Assembly: GCA_029204225.1 (NCBI GenBank)
Contig: CM055111.1
Location: forward strand, 43,836,815 to 43,900,814
From: Diphasiastrum complanatum
Taxonomy: Eukaryota; Streptophyta; Lycopodiopsida; Lycopodiales; Lycopodiaceae
Direction: 5' to 3'
Length of the DNA stretch: 64,000 nucleotides
The notes beneath the pieces are model-generated. The model was given only the letters and a program-made list of their open reading frames with translations. It was not told the origin of the DNA and made no database searches. A program made the translations under genes and the position numbers. Positions 1 through 64,000 of this stretch are shown in pieces. Within the stretch, counting starts at the first letter, position 1. The number at the start of each line of letters is the position of its first letter.

Positions 1-117
1 AGTAACGCTTTTGTTTGTAACTGTTCTAATAAGAAGAAAAACCATAAAGAATCGTAACTAAAGAAGAGGTAAAGAAATCAAAGAACCATGTTCACAGATT
101 TAGAGAGTCTGTGAACA
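1..117 (+). repeat. 3' end of an LTR of a Tat/Athila-like Ty3/gypsy element
   Basis: These 117 bases match, in reverse complement, the outer end of the full LTR at 50684-51753, differing at only a few positions. The end is a near-palindrome: TGTTCACAGA at 89-98 pairs with TCTGTGAACA at 108-117. Gag and pol remains of the same element follow on the plus strand, so this is the end of its 5' LTR. The rest of the LTR lies outside the window. Confidence 0.8.
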
Positions 118-136
118 TTTGACGCCATTCCACAGC
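118..136 (+). promoter_or_regulatory. Putative primer-binding site of the left gypsy element
   Basis: The bases directly after the LTR end, TTTGACGCCATTCC, are in the right place for a primer-binding site. They loosely resemble the TGGCGCC-type site used by Tat/Athila elements but carry mismatches. The position is the main argument. Confidence 0.4.
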
Positions 137-375
137 TACACAAATGTTAAACCACGCCATATCTCTTTCATCTGTGTTGCAAAACAATCGCCCTGAGATC
201 TCCTACACATTCATTACAGAGCCCCCCACTTCGGTCCTGACCGACGTGCTGCTCATTTCTCAACCAGGGTCTCACAATCCTTACCAAGCCGAGCTCCACG
301 ACTCAAGTCTGGACCGGACCGCTACCTACTACCTCTCGACCAAGCCACTACTTCAATATCCTGACATGTCCTGAG

Positions 376-1036
376 TTTCACCTCAACCGATGTTCATCGT
401 TCAAATCTCAACCGGAGGCCACAATCAGATCTCAACCGACACCTTCTATTGACATCTCAACTGACGGCCTACTTCAATCTCGACCAACAGCCTCCATCCC
501 ACTCTCAACCCACGGTCTCGCGACAGATCTAGAACGACAACCTCGTGTCAGATCTCGACCGATAGCCTTCGTCCCACTCTCGACCGATGCTCTCGAGACA
601 GATCTCGACCGACAACCTCGTGTTAGAACTCGAGTGACAACCTCCGTTCAAATCTCAACCGGAGGCTACACTCAGATCTCAACCAATGCCTTCTATTGAC
701 ATCTCAACCGACGGCCTACTTCAATCTCGACCGACAGCCTCCGTCCAACTCTCGATCAACGCTCTCATGACAGATCTCGACGACAACCTCGTGTCAGATC
801 TCGACCGACAGCCTCCGTCCCACTCTCAACCAACGCTCTCAAGACAAATCTCGACCGACAACCTCATGTCAGATCTCGACCGATAGCCTCCGTCTCAATC
901 TCAACCGATGACCTTGCGTCAGCACTCAACCGACGACCTCCCATCAGATCTCGATCGACGACCTCGTGTCAGCTCTCAACCGACGTCCTCGCGTCAGTTC
1001 TCGACCGACGGATTCTCTCAGCTCTCAACCGATCCT
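376..1036 (+). repeat. Minisatellite in the leader of the left gypsy element
   Basis: About 650 bases consist of imperfect copies of a roughly 25-30 base unit built around GATCTCGACCGACAACCTC and variants. A higher order is visible: the block starting near 399 recurs near 646, a period of about 247 bases. The array lies between the primer site and gag, where Ogre/Tat-type elements often carry tandem repeats. One more unit, CATCTCAACCGACACC, appears near 4656 just before the 3' ORF. Short ORFs across the array are by-products of the repeat. Confidence 0.85.
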
Positions 1037-1121
1037 TAGAACATCCAGTCCATATACAAATTCTGCACCGTGGGAATACATTCACCAATTTACACAATCC
1101 TACGATACTCTACAAGTTGTT

Positions 1122-2250
1122 ATGGATCGCCCTTACGATCCGAATTCTACGAAGGACTATCCACCAGAAATGGTCTCCCTATCCACCGAACAAGCTCAAT
1201 TTAACAGAAATTCCTAGATGAAATCCCAAATCCAAGAGCCATCCACCAACCCATTCGACAGATGGGAACCCATGCGTTATGAAGCTCCATATGAACGACC
1301 ACATTTTCATGCTGCCGAATCTTCACATGCACGAGCTCACTTAAACGGAACTGTTGCGAATAATGTTCCATTTACTAAAAAAATGTACCCCAAAGCTAGA
1401 TTTACCTAAGTACAATAGTAACACTGATCCTCAAAGATTTCTTCAAGTCTTTGAGAACGCAGGTGACTTCTATGGAGAGACATCACCGGAAGCCATGGTA
1501 CAGCTCTTTTCAATGACCATGATCGATCACGCACGGGAGTGGTTTTTTAACCTTGATCGTGAAGATAAACGTGACTGGTCACTCTTGAAGGAGGCCTTTA
1601 TCAAACGCTTCAAGCCATTTCGCTTGATAGAAAGTCCTTTTGTCAAGCTAAGTAACATCAAAATGACAAAAGACGAGAAAGTACGTGACTATATTGAACG
1701 ATTTAAAAGATTAAAAAGTCAGGTACAAGAACAACCCACTAAGCCTATGCTCATAATTTGGTTCCTCGTTGGACTCCCACGATGGATACGATGTGAACTT
1801 CGTTCCAATGATGAATATACATCATTGAAACAAGCCATGTCTGACACCATTCGAGAGGAAGATGATGTCGATGAACCACGTGAACGGAGAGCACATCGTG
1901 CTGTCCAAGAAGCTCGACCAAACGACGAAACTCGAGAACAATTGTGGAAAACACAGATGGAGTTGCTTAACCAGCAACACCAACAACAGATGGGGAAACT
2001 CACCCAAGAGTTTCAAAACACTCTTAAGTCTATCCAGAGTTCGATGCCGGGTCAGTTACCCACTGGCCAAATCCACCATAGACGAGAGAACACGTGGTGC
2101 CCTCACTATCGAGGTGCACACACTGGCAATGAGTGCACTTCATACCAACCGGTCCCAGATACGTCCTTGATCAAATGTGAAATTTGCAACTTTATGGGGC
2201 ATACCTCTCTTTATTGCTATTATAACCCGAGGAACCAACCTCACAACTAG
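1122..2250 (+). pseudogene. Ty3/gypsy gag, broken
   Basis: This is the capsid and nucleocapsid polyprotein of the left gypsy element. It reads from an ATG at 1122, has a TAG stop at 1215-1217, and shifts frame near 1400 into a frame open to 2250. The second part has the retrotransposon gag core, with REWFFNLDRE and LLKEAFIKRFKPF, followed by a Gln-rich stretch. It ends in a CCHC zinc knuckle (CEICNFMGHTSLYC, C-X2-C-X4-H-X4-C) at about 2178-2219. A Pro/Gln-rich tail continues with stops to about 2600. The stop and frameshift make it non-functional. The family call is firm; the exact lineage is inferred from pol. Confidence 0.85.
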
Positions 2251-2599
2251 TCAGGAGGACATACTCAACCTCCTCGACAACCATTTGTTTCACAAAACCA
2301 ACACACGCACTACCAACCATGAAACAACCAAGTCCATATACAAGAGTTGCCCAAACAACCTAGACACGAACCTCAACCACAGTTGGCACTCTTAGGACCA
2401 CCTCCAAGAGACAACCAGATCTAGGACCACAAAAACATAGAAATCCTCGAGAGTCTACACAAACACATCTTGTTGAAAATTCTTACGATCAATCCTATCA
2501 TCAAGATACAACACTTCCATCTGCTAGTTCTCAACATTATCAAACCGACAACTCATGCTCGTGCAAACGAGATGAGTATTCAACACCACCAGAAAATCC

Positions 2600-4417
2600 A
2601 ACACAACTAGCCATCCAAGATGAGGAGTTGAAAACAGCCCTCACCACGGCTCACATACTCCGCTCGCCAGATTACACGAAAGAGTTCCATGTGCATACTG
2701 ACGCAAGTAAGTATGCCATTGGAGGTCTTCTTGTGCAATCGGACGAGTATGGCAAAGACTTTCCCATACGTTTCTTGAACAGGCAACTGGTGCCTGCTGA
2801 AGTAAACTATACAACTACCGAGAGAGAAGCATTGGCAATGGTCTATGTGGTACAACAACTATGACATTATTTATTAGGCCAAACATTTGCATTCTACACA
2901 GACCATCAAGCACTTCTATATATTGTTAATAAGTCTTGTAAGACGGGACGAATAGCTCGATGGCTGCTGATTTTGGAGGAATTGCATTTCCGTGTAGTCG
3001 TTCGGAAAGGGACCCAACATTTCATGGCGGACCACCTTTCCAGACTACCAAGTGCTGAAAAAGCAACTGCACCAGTCAACGATGATCTTCTTGATGCATG
3101 TCTTTTTCAGATCGATGCTACACCCTTATGGGCTGAGGAGATCACTCAGTTCCTCACAACATGCAGACTTAAAGAAGGCCTGAGTACAATGAAAAAAAAA
3201 AACTCTACTAAAAGCAGCACCCTTTCAGTTAATAGTGGGACAACTTTACAAAAGGGGCATTGACGGCATTATTCGACAATGTGCTTATGAATCTGAGATA
3301 CGACCGATAATATCTCAGGCTCATGAGGGCATTGAGGGTGGCCACTTTTCTGCTGAAGCCACAACAAAGATTATCCTTCGAGCAGGATTGTGGTGGCCAT
3401 CTTTGTTTAAAGACACGTTTGTTGTCATTAAAGCGTGTGATGTCTGTCAACGAGCAAAGAAAAATACCAAAGCAGACTTCACACCACTGACTCCCATTAT
3501 AGAAGGCGAAGCCTTCCATAAGTGGGGGATTGACTTTGTTGGACCAATTAGTCCAGCAGCAAAACACCCCCAAGCTCGCTACATCCTCACAGCCACAGAT
3601 TACGCCACTAAGTGGGTTGAGGCTCGAGCAACGAAGGACGCCAACGCAAAAACAGTCGCACGTTTTCTTTACGAAAACATTATTACACGTTTTGGCTGTC
3701 CCATAGAGCTAGTTAGTGATCGTGGCACGCATTTTTTAAATGTTGTCGTTGATAACCTCCTACGCCATTACCTTGTTGTTCACAGGAAAAAGTACACCGT
3801 ACTACCCTGGATGTAATGGCCAAGCTGAATAAACTAATAAGACGATATGTAAAATTTTGATTAAGATAGTTGAAACTAGTCATTCTGATTGAGAAACAAA
3901 ACTTTTCTCAGCTGTTTGGGCTTATCGCACCACCCCGAAGAAAGCCACTGGGTGGGTTACCCCTTTGCACTTAGTATATGGTCAAGAGGCGGTAATGCCA
4001 GTAGAATTTTTAGTCCCATCATTACGAGTCATGGAAGTTTTTTCAACAGATCTCTGTGAAAAAGCTGCATTCGAACAACAACTCAAAAACAGGCTATTTA
4101 CGTTAGCCCAGTTATGCAAGACGAGACTAATATCTTATCACGCACAACTAGTTAACAAACGACGCCAAAAGGCCTGGCATGACCGTCACCTGTGCAATAA
4201 AGATCTACACTTAGGTGACAGGGTGTTTCTTTATACATCAAAGAAGCACCCCGGCAAATTGAAGTTCAGAAGTGAGGAGCCGTACGTTATCAATAAAATC
4301 TTTCCTAATGGTGCAGTCCAATTGCAAACACTTGACGGCATACTCCTAGACACTATCGTAAATGGTGGTCGTCTGCGGTGGTATTACAAAGAGTTGTTCT
4401 TTGTTGATCCAATTTAG
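2600..4417 (+). pseudogene. Ty3/gypsy RNase H and integrase, RT deleted
   Basis: The frame starts at the connection before RNase H (ELKTALTTAHILRSPDY) and carries RNase H motifs such as HTDASKYAIGG and ADHLSRLP. Protease and reverse transcriptase are missing between the gag tail and this point, a deletion of several hundred codons. Integrase follows: a zinc-binding part ending in CDVCQRAKKNT, then a catalytic core with WGIDFVGPISPA and ELVSDRGTHF. There is a stop at 2862 after VVQQL and frame breaks near 3200 and 3820. The C-terminal part (3965-4417), with GDRVFLY, PGKLKFR and NGGRLRWYY, has no chromodomain and fits Tat/Athila integrases. Confidence 0.87.
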
Positions 4418-4706
4418 CATCTTTTTCCTAGTATATATTCCACATTTCTCTTTATTTTATTATTTTTATTTTTATTTTATTTCCTTGCTTGTAATTCTTG
4501 TTTTGCATGCCTATTTTTCACCTACTTCCTTCTTGATACTTCATACCATTACTTTGGTACTTTCTATGCATTCTCTTTTTCGTGTACATATTCATGGGTC
4601 ATGGGTGTTCTAGATCAACAAAGGATAGCAACCGATGCCTAATAACCCTGTCTGACATCTCAACCGACACCTTTTTTCCAGATTTTGTTTTCCCAGTTTC
4701 TTCATC

Positions 4707-5677
4707 ATGTCTACCAACCCTGCGTCCAGTTCTGATGACCCTGAAGCCAATAAGCTCGACATCCAATTGTCCAAATTGGATATTACAGAAATGCAACACT
4801 GGTACCAACAGACAGCAGCTTTCTTTCAAGCAATTGAGTTCCAGATGTCTGTCCTAACGGGGTATCAAAGCCCCTATCTCGTGGATATGATCTACGCCAA
4901 CTACAATGCTACAGCAAGGTCGTGTCAACTAATAGTTCCTCTTGTGAGGAACTATGTTTACAACCTATCATTTGCACCGGCCGACTTGCAACCTTTTGGA
5001 TTCCCAAGAGGACCCAATGCTGTCACGAGGACACTTAAAAACATTGAGCAGACAGCGTATTTCAAATTCATTGACCCATCCGTGGCCAAGTGGAAAAACA
5101 AGGACGGGTATCGAGTCGAAACAAGCAATGACCCCCACCTACAAGCGGCATGTGTGTACTTGACAAAGTGCACACAACGACCACGAACCAAGTTGCAGAG
5201 GGTACCCATGTCCCTGTTTCACATGATGGCAGATTCACGACTACATGCCCAGAACCTCTATGATTGGGTACAATTTGTTTCGAACTGTCTTCATGAGTGC
5301 ATTAAGAACAAGCAGTAGTCAACAGTACTCGGATCTCTCTTGACAAATATCACTCTTCACCAAGTACAGAACGGGCCCAAGCTCCTCCAACACCTGCAGC
5401 TTGCGGACAAGGCATGGGACATTCCCATCGAGCAACAAAAGTCCAAGCGTGCACGATCACGGGCTACCTCCCCATCGGATCCCAACCTAAAAGGATCAAC
5501 ACAAGTATACTCCCACTAGTACGGAGGCAAACAAGCCAACGACCGGATCCACCAGCAGCTGCAACATCCGAAGCTAAAGAGGCCGATGTGGGCCCTTCCC
5601 TTTTAGGACTTTCTAACGAGACCAATCCACGTCCGAAATTACTCCTAACACTCAATTCAACAATCCAAACACGGTGA
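4707..5677 (+). pseudogene. Extra 3' ORF of the left gypsy element, truncated by a stop
   Basis: An ATG at 4707 opens 203 codons ending at a TAG at 5316-5318. In the same frame, coding-like sequence resumes after the stop (roughly 5319-5480), and the matching composition ends near 5677, where AT-rich DNA begins. It lies about 290 bases after integrase, where Tat and Athila elements carry an additional ORF. The protein is soluble-looking, with no membrane segment or signal peptide, and shows no motif I recognise. It does not visibly resemble the 3' ORF of the related element at 51.9-54.6 kb. No 3' LTR follows, so the element is cut off here. Confidence 0.55.
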
Positions 5678-8074
5678 TTTTTTAAAATTATGGAATCAAA
5701 TTTTGGTAAAGGATCCATAAAGCTTTTTGGAATCTCATATGAACTTAACTCAATGAGTATTTGATACAATGGTGAGAAATGCCCACAATTGGTCAGACAT
5801 GGTGGACTACATGTTTGTGTGTTGGGATGGGAATCATAGATTGACCAAGTAGTTGGAAGCCATCCGTGAAGAATTCTTGCATGGACATTAGCATGGGGGT
5901 GGTTGAGAGCCTATATTGGATTCCTAATAGTGATAGGGAGCACTTTTGATAAGTAGTGTATTTCTTAGTTATACTTTGTAACATTTCTTATGAACAATAT
6001 TCTGGCTAAATGATCTAGTACTTCTACCTATACATTTATTTTTTTGTTCTTGGATATATCACATCTATGTAATTTGGTTTAGAAATAATTATGTGGCTTA
6101 TACAAATCTTATTGAAAAAGAGATATCTTCCATATGAATGAATGAGAGAAGAATGAGAGAGATGGATTTCTCTCACGCTTATAGCCTATTTATAACAGCC
6201 TCTTGCCCTATTTGGATGTTCTTGATCAACTTATAAGTTTCTAGATCTTTACCAAAAACCTGGATCTAACATGACTAGATCCAATGCATGTATTTGAACC
6301 AATATGAAGAGTCTATATGCGACCTTATCAACTTGCCTAATTGTCAAAAATAATAAATCCACTATCTTTAGGCCTTATTAACTATATAAAATCTCTCTAA
6401 GATGAAAACGCATATTGGCCTCAAAATTGCCAATTAAACTCATCTTAACTAAAGTAAACTAGTTGATATTTTTAACATATAATATACGAACCTTGAGGCA
6501 CAAAAATACCCAAAAACCGCACCTATGTAACCCTACATTAATATGCACACTAGGCTACTTTAAATAAACACTATAATCCCATCACTTTTCCTCTGTTTGA
6601 AAACCTTCCCAATCTTTCATAGCTGATATTTCTTTAGCACCTCCCAATACAAAAATATGTACCTATCTTTCAAAACCACCACCTCTACCTGCCAGTAACT
6701 GAAACACCACAACACAATTTCTTACGACCTTCTCGACTAGCATTTTGCGAAGGCGGCAGGCCCCTTGTGGCTTGCCACTATCCCTTGTTTATACTCTAAG
6801 AGTAAAAAAAAGACTCCTTGTGTACTAATCTACTGTTTCTTCTCCCCTCAAATAAAGACGTTCAAAGGTCATGCTTGAGGAGCAAGAGATATCACCACAA
6901 ACAGCTAACCTTATCACGCGCAATCAACCAGCAGATGAACATCCTGCATTAATAAAGGAGTCAGACGCTCAACATGCTTCTCTGCAGAGAAATGTCCACT
7001 TAATTCGCAATCAACTCATTTGTCCTTTGAGACAAATATGAGCTATTACCACAAGCTCACTTACCAAAAAAAAAAAGATCCACCTGCTATAATCTGCCAT
7101 GTGGTTTCTGTGCATGCACACTATTCAACCCTCCACAAAGGTCCACACCATAAGTTTTCAAACCACCACCAAATTGAAGCCTTTAACGTTGACTTTCTTC
7201 AAAACTCCATTGACCGACCTCAACACATAGTATTGCCTTTCAAGTTTGGATTCACGCAATGTTGCGGAGTCCTTTCAAAGTCAAGAGGAAGAGGAAAGTG
7301 CTCTTCATCAAGACAACAAATACATGCCAACATACACCAACCAAAGTCTCACTGGAACAATGTTGGTAAAAATGCATTTACAGCAGAGTTGCAGAAATAT
7401 TCTGCATAGAGAAAATGGAGCTCGACCTGTCTGCATATGCAAAAAAACACCTTCAAAATGCAAAAACAACCCTGAAAAGTGGGTCCTTTTGTTAATGCAA
7501 GCAAACAGTAACAAAGAGCTGGATCGAGATTTGAGTGTATCATGTTGCTTGTCAACTGGTGATAGCATTTATTCATTTTGCCCAACATAGATTTAGTTTA
7601 CAATCATACTGGTCTGGTTCCACAGCATTTGACAAATGCGAAGAAACTCATAGGCATCAGAAGGTATATCAATTGAAGAAAAAGAATCAAAATATAAAAA
7701 GCTTCTCCATATGCTTTTAGGACTTTTGCATTACAACAACAATTGGCCACATCTATGTAGGCCTCTTGTGCAGTTGACTCTTGATTTGGTATCCTAATAA
7801 TAAGCTAAATTCAACTGGACACCAAGCAAAAGTCCTTAAAGAACTGGGAACTGAGCTAAGAAACCAACTTCTCCACCCTGTCTAATTTTCATTAGAAACT
7901 TCCAGCTTTAAAACATGAAAATTGAAGACATAGCTGTCTTTGATGAAATGTCCAACACAAGATCACTTCTGACATATATATACCATAGCTTGACCTTCAC
8001 CCACACTAAGAAAAAGAACAATAGCAACTCAACTCATGTACAAAGCCACCACACACTGCAACTATCACAAATCC
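5678..8074 (+). other. Non-coding interval downstream of the TPR gene
   Basis: About 2.4 kb of AT-rich DNA. A stretch near 6110-6480 is related to 23100-23590 and is listed separately. Overlapping open frames at 7020-7590 lack recognisable domains and are most likely chance. I see no RNA gene or other retroelement domain. Confidence 0.5.
6110..6480 (+). repeat. Dispersed repeat, related to 23100-23590
   Basis: Both places share the same order of short matches: a run of GAGAGA, then TTTATAACAG, then CCTATTTGG, and about 200 bases on TGGCCTCAA followed by a similar AATT-rich tail. The similarity is by eye and imperfect. At 23.1 kb the same sequence interrupts a longer repeat, which suggests a separate mobile piece, possibly LTR-derived. 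Confidence 0.45.
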
Positions 8075-8080
8075 TTTATT
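8075..8080 (-). terminator. Candidate polyadenylation signal of the TPR gene
   Basis: AATAAA on the minus strand, about 105 bases beyond the stop codon at 8186. It is the nearest canonical hexamer in a plausible position. Plant signals are loose, so this is only a candidate. Confidence 0.35.
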
Positions 8081-8185
8081 GTCTCTGATAACTAAGCCTA
8101 AGTCAAGAACAACAATCACATACTTTTTAACTTGTAAAAAAGTTCAAAAACATTTGTTTCTTGAATAAAAACTCAGCAGTTTATC

Positions 8186-8758
8186 TCAATGGTTTATAGC
8201 TCTAAGTCCAATAGTTCGCAATCGGTATCTGTACTGTGGCTCAGAATCCTCGTCACTTTCATCATCACTGACATCATCTCCTAAGCCACTCCATCGAGAA
8301 TAATCAATTCCTGTATGCCCTTTCGGCTTTGGAATAGCTTCCCATCCTTTTGAATGTAAAGCTGCACCTTCAGTTGATATAGGTATTTTGTTGTCTGATA
8401 CAGGTGACTTTGAACAAAGAGCAGAGCCTTTCGAATTTGATACTGCACCTTCTTTCTGAGCTGTCGTTGTACTGGGAGAACTTTGGTCAATTGGAAACTC
8501 TGGTGGAAAATCTTTTTGGCTTCTTTGTGAAGAAAACTCGTTGTCCCCTCGAGACATAGCAGATTTAGGTGACCTTGGAGTTGCGGTCCCGCCCTTTGGC
8601 TGTGCTGCTCTGCTTCGATCTGTACTTGAAAAATTATGTGTCACATTCTTGGATAGCTGAGACACAGTGGTTGTCTCAAAGGAAGGGATCTTTCGGTCCA
8701 CTCTAGGCGATTCAGGTGGAAGTGATTCATTTTCTGCCTCAGGGATAGGTGCCAAGGC
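8186..8758 (-). CDS. TPR gene exon 3 (residues 130-319)
   Basis: Begins after the acceptor TGTAAAG (8760-8759) with ALAPIPEAENES and ends at TGA 8188-8186. The intron before it (8759-8952) is 194 bases, a normal plant size. The open frame extends upstream into the intron to 8833, but those 25 residues are intronic. It carries the Ser/Pro-rich linker, the KGWEAIPKPKGH block and the acidic tail. Confidence 0.92.
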   Translation of the reverse strand, partial: ALAPIPEAENESLPPESPRVDRKIPSFETTTVSQLSKNVTHNFSSTDRSRAAQPKGGTATPRSPKSAMSRGDNEFSSQRSQKDFPPEFPIDQSSPSTTTAQKEGAVSNSKGSALCSKSPVSDNKIPISTEGAALHSKGWEAIPKPKGHTGIDYSRWSGLGDDVSDDESDEDSEPQYRYRLRTIGLRAINH

Positions 8759-11700
8759 CTTTACAGGGAGAAAAAGACTCCAAGTTAATTCTACTAGTAT
8801 CTGTACGCATACACTGAACAACCTCACCCACAAACAGTTAATTTGTCATCTGATACCAAGACGCTTACTTATAACTGTCAAAGTAAACTAGGTAGCACCA
8901 AGAATTACTTTGAAAGTGATGAATTTTAGCATAGCTGAATTGGCAACTTTACCAGCTGTGTTCTTAACCGTCCTTGGAACTCCCTGTAGACTTCTGATGT
9001 AGGGTTTAGCGTGAGCAGTCGATTTACATCAAACAAAGCAGAATGATAATCTTTCAGGGCAACCAATGTTTGGGCCCTAAGCATAAGAGCACCCTTATGA
9101 TTATAATCGAGTTCTAATATCGCACTGCACTCCTCTGCAGCCTAAATGAGAAAAAGCAAATTATCAAATTATAGGCTAAAACTCCAAAATCAAGCTAGAT
9201 CATAGCCACATTCTTGCAGAATAGCTTCAAAAATAAATATTCCACATCAAGGAAGAGCAGACATGATTGGGATGGCCCACATTTTAGCTATTAAAAAAAT
9301 TGTAAATGGATTCCTAAGCTCTTCCACTCTAGATGATGACAAAAAGTTTGTCTTGCAGTGAGGAAGAAGCTTCTGATATCCCAATAGTTCACTGCTGCTG
9401 GTACTGTCATATCCCAGTAGTTCACTGCTGCTGGTACTGCCATACCATTGTTAAATACATGCAAATAAGATGAGGCTCTGTCTTGAGCCTCAATCAGCTA
9501 CATATGGACAAAGCATAGCTCTTTAAAACTTAGAAACAGGTGAAAGTGCATTTTAGGTCAGACTAGCAAACTGAATGTAGTTCAGGAAATCCACTATTCT
9601 AAGAACCTGTAGGACAGAACCTTTTTACTTTCAAAGAGAGTGTCAAAGAGAAAAACCGGTGAGTGTCAGGTAACAATTATGTCCCCCAGAAGAACCAGGA
9701 TCTAATCAACCTCTGAATTTGAAAAGATTCATCCTAGAATTGAGTCAACTTTGAAAGAGCTGCAGCTCATTAATTTCGCCAGGCACTGAGGTCTTAGCCT
9801 TGAACAGATGTTACTTAGCAGAAAAAGTAGCTTTTGAAGAGGATTTTCTGCAGCAAGAAAGCCCCATACCTCTCCGTTAACGGCAGAGGCCCTCTATGCA
9901 TCTGCAAGCCCATTAAGGTCTAGTTGAGGCTGTAAAAGTCAGAAGAAAACTGATTCTAAAAAGTCGCAATTTCATCCATGGATGTTTATATGTTTGTAAT
10001 ACAGGAATACAGGAGTGAGGGAGGCTCTCTGAATACATTCTCATTTCACATGATATTTCACTTGTACACATCACTTGAGCCTCTTCACAGCCATGTGCAT
10101 TCTTTATTCTTCATATATATTATAGGATGCCTTAAATTGTCAATATACAGTCATCATTCGCTCACAAGTTTGAATTTACAAAGGGGCCACTCAAAATCTT
10201 TATTGTCCCTTAAGAGCAAGGGTTCCTGGTTTGTGGGTTGTGGGTTGTGTGTTTGCAGTGGTATCAGAGCAAAGTTGCAGACCAAGGAACAAATATCAGT
10301 GACTTAAATGACAACAGAAGTAGAGCCAGTGGGAGAAACATGCCAACCCAAAAGGATAAATAAGTTGGCAGAGTTCATAGACAGAAAGACAAAACCTGAC
10401 AACTTCGAAGAAAAATCACTCACTCAAACAAAGGAGATCTACCTGTTCAAGAAGCTTTTCAGCTTCTGTGTCATGTTCTGGCTCGATTACCAAGACTACC
10501 TCCTCCTTGGAAAGGTTCCAGGAATATAGAGATAATCAAAGAAAAAGTAGTCAAAGAGAAAGCACGATTGTATGCACTGACAAATGCAACAAGGAGAAAT
10601 ACTGTTCTCCAAGAAGTGAAGGCCTCATGTAGGTCAGGGGTCAATTGACCTGCATGAAAGGATGCTTTAAAGAAAAAATTACAAGATAAGATCGTTGCAT
10701 GGCCTATGCCAGCTGATTTGACAGCCCTTCGTTCTTTTCTTGCATTGGCAGTATTCTATAAAAAATATGTTAAAAAGTAATCCTATATAGCAGCACCTTT
10801 GACTGATTTGACTCAAAAGAACAGATTTGGTGAGTGGACTGAACTGCAATAAGCAAGCTTCGATCAGTTAAAGCAAGCTATTGCTGAGTGCGTCACTCTA
10901 AAGATTGTAGACCCTCAAAAGCCCTATGTTCTAGATACGGATGCGAGTGGCATTGTTGTGGGATCAGTGCTGATGCAGGAGGGAAGGCCTGTAGCCTTCA
11001 AGAGCAAGCGCATTTTCTATATGGATTAGAATGAGGTATTCACTGATCATGATCCCTTGGATACTTTTGTAAACAACCAGACCTTAGGCAAGCCAGATAG
11101 TCTGAGCTTATGCAGGAATTTCTAATGTAGATTCGGTACAAGAAAGGTGCCGAGAATCGTGTGGCAGATGCACTATCTTGTGTGGTGTATCAGAGGTCAT
11201 TTGTAGTCATTAAGAATGACTTATTGTCCAAGATGAGAAGGCTTAGCAAGAAGATCCTCACTGTCATGCCCACGACTGGTCTCGGGTAACGTGTCCACGC
11301 TAGAGATCAGTAGACCCACAACCCGTAAGTTAATTGTGACTATAAGGGATTTGGGGCCCTTATGTGTACATGGTCATAATTAATGGTTGTAGGCCTAAAC
11401 TCATGATGGTGGATTTGTATGGGTCTATCAGTGAGTCATTGGGGAACTGAATGACGTGGCCCAGAAGGTTTCCAGTGAGGTGCCACAGTGCACTACTAGT
11501 GGTGCATGGGCCTTGGAGGATATAAGTATACCTATTGGGCTCTCACTAGTGGATCCTTGATTGTGAGACTAGTAGCCGTATGCTGCTGGTGTGATGCCTT
11601 ACTCCTCTTTGACATTGATCCATAGCTTGGGGGCTAGATCCGTTTGATCTAGGTTTGGTTAGGTTGGTTTGTCCACCATCCGTTTCCCTTGTGTTGCTTG

Positions 11701-12750
11701 TTATCGGCATGCTTAGAATAGGATTCTTGGTTTAGGACTTTATATTGGTATCAAAGCCAGTTCTAAGCACGTTTTGCCATTGACTTGTGCTCAAGAAGGA
11801 ATCTCGAATTGTTGGGATTTTTCCGTTGCGTGATACGGAATCTCAACATTTTTTGAGGAATCGTTGGAGTAAGCAACAAGTGGTGAAAATTCGAATTCTT
11901 CACTTTGCAATTGGTTGTGGTAGGTGCACTACCAGGTACACAATCGATTCGGTTTTTAAGCACTTCAAATTGGTATTTAGGAAGTGAGTTTCGGTTTTCT
12001 TGGGTCACTTATGTTGCCAGTTACTTCATTTGGAGCACTTTTCCGTTTGCAATGGTTTCAATTATAGGTTATGCTGATTTTTTGCGGCTTCTTGAGAATC
12101 ACATAACGATAGTTTATGTGGTTGTTGTTGGGCTGTCTTTTGCTTTGTTGATTGACCCAGATTTGGCTTAAAATGCGATAAAAGCAGGGAAAGATGCTCA
12201 ATCGGTTACTAACTTCTTGCTGTGAGTGTTGGTGATTTCTTGCAGGGTTTGCATGGCGGTTTTTTGTTGATTCACAGAGTTATGCTGTGTTTTTCGCAAA
12301 CTAGCATTTTTTTTGCAGGCTTGTGTGAGTCAGTAAAGCCATCATAGTGATGGTATGGTTTACAGGAAAGCCCATCCTAAGTTACAGGAAGAGGCAACCT
12401 GCAAAACGTGGGTTTTGCAAAAATTTTGACAGCATAAACCTTGTTTTTCAGCTTTCTGAAAACGCTAGCTAATGTAAAATCTGCAAGAAATCAATGTGTA
12501 TGCAGGTACCAGTGCCAAGCAGCTGTAAAAGCGCCCTATTATCTTCGGTAATCTGCAAAAACAGCAGAGAATAGGTGTGGTAACTTCAAGAAGAAATGTT
12601 AAGCAAGAAAAACATAAAAAACAGCAAGTTTTTAGCCTCCAAATCGCGCTGCTCCTGTTGCCTGGAGTGCGCCCTGTCATTTCCTACCTGCAGGTAAAGG
12701 AGGGAGGAGGAGAGGGCAGAATTGTGCGCTTACCTTACCTCCCTCGCGGC

Positions 12751-12789
<39 letters not shown>

Positions 12790-15633
12790 CTCGGACCCAG
12801 GCTAGCAGTGGGATCGCGATCTGCTCAGGCCCCGAGGGTTTGATATGGAGTGGAGGGGGGGGGGGGGGGGGGCCTTTGTTAAACTCATTGTTAACAACAA
12901 GTTTTTTTGTTAATGTGATGAGTTGTGAGGCCAAGTTAGGTAGGAAGGGGGGGAACTGGTAGTTTTATGTAAGTTTTTCGTTTGTTTGAGTATTCCATGG
13001 GCATTTTTTAGTAGCTATAGACTACGAAAGCAATAAGCCAGTTATCTAAATTGTTGAAGCAAATGGCTCCAAAATTGCGTAAATTAGATTTCAAAACATG
13101 TAAAGGGTTCTTTCGGCTTTTTATCAATAGCAATCCATTTGAACAGATCATTGGTATATTTTGTTAATAAGCACGTTATGTTCAATTAAAAACTTAAGTT
13201 TTTTTTGGACATTGCTTTATTATGAACCATGATACCCACAATGATCGTTAACTGAACGAAATTTTCTTTTAGAATTTTCAGTTTTATTCAAAATGAATAG
13301 GGATGAAATTCTTGTGAGGGGGCCAAATTAAAATTTGCCCGGCATCACTCGACAGTGATGACCCCCTGAAATTTAACCCATTGTTACAAACTTTGGGCAA
13401 CAGTGTGTTGAAACTTCATCAAATAAACTGAAACAACCAAATGTAAAATCTATTCAATTAAATACAAGCCATTAATTTGTCGGTTTTTGTGGTTGCTTGG
13501 GGTAAAGCCTCCTCGTGGTGGAGGATACAACCCATAAAACTGGTGACTGGGCTGAATTCCTCGAGGAATTCCGTAAGGTTGTTTGTCACAATTGACGAAA
13601 AGAACTTTCGCTTTTGTAACTGCCAAATGGGCAACCAAGAATTGGACACCTATGTCCAGGAATTCTTGGATTTTCTTGGCCAAGGTGCCGTTTTTTGATC
13701 GAAAAAAGCAGGCACGCCAAGACGGCCCTGTAGCCTAAGATGGAAAATTCCAAAAATAAAACGAAAAAAGCAGTTTTTTGCTAAGCATGAAGCTAGGGCG
13801 TACCAACGCTAAGAAAACAAGAACTAGAGAAGCCGGTAAAAAATATGAGTAAATTCCCACTCATTCTTAGTGAGTTGGAATTGGTACTCTGAAGTTGGAA
13901 TGTGAAATTCCCGAGAACTTCAATGGTACCGGTGGTATTAGTGTCAATCGATTTATGTATTTTTCATATAAGTTTGGATTTTGAGACACTTTGATCAGGA
14001 AGTGGAGGGCCTTCATGGAGGAAGAACCTGTGGTATGGGGCAATTCCAAATTGAAGATCTAAAACTAACTGGATCAGCAGACCGTAGTAAAGCCGTAATC
14101 CAATTGATGCCAAAAACTATGGGTCATAAAACGGGTGTTTTGTCGGAAATTTGAGATATTGGTCATGACCCCTTATGGATATCTCAAATTTACAAAACCG
14201 GAAACCCGGCAAGCTATTTCTTTATAAAAAATATGCATTGGTGAATTTCATAAACATTGATTAACCCGTTTTCTTGTGATTCCTTGGAAGGTAATTTTTT
14301 ATTACCTGTTGACCTTGGACGATGTCACAGAAATGGTTAATGGAAGCGTTTTCTAAATTGTTTTCCTTACTTAAATCTTCAATAGTCCTTTTTTTGATTT
14401 ACAGGTTACTTCAAATTTTTCTCGGATCTCTTCTTGGAAACTTCTTCTATGGCAAATCTTGATTGATATGCATCCCTTGGAAACTCGTGGCATTTCTTGT
14501 TAAAAGGTGGAGAAGTAAAGAGTTATCAAGGAGAAACATCTATCATAGATTCCAGGAGGAATCTGTTATATGAAAGATGACGGACTTGTTTCAAGAAACA
14601 GAAACCATAGGATATTTTGATATTTCAGAAATGATTACAAGTCCGATTGATTTGTGTCAGAGCTAAGGAATTCCATTGCAAGATGGTGGTTTGTTGAAAC
14701 TTGTTCCTTGTTGGTGGTAATCAGCTTGATCTTAGTGAGGACTGAGATCCGTGGGTTGATGCAAGAAAGGAAATTCACGCTAACGATATATTCTTTTGAG
14801 GTAATCTCCGGTTGAAATTTTGATTGTGGAATAGCACTCTTTGAGAAACATTCTCTCTTAGAGGATAATCAAGTTACAGGATTCTTGGTTAAGAAAGTAT
14901 TGTGTACAGATCAAGTGCTATCTGTAGAGATATGCTATGTAGTGAATCTTTGTGTGATCATAAACATTTTGTACAAACCTTTAATCCTGTGGATCTACAA
15001 ATAATTCCTTGAACTAAGTTATTTGCATGCATAAACTAGTTGTTAGTACATAGGCATATTGATGAGAATTGTATAGAGATAATTTCTCACTAGGTTATAG
15101 TAATTTCTCATTGAGAGTTGCTTATTGACCTAGGATAGATTTAGAATCAGACTAAATGTGGTGTTTTGGTACCACACCTAGACATTTAAATATTTTCTAA
15201 ATCCGATACAACTAACTGTGTCAGGAGTTAGTTCTTTGAATCAACAATATAATCTCTCTTATGGATATTGTTGTTGAAATGTATTTCTTATAAGTCGCAA
15301 CCCTTATGAGTCAATCTTAGATTCATTTAAAGGTTTGTGTGCATAGAATACACAAGAACTTTTGGGCCTTATCTTTTCCCGTTTGGAAAAGATAGAATGC
15401 TATCCCGGAAGACTCAGGAGAGTTGGATAGTTGTTGGTTTCCAAAAGTTAGAACTTCACGTAATGAGGGTCCGATGAATCTTAAGTTATTCTAGATTAGA
15501 ACTTAAAGAGTAAATTCTAGACGTATTCTAGATTGGACCCTAACTTTAAAATGATACTTTGTGAACGGGCCCAGTTCGAATCGGGAACCAGTATGTTCCT
15601 CATTTGGCCCGAACCAAGACCTGAGAGGTCCCG

Positions 15634-15708
<75 letters not shown>

Positions 15709-18700
15709 CCATTGGTGATTGTGCATTGTGAGAGATAGCATTAGAGTAAAAAAATTTGCCATGATTTCATTGGGGGCGAGATTAGGTTAGTGGATTTTGT
15801 TTTATGTTTTGTGCAATGTGCATTTCATGATCATTGATCATTTAACATTGATAAATCATAACTTGATTGTGATATGTGAGATCATAGATGGTAGATCTTG
15901 ATTGATAGGGTTGAGTCTTGACTCTTGACAATGGGCATTGTGAGAGGGGTTTGGGTACTTAGTAGTTAGATTTAGCAACTAGTTAGGAGTTAGAAGTTAG
16001 AAAGTTAGTAGTTAGTACGTACTAGCAGCGATTAGGAGTAAGCATTGATCTTTTTTAGTGGTTACTAGTTAGTGCTTACCATTTAGTTACTAGTTGGAAC
16101 TTGGTGGTTTAGGGTTAGGGCTTTTAACTTAGATTCTAGAAAATAGAATAGGACAGAGAGAGGGAGAAAGGGAGACAGAGATCTATCATCTGAGAGAGAG
16201 AGAGATATTTATTACGTTTGAGGAGGTACGAGATTGCCCCTCGCCTGCATGCTCCTGACACATACTCACTCCTACTGCGTTGGATGAGGCTGGCCCTTCG
16301 AGGTTGGGGCCCAGAGTGAGAAGTAAACACTCAACTCTCAGACTTCAGTTGATTCTTAAATGTTAAATGTTCAGGACCACTCATCAGTGAGCACTGACAT
16401 GTTATATTGATGGTTGCACATTTCATTTTTTAAAATTTGACGATTGATTTTTAAATCGTCATCTTACGTTTTCAATGTTCAAAGAAATTAGAATGACTCG
16501 TCGCTCGAAAATTGTGTTTTTTGAATCACAGACTAGTCACTACAGTTCAGTGGTTCACCAGGCACCTAAATTGAATTGTTCTTTTGGCAGATCAAGATGC
16601 AGTGACACAGCTAGAGGCCGCCACATCACGCCCCCCAATTGCCTTCCACTCACCACTCTCTTCTCATGGAGAGGACAGAGCTGCAGATATGAGGCAGAGC
16701 CTAGTAGTCAGCCTGACCCGCCCTCTGGTATTGGATCATGATTCCTCAACACCACCTCCAGCCACCATGAATGCCACAACATCCACCTGAGAGAGGGAGG
16801 GCAGACGGGGCCGCACTACACAACTGGGGGTTATGGACTACTATGTGGCCAGCTTCGCTCCCAAAGCCATGGGGGATGCAGAGGTTGCAGTTCGACAGTT
16901 GTTCTACACTTGCAATCTACCATTTTATCTAGCTAGGACCCCACGTGGAGGAGGATGATGGGTACAATGAGTGCTATCGGGCAGGTGTGGCCGAGGCCTT
17001 CTTGTGAGCATCTTAGGACGAGGGAACTTGTTGATGAGGGGGCTTCTGTTGACCATAAGCTAAAGCCCCTCAAGAGGGCATGAGCCCAGTATGTACTATG
17101 CACTCTAATACGCTATGCCAATTCAAGTTTTTAACTTTGCAATTTGCCCTTTTCCGTTTTGTCTTTCAAGTTTGCAGGTTCAACTTTTAAGTTAGGTTTT
17201 AACTTTCAAACCGTCTGATTTTGCCATTTCGAATCTAGGGTCCGGGGTTTGAACTTGAAGTGCAATCTTCAACTTTGCCAATTGAGTTTTATCATTGGCA
17301 GCTCAATTTGGATGGGATATTCAACAAATGGATATGAAGAGTATGAATGGATTTCTAGAGGAAGAAGTCTACATGGAGCAGCCAAAGGGATACATAGTAG
17401 CAGGACATGAAGACAAGGTTTGCAAGTTGGACAAGCCACTATATGGACTTAAGCAGGCACCCAGGGCGTGGTACATGAGGATTGACAAATACTTTGAGGA
17501 GCTTAGCTTTCAGAGGAGTAGTTCAGAGCATAAACTTTATGTTCTGATCAGGGATGGTCATATTGTGATTGTAGTGATGTATGTGGATGACCTTGTGATT
17601 ACAGGATCAGATCATAGTATGATTCAGGGTATCAAGAAAGATCTCTCGAAGTTTGACATGAAAGATCTTGGTTCACTGCAATATTTTCTTGGGATTGAGG
17701 TATGAAGAGGAGCACAGTGGCTATTTATTTCTCCATCTAAGTACTCTCAATCTATTTATTTCTTGAAAAGTTCAATATGTCAAAGTGCAAGCCTATTTCT
17801 ACACCATATGAGAGTGGATGTAAGCTTACTAAAGCTGAGGACGATCATGATGTAGATGAGACGTTATATAGAAAGCTTGTTGGAAGCTTAATCTATCTAA
17901 CTACTACGAGACCAGATATTGCCTATGCTGTGAATATGGTTAGTCGGTTTATGGCTAAGTCTAAGCAGATTCATTGGAGAGCTGCTAAGCGGATACTCAG
18001 ATATATCCAGAGTACTTTGAGATTTGGTATTCTCTATGGGAAACATGATGATTTGAAGTTACAGGGATATGTGGATGCTGATTGGGCTGGAGATGCAGAA
18101 GACCGAAGATCTACTACAGGTTATGTTTTTAGTCTTGGTTCTAGTGCTATCTCTTGGAGTTCAAAGAAGCAACATACTATTGCATTATCATCTACAGAGG
18201 CAGAATACCGAGCCACTGCAAGTGCAGCAAGTGAAGCAATATGGTTACGAAGGATTCTACATGATCTACATATGGTACAAGATTCACTTACGGTACTTCA
18301 GTGCGACAATCAAAGTTGTATTAAATTGGCAAAAAATCCAGTTTTTCACAGCAAGACAAAGCACATTGAAGTACAACAACACTTCATCAAAGATAAGATT
18401 CAAAGTGGTGAAGTGGAGCTTATCTATTATCCTACGAAAGAGCAAGTTGTAGATATCTTTACCAAAGGACTTGGCAAAGAAAAATATCAAGAGTTTAGAG
18501 AACTTCTATGACTTATAGATAACAAAGTATACATTGTTTATTTGATACTCCTTAATGATAGTTTGGCCATGCCTGCGTGCTATTATAGGGGCCCAGACTA
18601 TTTATAGTAAATTCATTTTTTATTGCTTATGCATGTAGGTGGGTGCACTACTACTAGATTAGGATCTATTTTACTACTTGGAAATTCACCTTGGGTCTCT

Positions 18701-20060
18701 ACCCAATATAGGTAGTAATTTTAGTAATTAGCTTTTGTTCTTTTGCTATTAGCTTGATGCTTTTAGCTTTTCACATAAATTAGAGAAAGTATAGCAGCGC
18801 ATAGGAGGAGGGCAGGAGAGGGTATGAGCTCTTGTGCTCACAACCCTGATGACAATTCTAAGCTTGAGGCATCGTCAAGGTCAGAGTCCTCAGAGGAGGA
18901 GCAAAACGACTAGTAAAATGCTTGCCTAGAGCATGACAAGGGTTTTCGCATCTCAAGTATGAACTTGTACAATTGTCGACTGCTTGCCGCTTGTAAGGCT
19001 TGCCTAATTCTTTGCCTGGCGTTGCATATCTGGAGCCCCTGTTAGAACCTTGTAAGAGCCTTGGCTATGGCCTATTCCAACGTATTGCAGGACTTGTTGA
19101 ACACTGGAGGATGAAATTCCTCCCTCTATTCTGATTTTATGATCGGATTGTCCATCTCGCGATCTACTTGCAAAACAAAATTTGGCATACTTCAATACTT
19201 GTACTCGGAGTACAGCTGTACAGTGGCAATCTCGAACAAAACCTTACAATTTAGCGAAAAAAAATTTCCCATGTAAGATAACCGATTGCAAGATAAGGCT
19301 CAAAATACTCTACTGTGCTCAAATCTGATCTATTTACTTATAAGATCGAATTACAAATGCTTCGAAAGCATTCAAAGTATCAACCTACAATGCCGTCCTT
19401 TTGGCACAGCATTTCCACTACCAAAATAAGCTAACTTAGTTTTGATAGGCCAGAACGGAAGATTGCTTGATTTTTTCTCCAGCAAAGCGTACGACAGGGA
19501 TTGGGAAGTTCCCTTTAGATTAGCTATTGCCCTTGTCAGATATTTCATAAAGCTTCGGATGCACATCTGACAGCCAGTGCATGGTGCCGATTAGCAGTGC
19601 GTTGTCAGCATACGCTTCCAAGCTTAGCATGGCAACTCAAAAAGTAGGAGAGTAACCATTTTGTAAGGCATTGCGTAGTTCTAGTCACCATAAAAGAAAC
19701 AAACGCCGTCATGGGTGAAAATAAACTCCCCTGTGCTTATATAACCTGCGCTTATGAGATTGAAACTTATCAAAGCTATCTGAAGGCAAAGTTTGCAACT
19801 TCTGTGTACGCTTATGTATCTGACCTAAAACGAACGACAATTTTATGAGAAAAGAAAGTAACCTCTTTGAATCTTTGAAGTTTGAGATAGCATGCAGCAC
19901 GGTTACTGTAAAGGGCAATGCGATGTGCAGATAAGGTTGCTATGGACAAGGCATCAGAGTAAAGCTGCAACGCGTCCTGATACTGTCCTTGTCTATACTT
20001 GTGATGCGCTTGCTCGGTTCTGGTCAAGGGAGTAACTCTGTCTTCAGATCCTGAGTCCAT
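8186..20060 (-). CDS. TPR protein with acidic C-terminus, three exons, 319 residues
   Basis: CDS joins 20060-19863, 9141-8953 and 8758-8186. Exon lengths are 198, 189 and 573 bases, every junction is GT/AG and phase 0, and the product is 319 residues plus stop. The ATG at 20060 is the first in frame; a TAG lies 27 bases upstream. Three tetratricopeptide repeats span about residues 14-115, with typical cores HHKYRQGQYQDALQLYSDAL, SNRAACYLKLQRFKEAAEEC and LRAQTLVALKDYHSALFDVN. The second repeat is split by intron 1, so both exons are needed. A Ser/Pro-rich linker follows, then a conserved KGWEAIPKPKGH block near residue 266, an acidic run (DDVSDDESDEDSE, about 290-302) and a basic end. No signal peptide or membrane segment is visible, so it is probably cytosolic. 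TPR proteins of this size bind partner proteins, often chaperones; the partner here is unknown. I recall similar plant proteins with the LAPIPE and KGW/PKPKGH blocks but cannot name a gene. Confidence 0.93.
8953..9141 (-). CDS. TPR gene exon 2 (residues 67-129)
   Basis: This 63-codon exon has no ATG and is short. It is bounded by a pyrimidine-rich acceptor ending CTCATTTAG (last bases 9143-9142) and the donor GTAAAG (8952-8947). It starts AAEECSAILELDYNHKGALM, completing TPR 2, carries TPR 3, and ends in a linker finishing RLRTQL. Confidence 0.92.
9378..9443 (+). repeat. 33-base tandem duplication
   Basis: Two adjacent 33-base copies beginning ATCCCA(A/G)TAGTTCACTG, with two differences between them. 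It lies inside intron 1 of the TPR gene. Confidence 0.85.
10240..11261 (+). pseudogene. Badly deleted Ty3/gypsy element
   Basis: A tRNA-iMet type primer site, TGGTATCAGAGC, lies at 10259-10270 and is followed by a short coding-like stretch from 10308. Pol is entered only at the end of RT, with VAWPMPADLTALRSFLALA at about 10694-10750. Then come RNase H motifs, VLDTDASGIVVGSVLMQEG near 10927-10985, and a worn tail resembling the RNase H end. Several stops (near 10653, 10850, 11028, 11125) and a large internal deletion make it dead. It ends where the LTR at 11262 begins. Confidence 0.8.
11262..11744 (+). repeat. LTR of a non-coding element, copy 1
   Basis: Starts TGTCATGCCCA and is followed directly by TTGGTATCAAAGCC, a worn tRNA-iMet primer site. 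A second copy lies at 20864-21254, and both match through TTTGGGGCCCT, GGTCATAATTAATG, CATAGCTTGGGGGCTAGATC and GTCCACCATCCG. Copy 1 holds about 95 extra bases including GATATAAGTATACC, a plausible TATA box near 11519-11530, which copy 2 lacks. The terminal CA is not clear. Confidence 0.72.
11745..15500 (+). repeat. Body of non-coding LTR element, copy 1
   Basis: No retroviral domain is visible. Two blocks match the body of copy 2: 14070-14330 with 22770-23040, and 14460-14990 with 23590-24080, including GTCATGACCCCTTATGGATA and GAGATATGCTATGTAGTGAA. That points to a long, non-coding (LARD-like) element family. The 3' LTR is not found and the right border is uncertain. Confidence 0.6.
12755..12787 (+). 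repeat. (TC)n microsatellite
   Basis: An uninterrupted TC run of about 33 bases, followed 65 bases on by a run of 18 G at 12855-12872. Confidence 0.95.
15637..15704 (+). repeat. (AG)34 microsatellite
   Basis: A pure AG dinucleotide run of 68 bases. Open frames across it, encoding Arg-Glu or Ser-Leu repeats, are artefacts. Confidence 0.97.
17295..18511 (+). pseudogene. Ty1/copia reverse transcriptase and RNase H fragment
   Basis: The 3' end of copia pol. RT is entered part-way (AAQFGWDIQQMDMKSMNGF), continues through PLYGLKQAPRAWY and an intact catalytic YVDD (MYVDDLVITGS), and stops at 17703-17705. After a frame break, 17777-18511 reads through KPISTPYE, LVGSLIYLTTTRPDIAYAV and VDADWAGDAEDRRSTTGY to the copia RNase H end (TKHIEVQQHFIKDKI, VDIFTKGL). 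Gag, protease, integrase and the start of RT are absent, so it is 5'-truncated, and no LTR is obvious after the stop. It lies antisense inside intron 1 of the TPR gene. Confidence 0.93.
19863..20060 (-). CDS. TPR gene exon 1 (residues 1-66)
   Basis: Starts at the ATG and ends at AAAGAG followed by the donor GTTACT at 19862-19857. It encodes the first TPR and the first helix of the second. The open frame runs on to 19812 inside the intron, but the joined product only makes a proper TPR when spliced at 19863. Confidence 0.92.
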
Positions 20061-20560
20061 TTTCTTCGCCTCTTTGCATCCTACAACCTATTTACTTTTT
20101 CCATTGAACAGCTCATGAGATTTTGACCTCATATCAATTTTTCACCATAACTGCTACATGATTGGCTGTTTGCATCGATCACATGTTGCCAAACCACAAA
20201 ACAATGACAAATTTCGATCAATCAATCCAGCTTCCGAGCTGATATCCAATTTTCTTCTCCGTACTGGCATGGCGCTGGCTGGCAACGCTTGTGAATTGGA
20301 ATTTCGCTAAAAAGTATAGGCCTTCCTTTCAACTTTACATTATGTACCAGTGATGAATAAAAGATATGTATTATGGATTTGGCTTAAAACTTTAATTTTT
20401 TATATTTGCCTAAAACTTCCTTAAAAGTGTTGGCTCCCATCCATCTACTTGTATGTGTGCGTGTATTATTCATCTTCATACATATATATTCAGGCCACTT
20501 GAGCTTAAGGATTCCACCAATAGAGCAACGCGAGTTACATACTCGAGGACACTCTCATTT
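20061..20560 (-). promoter_or_regulatory. Upstream region of the TPR gene
   Basis: Only about 500 bases separate the ATG from the chromovirus integrase scrap at 20580, so the 5' UTR and core promoter should lie here. I cannot point to a convincing TATA box or transcription start. Confidence 0.4.
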
Positions 20561-20579
20561 CACTTCACCTCCATCTTTA

Positions 20580-20863
20580 ATCATATGGGAGACGAAGAAC
20601 TAATCAAACTATGGAAGACATGTTTAAGAACATATGTTTTTCATAGGCAAATTCATTGGGAATATTACATTACTCTTATTGAGTTTGCATACAATAGTAG
20701 AAAGCATCCGGTTACAAGTTACAGTCCTTTTATGCTTATGTACGATTCTCAACCTAGATCTCATGTTAATGTGGTGACGAAATTTGTTAAAATCCAGAAG
20801 ATTGCTGATTTCCTGCAAGATATGCAAGAAATGCTGCAAGTGGCTAAGGATAGTATTTGGAGT
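20580..20863 (+). pseudogene. Chromovirus integrase fragment
   Basis: Reads IEFAYNSRKHPVTSYSPFML, then IADFLQDMQEMLQVAKDSIW. It is closely similar to the integrase at 45147-45330 of the chromovirus at 42-47 kb. It breaks off exactly where the LTR at 20864 starts, which suggests that LTR element inserted into it. Confidence 0.85.
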
Positions 20864-21254
20864 TGTCATGCCCATGACTGATCTCGAATTGATTATCCCG
20901 CTAGAGGTCAGTAGGCCTACCTCGACCCGTAAGTTAATTATGATGTTGAGGGGTTTGGGGCCCTCATGTGCATATGGTCATAATTAATGTGTGGAGGCCT
21001 TAACTCATGATGGTGGATTATTATGGGTCTATTAGTGAGTCATAGGGGAACTGGATGATGTGCTTGATTGTGGTCTTAGTAGCTATATGTTGTTGGTATG
21101 ATTCTTTTATCCCTTGTGGGTGACTGATCCATAGCTTGGGGGCTAGATCCGTAAGATCTAGGTTTGGTTGGGTTGGTTTGTCCACCATCCGATTCCCTTG
21201 TGTTGCTTTGTTGGGCCTTGCTTGGCTAGTGCATCCTTGGTGTAGGGCTTTATA
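20864..21254 (+). repeat. LTR of a non-coding element, copy 2
   Basis: Starts TGTCATGCCCATGACTG and is followed by TTGGTATCAGAGAC, a tRNA-iMet type primer site with changes. It is homologous to 11262-11744 but lacks about 95 bases carrying that copy's TATA-like motif. Confidence 0.72.
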
Positions 21255-24081
21255 TTGGTATCAGAGACAAAGCTAAGTGGTTTTGTCGTCGAAAAGTGCT
21301 CATGAGGAGGCCAAGAATATGGAGATGGATCTTCGTGGTGGGATCATGGTTCTTGAAATTTGTGGAGCCAAAAGTATGGTGCAAGAGCTTGGTGGGTGAT
21401 TCACGTTTCTCTTCTGATATCGATTGTTTGGTAGGTGTTCTACCAAATGTAACAATCAGTATGATAAAGTACGCTCTTGAATAGTGATTTTGAGGGGATT
21501 TTGATTCACTAGTAACGTTAAGTCTTTTGCAATTACTTTTGCTATTTTCTTTTTGACGTCAAGCCAAAATCTCAACTTCTTGAAAGCCGAAATTTTGTGC
21601 TTTCAATAAGTGAGATTTCTTGAGTACTTGGTAGCAAAGCAACCAAAATAATTTGCCATGGTAGAGGAGGTGAATGTTGGTTTTATTTGGAACAAGCTTC
21701 TTGAAGTTCACTTTCGGAATTGTCAACGTAATTGATGGTTTCCAGTTTGTTAGTGGGTAGGCTTTTCCATTGTTATGATTGTTTCCCATTTGTTATGTCC
21801 ATTAAACAAATTATTTATATTCACATAACAAAAGAAACATTTTCAGCACAGTTTTGCTTCAATTTTTTGGTTAATTAGCGACAATAAATCTAGTTTGCAT
21901 CACTGTTTTTTTATTAAACCATAACGTGATGTTTTGAAGCTAAAGAAACAGTATGCTTTGGTTTCGAAAAGAATAACATGTTTTCTGTTATTGTTAAAAA
22001 AAAAAATGTTGATTCTTACACCATAAGTTAAAGCATACCTTTTTAAAACAGCTGTAGCTTCTTCTTTGCAAAGGTTTTATTCTTGTTTACAAAAGTTCTT
22101 AGAAAGCATGATTCTGCTTTCGAATTGAAACACGATTTTTGTTTCAAGTGTGTGAAAGCTAATGGAATCTACTTTCTTCCAGCTTAATTTTGCAAGAAAC
22201 ATGAACAAACAAATCACAATCTACAGAAGTGGGTAGAACTAAACAATGTATACTATTTCAAGCCAATTGTTCTGTTTTTTATGAAGGGTTTGAACCTAAA
22301 GGCAAGATTGAAACATAGAATAAGATTCAGCTCATATTCTTCCACGGATTCTATAGATATTGATATTTGGAAGAAACGTTTTTTTCATTCAAAGGGAAAC
22401 TTTTTTTAATTCAATTGGAAGCTATTGCTCACAAATAAAAGCAAAAGACCATGTAATGTTACGCCATATGTCGTTCTAAATCAAATTAGTTTGAAGAGTT
22501 GTAAGGCCCGATGGGCAAACTCTGTCAAAAAATTGATTTGACATTAGAGGCACTAATCAAGCGGTGGTATTCTTTTAAGAACCGAAAAATTTGTGAAAAA
22601 TACTAAGGTTGAATGGAGATCACGCAATTTTTATTGCACACTGAGTTACATTCAACCTGCTAGTAGAGTAATTCTACTTGAAACTACATTAATCGAATTT
22701 ATTCTTAATTGAATTAAAATTCCACTCATTCTTTCCCATTAAACGTCTATCACTCCAATATCTGAGACTAACTGGGTCTGGTTGACCGTAGTACTACCGT
22801 AAATCTTGAGTGATGATTAATACTATCGGTCACAAAGAGGGTGTTTTGTCGAAAATTTGAGGTATTGGTCATGACCCCTTATGGATATCTCAAAATTACA
22901 AAATCGAAGCCCCTGCAAGCTATTTCTTTATACTAAGAATATATTCTTGAATTTCGTAAAATCACTTAACCCGATTTCATGTGATTCCATGGAAAGTAAT
23001 TTTAATTACCCGTTGACCTTCCTTGGATGATGTCACATGCATGGTTAATAACATTGTTTTCAAATATATATTTCCTCTTATTTAAATCATTTCAATACAT
23101 CATTTTCTGCCAAACATGAACCAAAACATAAAATATAGTTATTGTCCATACAATTACAGTACCCTACTGTATTTCACATGTGTGGAACCAAAAATAACAA
23201 AATATGAGCATTCTACACACAAGATTGCAAGATATCATCAAGAGAGTGCACCAATGAGTAGTAGAACCCAAAGAGTGAGAGAGAGAGAAGAGATAAGATG
23301 TGCCTCTCCACGAGTTACATCCTTTTATAACAGGTCTAAATCCTATTTGGCCACTTGGCTTTCCCTCCAAAATGTAAACCCTACTATTTTTGGGTCTAGA
23401 TTCAATGTACCTAAAATTCAAATTTGAATCTCTCTCAAACTCGACTACCAACTTTCCCACACTTTCAAAAAGTGTTTATTGAATGTATTTTAAACTAATA
23501 TAACTTCAAAAAATTTATCTCTAAGTCTAAAATGAATTTTGGCCTCAATTGACAATTTACCAAAATATGAGTTAACTTGTTGAAATTTCTCACAATATGC
23601 ACCCCTTGGAAACTCGTTACTTTCCGCTTAAAAGGGGGCGAAGTAGGAAGGATAGAATGTTATCTAGGAGAAACATCTTTTGCATAGATTCCAATTGGAA
23701 TCCGTAATATGAATAGAGGATATTTTTGAGTGACGATTACAAATTAGATCGATTTGTATCAGAACTAGGGAGTTCTATTACAAGAAAATGTTTGTTGAAA
23801 CTAGTTCCTTGCGGGTTGTAGTCGGTTTGATCTTAGCGTGAAATAGGATCCGTGAGTTGATACAAGGAATGAAATTCACTCAAACATTGTATTCTTTTTT
23901 AAATAATCTCCGGTTGAGATTTTGGTTATGAAATAGCACTCTTTGAGAAATATTCTCTCTTAGAGTTAACTCAGTTATATGATTCTTAGTTGAAAATGTG
24001 CTGTTTACAGATTGTGTGAAATTTGTAGAGATATGCTATGTAGTGAATCTTTGTGGAATCATAAATTCTTTTGTACAAACC
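21255..24081 (+). repeat. Body of non-coding LTR element, copy 2
   Basis: Shares blocks with copy 1 at 22770-23040 and 23590-24080. Between them, 23095-23595 has no counterpart in copy 1 and is probably an insertion. No coding domain is visible. Homology stops near 24081, where the sequence leading into the next copia element begins. Confidence 0.6.
23095..23595 (+). repeat. About 500 bp insertion in copy 2, related to 6110-6480
   Basis: The flanks align with copy 1 on both sides and this interval does not. Its inner part resembles 6110-6480. Exact ends and any target duplication could not be fixed by eye. Confidence 0.45.
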
Positions 24082-24222
24082 TGAGGAACTCATGATATCT
24101 TAGTGCTCTTCCATTTATTTCAGAACTATACTTCACATTGAATCTGATTTCAGTAGTACCACACACAAACCATCTCTAATCTCTTTGGTGGAATGTACTC
24201 TTGTTTTTAGAATATGAATTTT

Positions 24223-24391
24223 TAAGATCTTGTTGGACAATTAGAACACTTAAAGCTATGATTACATTTAGCATAAGCTATCTATTAGACTGTTTTTGCA
24301 TTTAGCAGCTGATTAGAATGGGAGAGCTATTTCGCAATATTTCTGCTCTCTTCTCCGTTCGCGTTCTTCTATCTCCCTTGTCCCATTAGAT
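24223..24391 (+). repeat. Possible 5' LTR remnant of a Ty1/copia element
   Basis: Begins TGTTGGACAATTAGAAC, similar in its first bases to the start of the downstream LTR (TGTTGGAAAT at 28461), and ends just before the primer site. The two do not otherwise align, so a shortened or swapped LTR is likely. Confidence 0.35.
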
Positions 24392-24403
24392 TGGTATCAG
24401 AGC
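24392..24403 (+). promoter_or_regulatory. Primer-binding site (tRNA-iMet)
   Basis: TGGTATCAGAGC, a perfect complement to the 3' end of plant initiator tRNA-Met, 53 bases before the copia gag start at 24456. Confidence 0.85.
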
Positions 24404-24455
24404 GTAGCTCAAATAAGTCGAGAGATTAAGTTTGTTCTATTTGTATATTGTTATC

Positions 24456-25435
24456 ATGTCTCATATAGGTAGCTCTTCATCTTCATCACTCAATGAAGCT
24501 AGAGTCATTGACAAGTTCAATTGTTCTAACTTCTACATCTGGAAGTTAAAACTTAGATTGATGTTGATAGATAGAGATCTCTGGGATGTAGTAGAAGGTG
24601 CAGACTTGAAACCAGAAGACGGTGATCAAGCAAAGGCCTAGAGGATCAAAGATCATAAGACCTTAGCATGTATCACACTCAATCTGGCCAACTCCCAAAT
24701 ATCTCACATTACCACGTGCAAAACCTCTAAGGAAGCACCGGACTTGTTATCAAGTCTCTGTGAGACTCATGATGCAACCATGAGATTACATCTTAGATGG
24801 AAGTTCTTTACTCTTAGCATGTCTGATTCTACTGCCATCACAACTTCAAGTCCCTGTTAGATCAGTTATCAGCTGTAGGATGTTCTATTCAAGATGATGA
24901 TGTCGTTATGACCTTGCTTTCTTCTCTTCCAAATTCGTCTGAACACTTTGTGATCTCCACACAACCCGACCTCACTCTTCAAAAGGTGATCGGTCATCTT
25001 CTTCAAGAAGAAATGCGGAGAAAGACTAGCAGCCTGTCCATAAAAGACAAATCCATGGCTCTATACACCAAGAAGAAAGACTATTCCAAGGGCAAGGATC
25101 ACATGCAGCAGCAACAACAGAAGCCTCACACTCAAGGTGAGCATGGTGGATCGCGCAAGAAGCTTTTCTGCAGATATTGCAAGAGAGCTAATCACGACAT
25201 CAAGGAGTGTCGCATCATGATCTACAACGAGGCAAAGAAGCAGCAACAACATCAGCAGCCAGACTCCTCTAACACGGCCGAATTCAAGGAGCAAGACACA
25301 CACTTGTTAATGGCTTACAGCAGCAGCGAAGACTGTGATAGCTGGTACCTGGACAACGGCACTACCCAATACATGACCTCTCACAAGGAATGGTTTACAG
25401 AGTACACAACTTATAGTAGAGACCAATTTATCTAG
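24456..25435 (+). pseudogene. Ty1/copia gag and protease start, broken
   Basis: Gag opens MSHIGSSSSSSLNEARVIDK and has the usual FNCSNFYIWKLKLRLML core, but stops at 24639-24641 and is frame-broken to 24908. The second half carries a CCHC knuckle, CRYCKRANHDIKEC, at about 25168-25209. It then reaches the protease site as LDNGTTQYM near 25348, where the usual DSG triad reads DNG. Together with the stops this means the enzyme is dead. A TAG ends the frame at 25433-25435; protease-like sequence continues in another frame. Confidence 0.88.
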
Positions 25436-25689
25436 CACCATACACGTGGAAGGCAAAGGAGCAGTGAAGATCAGCTTCAACAACAATCTGTCCATTTGTG
25501 TTTCTAACGTCCTTCATGTTCCTCAGTTGTCAAAGAACCTGTTATCAGTCTCTAAGATAACTGATGAGGGCTACATTGTTACTTGCTCATCTTAGTAGTG
25601 TACTGTACTCGAGGAAGATACTACTCTAACTACATGCACCCGAGTCGAAAATCTTTATGTACTCTCTAATTCAGTTGCATTAGCTAGTA

Positions 25690-26525
25690 TCTCTAATGAA
25701 AATGTAAACGACAATGTTGTTCTGTGGCATAGTCGATTTGGACATGTAAATACAAGATCACTTTCTTATATGCGTTGTAATAATTTAGTTGATGGACTGA
25801 ATTCCCCTTCTTCATTAGATAGGAAATCTTTCTTTTGTGAATCATGCATCTATGGGAAGCACTCTAAAAGCAAGTTTCCAAAATCACATTCCATCAAAAC
25901 AAAACATGTATTGGATCTTGTACATAGCGATCTCTATGGTCCAATGCCCACTCTGTCATTAGGAGATGCAATCTATTTTATCACTTTCATAGATGATTAT
26001 TCTAGATGGTCTACAGTCAAGTTCATTAAGCACAAATCTGAAGCCTTTGAATGCTTCAAGAGATTCAAGGCCATGGTTGAGACACAAACGTTCTACAAAA
26101 GTGAAGGCACTCCGAACTGATGGTGGCAGCGAATACATCTCTAATGAGATGTCCGACTACATGGTTGAACATGGTATTAGAAAAAAGTTCACCACTTCCT
26201 ATTCACATCAACAGAACGAGATTGCAGAAAAGAAGAATCATCTCAACTCAACCAGATCCATGCTACATCAAGCACACCTACTAGCGAAGTTATGGGCAGA
26301 AGCTACTGCCATAGCCTGTTACATGCAGAATAGATCCAGCACCAAAGTCATCAACAACAAGACTCCTCATGAAGTTTGGCATGGAAAAAAGCCTAGTGTC
26401 AGCCATTTAAAAATCTTTGGTTGTATATGTTTTGTTCACATTCCTAAACAGCTTAGGAAGAAGCTGGATCATAGGACAAATAAATGTATTTTCACTGGCT
26501 ATCCTGATGAACATAAAGCCTATTA
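25690..26525 (+). pseudogene. Ty1/copia integrase, frameshifted
   Basis: GAG-pre-integrase motifs (LWHSRFGHVNTRSL, CESCIYGKHSKSKF) lead into the core, with LVHSDLYGPMP (first Asp). After a frame break near 26100 come LRTDGGSEYIS (second Asp) and QQNEIAEKKN (catalytic Glu region). The C-terminal part has CICFVHIP and a TAA at 26523-26525. Worn linker sequence follows to 26883. Confidence 0.9.
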
Positions 26526-26883
26526 AGTTTATGATTTATCCACCAATGTAGTATTTGTCTCTAGGGACGTAATATTTCAAGAACATACATACTATGATTT
26601 TAAACAACCATCAATAAACGATGCTATGTCATTTCATCATATTTTACGTAGCATGGATTCTTCCAACGTTGATGTTCCTTCTACAAAACTTGTAGCTATA
26701 GCTACAGAAGCCGAGCAGCCAACAGTACCTGTCATCGAACCCGACCAAGCTAGTTCGAACAGATTTGGAGATATTCAAGAAGAAGCATCATTGCATTCTG
26801 GTCAACCAACATCCGCAGATCTTCACCTGAGAGGTATGCACCTCAATCATTCTGGACTTCATCAAAAGAACCAGAGAGCCTAG

Positions 26884-28440
26884 CCGAAGCAATTAACTCC
26901 AAGGATGTTGTGAAGTGGCAAGAAGCTATGGAAAGCGAGTACAACTCACTTTTGACAAATCAGACCTAGACACTAGTCGACTTTTCCACTCACAAGAGAG
27001 TTATCAACAACAAGTGGATCTTCAAGAAGAAGATCAACTCTGATGGTTCCATTGCTAAGTGGAAAGCACGGTTGGTGGCTAAAGGATTCACTCAAGTCCA
27101 AGGAGTGGATTATCAGAAAAAATTCAGTCCTGTCATCAAGATGCAGTCAATCAGAACTCTGATTGCATTAGCAGCCGCAGACCTCGAAATACACCAAGTG
27201 GATGTCAAGACAACATTTCTCAACGACAATGTTGAAGAGGAGCTGTACGCCTTCCAATTGGAAGGATTCAAAGTCAAAGTTCAAGAGCACAAAGTGTGCA
27301 AGCTACACAAAGCAATCTACAATCTGAAACAGGCCGCAAGGGCATGATTCGATAGAATCAACTCTTATCTCATTCAGTTGGGATTTGCAAACAATTCAGC
27401 TGACTGTAATGTTTATTCAAAGCATAATGGCACCAATTCAATTCACATAGCTCTTTATGTAAATGATGCATTTATTTTGTCTAACGACACTTCTCTTCTG
27501 CACACTAGTAAGAGTGATCTGTCAAAGGAATTTGACATGACTGATTTAGGAGTTGTCCATTCTTTGCTAGGAATTCACATTACTAGAAATAGACTTCAAA
27601 AGAAGACCTATTTTAGCCAGCGGGCATATCTAAAAGGCATTTTAGAAAAGTTTCATATGTCTGATTGCAAACCAATTGATACCCCAATGGATCCAAGTAT
27701 AGTATTGACTAAACCTTCTTGTGTTGAGACTGATAATAAGTACTCGACTCTAGTGAACTACCCTTATCATTCACTAATCGGATCTCTAATGTATGCAATG
27801 CTATGTACTAGACCAGATTTAGCATACATTGTTAGCACGTTAAGTCAATTCATGTCTAATCCTAGGATCTCTCATTGAAAAGCATTGAAGAGAGTGATGA
27901 GATGTATTCAGGGAAGTTTAGATCACATTTTATGTTATGATGGAAATGCTATCGACCCACTCGTCCTGCAAGGCTACTCCGACTCAGATTGGGGAGGAAC
28001 AATCTCTACCAAAAAATCTACTTCCGGGTTCAGTTTCTATCTAGCAGGGGGACCGATTTTGTGGAACTCAAGGAAGCAGAAATCAGTTGCGCTTTCTTCG
28101 ATAGAGGCAGAGTACATCGCAGCATGCCAAGATTCAAAAGAAACTACATGGATCAGGTTGTTATTTCATGACTTACATCACACTCAGTTTAATGCTACCA
28201 CCATTCTGTGTGACAACTTCAGTTGTATTTCACTGTCACTGAATCCCAGATTTCATGACAAATCCAATCACATAGAACTCTAGTTTCATTTCATTCGGGA
28301 GAAAGTTTTCTCAGGGCAGTGATCCTTTAATATTGCTCCACAATAGAAATGTTTGCAGACAACTTCACCAAAGCGCTTCCCAGGATCAAGCACCAGAAGT
28401 TCTTCAACATGCTGAAGCTGACGAAGATACCAAGGCACCA
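26884..28440 (+). pseudogene. Ty1/copia RT and RNase H, dead
   Basis: RT begins with NKWIFKKKINSDGSIAKWKA and LVAKGFTQVQGVDY, is interrupted by a TGA at 27345-27347, and then reads ALYVNDAFILSND. The catalytic YVDD is therefore YVND, which would inactivate it. Connection and RNase H motifs follow (DTPMDPS, GYSDSDWGGTISTKKSTSGF, ALSSIEAEYIAAC), with stops at 27876 and 28281. The end reads FADNFTKALPRIKHQKFF. Domain order INT-RT-RH confirms Ty1/copia. Confidence 0.92.
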
Positions 28441-28450
28441 ACTGTGACCT

Positions 28451-28700
28451 TAAGGGGGGCTGTTGGAAATAAAGCCCACAGTTGTCTCTTTGGTGAATGA
28501 CTAATTTCTATTTCATGATTCTTCCTGCATGTTTATTGATCATTGATCTAGGGTCAGGTGAAACCAACTTTGGTTCTACGTCTGCCCATCTGATACCTGC
28601 AGGTTTCACAAACTTAGACAGCCAATTTATTTGAAGAGCGTCTACAATGTGCTTCCGGCTGATCTCCAGCAAAGGGTAACCAATCATGTCATAATTTCAA
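28451..28700 (+). repeat. Polypurine tract and start of the 3' LTR
   Basis: TAAGGGGGGC at 28451-28460 is followed by TGTTGGAAATAAAGCCC, the LTR start. The right end is not certain; another LTR-like sequence takes over by about 28770. Confidence 0.65.
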
Positions 28701-28769
28701 AGTTCAGATGTTAAGTTTAATAACTTGAAGTCATTAAAGACTTGGCCATCTTCAAGGACTTCCACAAAA

Positions 28770-29135
28770 CTTGCATTTAGAACAAGTCTGCAGATTTACA
28801 TTATTTTCGAGACAGTCTGTAGAAATGAACTATGTTCGAGACAGCTTCACGAAATGTTCACGAAAGTTTTGTGACAGTTTCATGACAGTCCAAAAGTTCA
28901 ACTATTTTAAACACCCTCGACTTTTTTCGCGAAATGTTTGCGACAGTTCAAAAGTTCAAATATTTTTAACACCTTCAACTTTGTTCGCGAAGAGAGAGAA
29001 AATTCTCGAAGGTCATTCATTTTTCATGTTGAATAGTTTTAAAGACACCTTCACCTTTTTTAGAGCACCTTTGCCTTTTTAAGGGCACCTTCGCCTTTTT
29101 CGCAAAATCCCGAAGAGAGAGAAAAATGTTGAAGG
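28770..29135 (-). repeat. LTR-like repeat of short GAAGGTGCC units
   Basis: Several copies of CTTCGCCTTTTTCGC-like motifs (reverse complement GCGAAAAAGGCGAAG) with GCACCTT spacers. The same vocabulary occurs at 29850-30000 and in the copia LTR at 58050-58260. It flanks a minus-strand copia gag fragment and is probably LTR of that family. Confidence 0.5.
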
Positions 29136-29139
29136 TCAT

Positions 29140-29870
29140 CTACTTTGAACAAGGAACTTTCCAAATTTGCGAAGTGAGAGAAACCCAATTCCCTAATAAG
29201 GCCAAGTGAGAGAATTTGTAGTAGAGGCTGAGTTTGTAAAGGTAGCTGCTTCTTCTTCCAAAGGCTAGAACCTTCTGGGATTTGTCAAGAATTGTGCAGT
29301 CTTTTGTATCGAATTTCGCCCTCCGACCTAAATTGGTGATTCTGCTAACTGAGAGCAGATTCTTAATCAGATTTGGAATGTGGAGAACGTTGGACAACAA
29401 CTTGACTTCACCTCTCTGGAATTCAACTCTGACTATTCCTTCACCTTTGATTGAATGTGATGAGTTATCTCCAAGTTGCACAGCTCGAGAGTGGGTGAAT
29501 GACTTATAGTCTTTGAACCAGTCGCGATGGTGAGGCATGTCTTGAGTTGCTCCGAGATCTAGATACCGAAAATTGATATCCTGTTGTTCTCCAACTTTGG
29601 TCATGACCGCAACTTCATCTTCATCTTGTGACTGGATTGAGTGACTGGTTGTTGCACTGTGTGCTTGTTGTTGGAACTGTTTCTTCTTTTTGTTGTTGTA
29701 CTTCAAAGTTTGACAGTCTTTGATTTCATGGCCAGTCCTCTTACAGGATCTACAAAATAGTTTCTACACTGGTTGGAACAATGAAGAGGTTGAATTTGAT
29801 CCTGAACCAAGATTTGGTCCAGTCTGCATGTTGCTCTTCTTGTAAATGAAGGTGCCCGTAAAGAGAAGGC
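29140..29870 (-). pseudogene. Ty1/copia gag-protease fragment
   Basis: On the minus strand a CCHC knuckle (CRSCKRTGHEIKDC) at about 29713-29755 precedes the 188-codon open frame. Next comes the protease site, which reads YLDLGATQDM where DSGAT is expected. The downstream segment runs through LGDNSSHSIKGEG and LHIPNLIKNLLSVSRI, the usual copia protease to pre-integrase link. It ends at 29140 without an integrase core. The lineage is that of the plus-strand copia at 59.3-60.9 kb (HLGDNSTQAIKGEGT, VPKLSMNLLSVSKI). Confidence 0.85.
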
Positions 29871-30000
29871 AAGAAAAATGCGAAAAACCCGAAGGCAGGC
29901 CTGAAATGGATTTCAAGGCATTTTGGTCAATGTGTCACATTTTTCTCGAAGGTGCAAAAAATGCGAAGAAGTCGAAAAAGACGAAGGTGCCTTAACAAGT
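29850..30000 (+). repeat. LTR fragment of the GCGAAAAA/GAAGGTGCC family
   Basis: The run CGAAGGCA...AAGGCATTT...TGTCGCATTTTTC, with small changes, is shared with 58165-58225 in the copia LTR. It is in plus orientation, opposite to the gag fragment beside it. Confidence 0.5.
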
Positions 30001-30235
30001 AGCATAAAGATTGAGCATAAATTTGCAATAATCTTGTCATATATTTGTTGATCTTTCTATTTTCTCAAAGCACATCATTTTGGACACTTTTGGAGTGCCT
30101 ATGTAGCAATAGAACACATTGCATGTGGGTTCATTCGTATTGATCGCGTTTGAGAAAATCTATCCATAAAATTCAATTTGTCAAGCAATGCAAATATTGT
30201 TTTAGAAATTCTTGATAGATTGTTAGTTATTCCAC

Positions 30236-30608
30236 TTGAAAAATGTGGATGGAAAGAATCCTTATTACTCATTATTTAATGGATATTGTGTTAGGAGTAG
30301 AGGCAAGTTTGATAGAAGATCTAGAGAAGCTCTTCACATTATCAAGATGAATGTGTCTAATGATCTCTTCAAGGATATTGGGGTTGCTACTACAACAAAG
30401 TATGCTCGGGAGAGTCTTCAAACAACTTATGAATCAAAGACTACTTCAAGGATGTTGACCTTGAGGACTCAAATCAATCAAAGGTATAAGCTTGATTTGA
30501 TGATGAATCCACTCATGCTTTTGTACTTAGAATCAAATCTTACAATAGTGAGCTAGATTGTATGGTTGATGCTACCAAAGAAAAAGAAATTGTATAGGTT
30601 CCCCTTTT
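30236..30608 (+). pseudogene. Ty1/copia gag fragment, 5' part, interrupted
   Basis: Coding-like sequence with the copia gag (UBN2) pattern: KYARESLQTTYESKTTSRML, then after a frame break STHAFVLRIKSYNSELDCMV. It is cut at 30609 by the young LTR element. With one TTTTT removed, the reading frame passes from VPLF straight into GFGHSYKYIF at 36316 and on to 36429, which proves the insertion. Confidence 0.75.
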
Positions 30609-30609
30609 T

Positions 30610-31474
30610 TGTGAAATTTCAGAGAAATAAAGACCAAGAATGGATCTACATCAGATCCTCAAGAGGTTTTGGAAGCTAGATTACATGATCTACTAATCAA
30701 CCAATGATTAGATCTAGAATTAGATCAATTCCCCATCAAAAATCTAGCAAGAACAACAAGCAAATGATTAAACTTGAGACCTACTGCCTTCACACGTGTG
30801 AAGAACAGTACCTGTACGGAATTACAGCAGAGAGTGAAGTACACAAGTGTTAGAAAGCAATAGAACCATAAAATCACAACACAAATATGAGAATACTCAA
30901 GATATGCCTCCAAAACCAAGATCTTGCCTCATTGATTTCTCAAAGTGGATCCATCATGGATTAAATACAAAAATCATCATACTCTCTCTCTAAGACACTT
31001 CCAGCACGTGTGAGACAGGTCATAGTGCTTATCCATATCCACTTTGGCTAAGATTCCATTAATTTGCCACATCATCATTGGTGGCTAGTGTTGACCTTCT
31101 AGATTCCTACAAATTAGGAGATAGGTCCTACAATCTAGGAGATTTGACTTTTGACATGTATGAAATCTATATACAATGGATCTGAACTTTCTATATGATA
31201 TTTCACACGTGGGAGACCACTCCTACCCATGTGATATAGCATTTTCTACCACTAGAATGGTGCCAAGTGTCATAATACTACTAAACTAGTTTTTGGCCAA
31301 TTTAGCCACTAGTTTCCAATTTAAATGATATGTACAACATTTATGATCTATCTAAATGACTTAGGCATAGATTTCACACGTGGGAACAGGCTCCACACAT
31401 GTCTAATGATGATAGGTACAAGTCATTATGGTATTTACAAGATTTAACCAAGTTAGCTTTTGCCAATTTTAACA
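30610..31474 (-). repeat. 3' LTR of the young element
   Basis: The same 865 bases as the other LTR; I found no difference on line-by-line reading. CACGTG cores lie at 30793, 31005, 31206 and 31377. The palindrome CTTCACACGTGTGAAG is at 30788-30803. Confidence 0.95.
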
Positions 31475-31489
31475 CTCCTCCTCAAAACT
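31475..31489 (-). promoter_or_regulatory. Polypurine tract of the young element
   Basis: Minus strand TTTTGAGGAGGAG directly precedes the 3' LTR. It is the plus-strand primer for reverse transcription. A similar TTTTTTGAGGAGGAA occurs at 47275-47289. Confidence 0.85.
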
Positions 31490-31591
31490 AACTTGATACA
31501 TCTATGGTACATCTATTTACAACACTTAAGGCTGATCATTGCAGGTTCATAGGTGTGAAGATCATCCAATGAGTTTGATGAAGATCCAAGA

Positions 31592-33607
31592 TCACCATAT
31601 CCATGATAGTGCCTCCTTGATGTTGACTTCTTTGATGAACTTGAGAGCTTTGCACCACTTGATCACTTTTTCCATTGATTTGTTCCATCCTTGAAACATA
31701 TGGTTGATCCAAAAGCTCAAAAATAGCTGAAATTCCATGAGAAAATAAAGAGTCCTTCTTGACTCATAAGGATCACAAAGATCCAACATCATGTTACCAA
31801 GATCTCGAGAATTTGGCTCATCAACATTGGCAAGACTATGCATGCTATAATAACCAAGAGTTCGCATCATATCTTCATGCTTGATTTCCATTCTAATCTC
31901 AGATCTAATGAGGCTAAATACTTTATTATGGAGATAAGTGTCCTTAGAGGATGATTCACTTACTCTCATAAAGAGTTTACAATTTGCCTCAATACATGAA
32001 AAAAGACAAATTTTCATACTATGAATGAGCAAATCACTCTTGCTCTTGCAAGATTCAAGAGCATACATTTGATGAAATAACCATTTGCTTTCTAATTGAT
32101 CTAAAATCAATTTGAAATCATTAAGAACATCAACTATGTTCTCAAGAGAGACACCATACTCAACTAGTATTGCTTTACTCCAACTTTGAGTTGCAAAAGT
32201 CTCACCAAAGCAAATTGATTCACCAAATGACATATGAGAAGAAAGCATAAGATCTATACCACTTGAAATGTGCTCCTCTTTCCCTTGAAATGTGAGCCAT
32301 ATGAGCTCAACCATGTCTCTTGATATTCTTCTTGGAATCATAACTTGAGAAGGACTCTCCTCCTCAATCCTTGGCACACTTGAACCTTGAGATGACTCCT
32401 TAAGATCAACTTCTTGGTGCTCCTCCTTGATGAAAATCCGAGACCTCCATGTCTCATAATGATCACAATAAACATGACCATACATTGTGCACTTTCTATG
32501 ATCAACAATATTACTTATGCTAGAACCATAAGTCCAAAAATCACCACAACTTGACATGATTTTTCTAATATTGAAATCAAGAACTATTTCCATCTCAATA
32601 AGGCTAACTACTTGCTTATGGATATAAGTGTCCACTTTGGATGCTTCACTTATTCTCATAAGAAGTTTACAACTTGCCTTTAAAATTGAAAATTTACAAC
32701 TTTCAACATTATGAATGAACAGATCATTCATGATCTTATTGAAAGCAAAAGAAAATACATCATGAAGACATTTCCATTTCCTTGTCTTTATACTCAATGT
32801 AAGTTTACAAGGAAAACATGCTTTGCTATCTATTAAGGCATCACACTCAACTAGTATTGCCTTAATCCACATTTGAGATACAAAAATCTCTTCAAAGCAA
32901 AATAGTTCTTCAAAAGATGTCATGAGAGCATAAATGGAACTATTTTCATTTTGTGATTGCTCCTCCTTAATTTTGCTTGGTTTCTCTTGGATCATAACAA
33001 TAACTTTGAACTTATCCAAAGTTCCAAACAAAATGCTTTCCAAGAACATGAAATAAATCCAAGTGACATTCATGAAAGAAACATCTTTCTTTGCATCTTG
33101 AACCAAACAATGCACTTCCAAATGAAAAACTTCTAGAGGTTTGAAATGTGTGGTGATGGATTTTTGAAGACAACTCTTGTAAGTCCTTGTGAGACTCCAA
33201 GCCTCATGCATCTTTCCACAAAGGAAACACATTTCCTTAGATTTGTCCTTCTTGCCTTTGCATTTTGCACTTGAATCTCCATCCTTCACCTCGGCCCCCT
33301 TGCTTTGGTTCTCCTTGGATGGATTGGTCTTCATTTTGTAGCATCTTGAGACAAAATGATCTCTCTTGCCACAAAGGTTGCATTTAGGATCCTTACTTGC
33401 CTCCAATAGGTTGCCACCTATTGATGCCATGATGAGGAAGTAAAACTTTGTGATATGACTTTTCAAAATGTAATTTGTGACTCTCAAGAAACTAGATTTG
33501 AACACATTCAACAATCTAGAAGGATCTACACAAGACAAATTTTGAATCATATCTCTTTTCAACCTAGTCAATTGGAAACTAATTTTTGCTTTGATCACTA
33601 AGACCAA
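31592..33607 (-). CDS. Gag-like protein with a duplicated unknown module
   Basis: An open frame of 671 codons with no stop. Met60 (MASIGGNLLEA) is the likelier start, since copia gags begin this way (compare MATSGGFVLE at 39322). A CCHC knuckle, CNLCGKRDHFVSRC, lies at residues 76-89; a second half-motif, CFLCGK, is at 127-132. Next to the start the usual gag core is missing, as if deleted. From about 229 onward two diverged copies of one module follow: 229-395 and 459-624. Shared points are FCFEEIF/ICFGETF, KAILVE, SCKLLMRISEAS/NCKLFMRVSESS, DTYIHKQVVSLI/DTYLHNKVFSLI and DHYETWRSR/DPYESRRTL. I do not recognise the module. The knuckle suggests binding to the element's own RNA; the rest is unknown. 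A degenerate copia pol origin is not supported by any motif. Confidence 0.82.
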   Translation of the reverse strand: MVLVIKAKISFQLTRLKRDMIQNLSCVDPSRLLNVFKSSFLRVTNYILKSHITKFYFLIMASIGGNLLEASKDPKCNLCGKRDHFVSRCYKMKTNPSKENQSKGAEVKDGDSSAKCKGKKDKSKEMCFLCGKMHEAWSLTRTYKSCLQKSITTHFKPLEVFHLEVHCLVQDAKKDVSFMNVTWIYFMFLESILFGTLDKFKVIVMIQEKPSKIKEEQSQNENSSIYALMTSFEELFCFEEIFVSQMWIKAILVECDALIDSKACFPCKLTLSIKTRKWKCLHDVFSFAFNKIMNDLFIHNVESCKFSILKASCKLLMRISEASKVDTYIHKQVVSLIEMEIVLDFNIRKIMSSCGDFWTYGSSISNIVDHRKCTMYGHVYCDHYETWRSRIFIKEEHQEVDLKESSQGSSVPRIEEESPSQVMIPRRISRDMVELIWLTFQGKEEHISSGIDLMLSSHMSFGESICFGETFATQSWSKAILVEYGVSLENIVDVLNDFKLILDQLESKWLFHQMYALESCKSKSDLLIHSMKICLFSCIEANCKLFMRVSESSSKDTYLHNKVFSLIRSEIRMEIKHEDMMRTLGYYSMHSLANVDEPNSRDLGNMMLDLCDPYESRRTLYFLMEFQLFLSFWINHMFQGWNKSMEKVIKWCKALKFIKEVNIKEALSWIW

Positions 33608-35438
33608 AGCACTCTATCAAATCACAAAAATCAGATTCAAACACCCCTATTGGACTCAACAAACACCAATGACTCTTTCTTTTGAGAGTTGGAATGGATT
33701 TGAAAAGATTTGACTCCTAGATTTTTCTTTTCTCTTGACTAGTTCACTCAACTTTTGATATTCTTGAACAAAGGATGGGTTTTGTTTCAAATACTTGAAA
33801 ATCAAACTCAATCACTTCTTTTGGACTCACTCTTGACCCAAATAATCTCACTCTTAAGATTTTGATTGAATTTGATTTGATTCGACAACAAATTAAACCA
33901 CTAACTTTCACAAAAAAAAATGATCTACACTAGATCACATAAACTTGACATGTATACTTGATTCAAACACACAAAGATCAGATCCAATCACGCCTTTTGG
34001 AATCCTCTTGACCCAAATAATCTCACTCTTGAGATTTGGAATGGACATGAAATGGTTTGATAACAATCTATGTCAATAATTTTTCACCAAGCTTAAAAAT
34101 TAGACATCTAGAGATTCACAAAGATCCCAACCATGTATGAACACTCAAATATGGACTCCTCCTTGTTCTATACTCCCAATGGGATCACAACTTGACCCTC
34201 ACCCTCTCACAAAGAAAGTTGAATTAGAACTTATTTGAGTTTCATACATACAATGTCAAATTGTGCTCAAAAATTGAATTCATTCACCCCTATTGGACTC
34301 CACCAAGTACCAATGACTCTACCTCTTTAGAGTTGGAATGAAATTCAAAAATGTGATACTTCTCTCTCACTAAGATATGTGCTTACAAAGAGCTAATGCC
34401 ACTTAGCAAGATTTGATCACAATGAAGGAGACAATTTTTCCACCAAAGTCAAGAAATGAGTTACTAGAACTTGCCCTCTACAAAGGAAGGAACTCTTAGG
34501 ATTTTTGGATCAAACACTACACATGTGACTTACACACCTCTATGACTCTCTTTCAAGCCAAACAAAACTCAACTCTTTGAGTAGGAGTGGAACAATGTGA
34601 CTTAGATCTCAAAAATCACTTCTAGAACTCTCCAACAATGCTTATCACTTGTATTGGTAGATTTTGCCTTTATGAGTGTTTGTGCTCTAGAAATTCACTT
34701 AAGATTTCACTTGGAGGACTTATCCAAGGCTGACTTCTAGCACTTAGATGCTTCTAGTCTCAACCCTTTCACTCTTGAACACATCTAGAGTGAAGATACA
34801 ATGGATTTCAATCTCTTCCCTTGCAAATCACTCCTTAATCTATGGTTTTTGGCAATCTTTCACTCTCAACTTTAATGCACACCCAAAGCATATGAAGATC
34901 AGCTTTAATGTACTGTAATAAAGATTCAAATCATCTATATGATTGATCTATACCAAGAACAAATCAAAGGAATAGAAACAATGCATTACAAAGCTTGAAA
35001 AATGCACTAGATTGACTAGTTTTGGGTGTATGAGGCATTAAATGCACCAAAACTGAATTTTATTGCTCATAACAGGTTATGTACGGCCTCACACGTGTGT
35101 TAAGTACACATGAAGCCCACAAAAATATTTGGTACAAATATAATGATTCTATCTATCTATTCAAACTCGCTACCTCAAGATTAGCTAGTTTCCAAAAAAC
35201 CTGCTAGTTTGGGTGTATGAGTAAGATATAGCATCAAACTGAAAAATATAGCTCCAAAACTGGTACTGTACGTCCTCACACGTGTGAAGAGTAACCCTGC
35301 ATCCCACAACCAAGTTTGATGCACAAATATCAAGGCTAACTAACTCTTCAAACTCGCCCACTCAAGATTAGTGAGTTTTCTCAAAAAACTTGCCAATCTG
35401 GGTGTTGTTTAGATCAATGCTTTAATCTCTTGTACTTG
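33608..35438 (-). repeat. Long leader of the young element with diverged internal repeats
   Basis: About 1.8 kb between primer site and ORF holds no domain. A block with CCTATTGGACTC, ACCAATGACTCT and AGAGTTGGAATG recurs at about 33640 and 34290. A related block with TTGACCCAAATAATCTCACTC recurs at about 33830 and 34010. A weaker relative is near 34540. Two further CACACGTGTG sites are at 35092 and 35279. Confidence 0.65.
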
Positions 35439-35450
35439 GCTCTGATACCA
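35439..35450 (-). promoter_or_regulatory. Primer-binding site (tRNA-iMet) of the young element
   Basis: TGGTATCAGAGC on the minus strand directly abuts the 5' LTR, a perfect match to the initiator tRNA-Met end. It fixes the element's orientation. Confidence 0.93.
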
Positions 35451-36315
35451 TGTGAAATTTCAGAGAAATAAAGACCAAGAATGGATCTACATCAGATCCT
35501 CAAGAGGTTTTGGAAGCTAGATTACATGATCTACTAATCAACCAATGATTAGATCTAGAATTAGATCAATTCCCCATCAAAAATCTAGCAAGAACAACAA
35601 GCAAATGATTAAACTTGAGACCTACTGCCTTCACACGTGTGAAGAACAGTACCTGTACGGAATTACAGCAGAGAGTGAAGTACACAAGTGTTAGAAAGCA
35701 ATAGAACCATAAAATCACAACACAAATATGAGAATACTCAAGATATGCCTCCAAAACCAAGATCTTGCCTCATTGATTTCTCAAAGTGGATCCATCATGG
35801 ATTAAATACAAAAATCATCATACTCTCTCTCTAAGACACTTCCAGCACGTGTGAGACAGGTCATAGTGCTTATCCATATCCACTTTGGCTAAGATTCCAT
35901 TAATTTGCCACATCATCATTGGTGGCTAGTGTTGACCTTCTAGATTCCTACAAATTAGGAGATAGGTCCTACAATCTAGGAGATTTGACTTTTGACATGT
36001 ATGAAATCTATATACAATGGATCTGAACTTTCTATATGATATTTCACACGTGGGAGACCACTCCTACCCATGTGATATAGCATTTTCTACCACTAGAATG
36101 GTGCCAAGTGTCATAATACTACTAAACTAGTTTTTGGCCAATTTAGCCACTAGTTTCCAATTTAAATGATATGTACAACATTTATGATCTATCTAAATGA
36201 CTTAGGCATAGATTTCACACGTGGGAACAGGCTCCACACATGTCTAATGATGATAGGTACAAGTCATTATGGTATTTACAAGATTTAACCAAGTTAGCTT
36301 TTGCCAATTTTAACA
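35451..36315 (-). repeat. 5' LTR of the young element
   Basis: On the minus strand it starts TGTTAAAATTGGC and ends GAAATTTCACA. It contains four CACGTG cores, one of them within the 16-base perfect palindrome CTTCACACGTGTGAAG (35629-35644). Confidence 0.95.
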
Positions 36316-36431
36316 TTTTTGGCTTTGGACATTCATATAAATATATTTTTCAAACTTATTTCATTCAAAATGACCTACCCACCTCGGAAAATTTGCAAAG
36401 TGTCTTGGTTTATAAGGAGCATCAAGTATAA
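36316..36431 (+). pseudogene. Copia gag fragment, 3' part of the interrupted copy
   Basis: It continues the frame broken at 30608 (GFGHSYKYIFQTYFIQNDLP) to a TAA at 36429. The TTTTT at 36316-36320 is the second copy of the target duplication. Confidence 0.65.
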
Positions 36432-36758
36432 TATGTCAATCTCATGTTTTTTTGTGGGAGCGTGAGCTATTGCAGTGATCCATGTTTAGGCAGAATGTTG
36501 CCATGTCCTAGCCCAAGCTATGGCAAAAGTTTTTGCTATGTGTAGGCCTAGCCAGGCCTTTTGTAGCTTAATGAATCACATTCTATGATTTTAAATGCAG
36601 TATAAAATATAGGTCCTCCATAAAGATCAAAATAAGTGATAATACACTGTTTTGATATTTTATACAGTGAAATAGATAAATCACCTGGTCATCCAAAGAT
36701 GTTTCAATCTGGCAGCCAGTACCGCCAATGTTAACGATTTAGACGATTCATACCAAAG

Positions 36759-37134
36759 ATAGGATTACGATACTTTTTAAGTTATCTGCTATTCATATAC
36801 AACCAAGTTGTATTATCACAGCTGGCTCGAACCGATCAAACAATCAATTTACACAACCAAATTGACTCAATATAAGTTTCCAATATTATACATCCTCATG
36901 TTCCGACATGGTACCTAAGCACTATTATACATCCTCATGTTCCAACATGGTACCTACGCACTATAAGATAGGATTATGATACTTTCCAAGTTATCTGCTA
37001 TTCATATACAACCAAGTTGTATTATCACAGCTGGCTCAAATTGATCAAACAATCAATTTACAAAACCAAAATGACTCGATATAAGTTTCCAATATTATAC
37101 ATCCTCATGTTCCGACATGGTACCTAAGCACTAC
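36759..37134 (+). repeat. About 205-base tandem duplication
   Basis: The block beginning GATAGGATTA(C/T)GATACTTT at 36759 recurs at 36964 with few differences, through CATATACAACCAAGTTGTAT to CGACATGGTACCTAAGCACTA. Inside the first copy, ATTATACATCCTCATGTTCC and the following bases are duplicated again. Confidence 0.88.
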
Positions 37135-37542
37135 AAATGACCATAAGAATCAATATCTTATCTCATCCTTCATAGATTGACTGGGGGCCTTGGCATTTTA
37201 CGAGTAAATTTTTTGCGAGTTTTGCGAGTTTCTTTCTTGCCATCATTCAACAAAAAGATAGCACATGGTGTGCCACCCTTTTTTATGCTAATGTTTATTA
37301 TTAAGAATGTGGTTTGGTACATAGTTAAAAATCTCACATTGGAGGAATCACACCATATGAAGCTCTATTTGGAGAGAAGCCAAGATGGTGGCAGGTACCA
37401 GCTAGATGTCTTGAAATAAGTCTTGCTTTATGGTGCTTTACTATACTATATTTTACTTCTCAACTATAATTTACCTTTTTTGCTTATGAATAAAGGTTTC
37501 AAAGGGTTTGGTCTTGCTTAAGCAAGAGAAACTGTGTGAATG

Positions 37543-37680
<138 letters not shown>

Positions 37681-38326
37681 CTATACAAGTTGAGGTGAGG
37701 TTGCCACTCCTAGCGACAAACCTCTATACTACGCCTACGACACAACATAGGTGCCTTCGCCGGGGAGCGCCATCACTCGTCTCGCCCATATCACTTTTTT
37801 TTTTTCTTTCTCACTCTCTTTTTCCCTACCCCTTCCATTTAACCAAAAAAATCAAATTTTGGGGGGTAGTTTAGTGTGGATTAAAACTTAGATTTAGTGT
37901 GGATTAAGACTTAGTTTAGTGTGGATCAAGACTTAGATTTGTCATTTTTTCGAGATTTTTTGCTTGTACGGACTATGGGGAGAGATTGAGAGGTAGGAGC
38001 TTTTAGATCCAAGCATCCAATCACTCCATAAAGCCCAAAAAACCCAAAAAAAATAGAAAATTCCTCTATTTCTTGTAAAATGAGCAGAAAATGGCCAAAA
38101 AACACCTATCAGACTCTATAACTTTCAGATCCTTCCAAAATAACTCTCGCCGACTTGGCAGTACCTTTTTTCACATCATAAGAACCTACTGTAGATTGGG
38201 TGAGAGTTAGTTCATAGTCATTTTGCCAAAATAGCCAAAAAAAATCCAAAAAAACCAAAAAATACTGCTCTTTAACCTTGTAGAATGCTCATATTTTGCT
38301 ATTTTTGGATCCACACGTGGGAAATA

Positions 38327-38716
38327 TAGTAGGGTACTATTATTGTATAAACAAAAACTTCATTTTATCATGTATTTGATGTTTGATCAACATCTTATTG
38401 AGTTTGTATCTCTTTCATTGAGTAGGTGTTGATTTTCTACATTGCAAATGGTGTAAATTGTGTTGGCTTTCTTAACCAAAGTTCAAGGGATGTTTTTGGA
38501 TCTTAATGATATGAAATTATTCAAATAGTAGGGTACTGTTATTGTATGGACAACAACTTCATTTTATCATTTTGATGTTTGATCAGTATCTTATTGAGTT
38601 TGTATCTCTTTCATTGAGTAGATGCTGATTTTTTACATTGCAAATGGTGTAAATTGTGTTGGCTTCTTAACCAAAGATCAAGAGATGATTTGGATCTTAA
38701 ATGGTCTAAAATTCTT
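38327..38716 (+). repeat. About 195-base tandem duplication at an LTR end
   Basis: ATAGTAGGGTACT(A/G)TTATTGTAT starts both copies, at about 38327 and 38525. They share CTTATTGAGTTTGTATCTCT and TTGCAAATGGTGTAAATTGT, and the second copy ends just before a primer site. The duplication therefore lies in the R/U5 part of a copia LTR. Confidence 0.82.
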
Positions 38717-38720
38717 CACA

Positions 38721-38732
38721 TGGTATCAGAGC
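38721..38732 (+). promoter_or_regulatory. Primer-binding site (tRNA-iMet) of a gutted copia element
   Basis: TGGTATCAGAGC follows AATTCTTCACA, a typical LTR end. The gag stub begins 590 bases downstream. Confidence 0.8.
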
Positions 38733-39321
38733 TCTTGTGTTGTAGGTTATGGAAGTACAACCACATTTAGCAAAGATTTGGAGGAGCTTCTATCTCTACT
38801 AGAGCATCTAGAATAGTTTCTACTCAAAAATCAAGAATTTTGCATGTGTAGAATTGATCTTTTGTAGGTCAAAACTCAATTTAGGTTTATGAACTTGAAG
38901 TAGGCCGATTTCACACATGTGTAACTGGAATTGGACGATTTTAATTGCATTTGGAAAGCTTCATTAGAGGTACAAGATTCTATATCAAGATTTTTGCAAT
39001 TGCATGTAGAATTTGAAAGATTCAATCTTTTGTGATTTTCTCAAAACCCTAATTCTGATTGGATCTCTATTTTTTGAAGTTTATGGACTTTAATAGAGCG
39101 TGTTTCAATCTTAGAAAGTAGCAAGATTCATTATAGTGTGTGTGGATCATAGGTTGATCAAAATTTCTTCATTCTATGTGTTGATTTGCTAGTGATAAGT
39201 GCTAAAAAGAATTAAGAGTTTCCATATCTTTGTGATTTATTTTTGAATACATTTGTTGTCATTCAAAAGAGTGCTTTGAGCATTGGAACAGGTTGAAAGG
39301 AGAAGGTGAGGCCACTTCAAC

Positions 39322-39531
39322 ATGGCTACAAGTGGAGGCTTTGTGTTGGAGATCAATGATAGGCTTACCTCAATCAATTATTCTACTTGGAAGGTGAGGA
39401 TGGAGTCAGACAAGTTCAAGGGCAAAGACAAAGGCAGATCAAAGGGTCAAGACCAAGGTGAGCCTTTCTCTTTTGTTAGTAAGAAGAAAGATAGGTCAAA
39501 GTTAAAATGCTTCTATTGTGGAATGAAGTAA
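39322..39531 (+). pseudogene. Ty1/copia gag stub with internal deletion
   Basis: The first 28 residues (MATSGGFVLEINDRLTSINY, then STWKVRMES) are a clear copia gag start. The frame then jumps to the basic linker before the nucleocapsid and enters a zinc knuckle (CFYCGMK) that breaks off. Most of gag is missing. From 39532 the sequence belongs to an antisense frame. Confidence 0.85.
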
Positions 39532-41117
39532 TCAAAACATCATTCATATTATCAACGTGCAAACGGTGCAGATTATCAACATTGCAATTGATGTCTGTCA
39601 GCGCATTTATACCACAAGAAATTATATGTGGTTTGATACAAAATGACGTCTACTTATCAGCGATCATCGCTGGTTACTTGAGGAACGATATGATTCAAGC
39701 CATTTTGCAAAGTTTGTCTAAGAAAGGTACTTCTAATAATACTGTAGTCTGTAGTCACAACATGACTGAATCAGTTCGAAATAAAATTATTGTAGCATTT
39801 AATCGTGTGCATATTTTCAATCTCAAAGTTACAAAGCACGTCATAGGGAGATAGGACCAGCCGAATGTGATATCATGAAAAGAGTCGTGAACAATACCAA
39901 ATAACTGTAGCAAAATGTGAGCGTAGAACTGCTTCACATGGATAGTCTCAAAAATCCTATTACGATAGCATAAGGTAAAAAAAAGCTTCCCCTTGTTGCT
40001 TCTAGTGCTGAGTTGTAGTCGGACGACTGGATTTGTGACGATCTTCCTATTTTCCTCAAAACCCTGCATCCATATTAATCCCTGAAGAAGTTTAACTTTT
40101 TCACTGGTAGATCACTTTTTGAGCTACTGCCTTGTTCATCACTTCCCTAGTGGTAGTAAATTTTTTTTTCTTATACATGTCTTGCCCAGAAATGACCAAA
40201 GAAGGGTTGTTGAGATTAAATGAGCCACTTCTTTTATTGGAGTTTTGGAAGTACTTTGTCTTGAAAAGTGGAAAATCTAGGTCTTTTTAGGAGACGTTCG
40301 ATTTTCCGAATATGTTTGGCATCACCTAGGTTGGCAAGTAGTTTGGTATTAGGATCTTTGTATAACTCAATAGAGGCATCAAGCATGTGGGGCGGATGAA
40401 TAAGAAAGCAAGGTGGGCTTTGACTACATCTCTAGTCGGCTTGTGTAGCCAAACGAAAAAGGCATTGGCTTGATTTTGCAGAGAAACATCGGAGAAGAAT
40501 TTGTTGAGATTATTCATCATGAATCAAACTGCGTGGTCAAACCAAATAACAGAAGAGCTACTCTTGCATTTTTTACCACAATGACACTTGAAGAAGGGTC
40601 TTTTCCATTTCCATATGCGGGCTTGTTAGAGATGCATACGGTTGAGACCAGTTTCAAAGTGTCCTCTGACCTTGACCCAAGTTTGCTCGGAAGAACAACG
40701 TGAAGGCTCAAACTTGTTCATTCGTATGATGGTATCAAAAGCAATAGGAGTCTCTAGAGAAGAGTTTTTATGCAGAGCAGCAAGTTTACAGGTTTGTACT
40801 TCTTTCTGGGTGAGGTGAGTAAGCAAGGTTCAAAGTTCAATAGGTATGTGGGCAAGGAAATTCACAGTGGGGAGGCTCCAGAGTTTGAAGGAAGTAAGGG
40901 CAGATTTGAATTCAATTGTATTGCTGGGGACCATAGGGATTCGGCAACTTTTGCATTGGTAGAATTCGTAAGCAGATTGGTCACCAATGTCACAAATTTT
41001 CTGGGAGAATTGCTCAAGCTGTGATGCGCTATCCTCATCAAGATCATCAACAAAGACAAGCAGGTGTGGAGATAAAGGTGCATGAAGGAGTGGCAATCTT
41101 AGTAGAAGCAGTACCAT
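39532..41117 (-). pseudogene. Decayed antisense coding sequence of unknown identity
   Basis: On the minus strand one frame runs from about 41117 to 40070 and continues after a frameshift to about 39532, some 530 codons in all. Stops are few relative to the length, and many are single-change stops (TGA 40832-40830, TAA 40628-40626, TGA near 40524). Protein-like stretches lie between them, such as CDIGDQSAYEFYQCKSCRIP, FKCHCGKKCKSSSS, NAFFVWLHKPT and FEENRKIVTNPVVRLQLS. The three stretches at 40830-41117, 40626-40826 and 40326-40520 share one frame, which chance would not give. I recognise no family. It sits between a copia gag stub and a copia RNase H tail, in reverse. It may be captured host coding sequence or an older element. 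Confidence 0.6.
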
Positions 41118-41179
41118 TTTCTTTTTCTAGATATTCAAAAACTTTTCTGATGTGTGAGTTAAAAAACCTCTCCTCTTTT

Positions 41180-41358
41180 TGAAATTTTTTCGCAAGCGTG
41201 GAAGAAGGTGCAAGCCAAGGAGATCAAGCTCCATCATGTGTCATCATCCTAATGTGTTGATGATATTTTAACCAAACCATTGCCAAACGACTCATTTAAA
41301 AAGTTGTGATATGCACTTGGTGTTGTAGATAGATGTACACTAGATTTGCCAAGCTAGA
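41180..41358 (+). pseudogene. End of Ty1/copia RNase H
   Basis: Reads VQAKEIKLHHV, then VDDILTKPLPNDSFKKL and YALGVVDRCTLDLPS with one stop. This is the standard copia pol C-terminus. The LTR at 41366 begins eight bases later. Confidence 0.82.
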
Positions 41359-41365
41359 TTTTGAG

Positions 41366-41950
41366 TGTTAAAATTGTCAAAATCCTAGCTTTGATCTATG
41401 ATTATTTGTGTATAACTTGATCCCACACGTATGGAGCTTGTTCCACGTGGATGTTAGGCCTAAATGCATTTGTTTCTAGTTAGATAGAAAAAGTCTTGAT
41501 TGACACACGTGTGAACTAGTGAAAAGCTAGTCAAGCTGAAAATGGTTATTTGGCACCATATTACTAGTTGATCAAGCATACCCATGTGAATAATGGAGGC
41601 TTCCCATGTGTGAGAGGCTATTCCCATGTGTGTACATATTTGGAAAATATCAGTAAATAATCGTAGGAGTTGATTTTGCAAATTCCTAAATGTTAGGAAA
41701 ATTACCTCAAATCAAGGAAAATCATGGTGAGGCAATGGCATCAATCTAGGAATCAAAGATGTGGGTGCTTATCTAGCATTGATTGGTGGATCTGAAGTGA
41801 TGTGGCATTTCCCACACGTGCCAGGCCTGCTGAGTCAACATATCAGGTCGAAATGTACTTGATCTATATATAGATCATCATTGTGAATATCAAATTTGAT
41901 GAGAGATCTTGATTTTGAGACAAATCCATGTTGTTTTCACCATTTGTGTT
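41366..41950 (+). repeat. Diverged LTR related to the young element, part 1
   Basis: Starts TGTTAAAATTGTCAAAA, like the young element's LTR in its own orientation, and follows the copia RNase H end. It contains CACACGTATGGAG, CCACGTGGATG, CACACGTGTGAAC and CACACGTGCC. The LTR is split at 41950 by the chromovirus and continues at 46991. Confidence 0.78.
41883..41950 (+). repeat. 68-base direct repeat, left copy
   Basis: Identical to 46923-46990 (begins GTGAATATCAAATTTGATGA). It belongs to the diverged LTR and is duplicated around the chromovirus insertion. Confidence 0.95.
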
Positions 41951-41955
41951 TATAG

Positions 41956-42333
41956 ATGTTAATGTTAATGTTTATAGATGGGTTACCAAAAGATTATCAA
42001 GTGGATGTTTGTAGGAACCATCCAAAAACCCTTGAAGATGCTATTAGGGCTGCAAAATACTTTGATGACACACCTAAGCCACCTAGGGGTCAACAGCCTA
42101 ATGAGCAGAAAAAAGGTTTTCAATTTAAGAGGAAGGATAGGGAAGTTGTTAATGAAACACATCCCAATTCCAACAATCCTAAGAAAAACAAGAAAAACTT
42201 TAAAAACCATCATGGTGGCAATGATAAAGCTGAAGCTCGTAAGAAGAACCTGTGCTTCAAGTGCAATGGCGAGGGTCACCTTGCACGTGATTGCTTCAAA
42301 AAACAAGCTTCAACCTCAAGTAATCTATCTTGA
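41956..42333 (+). pseudogene. Chromovirus gag, C-terminal part
   Basis: Starts in gag (LPKDYQVDVCRNHPKTLEDA, IRAAKYFDD), runs through a basic linker and ends with a CCHC knuckle, CFKCNGEGHLARDC, at about 42253-42294. A TGA at 42331-42333 closes it. The N-terminal capsid part is lost to the truncation. Confidence 0.9.
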
Positions 42334-42971
42334 AGAAATGAGATGGATGTTTATTTCCTTAGTTTTTGGTCCTAATGACCTTATTTGCATTAAAGGTAAA
42401 ATTAATGATCAAGTTGTTAATGTTCTTTTGATACGTGATCCACTCGTAACTTTATTAATGTAAATTTGGTGCAACGCTAAACCTTCCTACTTGAATAAGT
42501 GAGAAAAAATACCGTGTGACAATGGCATCGAAAAGTAATTCCGATTTGATGGATTTTATTAATCCTGATGTAGAATTACACATCCAGGATTATTCTGAAA
42601 AACTAGAATTCCATGCTGTTCAATTAGCTAATGTAGATATTGTTCTTGGGCAACAATGGCATTTTGATAAGAACAAATCATTGAGAATTGATTTTGTTGA
42701 GAAATCTTTATCTTTTATGCATGAGAATTCTTTAATTAAGATCAAGTCTAGTTTAAGTGTTGACACTAAAAATGTTAACCCTTATTCTAAACGAGAACTT
42801 AATTCTATTATGAAGAATTCTGATTTTAAAGTTTATTTATGTTTTCATAATGATATCATTTGCTGCAATGATGAAGAACTTAACATAAATGCCATGAATA
42901 TTTCAGTGAGAACACTACAAAATTTGAAGCCTATAATGAACTTAGGCAGGAATTCAATGATGTTTTTTTAG
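42334..42971 (+). pseudogene. Chromovirus protease region, broken
   Basis: The active-site segment reads NVLLIRDPLVTLL near 42420, where a D-S/T-G triad is expected, so it is lost. The fold continues in another frame with EKLEFHAVQL and DIVLGQQWHF. A frame break near 42960 leads into RT. Confidence 0.72.
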
Positions 42972-44353
42972 ACCTTTCTGTAGGTTTACCACCAGAAAGG
43001 ACAGTTGATCATAAAATTGACCTAATTCCTGGAACAATTCCAATCGCACAGCGTCCTTATAGGATGAGTGCATCGGAAGAGGCTGAGGTAAATAGGCAAT
43101 TACATGATTACCTGAAAAAGGGGTGGGTACAACCTAATAAGTCTCCTTGGGCATCACCAGTGGTTCTGGTGGCCAAGAAGGATGGGACTATAAGGTTTTG
43201 TGTCGACTATAAGAAATTGAACAAGGTAACCGTTAAGAATAGATATCCACTGGCGCGGATGGATGATCTAATAGACTATCTTGGTGGTGCTGGGTACTTT
43301 ACCAAGATAGATCTAAGATCGGGCTACCATCAGATACGCATTAAGGCAGAAGATATACCAAAAATCGGGTTTCGAACTCGCTTTGGTCACTACGAATTTT
43401 TGGTGTTGCCTTTTGGTTTGACCAATGCACCGGCAACTTTCCAACAAATGATGAACGATTTGTTCAGGCCATATTTGGGAAGATTCGTAGTGGTATTCTT
43501 AGATGATATCCTAGTGTTCAGTAAGATTTTGGCGGAACATAAAGAGCATCTTAGGATTGTCTTGGACATTCTAAGAAGGGAAAAGCTCTTTGCCAAGGAG
43601 TCTAAGTGTGACTTTTTTGCTAAGGAATTGTCCTACTCGGGGCATAAGATTTCCGAACGAGGGGTGGAGATTGAGGCTGATCGTATCCAGAGGGTTATTG
43701 ATTGGCCTATTCTCACCACAATTCGGAAAATCAAGTCTTTCTTGGGGTTTGTGGGATTTTTCCGTTGGCATAATCCCCAATTTGTTAGATTGGCATTCCC
43801 CCTTACCCAGGCCTTGAAAGGCTATAAGAAGCTAAGCCGGAGGGCTAAGAGTCCACTAGTGGTGTGGACGGAGGATATGAATAATTGTTTTGAGTTGCTT
43901 AAGAAAAGTGTCACTTCGGCACCAATACTAATCATTGGCGATCCTAATAAGACTTTTGTGGTTAGGACCGATGCCAGTGATTATGCTATTGGAGCTGTTT
44001 TGATGCAGAATGGACATCCTATGGCTTATGAAAGCAAGAAACTCAATCCTGCTCAGTCTAGGTATTGTACCTATGAGAAGGAACTATTTGCAATTGTTCA
44101 TTCCTTGAAAATTTGGCGACATTATTTGTATGGAACCAGATTTGAAGTTTTGACGTATCATCAGACTCTTCGATATTTCTGTGATGCTACAGATTTAAAG
44201 GGGAGGCAAGCTAGATGGGCTGAGCTGATGCAAATCTTTGACTTTTTTGTACGTTATTGTAAAGGAAGTCAAAATACTCTAGCGCATGCTTTGAGTCGGT
44301 TACCGGTTATTAATCAGTTGTGCTTTACTGTTATAGAACTAGAGTTGTTTTAG
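42972..44353 (+). pseudogene. Chromovirus RT and RNase H, long open frame
   Basis: An open frame of over 450 codons. RT motifs: WVQPNKSPWASPVVLVAKKD, RFCVDYKKLNKVTVKNRYP, IDLRSGYHQIRI, LPFGLTNAPATFQQMMN and the intact catalytic FLDD (VVVFLDDILVFS). Connection and RNase H follow: SFLGFVGFFRWHNPQF, RTDASDYAIGAVLM, YEKELFAIVHSLKIWRHYL. Substitutions at normally conserved points (TYHQTL for TDHQTL, NTLAHALSR for ADALSR) indicate decay of RNase H. The element is cut off from a complete gag, so no function is expected. Confidence 0.92.
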
Positions 44354-44369
44354 TCTCTTCAAGGACTAT

Positions 44370-45338
44370 ATGAGTCCGATCCTTTTTTTTGGAAAGTATT
44401 GGCAACAAGTACTTTCGGAGGTCGATTCAGGTTTGCAAGATTCCTCAAATCAGGAAAAGACTGAAACAGATTATCCAATTCGAAACAGGATTTTGTTTCG
44501 TAAAGGAAAGGTGTGTGTACCGGAGAATGACACTGTGAGGGCCCAAATCTTGCATGAGTGTCATGATAGTCCATGCGCAGGACATCCGGGTATACAAAGA
44601 ACACTTGACTTAGTTCGAAGGCAATTTGGGTGGCCTAAGATGAAAAGTCAGGTAGAGGCCTATGTACTTAAATGTACTAAGTGCCAGTTAAATAAAGCAA
44701 AGAGGCTAAAAGCTAGTGGCCTATTACATCCTTTAGATATTCCTACCGGAAAGTGAGAAAGTATATCTATGGATTTTGTGGTCGGGCTTCCACGTACAGG
44801 GAAGGGCCATGATTCGGTTTGGGTCATTGTTGACAGACTTACGAAGTTTGTTCAATTTATCCTAACGAAAACTACTGTTAAAGCTTCAAAACTAGTTCAA
44901 TTGTTTGTTGAGAAGCTTTTTCGACTATATGGGCTGCCTTGCGATATTGTCAGTGACCGTGACCCAAAATTCACTGGGAATTTTTGGCAAGCAGTATTTG
45001 AAAAGTTGGAAACAACTTTAAGTTTGAGTTCTACAGATCATCCGGAATCAGACGGTCAAACGGAAAGGACCAATCAGACGATGGAGGATATGCTTCGAGC
45101 ATATGTGGGCCATCGGCAGTCTGATTGGGAATAGTACCTTCCACTGATGGAATTTGCATATAACAGTGCAAAACATTCAACGACTGGATTCAGCTCTTTC
45201 ATGCTTATGTATGGTTTTCAACCTCGATCACCAATTAGTGTTGGCATGAAAAACCTACGGGTGCAAGCCATAGCTGATTTCCTTGTGGATATGCAAGAAA
45301 TGTTACAGTTGGCTAAAGACAGCATAAGAAGTGCTTAG
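44370..45338 (+). pseudogene. Chromovirus integrase with in-frame stops
   Basis: The zinc-binding part has HECHDSPCAGHPG and CTKCQLNKAK. The core has the three catalytic acids in context: MDFVVGLPRTG, DIVSDRDPKFTG and PESDGQTERTNQ. Stops interrupt it at 44754 (TGA), 45132 (TAG, in place of Trp in DWEYLP-like context) and 45336 (TAG). The part at 45147-45330 is closely related to the scrap at 20580-20863. Confidence 0.92.
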
Positions 45339-45827
45339 GACAGGGCAAGGCACTATGCTGATCTATCTCGGAAGCACAAGGTATTCATGGTCAACGACTG
45401 GGTGTTTTTGGGAGTCCCTAGTCACTCCAGAGGCTTGAAAACTATTAAGTGTGCAAAGTTGACGCCTAGGTATTGCGGTCCTTTTAAGGTTATCCAAGTG
45501 ATAAACAATGTCGCATACAAACTAGACCTTCCAACTAACGTTGGAATTCATCCTGTTTTCCACGTTAGTAAGTTGAAACCCTCGTTGGAGGTTGGGGAGA
45601 CCCCGGTCCCTGTGGAAGACCTAGTGGAACTTCTTCATGATGAGTCCGTGAGTGGACCACCTGAACCCGAGGCGATTGTTAATAGCCGACAAAGAACTAT
45701 ACGGAGTAGAGTGCTTCGGGAATTTTTAGTCAGGTGGAGGGGCAAATCAGAAGAGGAGGATACATGGGAAAAGGAGACTGATCTCCAGAAGAATTTTCCA
45801 AATTTTTCCCTACAAGGAAAAATTTAA
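45339..45827 (+). pseudogene. Integrase C-terminus with chromodomain
   Basis: Continues integrase (KLTPRYCGPFKVIQVINNVA, HPVFHVSKLKP) and ends in a chromodomain: EAIVNSRQRTIRSR, then EFLVRWRGKSEEEDTWEKE. Chromodomains direct chromovirus integration to particular chromatin. It marks the element as a chromovirus. Confidence 0.92.
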
Positions 45828-45828
45828 G

Positions 45829-45843
45829 TTTAGGGGGAAGGAA
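45829..45843 (+). promoter_or_regulatory. Polypurine tract of the chromovirus
   Basis: TTTAGGGGGAAGGAA directly before the LTR start TGTTACATAC. Confidence 0.85.
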
Positions 45844-46922
45844 TGTTACATACCTATGTAACTAGCAGTACTTCAGACCCCTAATAGTCCATTTAGTGTT
45901 GGGGGCTAAATGGCAAGGTACCCTTAGGATTAAGGGTATGTGCCCTTGGATAAGGACAAGCAAGTGACTATACCTTAGTTGGAGGTATGAAGTCACGTGA
46001 TCCTTGGATAAGGGATACCCTTAGTATTAAGGATAGGTGTCTTAGATTAAGGTACTAGTGTCCTTGGTTAAGGACAGGTAGGTGTCTATACCTTGGATGG
46101 AGGTATGGAACCTAGTGAGGTGTTAGAAAGTCATTGGATGACTATTTTTCTAAACCTTGGGCCTCAACCTTGAACCATATTACTTTATTGGTCTAGGACC
46201 AAAGTATACTTGCACAACTTGGGCAATGGGACCTAGTAGGAGGGCGCCCTTCTAAAGTGTCCATTGAGTTCCCAACTCCCACAAGAAAGGCATTCAAAGA
46301 GTCATAGGTTATGGAAGGAGTCTCTTGACATTCCATAAGCCTATGGAGGCTCTTGGAGATTTTTTAACTCCCCTAGGCTTCTCTCTCTCTCATTGGATGA
46401 GCATGGAACTCCATAGTGCATTGGAGGGGTCCATGGGCCATCTATATGAGGGTAGTAGGGCGCCCATTGGGAGGGAGAGATCTCTCTTGTTTGCTTGGCT
46501 TATGCTCTAGTGTTGCTACTAGTGTGTAGAGTGCTTTCTTGTGGTAGTATGCTTGAGGTTTGGATCTTGCTTATGGTATGGGACATAAGTAGGGTTTGGA
46601 TCTTGAGAATGATATGGAGTGTTGTGGTATGCTTGTGATTTGTTTATGGTTAGCAAGGGGGTGCTAGATAGGTCTTGCTTGGAGCTCGGATCTAGCTATG
46701 GTTGGGTGGTGAATACTTGAGGCCAACTTGTTATCTATCTTTGTGTTTAAAGAGTAGGGACACAGGTGGAGGAGAGATCCTTGGAGGCTTGCAGATCCTT
46801 ACTTGCAGGTGGAGGCATCCTAGCTTAGAGTTGGGGAGCATCTTGAAGCTTGCAGGTTGCTTGAAGGACATTTGGAGGCTCTACCTTGGATTTGGAGGTC
46901 ATCCTCACCTCTACTTGTAAAA
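45844..46922 (+). repeat. 3' LTR of the chromovirus, 3'-incomplete
   Basis: Starts TGTTACATACCTATG. It contains internal repeats around CCTTGGATAAGG and TGGAGGTATG (45945-46110). It ends with TTGTAAAA instead of CA, at the edge of the 68-base duplication, probably at the end of R. Confidence 0.72.
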
Positions 46923-46990
46923 GTGAATATCAAATTTGATGAGAGATCTTGATTTTGAGACAAATCCATGTTGTTTTCACCATTTGTGTT
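46923..46990 (+). repeat. 68-base direct repeat, right copy
   Basis: Identical to 41883-41950. LTR sequence continues smoothly after this copy and before the left one, so this is a target duplication of unusual length. Confidence 0.95.
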
Positions 46991-47240
46991 GTGATTTTAT
47001 GCATTGAATGCTATCCAAAGGTAATGTACTTCACTCTCTGCCCATTGTCCATACAGTGACAAGTTTTCACACGTGTGAGGCCGCTCATCCACTTAAATGA
47101 CATGTTCTTCTTGCTAGTCAAGTGCATATTTTTCATTTAGATCAAGATGTAATCATTAGATTTGTGGATGATTAATCTAACTAGCTTCCAACACCTCGTG
47201 TGGATCGATTGGAGATCCATTTATTCCCTTGAAGTTATGA
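46991..47240 (+). repeat. Diverged LTR, part 2
   Basis: Continues the same LTR: GTGATTTTATG, GTACTTCACTCTCTGC, TTCACACGTGTGAGG and CTAGCTTCCAA(A/C)ACCTC all occur in the same order in the young element's LTR. The right end is approximate. Confidence 0.75.
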
Positions 47241-47274
47241 GTTATGCATAGTTTATCATAGTTTAATGAAGCTA

Positions 47275-47289
47275 TTTTTTGAGGAGGAA
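47275..47289 (+). promoter_or_regulatory. Possible polypurine tract before another LTR start
   Basis: TTTTTTGAGGAGGAA is followed at 47290 by TGTGAGAAAAATGC, and about 60 bases later by CCACATGTGTGGAGCAGC. Both resemble the young element's polypurine tract and LTR start. This may be a further, older family member. Confidence 0.4.
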
Positions 47290-47299
47290 TGTGAGAAAA

Positions 47300-50200
47300 A
47301 TGCAAAATATAGCTCAATTAAATTCAAATTAATGTACATAATGTCATTCCACATGTGTGGAGCAGCTTAAGCCAAACTTTGAAGGATGTTGACTTCCAAG
47401 AATCTAAGACTTTTCTTCTTATGTAGGAGGTTTTATGTTCACAAAATAGTAGTAGGATTTTAAAGAGCAAGTTTTCTAGTATACACGAATAATTGATCAC
47501 ACATTTTATAATGTACATCACATAAAATATTGATATTTGTTATTGAATGCATCCTAATTATATTCCATGGAGATCAAATTTTTTTGGAAAAAGTCCTAAA
47601 TAGTAACAAGAATTATATATATGTTGAAAGGCAAGCTAAAGACCATATTCAAACAAGGACACAAGATTGATAAACAAAATCACATTGAAATTTCGATGTA
47701 AAAGTCTATTCTCAATAAGTATTAAGGGGAAGAGAAAGAGTGAGACTTGAGGAAACAGTTGATAAGAAGAATCTTTAGAGCATTTGGACGTCATAGAGCT
47801 ATGCATAGTCTTGATGTATCTTGATTTCAAATTTTAGTTTTCTCACACAATAATTGATTAAAAGATTCAATGTTTTAAAGACTTTAACATACAACAATTG
47901 TGTGTTGTAGCAAAATTCGTTTTGCAATCTTCCAATGTGTCGAGCCTGATATTCTCAAAAAATGAGGTCTCAAATATGCTTTTTGGTCTCCAAGGGTAGA
48001 GGCTCAAACTTAGGATTGGGAAAACTTTGGATGTCAGGTTGAGCCAAGCCCGTTGGGTACTACATCTTAAGAGTCGAACTTAGGTAGAGTCTCCAACTCC
48101 ATAAAAACTTTGGATGTGAACCTAACCAATTAAGCCAACCCCCGTTGCGTAGCTCTCTAGAGTAGAAAGTGAGTTTTAGCATTGCTTGAAGTTTCAGCTA
48201 ATGCTAATGATGTAACGATGGCCGTTGGATGAACTCGAAAGTAGCCATTGGATGTACTTGGCTTTAATGAATCCTTAAATGTGAGCGCCGCACCGAAACC
48301 CTAGAATGGACCAACAAAGAGATAGCCTTCGACAGGAATGCTTCATGTTCCCTCCTATTTCAACATCGATCGATCGATCGATCGATCAATGGAGTGTGTA
48401 GAACTGTTCTCAGTAGTTTGAAGTTTGATGTGATACAGTGACATTCTTTGATGTTTTTCCCTCTGTTTCTTTGAAGTTGTAAACATTTAACACCCTATGC
48501 TTTTTGGCTAGTTTGCAAGACGCGAAGCATTAGGGTAGATAATTTATCTGACAGCCTTGGTTCTAGAAAACGATACTCGTGGTGCAATCAAAGAGATGAG
48601 ATTCGTTGTTCCTTAATATTGCAGAAAGTGCTATTGAGAATGCCTTTTAACTTAAGATACGATAAGGGTATGTTAGCATTGACTATTACCTTTATTGAGG
48701 TACCATTTACACTATTTGATTCTGACTTTTGCCTGCTTGACAAAAAATTCGTTTACGCATCACTTTATTTCTTCTGTCTGCGAACGCTATCTATAATCAA
48801 TTGCATTTTGTACAAACGCTGAAGATTTTTCATTCTGCACGGGATCAAACTGTTTCGTTTTGTGAAGCCGACACCAGAAATGCTAGTGGAAGGTAGTTTT
48901 GGAAACTTCTCTCTTTTTAGCAGTATCTCAAGTTTGTCCGATGATGCAAAAAAGTTTCTGAAGATCTAATAGATCTTAAGAGTGGTTGGTAGTCATTATC
49001 GCCCGTCGCGGCGTCCTCGCCTCTTCTTTCTCTGCCCATCTCTAATCCCTTCTGTTCAATCTCTGTTTTTCTCTGTTCTCTTCTGTCCGTTTTTGCCACG
49101 TCCGTCGGTATTGACTACCAATAACCACCGCTGATGCTTGAGCTATGAGAGCTGAGGACTATAGGTAAATTTGTGCATACGAATATGTTCTTTAAATCCT
49201 CTTATCACATCAAACATCGCAGTTCAATCTATCTGCTAAATTTTTTTATGGAATGGGCCAAATTTTTTTCTACTATGTTGTGTCTAAAAGTAATAGAAGC
49301 ATTTGAGTTGTAGTCTGGTTCTCCTGGTAGTTTCAGTCGATTTTGTAATTAGCTTAAACTTTCTTAAGATGATCTTTGGACTTAAGTTATCTGGTAAGAT
49401 TGTTGAGTATGAGCGGTGTTGACTCGAAAATCTGTACCGGATTGCATGTCTAAAAAACTGAAAAGGTTCATTCATGTAAGTCTAGCTACGTAAAGTGTAT
49501 CTCAAGAAAATAGCCATTTTGAGGAGCTTCATGAAATTTCTTTCAAAAAACGATAATTTCAATCGTTTGTATGTTCCTAGAATCCCTGTTCTTGTATTGA
49601 TGCATTTATTAAATACGCACCTGGTTCTATGAACCAAGTTCTTTGTATTTGTGCTGTGATCTGATGATCATTTCTAATGTGAGACGGATAACCACATAAA
49701 GGCACTTGTTACAGTAAGATTGTTGGAGTTGAGACATTCAGATTTCAAAGTATCATAACACCCACATGGCTGTTTCTATTCGCTCAAAATTCTGAAATAT
49801 GAGATTTCAAAAAACGGTTACTTGTTTTTGTGAAGCCAAAAAGTTTTACAATTACGGTGTATAACACAACACCTAAACCTACACAAACTCTTATACACTA
49901 AACGTATACAATCGTATTGACCTCGTAACCTAGACACAATTGTATCCAAAACGAAAAGTTGTTAAGATATGTCTTACCTAACAAAATATAAAATATTGAG
50001 TATTTTTAAGTCTATTTTCTTTTCATTCTTGTAAGAGATAGTTTCCATGCACACATTAATCCGGGGTTGTCTTATCAAGACCTATTGAGATCAGTGGTGA
50101 TTACTGAAATAGCGTGGGCGATCATAATTGAAATCACCATTGAAGGGCATTTTAGCCTTCAATTTCATTAGAGAATTTGATTTTGAAAGGAGTCCATGAA

Positions 50201-50650
50201 GTGAATCTCACCTTAAGGGCTTTCTTTTCTCAATTTGAAGAATTAATTTAAGTTTTCTAAGTGTCAATGACTAAACTATTTTTTCAGTTTGGGGCGATCC
50301 AAAAGCCAATTTTTTTCAAATTAAGGGTACCTTACAAGTACAACTTCTCTCAAACACATTGATTGCCAAATCTTTGGGAGAAAGTGGATCTAAAGTCCAA
50401 TTGGACCTTTCTAAAGGCAAGGAAGTCAGTGAAGTTGCATTTTTGTGTTTACTAAAGTTGAGCCATTTTTGGTGTTTTAGAAAAAATCAAGTGATGGGAG
50501 GGGTTGAAACTTTTTTGGTCATACCTTCAAATTGACTTGCAAGACTTTAAATCACACTCAAAGGCATTCATTTTAATGGCTTTCAAAGGCACCATAGGAG
50601 CTATTATTGGCAAAATGGCAAGATTAAATAAATTTAAGCTTGGAGAAAAG
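47300..50650 (+). other. Non-coding interval, 47.3-50.65 kb
   Basis: I see no domain or RNA gene. A short (ATCG)n run lies at 48365-48386. A small CT-rich, less AT-rich pocket at about 49000-49130 could be the leader of an unseen gene, but no coding exon follows that I can identify. Confidence 0.5.
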
Positions 50651-50656
50651 CTAATA

Positions 50657-50677
50657 AATTGGACAGAGTGTCCAATT
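50657..50677 (+). repeat. Perfect 9-base hairpin beside an LTR
   Basis: AATTGGACA, loop GAG, TGTCCAATT. It lies six bases outside the LTR at 50684, in flanking DNA. Confidence 0.75.
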
Positions 50678-50683
50678 ATGGCT

Positions 50684-51753
50684 TGTTCACAGATTCTCTG
50701 AATCTGTGAACACGGTTCTTTGATTTCTTTACCTCTTCTTTAGTTACGGTTCTTTATGGTTTTTCTTCTTATTAGAACAATTACAAGCAAAAGCGTTACT
50801 CCGATTTCAACATGGATTTCCCAGCCTTTCAGTGGGAGAGACAGTTCCGATGCTCAGCTACATGCAGAAACCAACCATGTAACCATCTTTGGCTCAAGAG
50901 GATCAACGTTTTGGAACATGGAGCAGACCTACCACTATCTACTAAATCAGAAATCAATCAAGAACAAGATTAACCACTGAACAAGAAACAAGAAACTAGA
51001 TTCCTAACAGCATTTGACAGTCCAAGAATCAAGAAACACTCATTTCTTGGTGCTTAGGATGCCCAAGAACAATCAAGAACTGGAAAGTTAGAGAGTATGC
51101 AAGATCTACACCACTATTCCAGCCTATTTAGTTTACTTGAATGCTGATTTCTACCTTATTCCATAAACAAGAAGTGAATTCTAAACCACAACTAAGCAAG
51201 AAACTAGAAAACAAGAAACTAGTTAATCCACAATGTAAGGAATTCAAGCATGCTCATAGAAATTTCACTCAAGAAATTGCCATGAACAAGGAGCTTAGCA
51301 ATCATCAAGAACTCGTGAAGAATCCTCTTTATTTGCTCAAGAGAACTTGACAATACATTCAAAAGCTCCCTCACAAGAGAGGGGAGCCCTTAAATAAGTA
51401 AGAAGGCTGCCCATGTGGAGCCCAAGTGGCAATTCCACCAAATTAGAAATTACATGTGGAATCTGCCCTTTACTAAAGGTCACCATCAAAAGGTGGCTCA
51501 CTCTAACTAATTTAAGGGGGGTCTACATTTATTTACAAAGCCTAGGAAATATGACTAGCTCCTACATGGTCATTCCTTCTTTGGGATACATAGATAACTC
51601 ACTGTCTTCCTAGCTAGTACTTCCTCGGCTCTCATGCTCGGCTCTCAGCTTCTTCTGCTCTCCTCCTTCTGAGACCTCCTCGGTCATGGGTGAGAGATAA
51701 CTTGTATCTTCAGCTTGACTCGACATCTGGGGATTCTCTGGAATCTGCTAACA
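50684..51753 (-). repeat. 3' LTR of a Tat/Athila-like element (reverse)
   Basis: 1070 bases bounded by TG...CA; on the minus strand it starts TGTTAGCAGATTCC and ends in a perfect palindrome with 12-base arms (TGTTCACAGATT at 50684-50695, AATCTGTGAACA at 50701-50712). The last 117 bases match the LTR end at 1-117. A polypurine tract precedes it. Confidence 0.85.
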
Positions 51754-51770
51754 TTATCCACCCCTAATCT
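51754..51770 (-). promoter_or_regulatory. Polypurine tract of the reverse Tat/Athila-like element
   Basis: Minus strand ATTAGGGGTGGATAA directly before the LTR start TGTTAGC. It confirms minus-strand orientation and that the ORF at 51911-54588 lies at the 3' end of the element. Confidence 0.7.
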
Positions 51771-51910
51771 GTTGCAGGACCCACTGCAACACCGATGATG
51801 TCTTTTGCTTGGCACTTGGAAAAGCGTGGATCTTCGTTCGCTTCCGTAAAACCAGATGCTTATTGTCCGCAAAACTTATTCTTCAAAATTGAAAGTCTCT
51901 CAATTGGCCG

Positions 51911-54588
51911 CTACATACCAGCCCTCTTGAGAACTTCTTGTGAGTTCTGCGCGTCTCGTTGTCGTGCCGTTTGCTTTCGTTCGCCCATCTTTCGTCCTAG
52001 GGCTTCAAAAACCTGGAAGCGGAGCTTACTTCCGAAATTGAGGGGCCCCAAATATTCTCTTATCTTCTCCACGAAGCCCATTTCCTGCCAGTCTTCCACC
52101 ATGGTCACATAGCGTGACGACATGAAGGCCGCTCTGTAGTATAGTCTGGCCATCATTTCATGGTCTTCTTCCGACTGGAGGGCTACATTTGGGTTGATTT
52201 TGATGGGCTCCAGGCCTCGATCCCAGAAACACTCTTGCTGCATAAAAAAGACCATGGATCTGCAATATTCGGCACTTTCCTGCACGCAAAGATCGGCACT
52301 TGATTTGTATTTATGCTCGAAGTCGAGTAACTGCAGCCTCAGATCATCCGGGGTGGTTCTCTCTGAAATTCCCGGGGTGACTGGCCAGTTTACCAACTCT
52401 ACTCGCGGCTTTTCCACCGGCCATGGATTTCTGCATTTGAGTGGCATGTAGAAAGGATCCATTCGCTTCCAAGTCGGTGCCTTCAAATATTCTTGAAGTC
52501 GCCTGCTATCCTTCAGGATCTTATTCCGCCATTCTGGTTGCGATTGTAACACGACAATGATCTCGGCCCTGGTGGAGTATTGGCTTTGATTAATGTCTTC
52601 TTTGCCTCCCCTCATGTTGGGAGGGTATGTTCTTTCAAACTTTTCTGATTCCCATGTATCAGCCAATGTGCCTCTAGGCCTGGTAGGGAAAGTTGTCCTA
52701 CACGGCTGGGATGGCCTTGTCAGATAATCATCTAGGGCCTTGGTGCCCGTATCTTTCTCTTTTGCTCGCTCACTTGTCGATGGCTCAGTTGCGCTCGTGT
52801 CTTGCCTGGGCGAGAATCTTCTTGTCTTTGGTTGATCTGCCAGGAAGTCATCATCACTCCCCATGTCTGTGTTAGTTTCTAGAAGGTCAAGGATGGAATG
52901 ATCTGGAGAGAGGGGTGCGGGGGTGATAGGTTTAGGAGGAGGTGGGATCAGCAAGTTATACGCCATACCGGGGGAGTGGAGTTGTTGGAGGAACTCGTCC
53001 CGTCGGGCTTTGTAGGTGTCAGCTAGGCCTTTTGATGGGCCTATTATTTTACTAGGAGGCGATGGAGAGAGGGAAGATGAAAGAATCAGGTAAGTTGAAA
53101 TGAATGTTTTGGAAAAGTTGAAAGTAGAGTAGGAGGAGGGGTTGAAAGTGGGAGGGGGTCGGGGAAAAGTTCTGGAAGCAGCCTCGGCTCTCTGGCCACC
53201 CGATTCCGAGCTACCGTCTGAAGGGTGGGTTTGCCCGCCTTGATTCCCTACTCTATCATTCCCATCATCGTCCCGTGGCTTCGTTACTTGAGCACCTGCT
53301 TGGGCCTTGCACGTCGTGTCCCATAATTGGTTCACCTTGTCCAAGACTTGCTGCAGGGCCTTCGTGGTTTCTTCCAGCTGTTTCTGGGACTCCAAGATGA
53401 TCTTCTCTTGTTTGGCCACAATGTTTTGAAAATTTTTCTTTTCGGCTTCTCGTTCTTGGATTAGCCGCACGTATCTCTCCATCCGGATGGCTGAGACTGT
53501 GGGGCTTGGAATTGAATGTCCTCGGGCTTGATTAGAGGAGCATCGACTGGCATTGCACCCAATGATCCGTCTCGTACTTGGTCGATTTGGATCATCTGGT
53601 GCTTCAGTTGTGGCTGGACCTCTTCCAAAGTGGATTTCTGCCCGGCCATCACGGATCTGGTTTACATTGTCTCTTCCTCTTTTTCTTTGGCCAGCCTTTG
53701 ATATCGCATAGTTTCTTGGTCTTGATGTCGGACCTTGCTCTCGAGCACTTGATACTGGCTCACCAACCAATGCATGTGGTAGCTCGTTTCGGATAGGCCT
53801 ATCATTAAGCGCTTGGCTGCTTCAGTGAGCTTTTCAGGGTTAGTGAGAGTTGGGTACTGATCTGGAGTGTGGGATGGTGAGGTTAAACAAAAAAATAAGC
53901 GTTGTGTCAGTGCTGAAGATGGAGGTGGAGGTAGTGGAGAGATGATGTTAGTAACTGTTGTGGTGGTGGTGGTGGTTAGTGGAGGGGTCAGACTTCTTCC
54001 TGGCTGCTTCTCCTTCTCTAGCTCGTCGTCGTTTATTTCCATCAGGTCTGCAGCATCAAAATATTGCGACGTGTCCAGTGTGTGGACTTGCTGGGCCTGT
54101 GGTTGTTGAGCCGCTTCTGTGATCTGGGGACTGGATATCCCCACTCCTCCTCCCCCCAAATCTTGTGCCGTTGGTGATGTTGTTGGCATTGGCATGATGA
54201 TCAATGTGGGTGGGGTGGTGACTTCGTCTGGTGGAGTAGCAGGGTGTGAGGTGGTCAGATGTTGGGCTGCTGCTGATGTCATTGTTCCATCACCCCCGTC
54301 AATGACATGTGAGGGTGACGAGTGTTGTTGTGATGCCATGGATGAGCTGCCATCATCTGAGGTGAAACCATCTGAAGCTGATCCCACTGGTGATGTGCTC
54401 CCAGCTTGAAGCTTCTTTTGCATTCTTTGTTGCCGTGTGTCAGGCAACTGGGCCTTGGAGGTACCCTTACGTGAGTGATGGTGAAAAGGCCGCTTACAAT
54501 CCGTATGGCTCTCTCGAGTACCCCATGCTCCTCCTGCCAATGGAGGTTTTCTAGGCCTCCAAGAGTATGGTCGAAAGAGGGTTGGCAT
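51911..54588 (-). pseudogene. Long 3' ORF of the reverse Tat/Athila-like element
   Basis: About 890 codons with one TAA (53664-53662) and one frameshift near 53500. The N-terminal third is rich in Ser, Pro, Thr and Gln, with a Thr run (PPLTTTTTTTVTN). A coiled-coil-like stretch follows on both sides of the stop (VLESKVRHQDQETMRYQRL; VRLIQEREAEKKNFQNIV). The C-terminal half is more structured, with YPPNMRGGKEDINQSQYSTR, LLDFEHKYKSSADLCVQESA and LGPLNFGSKLRFQVFEALG. No gag knuckle, protease, RT or integrase motif and no membrane segment are seen, and it ends about 140 bases before the polypurine tract, so it is an extra 3' ORF, not gag. It is GC-richer than its surroundings. Function unknown. 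Confidence 0.65.
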
Positions 54589-54712
54589 CTAAGTTTAATA
54601 ATGGTTGGCATCTAAGTTTACTAATGGTTGGCATCTAAGTTTACCAATGGTTGGCATCTAAGTAGGGTCGAAAGAGGGTGGGCATCTAAGTTTACTAATG
54701 GTGTTCAGTATG
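54568..54712 (+). repeat. 23-base tandem repeat at the element's broken end
   Basis: GGTTGGCATCTAAGTTTA(A/C)(T/C)AAT occurs three times in a row from 54580 and twice more in partial form. GGTCGAAAGAGGGT begins the array and recurs near 54665. The 3' ORF loses its reading sense here, so the array marks where the element was broken. Confidence 0.85.
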
Positions 54713-55379
54713 ATTGTTCAGCTCGTATCGTCATTGATTAGCACACCATCCCCACTATGGCGACGTGTTGATTGGGAAACATTCCTTGACGTACTGTCTA
54801 TCCTCTCAGCAAGAATGGGTCATATGAATCAAATAACTGAGCGGGTGTATTTAATTATACATGGGCCGATGTGGTACTGACTATGTCTAGAGCTCAAGTG
54901 ATTTGGATTGTGACGATCAGTTTTTTAAAAAAATGCCTATATTCTTATGGTGTGTACTCAAGAGCCATATCATGAACTATGTGGAGAAATATCAAATTCG
55001 TCATCTCATAAGGTCGGATACCATAAAGGTCCCATAACTACCGGTCATGTGTAGTTTAGCATTATTGATGACTAGATTTTATGTGAGAGTTTTGTGGGAT
55101 GGTATATTATATTCGTCGTCCTATTTACTGAGCGGTGGTATTTTTTCGACCTTCGGGCCTAGTTATTTCGATAGACTTTCTGAAGGTGGGTGTGACTAGT
55201 GCGACATTTAACACGAGAGTTGTTTTCAGCACACTTTTGTGCACATGCGCACGAAAGTGCGCATAAAACCCTTGGTCACTTGACGAGACATAACATGTCA
55301 TAAAATGATTAAAATTTAAATCTTTCAATTGTATGTGGAACTAGACTTGACTCTTCATTGTGTTACTGGAAGACTTAAA

Positions 55380-56005
55380 TGATTTTCTCTCAATTGATGG
55401 CAATTTGGCCCCAAAAAACTTCAATTTTCAGCACTTCACATGGGTAACTTTAGGTGCACATAGATATCTCTATAGGACTCCAAACTTAAATTCTTTTTTT
55501 TATAGACATGTTTCTATGGTCATAAAAGATTTTTGAAAGTAGATAGCCAAAGAAAGAGTTGTAAAAAGCACCTCCAAAAGAGCTAAAACTTTCTAGCACC
55601 TTTCAATAATTTTCAAAACTTTTAAGCACTTGACATGGGTAATATTATATGCACATATCTATTTCTACATAACTTCAAATTGAAAAAAAAAATTAAGGGA
55701 CATGTTTCTATGGTCATATAATACTTTTTAAAGTAGACAACCCAAAAAAGTTTTGTTAAAATCATGGTGTTATACACTCAAATATGATATTTCCAGTTTT
55801 GATGATTTTTATCAACACTTAAATGGGTAACTTTGGATGCACGTATCTATCTCTATAGATCTCCAAATTCAATTTTTTTTTTATAGACATGTTTTTATAA
55901 TCATATAGGATTTTTAAGAATAGACAGACTAAAAATTGAGTGTAAAATTCACAACAATGTAGTCCCATATATAAAAATATCAAAGTTTCATCAGTACCCC
56001 CACAT
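55380..56005 (+). repeat. Three tandem copies of an about 190-base unit
   Basis: The markers CACTT(C/G)ACATGGGTAA, GCAC(A/G)TA(G/T)(A/C)TAT and TTATAGACATGTTT(C/T)TAT recur in order. Unit anchors are near 55431, 55626 and 55815, giving periods of about 195 and 190. The copies are diverged. It could be a remnant of a satellite array or of an LTR. Confidence 0.75.
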
Positions 56006-56009
56006 GTTT

Positions 56010-56900
56010 GACACATCATATCTTACATATAAGTTGCTCAAAATGAAGGTCTCAAAATTTTTAATCGATAAATGTCACATATGAAGAACACACATGTGAA
56101 ATGATTTGATGTGATTCATCGTAGTGTATGAGATATGCTTTTTTGAATAAGTGCTTGGAATACACACTTTTGTGTGCATTTTGTGACGACTCTAGGTGGA
56201 GTACCCGCTCTTGTATTTCAAAGAGGTTGGGTGTATTGACTGAACCACTGTTCGGACACAAATTCATTGCAAAATATACGTTTGTAACTATGATGATTGC
56301 TTTAAGCTTAGTAGATAATGTGGTAACTAACTTAGCTTCAAAACATTGAAAGACCAAAAAATAGTGTGAGGAATCTAGTACTATGTAACTTGAGTGCTAA
56401 CTATCCTATCACAATGTAGTCTAGCCTAGGACTCAATTTCGTATACTAAAATAAAAGATGATTCACATAGGTTTAGTGATACAGGACAAGCAATGAATAA
56501 CAATGATGCATTACTAGTTGCAATTAGCCAAGCTCTTTCCCACCTCGAGTTAGGTGAAAATCTAGCGTGTAATAAGGAAGATGATTGAGCATTTTTGCCC
56601 TAATTTGCCATTCTAGCTTAACCCTTGAGTTTTGCCATGTTGGTGGCTAGATTGATCAACCAATTCCATGATTTTAGGGATTTGGTCCTATAATGTAGGA
56701 ATCATCACCAAACAAACTTGACCAACTCTATGAACATGATCTAACTTATTCTAGAGTAGATTCACATGTGGCAACATAGACTCATGTTGGATTTCAATGC
56801 TCAAGACCAAATCCATTAAGTAATGAGCATCCTGGAAAATCAGCCGAACTCGACTCTATCCACTTTGAAGTCATCATAGTCCGAAGTTCAACTCATCGAC
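56010..56900 (+). other. Non-coding interval, 56.0-56.9 kb
   Basis: AT-rich DNA between the 190-base repeats and a copia fragment. No domain or repeat unit that I recognise. Confidence 0.5.
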
Positions 56901-56924
56901 TTCAACTTCACCATGTAGTTACCT

Positions 56925-57725
56925 CAGCCTCCATAACTTGAAGCTCCACCAATAGCCTTTTGAGCCATAAGACCTCCTTGCATGTTGATGCAAGGCCTTA
57001 TACTTGGATTCGGTTGAAGATAGCAAAATAGTATGTTGCTTATTTGAAAGCCATGATACTAACTCCATCACAAAGGAATGTAGCAAATGCACTAGTAGAA
57101 TCTCGATCCACTTTGTCACCTGCAAAATCCAAGTCAATGTAGGCTCTTAAGCCAAGATTAGTCCCTTTGTAGAGTATTCCAAAATTCCTAGTTGATGAGA
57201 TATACCTTAGGACTCTTTTGGCCATCTTCCAATGTGACACAAGAGGACATTGCATATATTGGCTTAACTTTCCAACACTATTTAAACTAAGATTAGGTCT
57301 AGTTATAGTCAAATAAATTAAGGAGCCTATAAGCCTTCTATAGAGACTCTTTAAAAAAAGAACAAAGTTTTTCTTCAATCCCCTCCATGATGATTGCCTC
57401 ATGTAGATATCTTCCTCCAAGTAGCCATTGAGAAAGTCATTTGTAACATCAAGTTGAAATAGCTTCCAATTGAAAGTAGTAGGAAGACTAATGAGCAATA
57501 TATGGCAACTAGCTTAGCCACATGAGCAAAAGTTTTATCATAATCAATGCCTTTAGTTTGCAAAAATCTTTTACTGCAAGCCTTGCTTTGTACTTGTTTA
57601 TTGATCCATCTTGGTTATATTTCAATCTATACACCCACTTGCAATCAAGTGGTTTCTTCCCTTGAGGAAGATCAACAGGCTCCCAAGTATGATTCTCCAT
57701 GAGAGCATCATACTCCATTCATCCA
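56925..57725 (-). pseudogene. Ty1/copia RT-RNase H fragment with internal deletion
   Basis: On the minus strand RT begins with MEYDALMENHTWEPVDLPQG and KWVYRLKYNQDGSINKYKAR. It continues in a second frame (WKLFQLDVTNDFLNGYLEED) and then jumps from MRQSSW into RLIGSLIYLTITRPNLSL. The deletion removes most of the RT palm including the YVDD motif. RNase H motifs follow (AYIDLDFAGDKVDRDSTSAF, LSNKQHTILLSSTESKYKAL). Dead on several counts. Confidence 0.9.
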
Positions 57726-58049
57726 ACTTTTTGATTTACAAGCATCTTCATAGCAAGTTGGTTTATCAAGCATTGAAGTAAGAAAAGTATAGAAAGTGAA
57801 AATTGAGGTGCCTTCCCTTTGATCACCTTTGCCAATGTAGGTGAGCCTAGATGGCTCGACCCTTGTTCGAGTGTATCTTCTTGGAGTCCTTGGATCTGTT
57901 GGATTTATTTCCTTTACTCTCCTAAATCCTATGTTAATCTGCCTCCATTCATGTTGCTACATTTTTTTTACTCATGTTGTCGCACAGTCTGCATGTATAC
58001 ATGTAAAATAAGACAGACGAATAAAACGCGACTGTCTGCATAAATACAA

Positions 58050-59121
58050 GTAAATTTCCATAGGAGAAAAAGGCGAAAAACACGACACTGTGTTTTTACA
58101 CGTGATTTGTGACAGGCGAAAAAGATGACACTACCCTACAAAATGTCGAAGGCGCCCTAATGGAAAAGCGAAGGCACCCGGTAAATCAAATCCTAAGGCA
58201 TTTGTCAGAGTGTCGCATTTTTCGCATCTTCACCAACGTTCATTTCAACGAAGGCTGACGTCGCAGCCTTCTCACGCTCATCCCATGCAACTATGCAATC
58301 AGATTTGACAACGACAACAACCACCCACGATCTCCCACAGATAGCACATCCAATTTGTACTTTCTTCATCTTCACACCTGTAAAATTATGTATATATTGA
58401 ATACCATTTGCGTATTCTTACATGCACACGCACATGTAAGAGAAACAAGCAACAAGCATAATAGCATCACAAGCTTATCAGAGATAGACAAAGTAGATGA
58501 TTTCGCACATCAATTCTTTGTATTGTCAGTAATAGGTTTATTTCTTTCACAGATTGGATTAGCTTTGTAGAGCACGTGGTTTCGTCCGCTATTGTCTTGT
58601 GCTCAACAACATTATTGACTTGTATATTTTGCTATACTTAATCTGATAACAACTTTGTTTGTTCTGCGTTCAGATTTGTGTCAATATTGCTATACTTTTC
58701 TACATTCTGTATGACTCTCTTATTACTTAATTTGGTAGTCTGTTCTTAGCGAATTATTATTAGTCTAGCTGTTCGCGACTGATTATCAATCGAGCTCAAT
58801 CGAGCTCTTCAAGAATCATTCGCGACAAATAATTTGTCTTGCTGTTCGCGACAAACTATCTTTTTGATGTTTTGTTGCTTAATGTTTGGCTACGTAATCA
58901 GATCGAACGTGATTTCAATCACTAACGTTCTGTTTGGCGTTTCTGATACGCATAGTCATGCTTAGAAAAAGAGTGAGATAGCTCATTCCGCTGTGCACAA
59001 ACACTTTTTTGTTCGAGTTTGTTTCTTTTGTTTCGAGTTTCGAGTTTCTTTTCGTGTTCGTTTCTTTTAGAGCTATTTTTTTTTTCATTTCTCTCTCTCG
59101 CACAACCTTCTCTCTCCAACA
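58050..59121 (+). repeat. 5' LTR region of a Ty1/copia element
   Basis: The right end is fixed by the primer site at 59122. The left end is not clear. The first 200 bases carry GCGAAAAAG and CGAAGGCGCCC motifs shared with 28.8-29.1 and 29.85-30.0 kb. Near 58740-58850 the motif TTCGCGAC recurs at least three times. Confidence 0.6.
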
Positions 59122-59133
59122 TGGTATCAGAGC
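59122..59133 (+). promoter_or_regulatory. Primer-binding site (tRNA-iMet)
   Basis: TGGTATCAGAGC, perfect, after CTCTCCAACA and 142 bases before the gag start at 59276. Confidence 0.88.
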
Positions 59134-59275
59134 TATTTTCGTAGCCTGATAAGCTTCCACAGTACAAGACTATACCAGCCAATAGAGTAATTGTCTTCTT
59201 GTTTTGTAATCCAATACTAGATTATCATACTTAGGTCATTGATGGTTTTTTCTATCACCTAAACTAATCTTCCAC

Positions 59276-60888
59276 ATGGATTCCCAAGGGAAAGCCAGTC
59301 CTATCATGGACAAGCTTGATGGAGCCAATTACCATATGTGGAAATTTAAGATGAAAACTGTACTAATGGCTAAAGAATCGTATGACGTTGTTACAGGTGC
59401 AGAAGGGAAACCCGAAGCAAACGACACAACAATCGCCAGATGAAAGCTGAAGGATGGAAAGGCTTTTGCACTGATCATCCTCAACATTACGAATATCCAG
59501 ATCAGCCATGTATCTGAGGCCCAGACATTCAAAGAAGTCTGGGACATCTTGAGCACACTATATTACTATGTTGTTGTAGGAAGACAAGCGGAGGAATGAA
59601 GCCTCAAGTTCCTCAGCTGATTCTCACGCCTTATACACCAACAAGAGCACGACTAAGCAAAAGAAGAAGAAAGGCCCGAAGCAATCAAAGCCAGACCAAA
59701 AACCAGCACAACACAAAGAACAGTTGAATCCGCTGACGAAGAAGAAGCTGTTTTGCAAATACTACAAGTGAAACAACCATGAAATTCAAGACTGTCAGAT
59801 ACTGCAAGCAAAGAACAACATCAAGGGGGCAGTCGAATCAAGTGGCAAATGTAGCTGCAGAAGCTCCACAACCTATTCAAGAAGCGGATCATGATGCCTT
59901 CATAACCAGCCATCAAGGAGCATCCGGCGACAGTTCTTGGTTCCTGGATTCTGGAGCCACTCAGCACATGACTAGCCTCATTGGTTGTTTCAAGTCCTAT
60001 ACACCTTATAGTACCTAGAAATATGTTCACCTTGGCGACAATAGCACACAAGCTATTAAAGGTGAAGGTACTAGCTTTGCAAATGATCAGTCTAAGCTAC
60101 TTTCTAAAGTCCTATATGTACCAAAGTTGTCTATGAATCTGCTCTCTGTAAGCAAAATCACAAATCCAGGACATAGAGTAGAATTCGAATGTGATCAGTG
60201 CAAAGTAGTTGATAGGAGGACAAGCAAGATCCTAGCACTCGAAAAGAGGCATGGATACTTGTATAAATTAAGCCATTGCTTTTCTGCCTCTAGTCAGGCG
60301 CTCAATACTTCTATTCATGCAAATAAAAGTTTACTTTGGCATTATAGACTTGGTCACTTGGATCATGCTGTTGTACAACAAATGTCTAGACAATCTATTG
60401 TTCTTGATCTCGACTATCCTCGTGATAAAGTCGAGTTACCTTTCTGTCAAGACTGTCTAGTTGGTAAACAGACTAGAAAACCATTTAAATCAAGCCATCA
60501 GCATATTGCTAGAGGATTGTTAGACGTTGTACATTCAGACATTTGTGGCCCGATGAAAAATCCTTTGTTGAAGTATGCAAAGTATTTTATAACTTTTATT
60601 GATGAATTTTCCAGAAGGACTATGGTGTACTTTATAAAGAAGAAATCAGAAGCCTTCAATTGCTTCAGAATCTTCAAGGAGCGTGCAGAAAAAGAGACTG
60701 GACGGACGATCAAGGCTCTAAGGTCAGACAATGGTGGAGAATATATCTCTATCGAGTTTAAGGAGTACTGCCAAAGCCAGGGCATTGAACAGCAATTCAT
60801 CACTCCTTACAGTCCTCAGTCTAATGGCTTAGTCGAAGAAAAAGAAGATTTGAAATACTCTATATTACCACTAATACCGAATTCATGA
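59276..60888 (+). pseudogene. Ty1/copia gag, protease and partial integrase
   Basis: Gag starts MDSQGKASPIMDKLDGANYH and is broken by stops from 59441; the knuckle is lost (ends ...FCKYYK with a stop). From 59779 the frame carries an intact protease site (WFLDSGATQHMTS), a stop at 60016-60018, then 60127-60888. This last part has LLWHYRLGHLDHAVV, CQDCLVGKQTRKPF and the integrase acids in VVHSDICGP, LRSDNGGEYIS and PQSNGLVEEKE. It breaks off just after the catalytic Glu; RT, RNase H and 3' LTR are missing. Confidence 0.92.
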
Positions 60889-61168
60889 AAAAAAGATAGC
60901 AAACTAGAATCAAAATTAGACATTTCAACAAAAAAAAATACAGAAGAAAGATTTTGAATATCGCTCTCAGGCGCATAATGCAGGTTAGATTAGAACCTCA
61001 AGGCCCTATGCGCTCGAAAGAGCGATATCGGAACAAGCAGTATCGGATCCAGGCGCAAGTGTGTAAACAGATCATAAGAAGAATTTATCTTTAAGAGATG
61101 CATTCTTGAGAAATCCAGTAAAGAAGGGCTTCAATAAGAGTGAAGCGGGTGCTTGAGTTAGTGCACTC

Positions 61169-61268
61169 ATATATCTATATATACATATATATATGTATAT
61201 ATACACAGATATATGTATATATAGACATATATACATATATATACATACATATACATACGTATATATCT
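61169..61268 (+). repeat. AT/TATACA-rich microsatellite
   Basis: About 100 bases of ATATAC and ATATGTAT units with few interruptions. Confidence 0.85.
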
Positions 61269-61269
61269 A

Positions 61270-63800
61270 GATCCTTGAGTTTCTAGTCAATATACTTGAT
61301 GTCTTAATTTTTTTTTTTTCATTTTTGCAAGAAACTAATATAGTAAATAATTGGCTTTTGAAATGTTTTTAGCAGAAAATATTGGAGAGTAAATATGTTT
61401 GGTGGTGTGAGATCCAAAATTCAAGTTATTATTTTCTTGCAAACATTTTACTCACACTTTGCAATTTACAGTCTGCATGTTGGTGCTTTCAATGTTGTGA
61501 CTAGCTTTCATTACATATCCCTGTTTTTGGGTTATAGAAAATACTACTTAAATAATGTTAAGTCATATTAGTGATTTTTGTACTCATGACGTATTGCAAA
61601 CCCTTTAAATTTACAAAAAGAATCTAAAAAAGCGTGTCTCCACCATTTTTCTCTTTATAAGATTTTGTGTTATAGTGAGTGTTCACCAAATGTTGACTAG
61701 TACATGCAAGGCTTCATATTGATAAAAAAATGTGTCTGCTATGTGTTAGTGTCGAGAGAATGATGGAGCACTTTATGAATGCCATTTATCATTGCAAGAA
61801 AGTGTTTCTAGTTGGATCTAAATAAGCACAAACTTGGCCAATATGAATGTGATCTTCATGAAAGTGGATAATGAAGGGTTTTTTTTCCATAGTATGGTTC
61901 ACGGTGAATGCTCATGTCATGTGAAAAATATGGAATTTGTAAACAAACCTCTATTGAAGGAGATGGATTGTTGCCTCGTACGCCAATGCTGCTTAAGAGG
62001 CATGTCCAATCTTTATGATACACTTATCAATGAAGTAGTGAAAGAAAAGGGTCGAACATTGTGACATAAAGAGTGCCTAGGTCCAGTTAACAACAATTTT
62101 AGGAGATTATTTGGATTGGGATTCTCTTTGAAGACATTGAATATTTACAATTTTCTTCTATCAGTGTTAATGTTGTTATTGGTCAGTTGGCGGCAATGCT
62201 GATAAAATTTGTGGTACTAGGAGATTTCAATAGATTTTTTTTAATATAATTGGCTAAAACAATGTGTGTGTGGGCCGACATGTTCCCCAATGAAAGTGAG
62301 ATGTTAAGGTTATTGAAAGAAAGAATATGGTTGTTCTCCTCTTCTTAGTTTATTACAAAATCATAATAATAAACTATCGAACAAGAATCTATTGATATAA
62401 TGACTTTTACAAGATTTTCCTTGCATTTCAATCTACCACCAACTTTAATGTTAAAAAAGTAACTCTCTCAATCCAAGAAGGTTTCTATGTTAGAACTAAC
62501 AACTTAAGTCTGACAATTGTGCAAGATCGATGTTTCTCAACATTAAAATACAAATGACTACCATGATATAGCATACAACAGGAATACATTGAGTGACACA
62601 TACATATATACACATACATCTATAGAATGGGCTTTCCAAGCCACAATCCACAAACAAAATTCTACTTTGACAATATGTCCCTTTCATTTATCTTTTTAAA
62701 GAGTTGTATTACATTGTAAAGAGTTTAATTATCACATTTAACTTTATAATTGCCCAGCCCAATTAAAAAATCATTTCTAAACATCTACTTTAAAGCACAA
62801 GTTTATTACATGTGTTCACTAGCATCATTATGTAGGATATTTACATTGTACATCCAAATTTCTATGCCAACCACAATTTGAGTTGCACAAATGCCCACTT
62901 AGGAATTCATTCCTTAACATCTCCTTCTAAGCACAAGTTTACTACTAGTGTGTTTTTTGCAACAATATTACTTAGCGCTAGCATCATTATCTACATTGTA
63001 CATCCAACATTTTACTAGGCCAATTTTGGAGCCATGTATTCCTATTCCAAGGGAGTTGAGCTTGGGTCTACTTTTGAAGTCCCTACTCTAGACATAGACC
63101 AAAGTTCAATGTTAGACATTGGGTCCCATGTAACTTGTCTTATCCAACTCCACTATGGTGCCAACAAATATTGTACCATAATTTTATTACTAAAGGTATT
63201 TATACCCTTAGTTGTCGGTTACCAAATGTTATGACACTTTCCAAGATTGATAATCAATCAATGGTTATTTTGGTTGTGAGTTGAGTTATCAATCTATAAC
63301 CAAAGTAAATGTAAGGCCTTATAATCTAAGTTTGCATTATTTTGACACAAAATATTGTATTCCATTGAGCTTACAAATTCAAAATAAAATTTTTGTGCAA
63401 TTATTTTTGCACCTGAATTGATAATGGAAGTGAATTTCATTGAGATTACAAGTTCAAATTTTGAGTTTATGCGTGCTGATTTTCTTGTGCACATGCTGAT
63501 GACTAGAATTAGATTTTATTGAGCTTGCAAGCTCATTATATTTTAAATTTCTGCTTGCTGATTTTTTTTGCAGATGTTTTGATTATTGGAATTAATAAGA
63601 GTATATATAGCATTCAGTTTTATTTGTTTAAATACCCTAAGCTATTGAGAACCAGCTCTTGAAATCATTTTTCATGGAATCATAATCAGTCGGTTATAAA
63701 AAAATAAGGGAACCCTCAAATGCCCGGAGTTTGTGGTTCTAAAGATTCCAAAGATTAAAATAAATCACCCGCAACCGCGGGGTATTAAAACATTCATATA
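61270..63800 (+). other. Non-coding interval, 61.3-63.8 kb
   Basis: No domain recognised. The open frame at 61834-62064 (76 codons) has no hallmark. A degenerate duplication of about 130 bases lies near 62798-63020, sharing GCACAAGTTTA, CTAGCATCATTAT and TACATTGTACATCCAA. Confidence 0.5.
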
Positions 63801-63811
63801 AGGCATGACAA

Positions 63812-63850
63812 TGTTGCATTTACTTTGAATATATCCAAGTAAATGCAACA
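63812..63850 (+). repeat. Perfect 14-base inverted repeat
   Basis: TGTTGCATTTACTT, 11-base loop, AAGTAAATGCAACA. It is free-standing in AT-rich DNA, with no T-run after it and no gene beside it. Confidence 0.85.
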
Positions 63851-64000
63851 CCTGTTGAAAAGACTCTGAAGCACTAGGCTGGGAATAACTTTCAAAAAGC
63901 AAATGCTAAAAACTTAAAAAACACCAGAAATTTATCGAGTATCAGTAAAGGGACTATTTTATTCTGGATATGAGATTATAGAGTCATCAGCTGTAGCCAC

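What the first reader, a model, noticed from the sequence alone, without database searches (positions are those of the whole stretch)
30610..36315. Very young non-autonomous LTR retrotransposon with intact signals and one long ORF
Two 865-base LTRs that I read as identical, a TTTTT target duplication, a perfect tRNA-iMet primer site, a polypurine tract and an undamaged 671-codon ORF, but no enzyme domains. Everything else in the window is decayed, so this copy moved recently and its family may still be mobile using a partner's enzymes.
Basis: partly seen in the sequence, partly recalled or inferred. Interest (0 to 1): 0.88.

Follow-up and report, generated by a model that had tools for sequence, protein, structure and literature searches.

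The report
Young non-autonomous Copia retrotransposon burst
This is a very recently inserted jumping element, probably of a plant genome, that has lost its own enzymes but still carries a long open reading frame, a worn-down remnant of its former gag-pol gene; many near-identical copies show that its family has just spread, presumably using another element's proteins.

Summary
30610-36315 (sense strand minus) is a complete Ty1/copia-type LTR element: identical 865-nt LTRs, TTTTT target duplication, primer site, polypurine tract, one long ORF. The genome holds many near-identical copies: 29 of 40 scored LTR matches are 100% identical and all 66 scored ORF matches are open. In 18 full-length copies the LTR pairs differ by 0-2 substitutions: a recent burst, not one stray copy. 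The ORF is a shrunken gag-pol: gag start, zinc knuckle, broken integrase piece, duplicated pre-RT/RT start; protease, RT and RNase H are lost, and two ORF parts stay unexplained. An autonomous Copia family (1327-aa gag-pol) shares primer site, polypurine tract, leader (70-77%) and palindromic boxes, but its LTRs are only about 66% alike and its sampled copies are older. Of 24 RT-bearing places compared, none with a recognisable LTR is closer, so the helper is not identified. No stops arose where roughly 5-20 were expected, so the frame was long kept open; tests for amino-acid selection disagree. Verdict: a real, young, non-autonomous Copia derivative, a new variant of a known kind.

The parts
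30610..36315 (-). whole element, sense on minus strand, 5706 nt
35451..36315 (-). 5' LTR (sense), TG...CA
   Evidence: 865/865 identical to the other LTR
30610..31474 (-). 3' LTR (sense)
30605..30609 (.). target-site duplication TTTTT, one side
36316..36320 (.). target-site duplication TTTTT, other side
35438..35450 (-). primer binding site TGGTATCAGAGCC
   Evidence: with the next 9 nt shared with L034 and L035, not with L036
31475..31487 (-). polypurine tract TTTTGAGGAGGAG
   Evidence: same 13 nt in L034 and L035; altered in L036
35204..35405 (-). leader unit, copy 1, with palindrome CACACGTGTG (CACGTG at 35279-35284)
35016..35216 (-). leader unit, copy 2, with palindrome (CACGTG at 35092-35097); the autonomous leaders have one such unit
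33617..34373 (-). expanded leader part: degenerate tandem units of about 170-180 nt, no match to the autonomous leader at E 0.01
31592..33550 (-). ORF from first ATG (652 aa), eroded gag-pol
33392..33436 (-). gag start LIMASIGGNLLEASK (12 of 15 aa identical to autonomous gag)
33338..33385 (-). gag zinc knuckle, CCHC ligands kept (10 of 16 aa identical)
33212..33337 (-). pre-knuckle linker and start of a second knuckle (24 of 42 aa identical)
32993..33211 (-). degraded integrase piece (24 of 70 aligned aa identical); the Asp of HSDVH reads Glu
32771..32992 (-). pre-RT/RT start, copy 1
32402..32770 (-). ORF part without match in gag-pol, copy 1
32060..32401 (-). pre-RT/RT start, copy 2
31634..32059 (-). 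ORF part without match in gag-pol, copy 2
31475..31634 (-). 3' end homologous (65%) to the RNase H end and PPT region of the autonomous element, mostly behind the ORF's stop

Best explanation
A non-autonomous Ty1/copia element derived from a gag-pol element by internal deletions and tandem duplications. It keeps the signals needed in cis (LTR promoter and ends, primer site, leader, polypurine tract), is transcribed from its LTR, has its RNA packaged, copied and integrated by Gag and Pol of a related autonomous Copia element, and has done so many times very recently. Shown: anatomy, homology, copies, target duplications, youth. Inferred: transcription, packaging and the identity of the helper.
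For: Identical LTRs and TSD. LTR search: 40 of 3701 first-look candidates scored, 29 at 100% over 865 nt, 11 just below. ORF search: 66 of 34009 candidates scored, all with 673-aa open frames and no stop. 18 full-length copies (window + 17 fetched): LTR pairs differ by 0 substitutions in 11, by 1-2 in 7 (one of these also by an 8-nt indel); 17 have 5-bp TSDs and one 4-bp. ORF segments match the 1327-aa gag-pol of L034/L035 in order apart from two duplications; Pfam shows gag, knuckle, Pol_BBD, pre-integrase, integrase, SH3-like and RVT_2 there (the integrase core of L034 just under its cut-off). PBS and PPT shared, leader 70-77%, palindromes 3-4 per LTR. No enzyme domain above cut-off in the window copy.
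Against: The three autonomous-type copies dated are older (LTR-pair distance 0.019-0.027; the 39 best other matches to one of their LTRs are 96-98%) and their LTRs are only about 66% like the element's, so no contemporary helper was found. No expression data. About 270 codons of the ORF have no known source.
Confidence: 0.87

Rival explanations
1. The open frame is kept because its product is used: a Gag-derived, zinc-knuckle protein that helps its own RNA into the helper's particles or competes with the helper.
For: No stop in 179 codon pairs of the internal duplication: neutral means 9.2 and 10.5 with 0 of 3000 runs stop-free each; with only half of the changes applied, mean 5.4 and 7 of 3000 stop-free. 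None in 321 codons aligned to gag-pol (mean 19.8, 0 of 3000). Older copy L058: ORF still 670 aa, 27/2001 differences against 40/1804 in the leader (Fisher p 0.048), ORF indels 9 and 18 nt, omega 0.32 (0.15-0.83), 12 synonymous changes where 7.7 are expected (reached in 264 of 5000 runs; 10 with another alignment). Gag start and CCHC knuckle retained.
Against: Between the two duplicated halves omega is 1.07 (0.69-1.64), and an alignment made on DNA alone puts only 424 of 585 columns in the same frame, with many gaps not multiples of three. Among 18 young copies N:S:stop = 24:3:0 against 21.0:3.9:2.1 expected. Changes shared by at least 2 of 5 older copies are 12 N: 6 S: 0 stops against 12.9: 4.4: 0.7; shared against private p 0.10. 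L058 alone is no evidence on stops (1508 of 5000 neutral runs had none). The leader has 18 upstream ATGs, the three autonomous-type leaders 1-2.
Confidence: 0.35
2. Only openness is selected: translation shields the RNA from nonsense-mediated decay or silencing, the amino acids hardly matter.
For: No stops together with omega near 1 between the halves; shared changes near neutral proportions.
Against: L058 comparison suggests some amino-acid constraint. Many upstream ATGs.
Confidence: 0.3
3. The frame is merely inherited: the element lost its enzymes recently from a closer, unsampled autonomous parent, so there was no time for decay.
For: Only 24 RT-bearing places were compared, of 150 scored and 83310 first-look candidates; 6 of them showed no recognisable LTR. 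A closer parent may be unsampled.
Against: The internal duplication, which includes sequence absent from gag-pol, has diverged by dS about 0.56, so the derivative state looks old, unless error-prone replication speeds change.
Confidence: 0.25

Closest known systems
LARD (large retrotransposon derivative)
   Same: LTRs, PBS, PPT, over 2 kb, no coding domain above Pfam cut-off (class rule from passages of PMC6022998)
   Different: Carries one long ORF of eroded gag-pol origin
TR-GAG
   Same: Single ORF with gag start and zinc knuckle; TR-GAG transposition in Arabidopsis ddm1 reported in passages of PMC8704663
   Different: No gag core domain is found; the ORF also holds integrase and RT-start remnants
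Autonomous Copia family of the same genome (L034, L035; L036 with one stop)
   Same: PBS and PPT (L034, L035), leader, palindromic LTR boxes, gag-pol pieces
   Different: 1327-aa gag-pol, LTRs about 66% alike, single leader unit, older copies
BARE-2 (parasite of BARE-1)
   Same: Non-autonomous Copia thought to use a relative's proteins (recalled; only mentions in passages of PMC6022998 and PMC8704663 were seen)
   Different: BARE-2 keeps pol and lacks gag (recalled)

Membership tests
Ty1/copia LTR retrotransposon | Two LTRs with TG...CA ends, TSD, PBS, PPT | tested here: met
Ty1/copia LTR retrotransposon | Homology of the coding part to Copia gag-pol (integrase before RT) | tested here: met
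Ty1/copia LTR retrotransposon | Complete protease, integrase, RT and RNase H | tested here: not met
   hence non-autonomous
LARD | LTR element of at least 2 kb without any coding domain | tested here: met
   zf-CCHC_2 and a C2 domain below cut-off, nothing else; but remnants are detectable with relatives
TR-GAG | Single ORF with a GAG domain | tested here: not met
   no gag domain; only gag start and knuckle remain
Sirevirus | Terminal PPT octamer AGGGGGAG 10 bp before the 3' LTR | tested here: not met
   PPT is TTTTGAGGAGGAG directly at the LTR; definition from passages of PMC2829016
Sirevirus | Multiple PPT copies and CGG-CCG repeated motifs | not tested
   not searched for
Trans-mobilised parasite of a named helper | A contemporary autonomous element with matching ends and leader | tested here: inconclusive
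Trans-mobilised parasite of a named helper | RNA packaged by the helper's Gag | not testable with these tools
   needs RNA and particle work

The most novel reading that the evidence does not exclude
A long-lived, defective-interfering-like retrotransposon lineage: it threw away its enzymes long ago, doubled the leader unit shared with the autonomous family (a candidate packaging or dimerisation signal with a CACACGTGTG palindrome that is invariant in the five units aligned), kept a Gag-derived zinc-knuckle reading frame open by selection, and now amplifies far more recently than the sampled autonomous relatives.
Probability: 0.25. Interest if true: 0.68.

Novelty: new variant of a known kind. 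Interest (0 to 1): 0.45.

Why it matters
Non-autonomous LTR elements are common, but a fresh burst with dozens of near-identical copies, older diverged copies of the same lineage and open-framed autonomous relatives in one assembly gives a natural test of what a retrotransposon parasite must keep: here leader, primer site, polypurine tract and, oddly, an open frame. It could make testable whether such frames are selected for their protein, for translation itself, or merely inherited.

Tried and rejected
Host gene capture: not supported, since much of the ORF aligns with Copia gag-pol; two parts (aa 282-404, 519-660) remain unassigned and a foreign source for them is not excluded. Orphan protein: the protein search found no relative at E 1 or better in 5.8 billion sequences, nor did viral or prokaryote contigs; this only reflects those collections and their word-based sensitivity. 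RNA families and tRNAs in the window: none. Structure: single-sequence AlphaFold model useless, pLDDT 33; no fold search made. Gag-start homology with window element B (39322) was not significant at DNA level (324 against a shuffle maximum of 328) and was replaced by the autonomous gag. L031/L032 'X' frames: not significantly related to the ORF at protein level, though short DNA matches at E 2e-7 and one long alignment above its 10 shuffles (747 against 604) hint at a link; unresolved, and the genome search meant for it did not complete. The 'knuckle' column is meaningless because of a fixed reading frame; only its palindrome positions are used. Empty sites: not searched.

Full report
The element. 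On the minus strand, 36315 to 30610, the order is LTR (865 nt), primer site, leader of about 1.9-2.0 kb, one long ORF, polypurine tract, LTR. The LTRs are identical (865/865), begin TG and end CA, and are flanked by TTTTT on both sides. The ORF is 673 codons stop to stop, 652 from its first ATG. In 500 first-order Markov sequences of the interior the longest frame was 223 aa.

The family. That it is a plant is inferred: named matches of a Copia integrase of the window are mostly plants, with two arthropods among them. Only best candidates are scored in the genome searches, so counts are lower bounds. Of 40 LTR matches scored (3701 candidates) 29 have the full score of 100% identity over 865 nt and 11 score just below. 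Of 66 ORF matches scored (34009 candidates) all cover residues 1-671 (one 2-671) at 99-100% identity, with 673-aa open frames and no stop. I fetched 20 places chosen from the LTR matches: 17 full-length copies and 3 lone LTRs with 5-bp repeats at their ends; two of the three share the same flanks, so may be one duplicated site. With the window that makes 18 full copies: LTR pairs differ by 0 substitutions in 11, by 1 in 5 (one with an 8-nt indel as well) and by 2 in 2, which is 9 in 18 x 865; 17 have 5-bp and one 4-bp target duplications; the ORF is complete in 17 of 18. These copies were picked by near-identical LTRs, so they are the youngest. With recalled plant rates of 0.7-1.3e-8 per site and year the mean age would be some 20-40 thousand years; the host's own rate is unknown. 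Most variable columns are private to one copy, as expected for a burst from one or few sources.

What the ORF is. Pfam finds only a sub-threshold zinc knuckle and a sub-threshold C2 match and protein collections give nothing. Genome relatives solve it. A search with an RT piece of L030 (150 scored of 83310) led to two copies with a 1327-aa open frame, L034 and L035, and L036 with one stop in gag. Pfam shows the Copia set from gag to RVT_2 in L034 and L035. The window ORF maps onto this gag-pol in order apart from two duplications: gag start, knuckle, pre-knuckle linker with a second knuckle start, integrase piece, pre-RT/RT start, an unmatched part, then again pre-RT/RT start and an unmatched part. 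The 3' end up to the polypurine tract resembles the RNase H end at 65%, mostly behind the ORF's stop. So it is an eroded, rearranged gag-pol, with about 270 codons unexplained.

Signals. The autonomous copies L034 and L035 share TGGTATCAGAGCCAAGTACAAG and TTTTGAGGAGGAG; in L036 both are altered. The leader matches at 70-77%. LTR identity is about 66% with gap-tolerant blastn settings and 78-79% of ungapped columns in a global alignment. CACGTG occurs 4 times per LTR and twice in the leader; first-order Markov sequences of the LTR gave a mean of 0.02 and never more than 2 (2000 runs), and the other 58 kb of the window hold 14, several of them in related LTRs. All 18 young copies keep all ten sites; the older copy L058 has only 7. 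The autonomous-type copies have 3-4 per LTR where complete, and one in the leader, where the window element has two, because a unit of about 187 nt is duplicated. A consensus fold of five leader units scores -27.1 against a best of -26.6 and z = -3.0 in 100 column shuffles, which is modest. CACGTG is the plant G-box (recalled), so the boxes may be promoter sites, RNA dimerisation sites or both; nothing here decides.

Is the frame selected? The ORF contains an internal duplication (protein score 328 against a maximum of 97 in 300 shuffles). Over 179 codon pairs dN/dS is 1.07 (0.69-1.64), yet there is no stop where neutral change predicts 9-10 (0 of 3000 runs stop-free in each direction; with half of the changes 5.4 and 7 of 3000). 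Against a clean in-frame history, an alignment on DNA alone keeps only 424 of 585 columns in the same frame. Against the autonomous gag-pol, 321 alignable codons give omega 0.33 (0.16-0.48), partly owed to the constrained partner branch and to choosing alignable parts, and no stop where about 20 are expected. An older copy, L058, found by a pattern search (LTR pair 8/855 different), still has a 670-aa frame; its ORF differs at 27/2001 sites against 40/1804 in the leader (Fisher p 0.048), with indels of 9 and 18 nt only and omega 0.32 (0.15-0.83); its lack of stops alone means little (1508 of 5000 neutral runs). Five further older places were read (5 of the 20 asked for, from 40 listed): one gave no ORF match, and the longest frames of the other four are 622, 252, 316 and 261 aa. 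Two of the four were compared over 1.2-1.3 kb only. Changes shared by at least two of the five older copies with an ORF match are 12 nonsynonymous, 6 synonymous, 0 stops against 12.9, 4.4 and 0.7; private ones are 150, 31 and 9 against 137.6, 40.9 and 11.6; shared against private p 0.10. In the 18 young copies it is 24 to 3 with no stop (expected 21.0, 3.9, 2.1). Eighteen upstream ATGs in the leader, against 1-2 in three autonomous-type leaders, speak against easy translation. I conclude that the frame was kept open over a long time; the reason is open.

The helper. Besides L030 and L034-L036, the 3' LTR regions of 20 more RT-bearing places (of the 150) were compared: 10 are of the L035 type (two of them over 81 and 457 nt only), 4 of another type about 60% like the window LTR, and 6 gave no match to any of the three LTRs tried; none is closer to the element over its length than the L035 type, though one short stretch reaches 80% over 226 nt and one 82% over 51 nt. 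The LTR pairs of L034-L036 differ by 0.019-0.027 and the 39 best other matches to the L035 LTR (40 scored of 3565) are 96-98%. So the sampled autonomous-type copies are much older than this burst, and the current helper is unknown.

Literature. Passages of PMC6022998 (classes LARD, TR-GAG), PMC8704663 (TR-GAG transposition) and PMC2829016 (Sirevirus motifs) were seen; other papers were seen as search listings with abstract starts only. None of those listings names this family; most subscription papers are not held, so this is weak evidence of newness.

Verdict. A real, very young, non-autonomous Copia derivative from a recent burst, with a shrunken gag-pol frame; ordinary in kind, unusual in keeping that frame and in its doubled leader unit.

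Noticed in passing
window 41883-41950 and 46923-46990: A Gypsy fragment (41951-46922) sits inside an older related LTR and is flanked by 68-nt identical direct repeats, not a short target duplication.
   Followed up: no
window 38720-41365, 41366-41950, 46991-47233: Older related Copia element on the plus strand (PBS, gag start at 39322, 3' LTR); the 39 other best genome matches of its LTR are 85-92% alike.
   Followed up: partly
window 47235-47363: A further polypurine tract plus LTR start, similar to the finding's, directly after the older LTR.
   Followed up: partly
window 51911-53821, minus: Open frame of 636 aa with no Pfam match, overlapping a second one (53662-54588), also without a match.
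   Followed up: partly
L024, L025, L026: Three lone LTRs identical to the window LTR; L025 and L026 share the same flanks in opposite orientation on one contig, a possible inverted duplication or assembly artefact.
   Followed up: no
L031 6314-7000 minus; L032 2380-2835: Two frames alike to each other (score 293 against shuffle maximum 62) with dN/dS about 1, in places that also hold gag starts fused to the knuckle; origin unknown.
   Followed up: partly
G000: Contigs C1-C23 reach tens of Mb in the coordinates seen, total 1.745 Gb; I suspect a lycophyte such as Diphasiastrum complanatum, from recall only, no call supports it.
   Followed up: no
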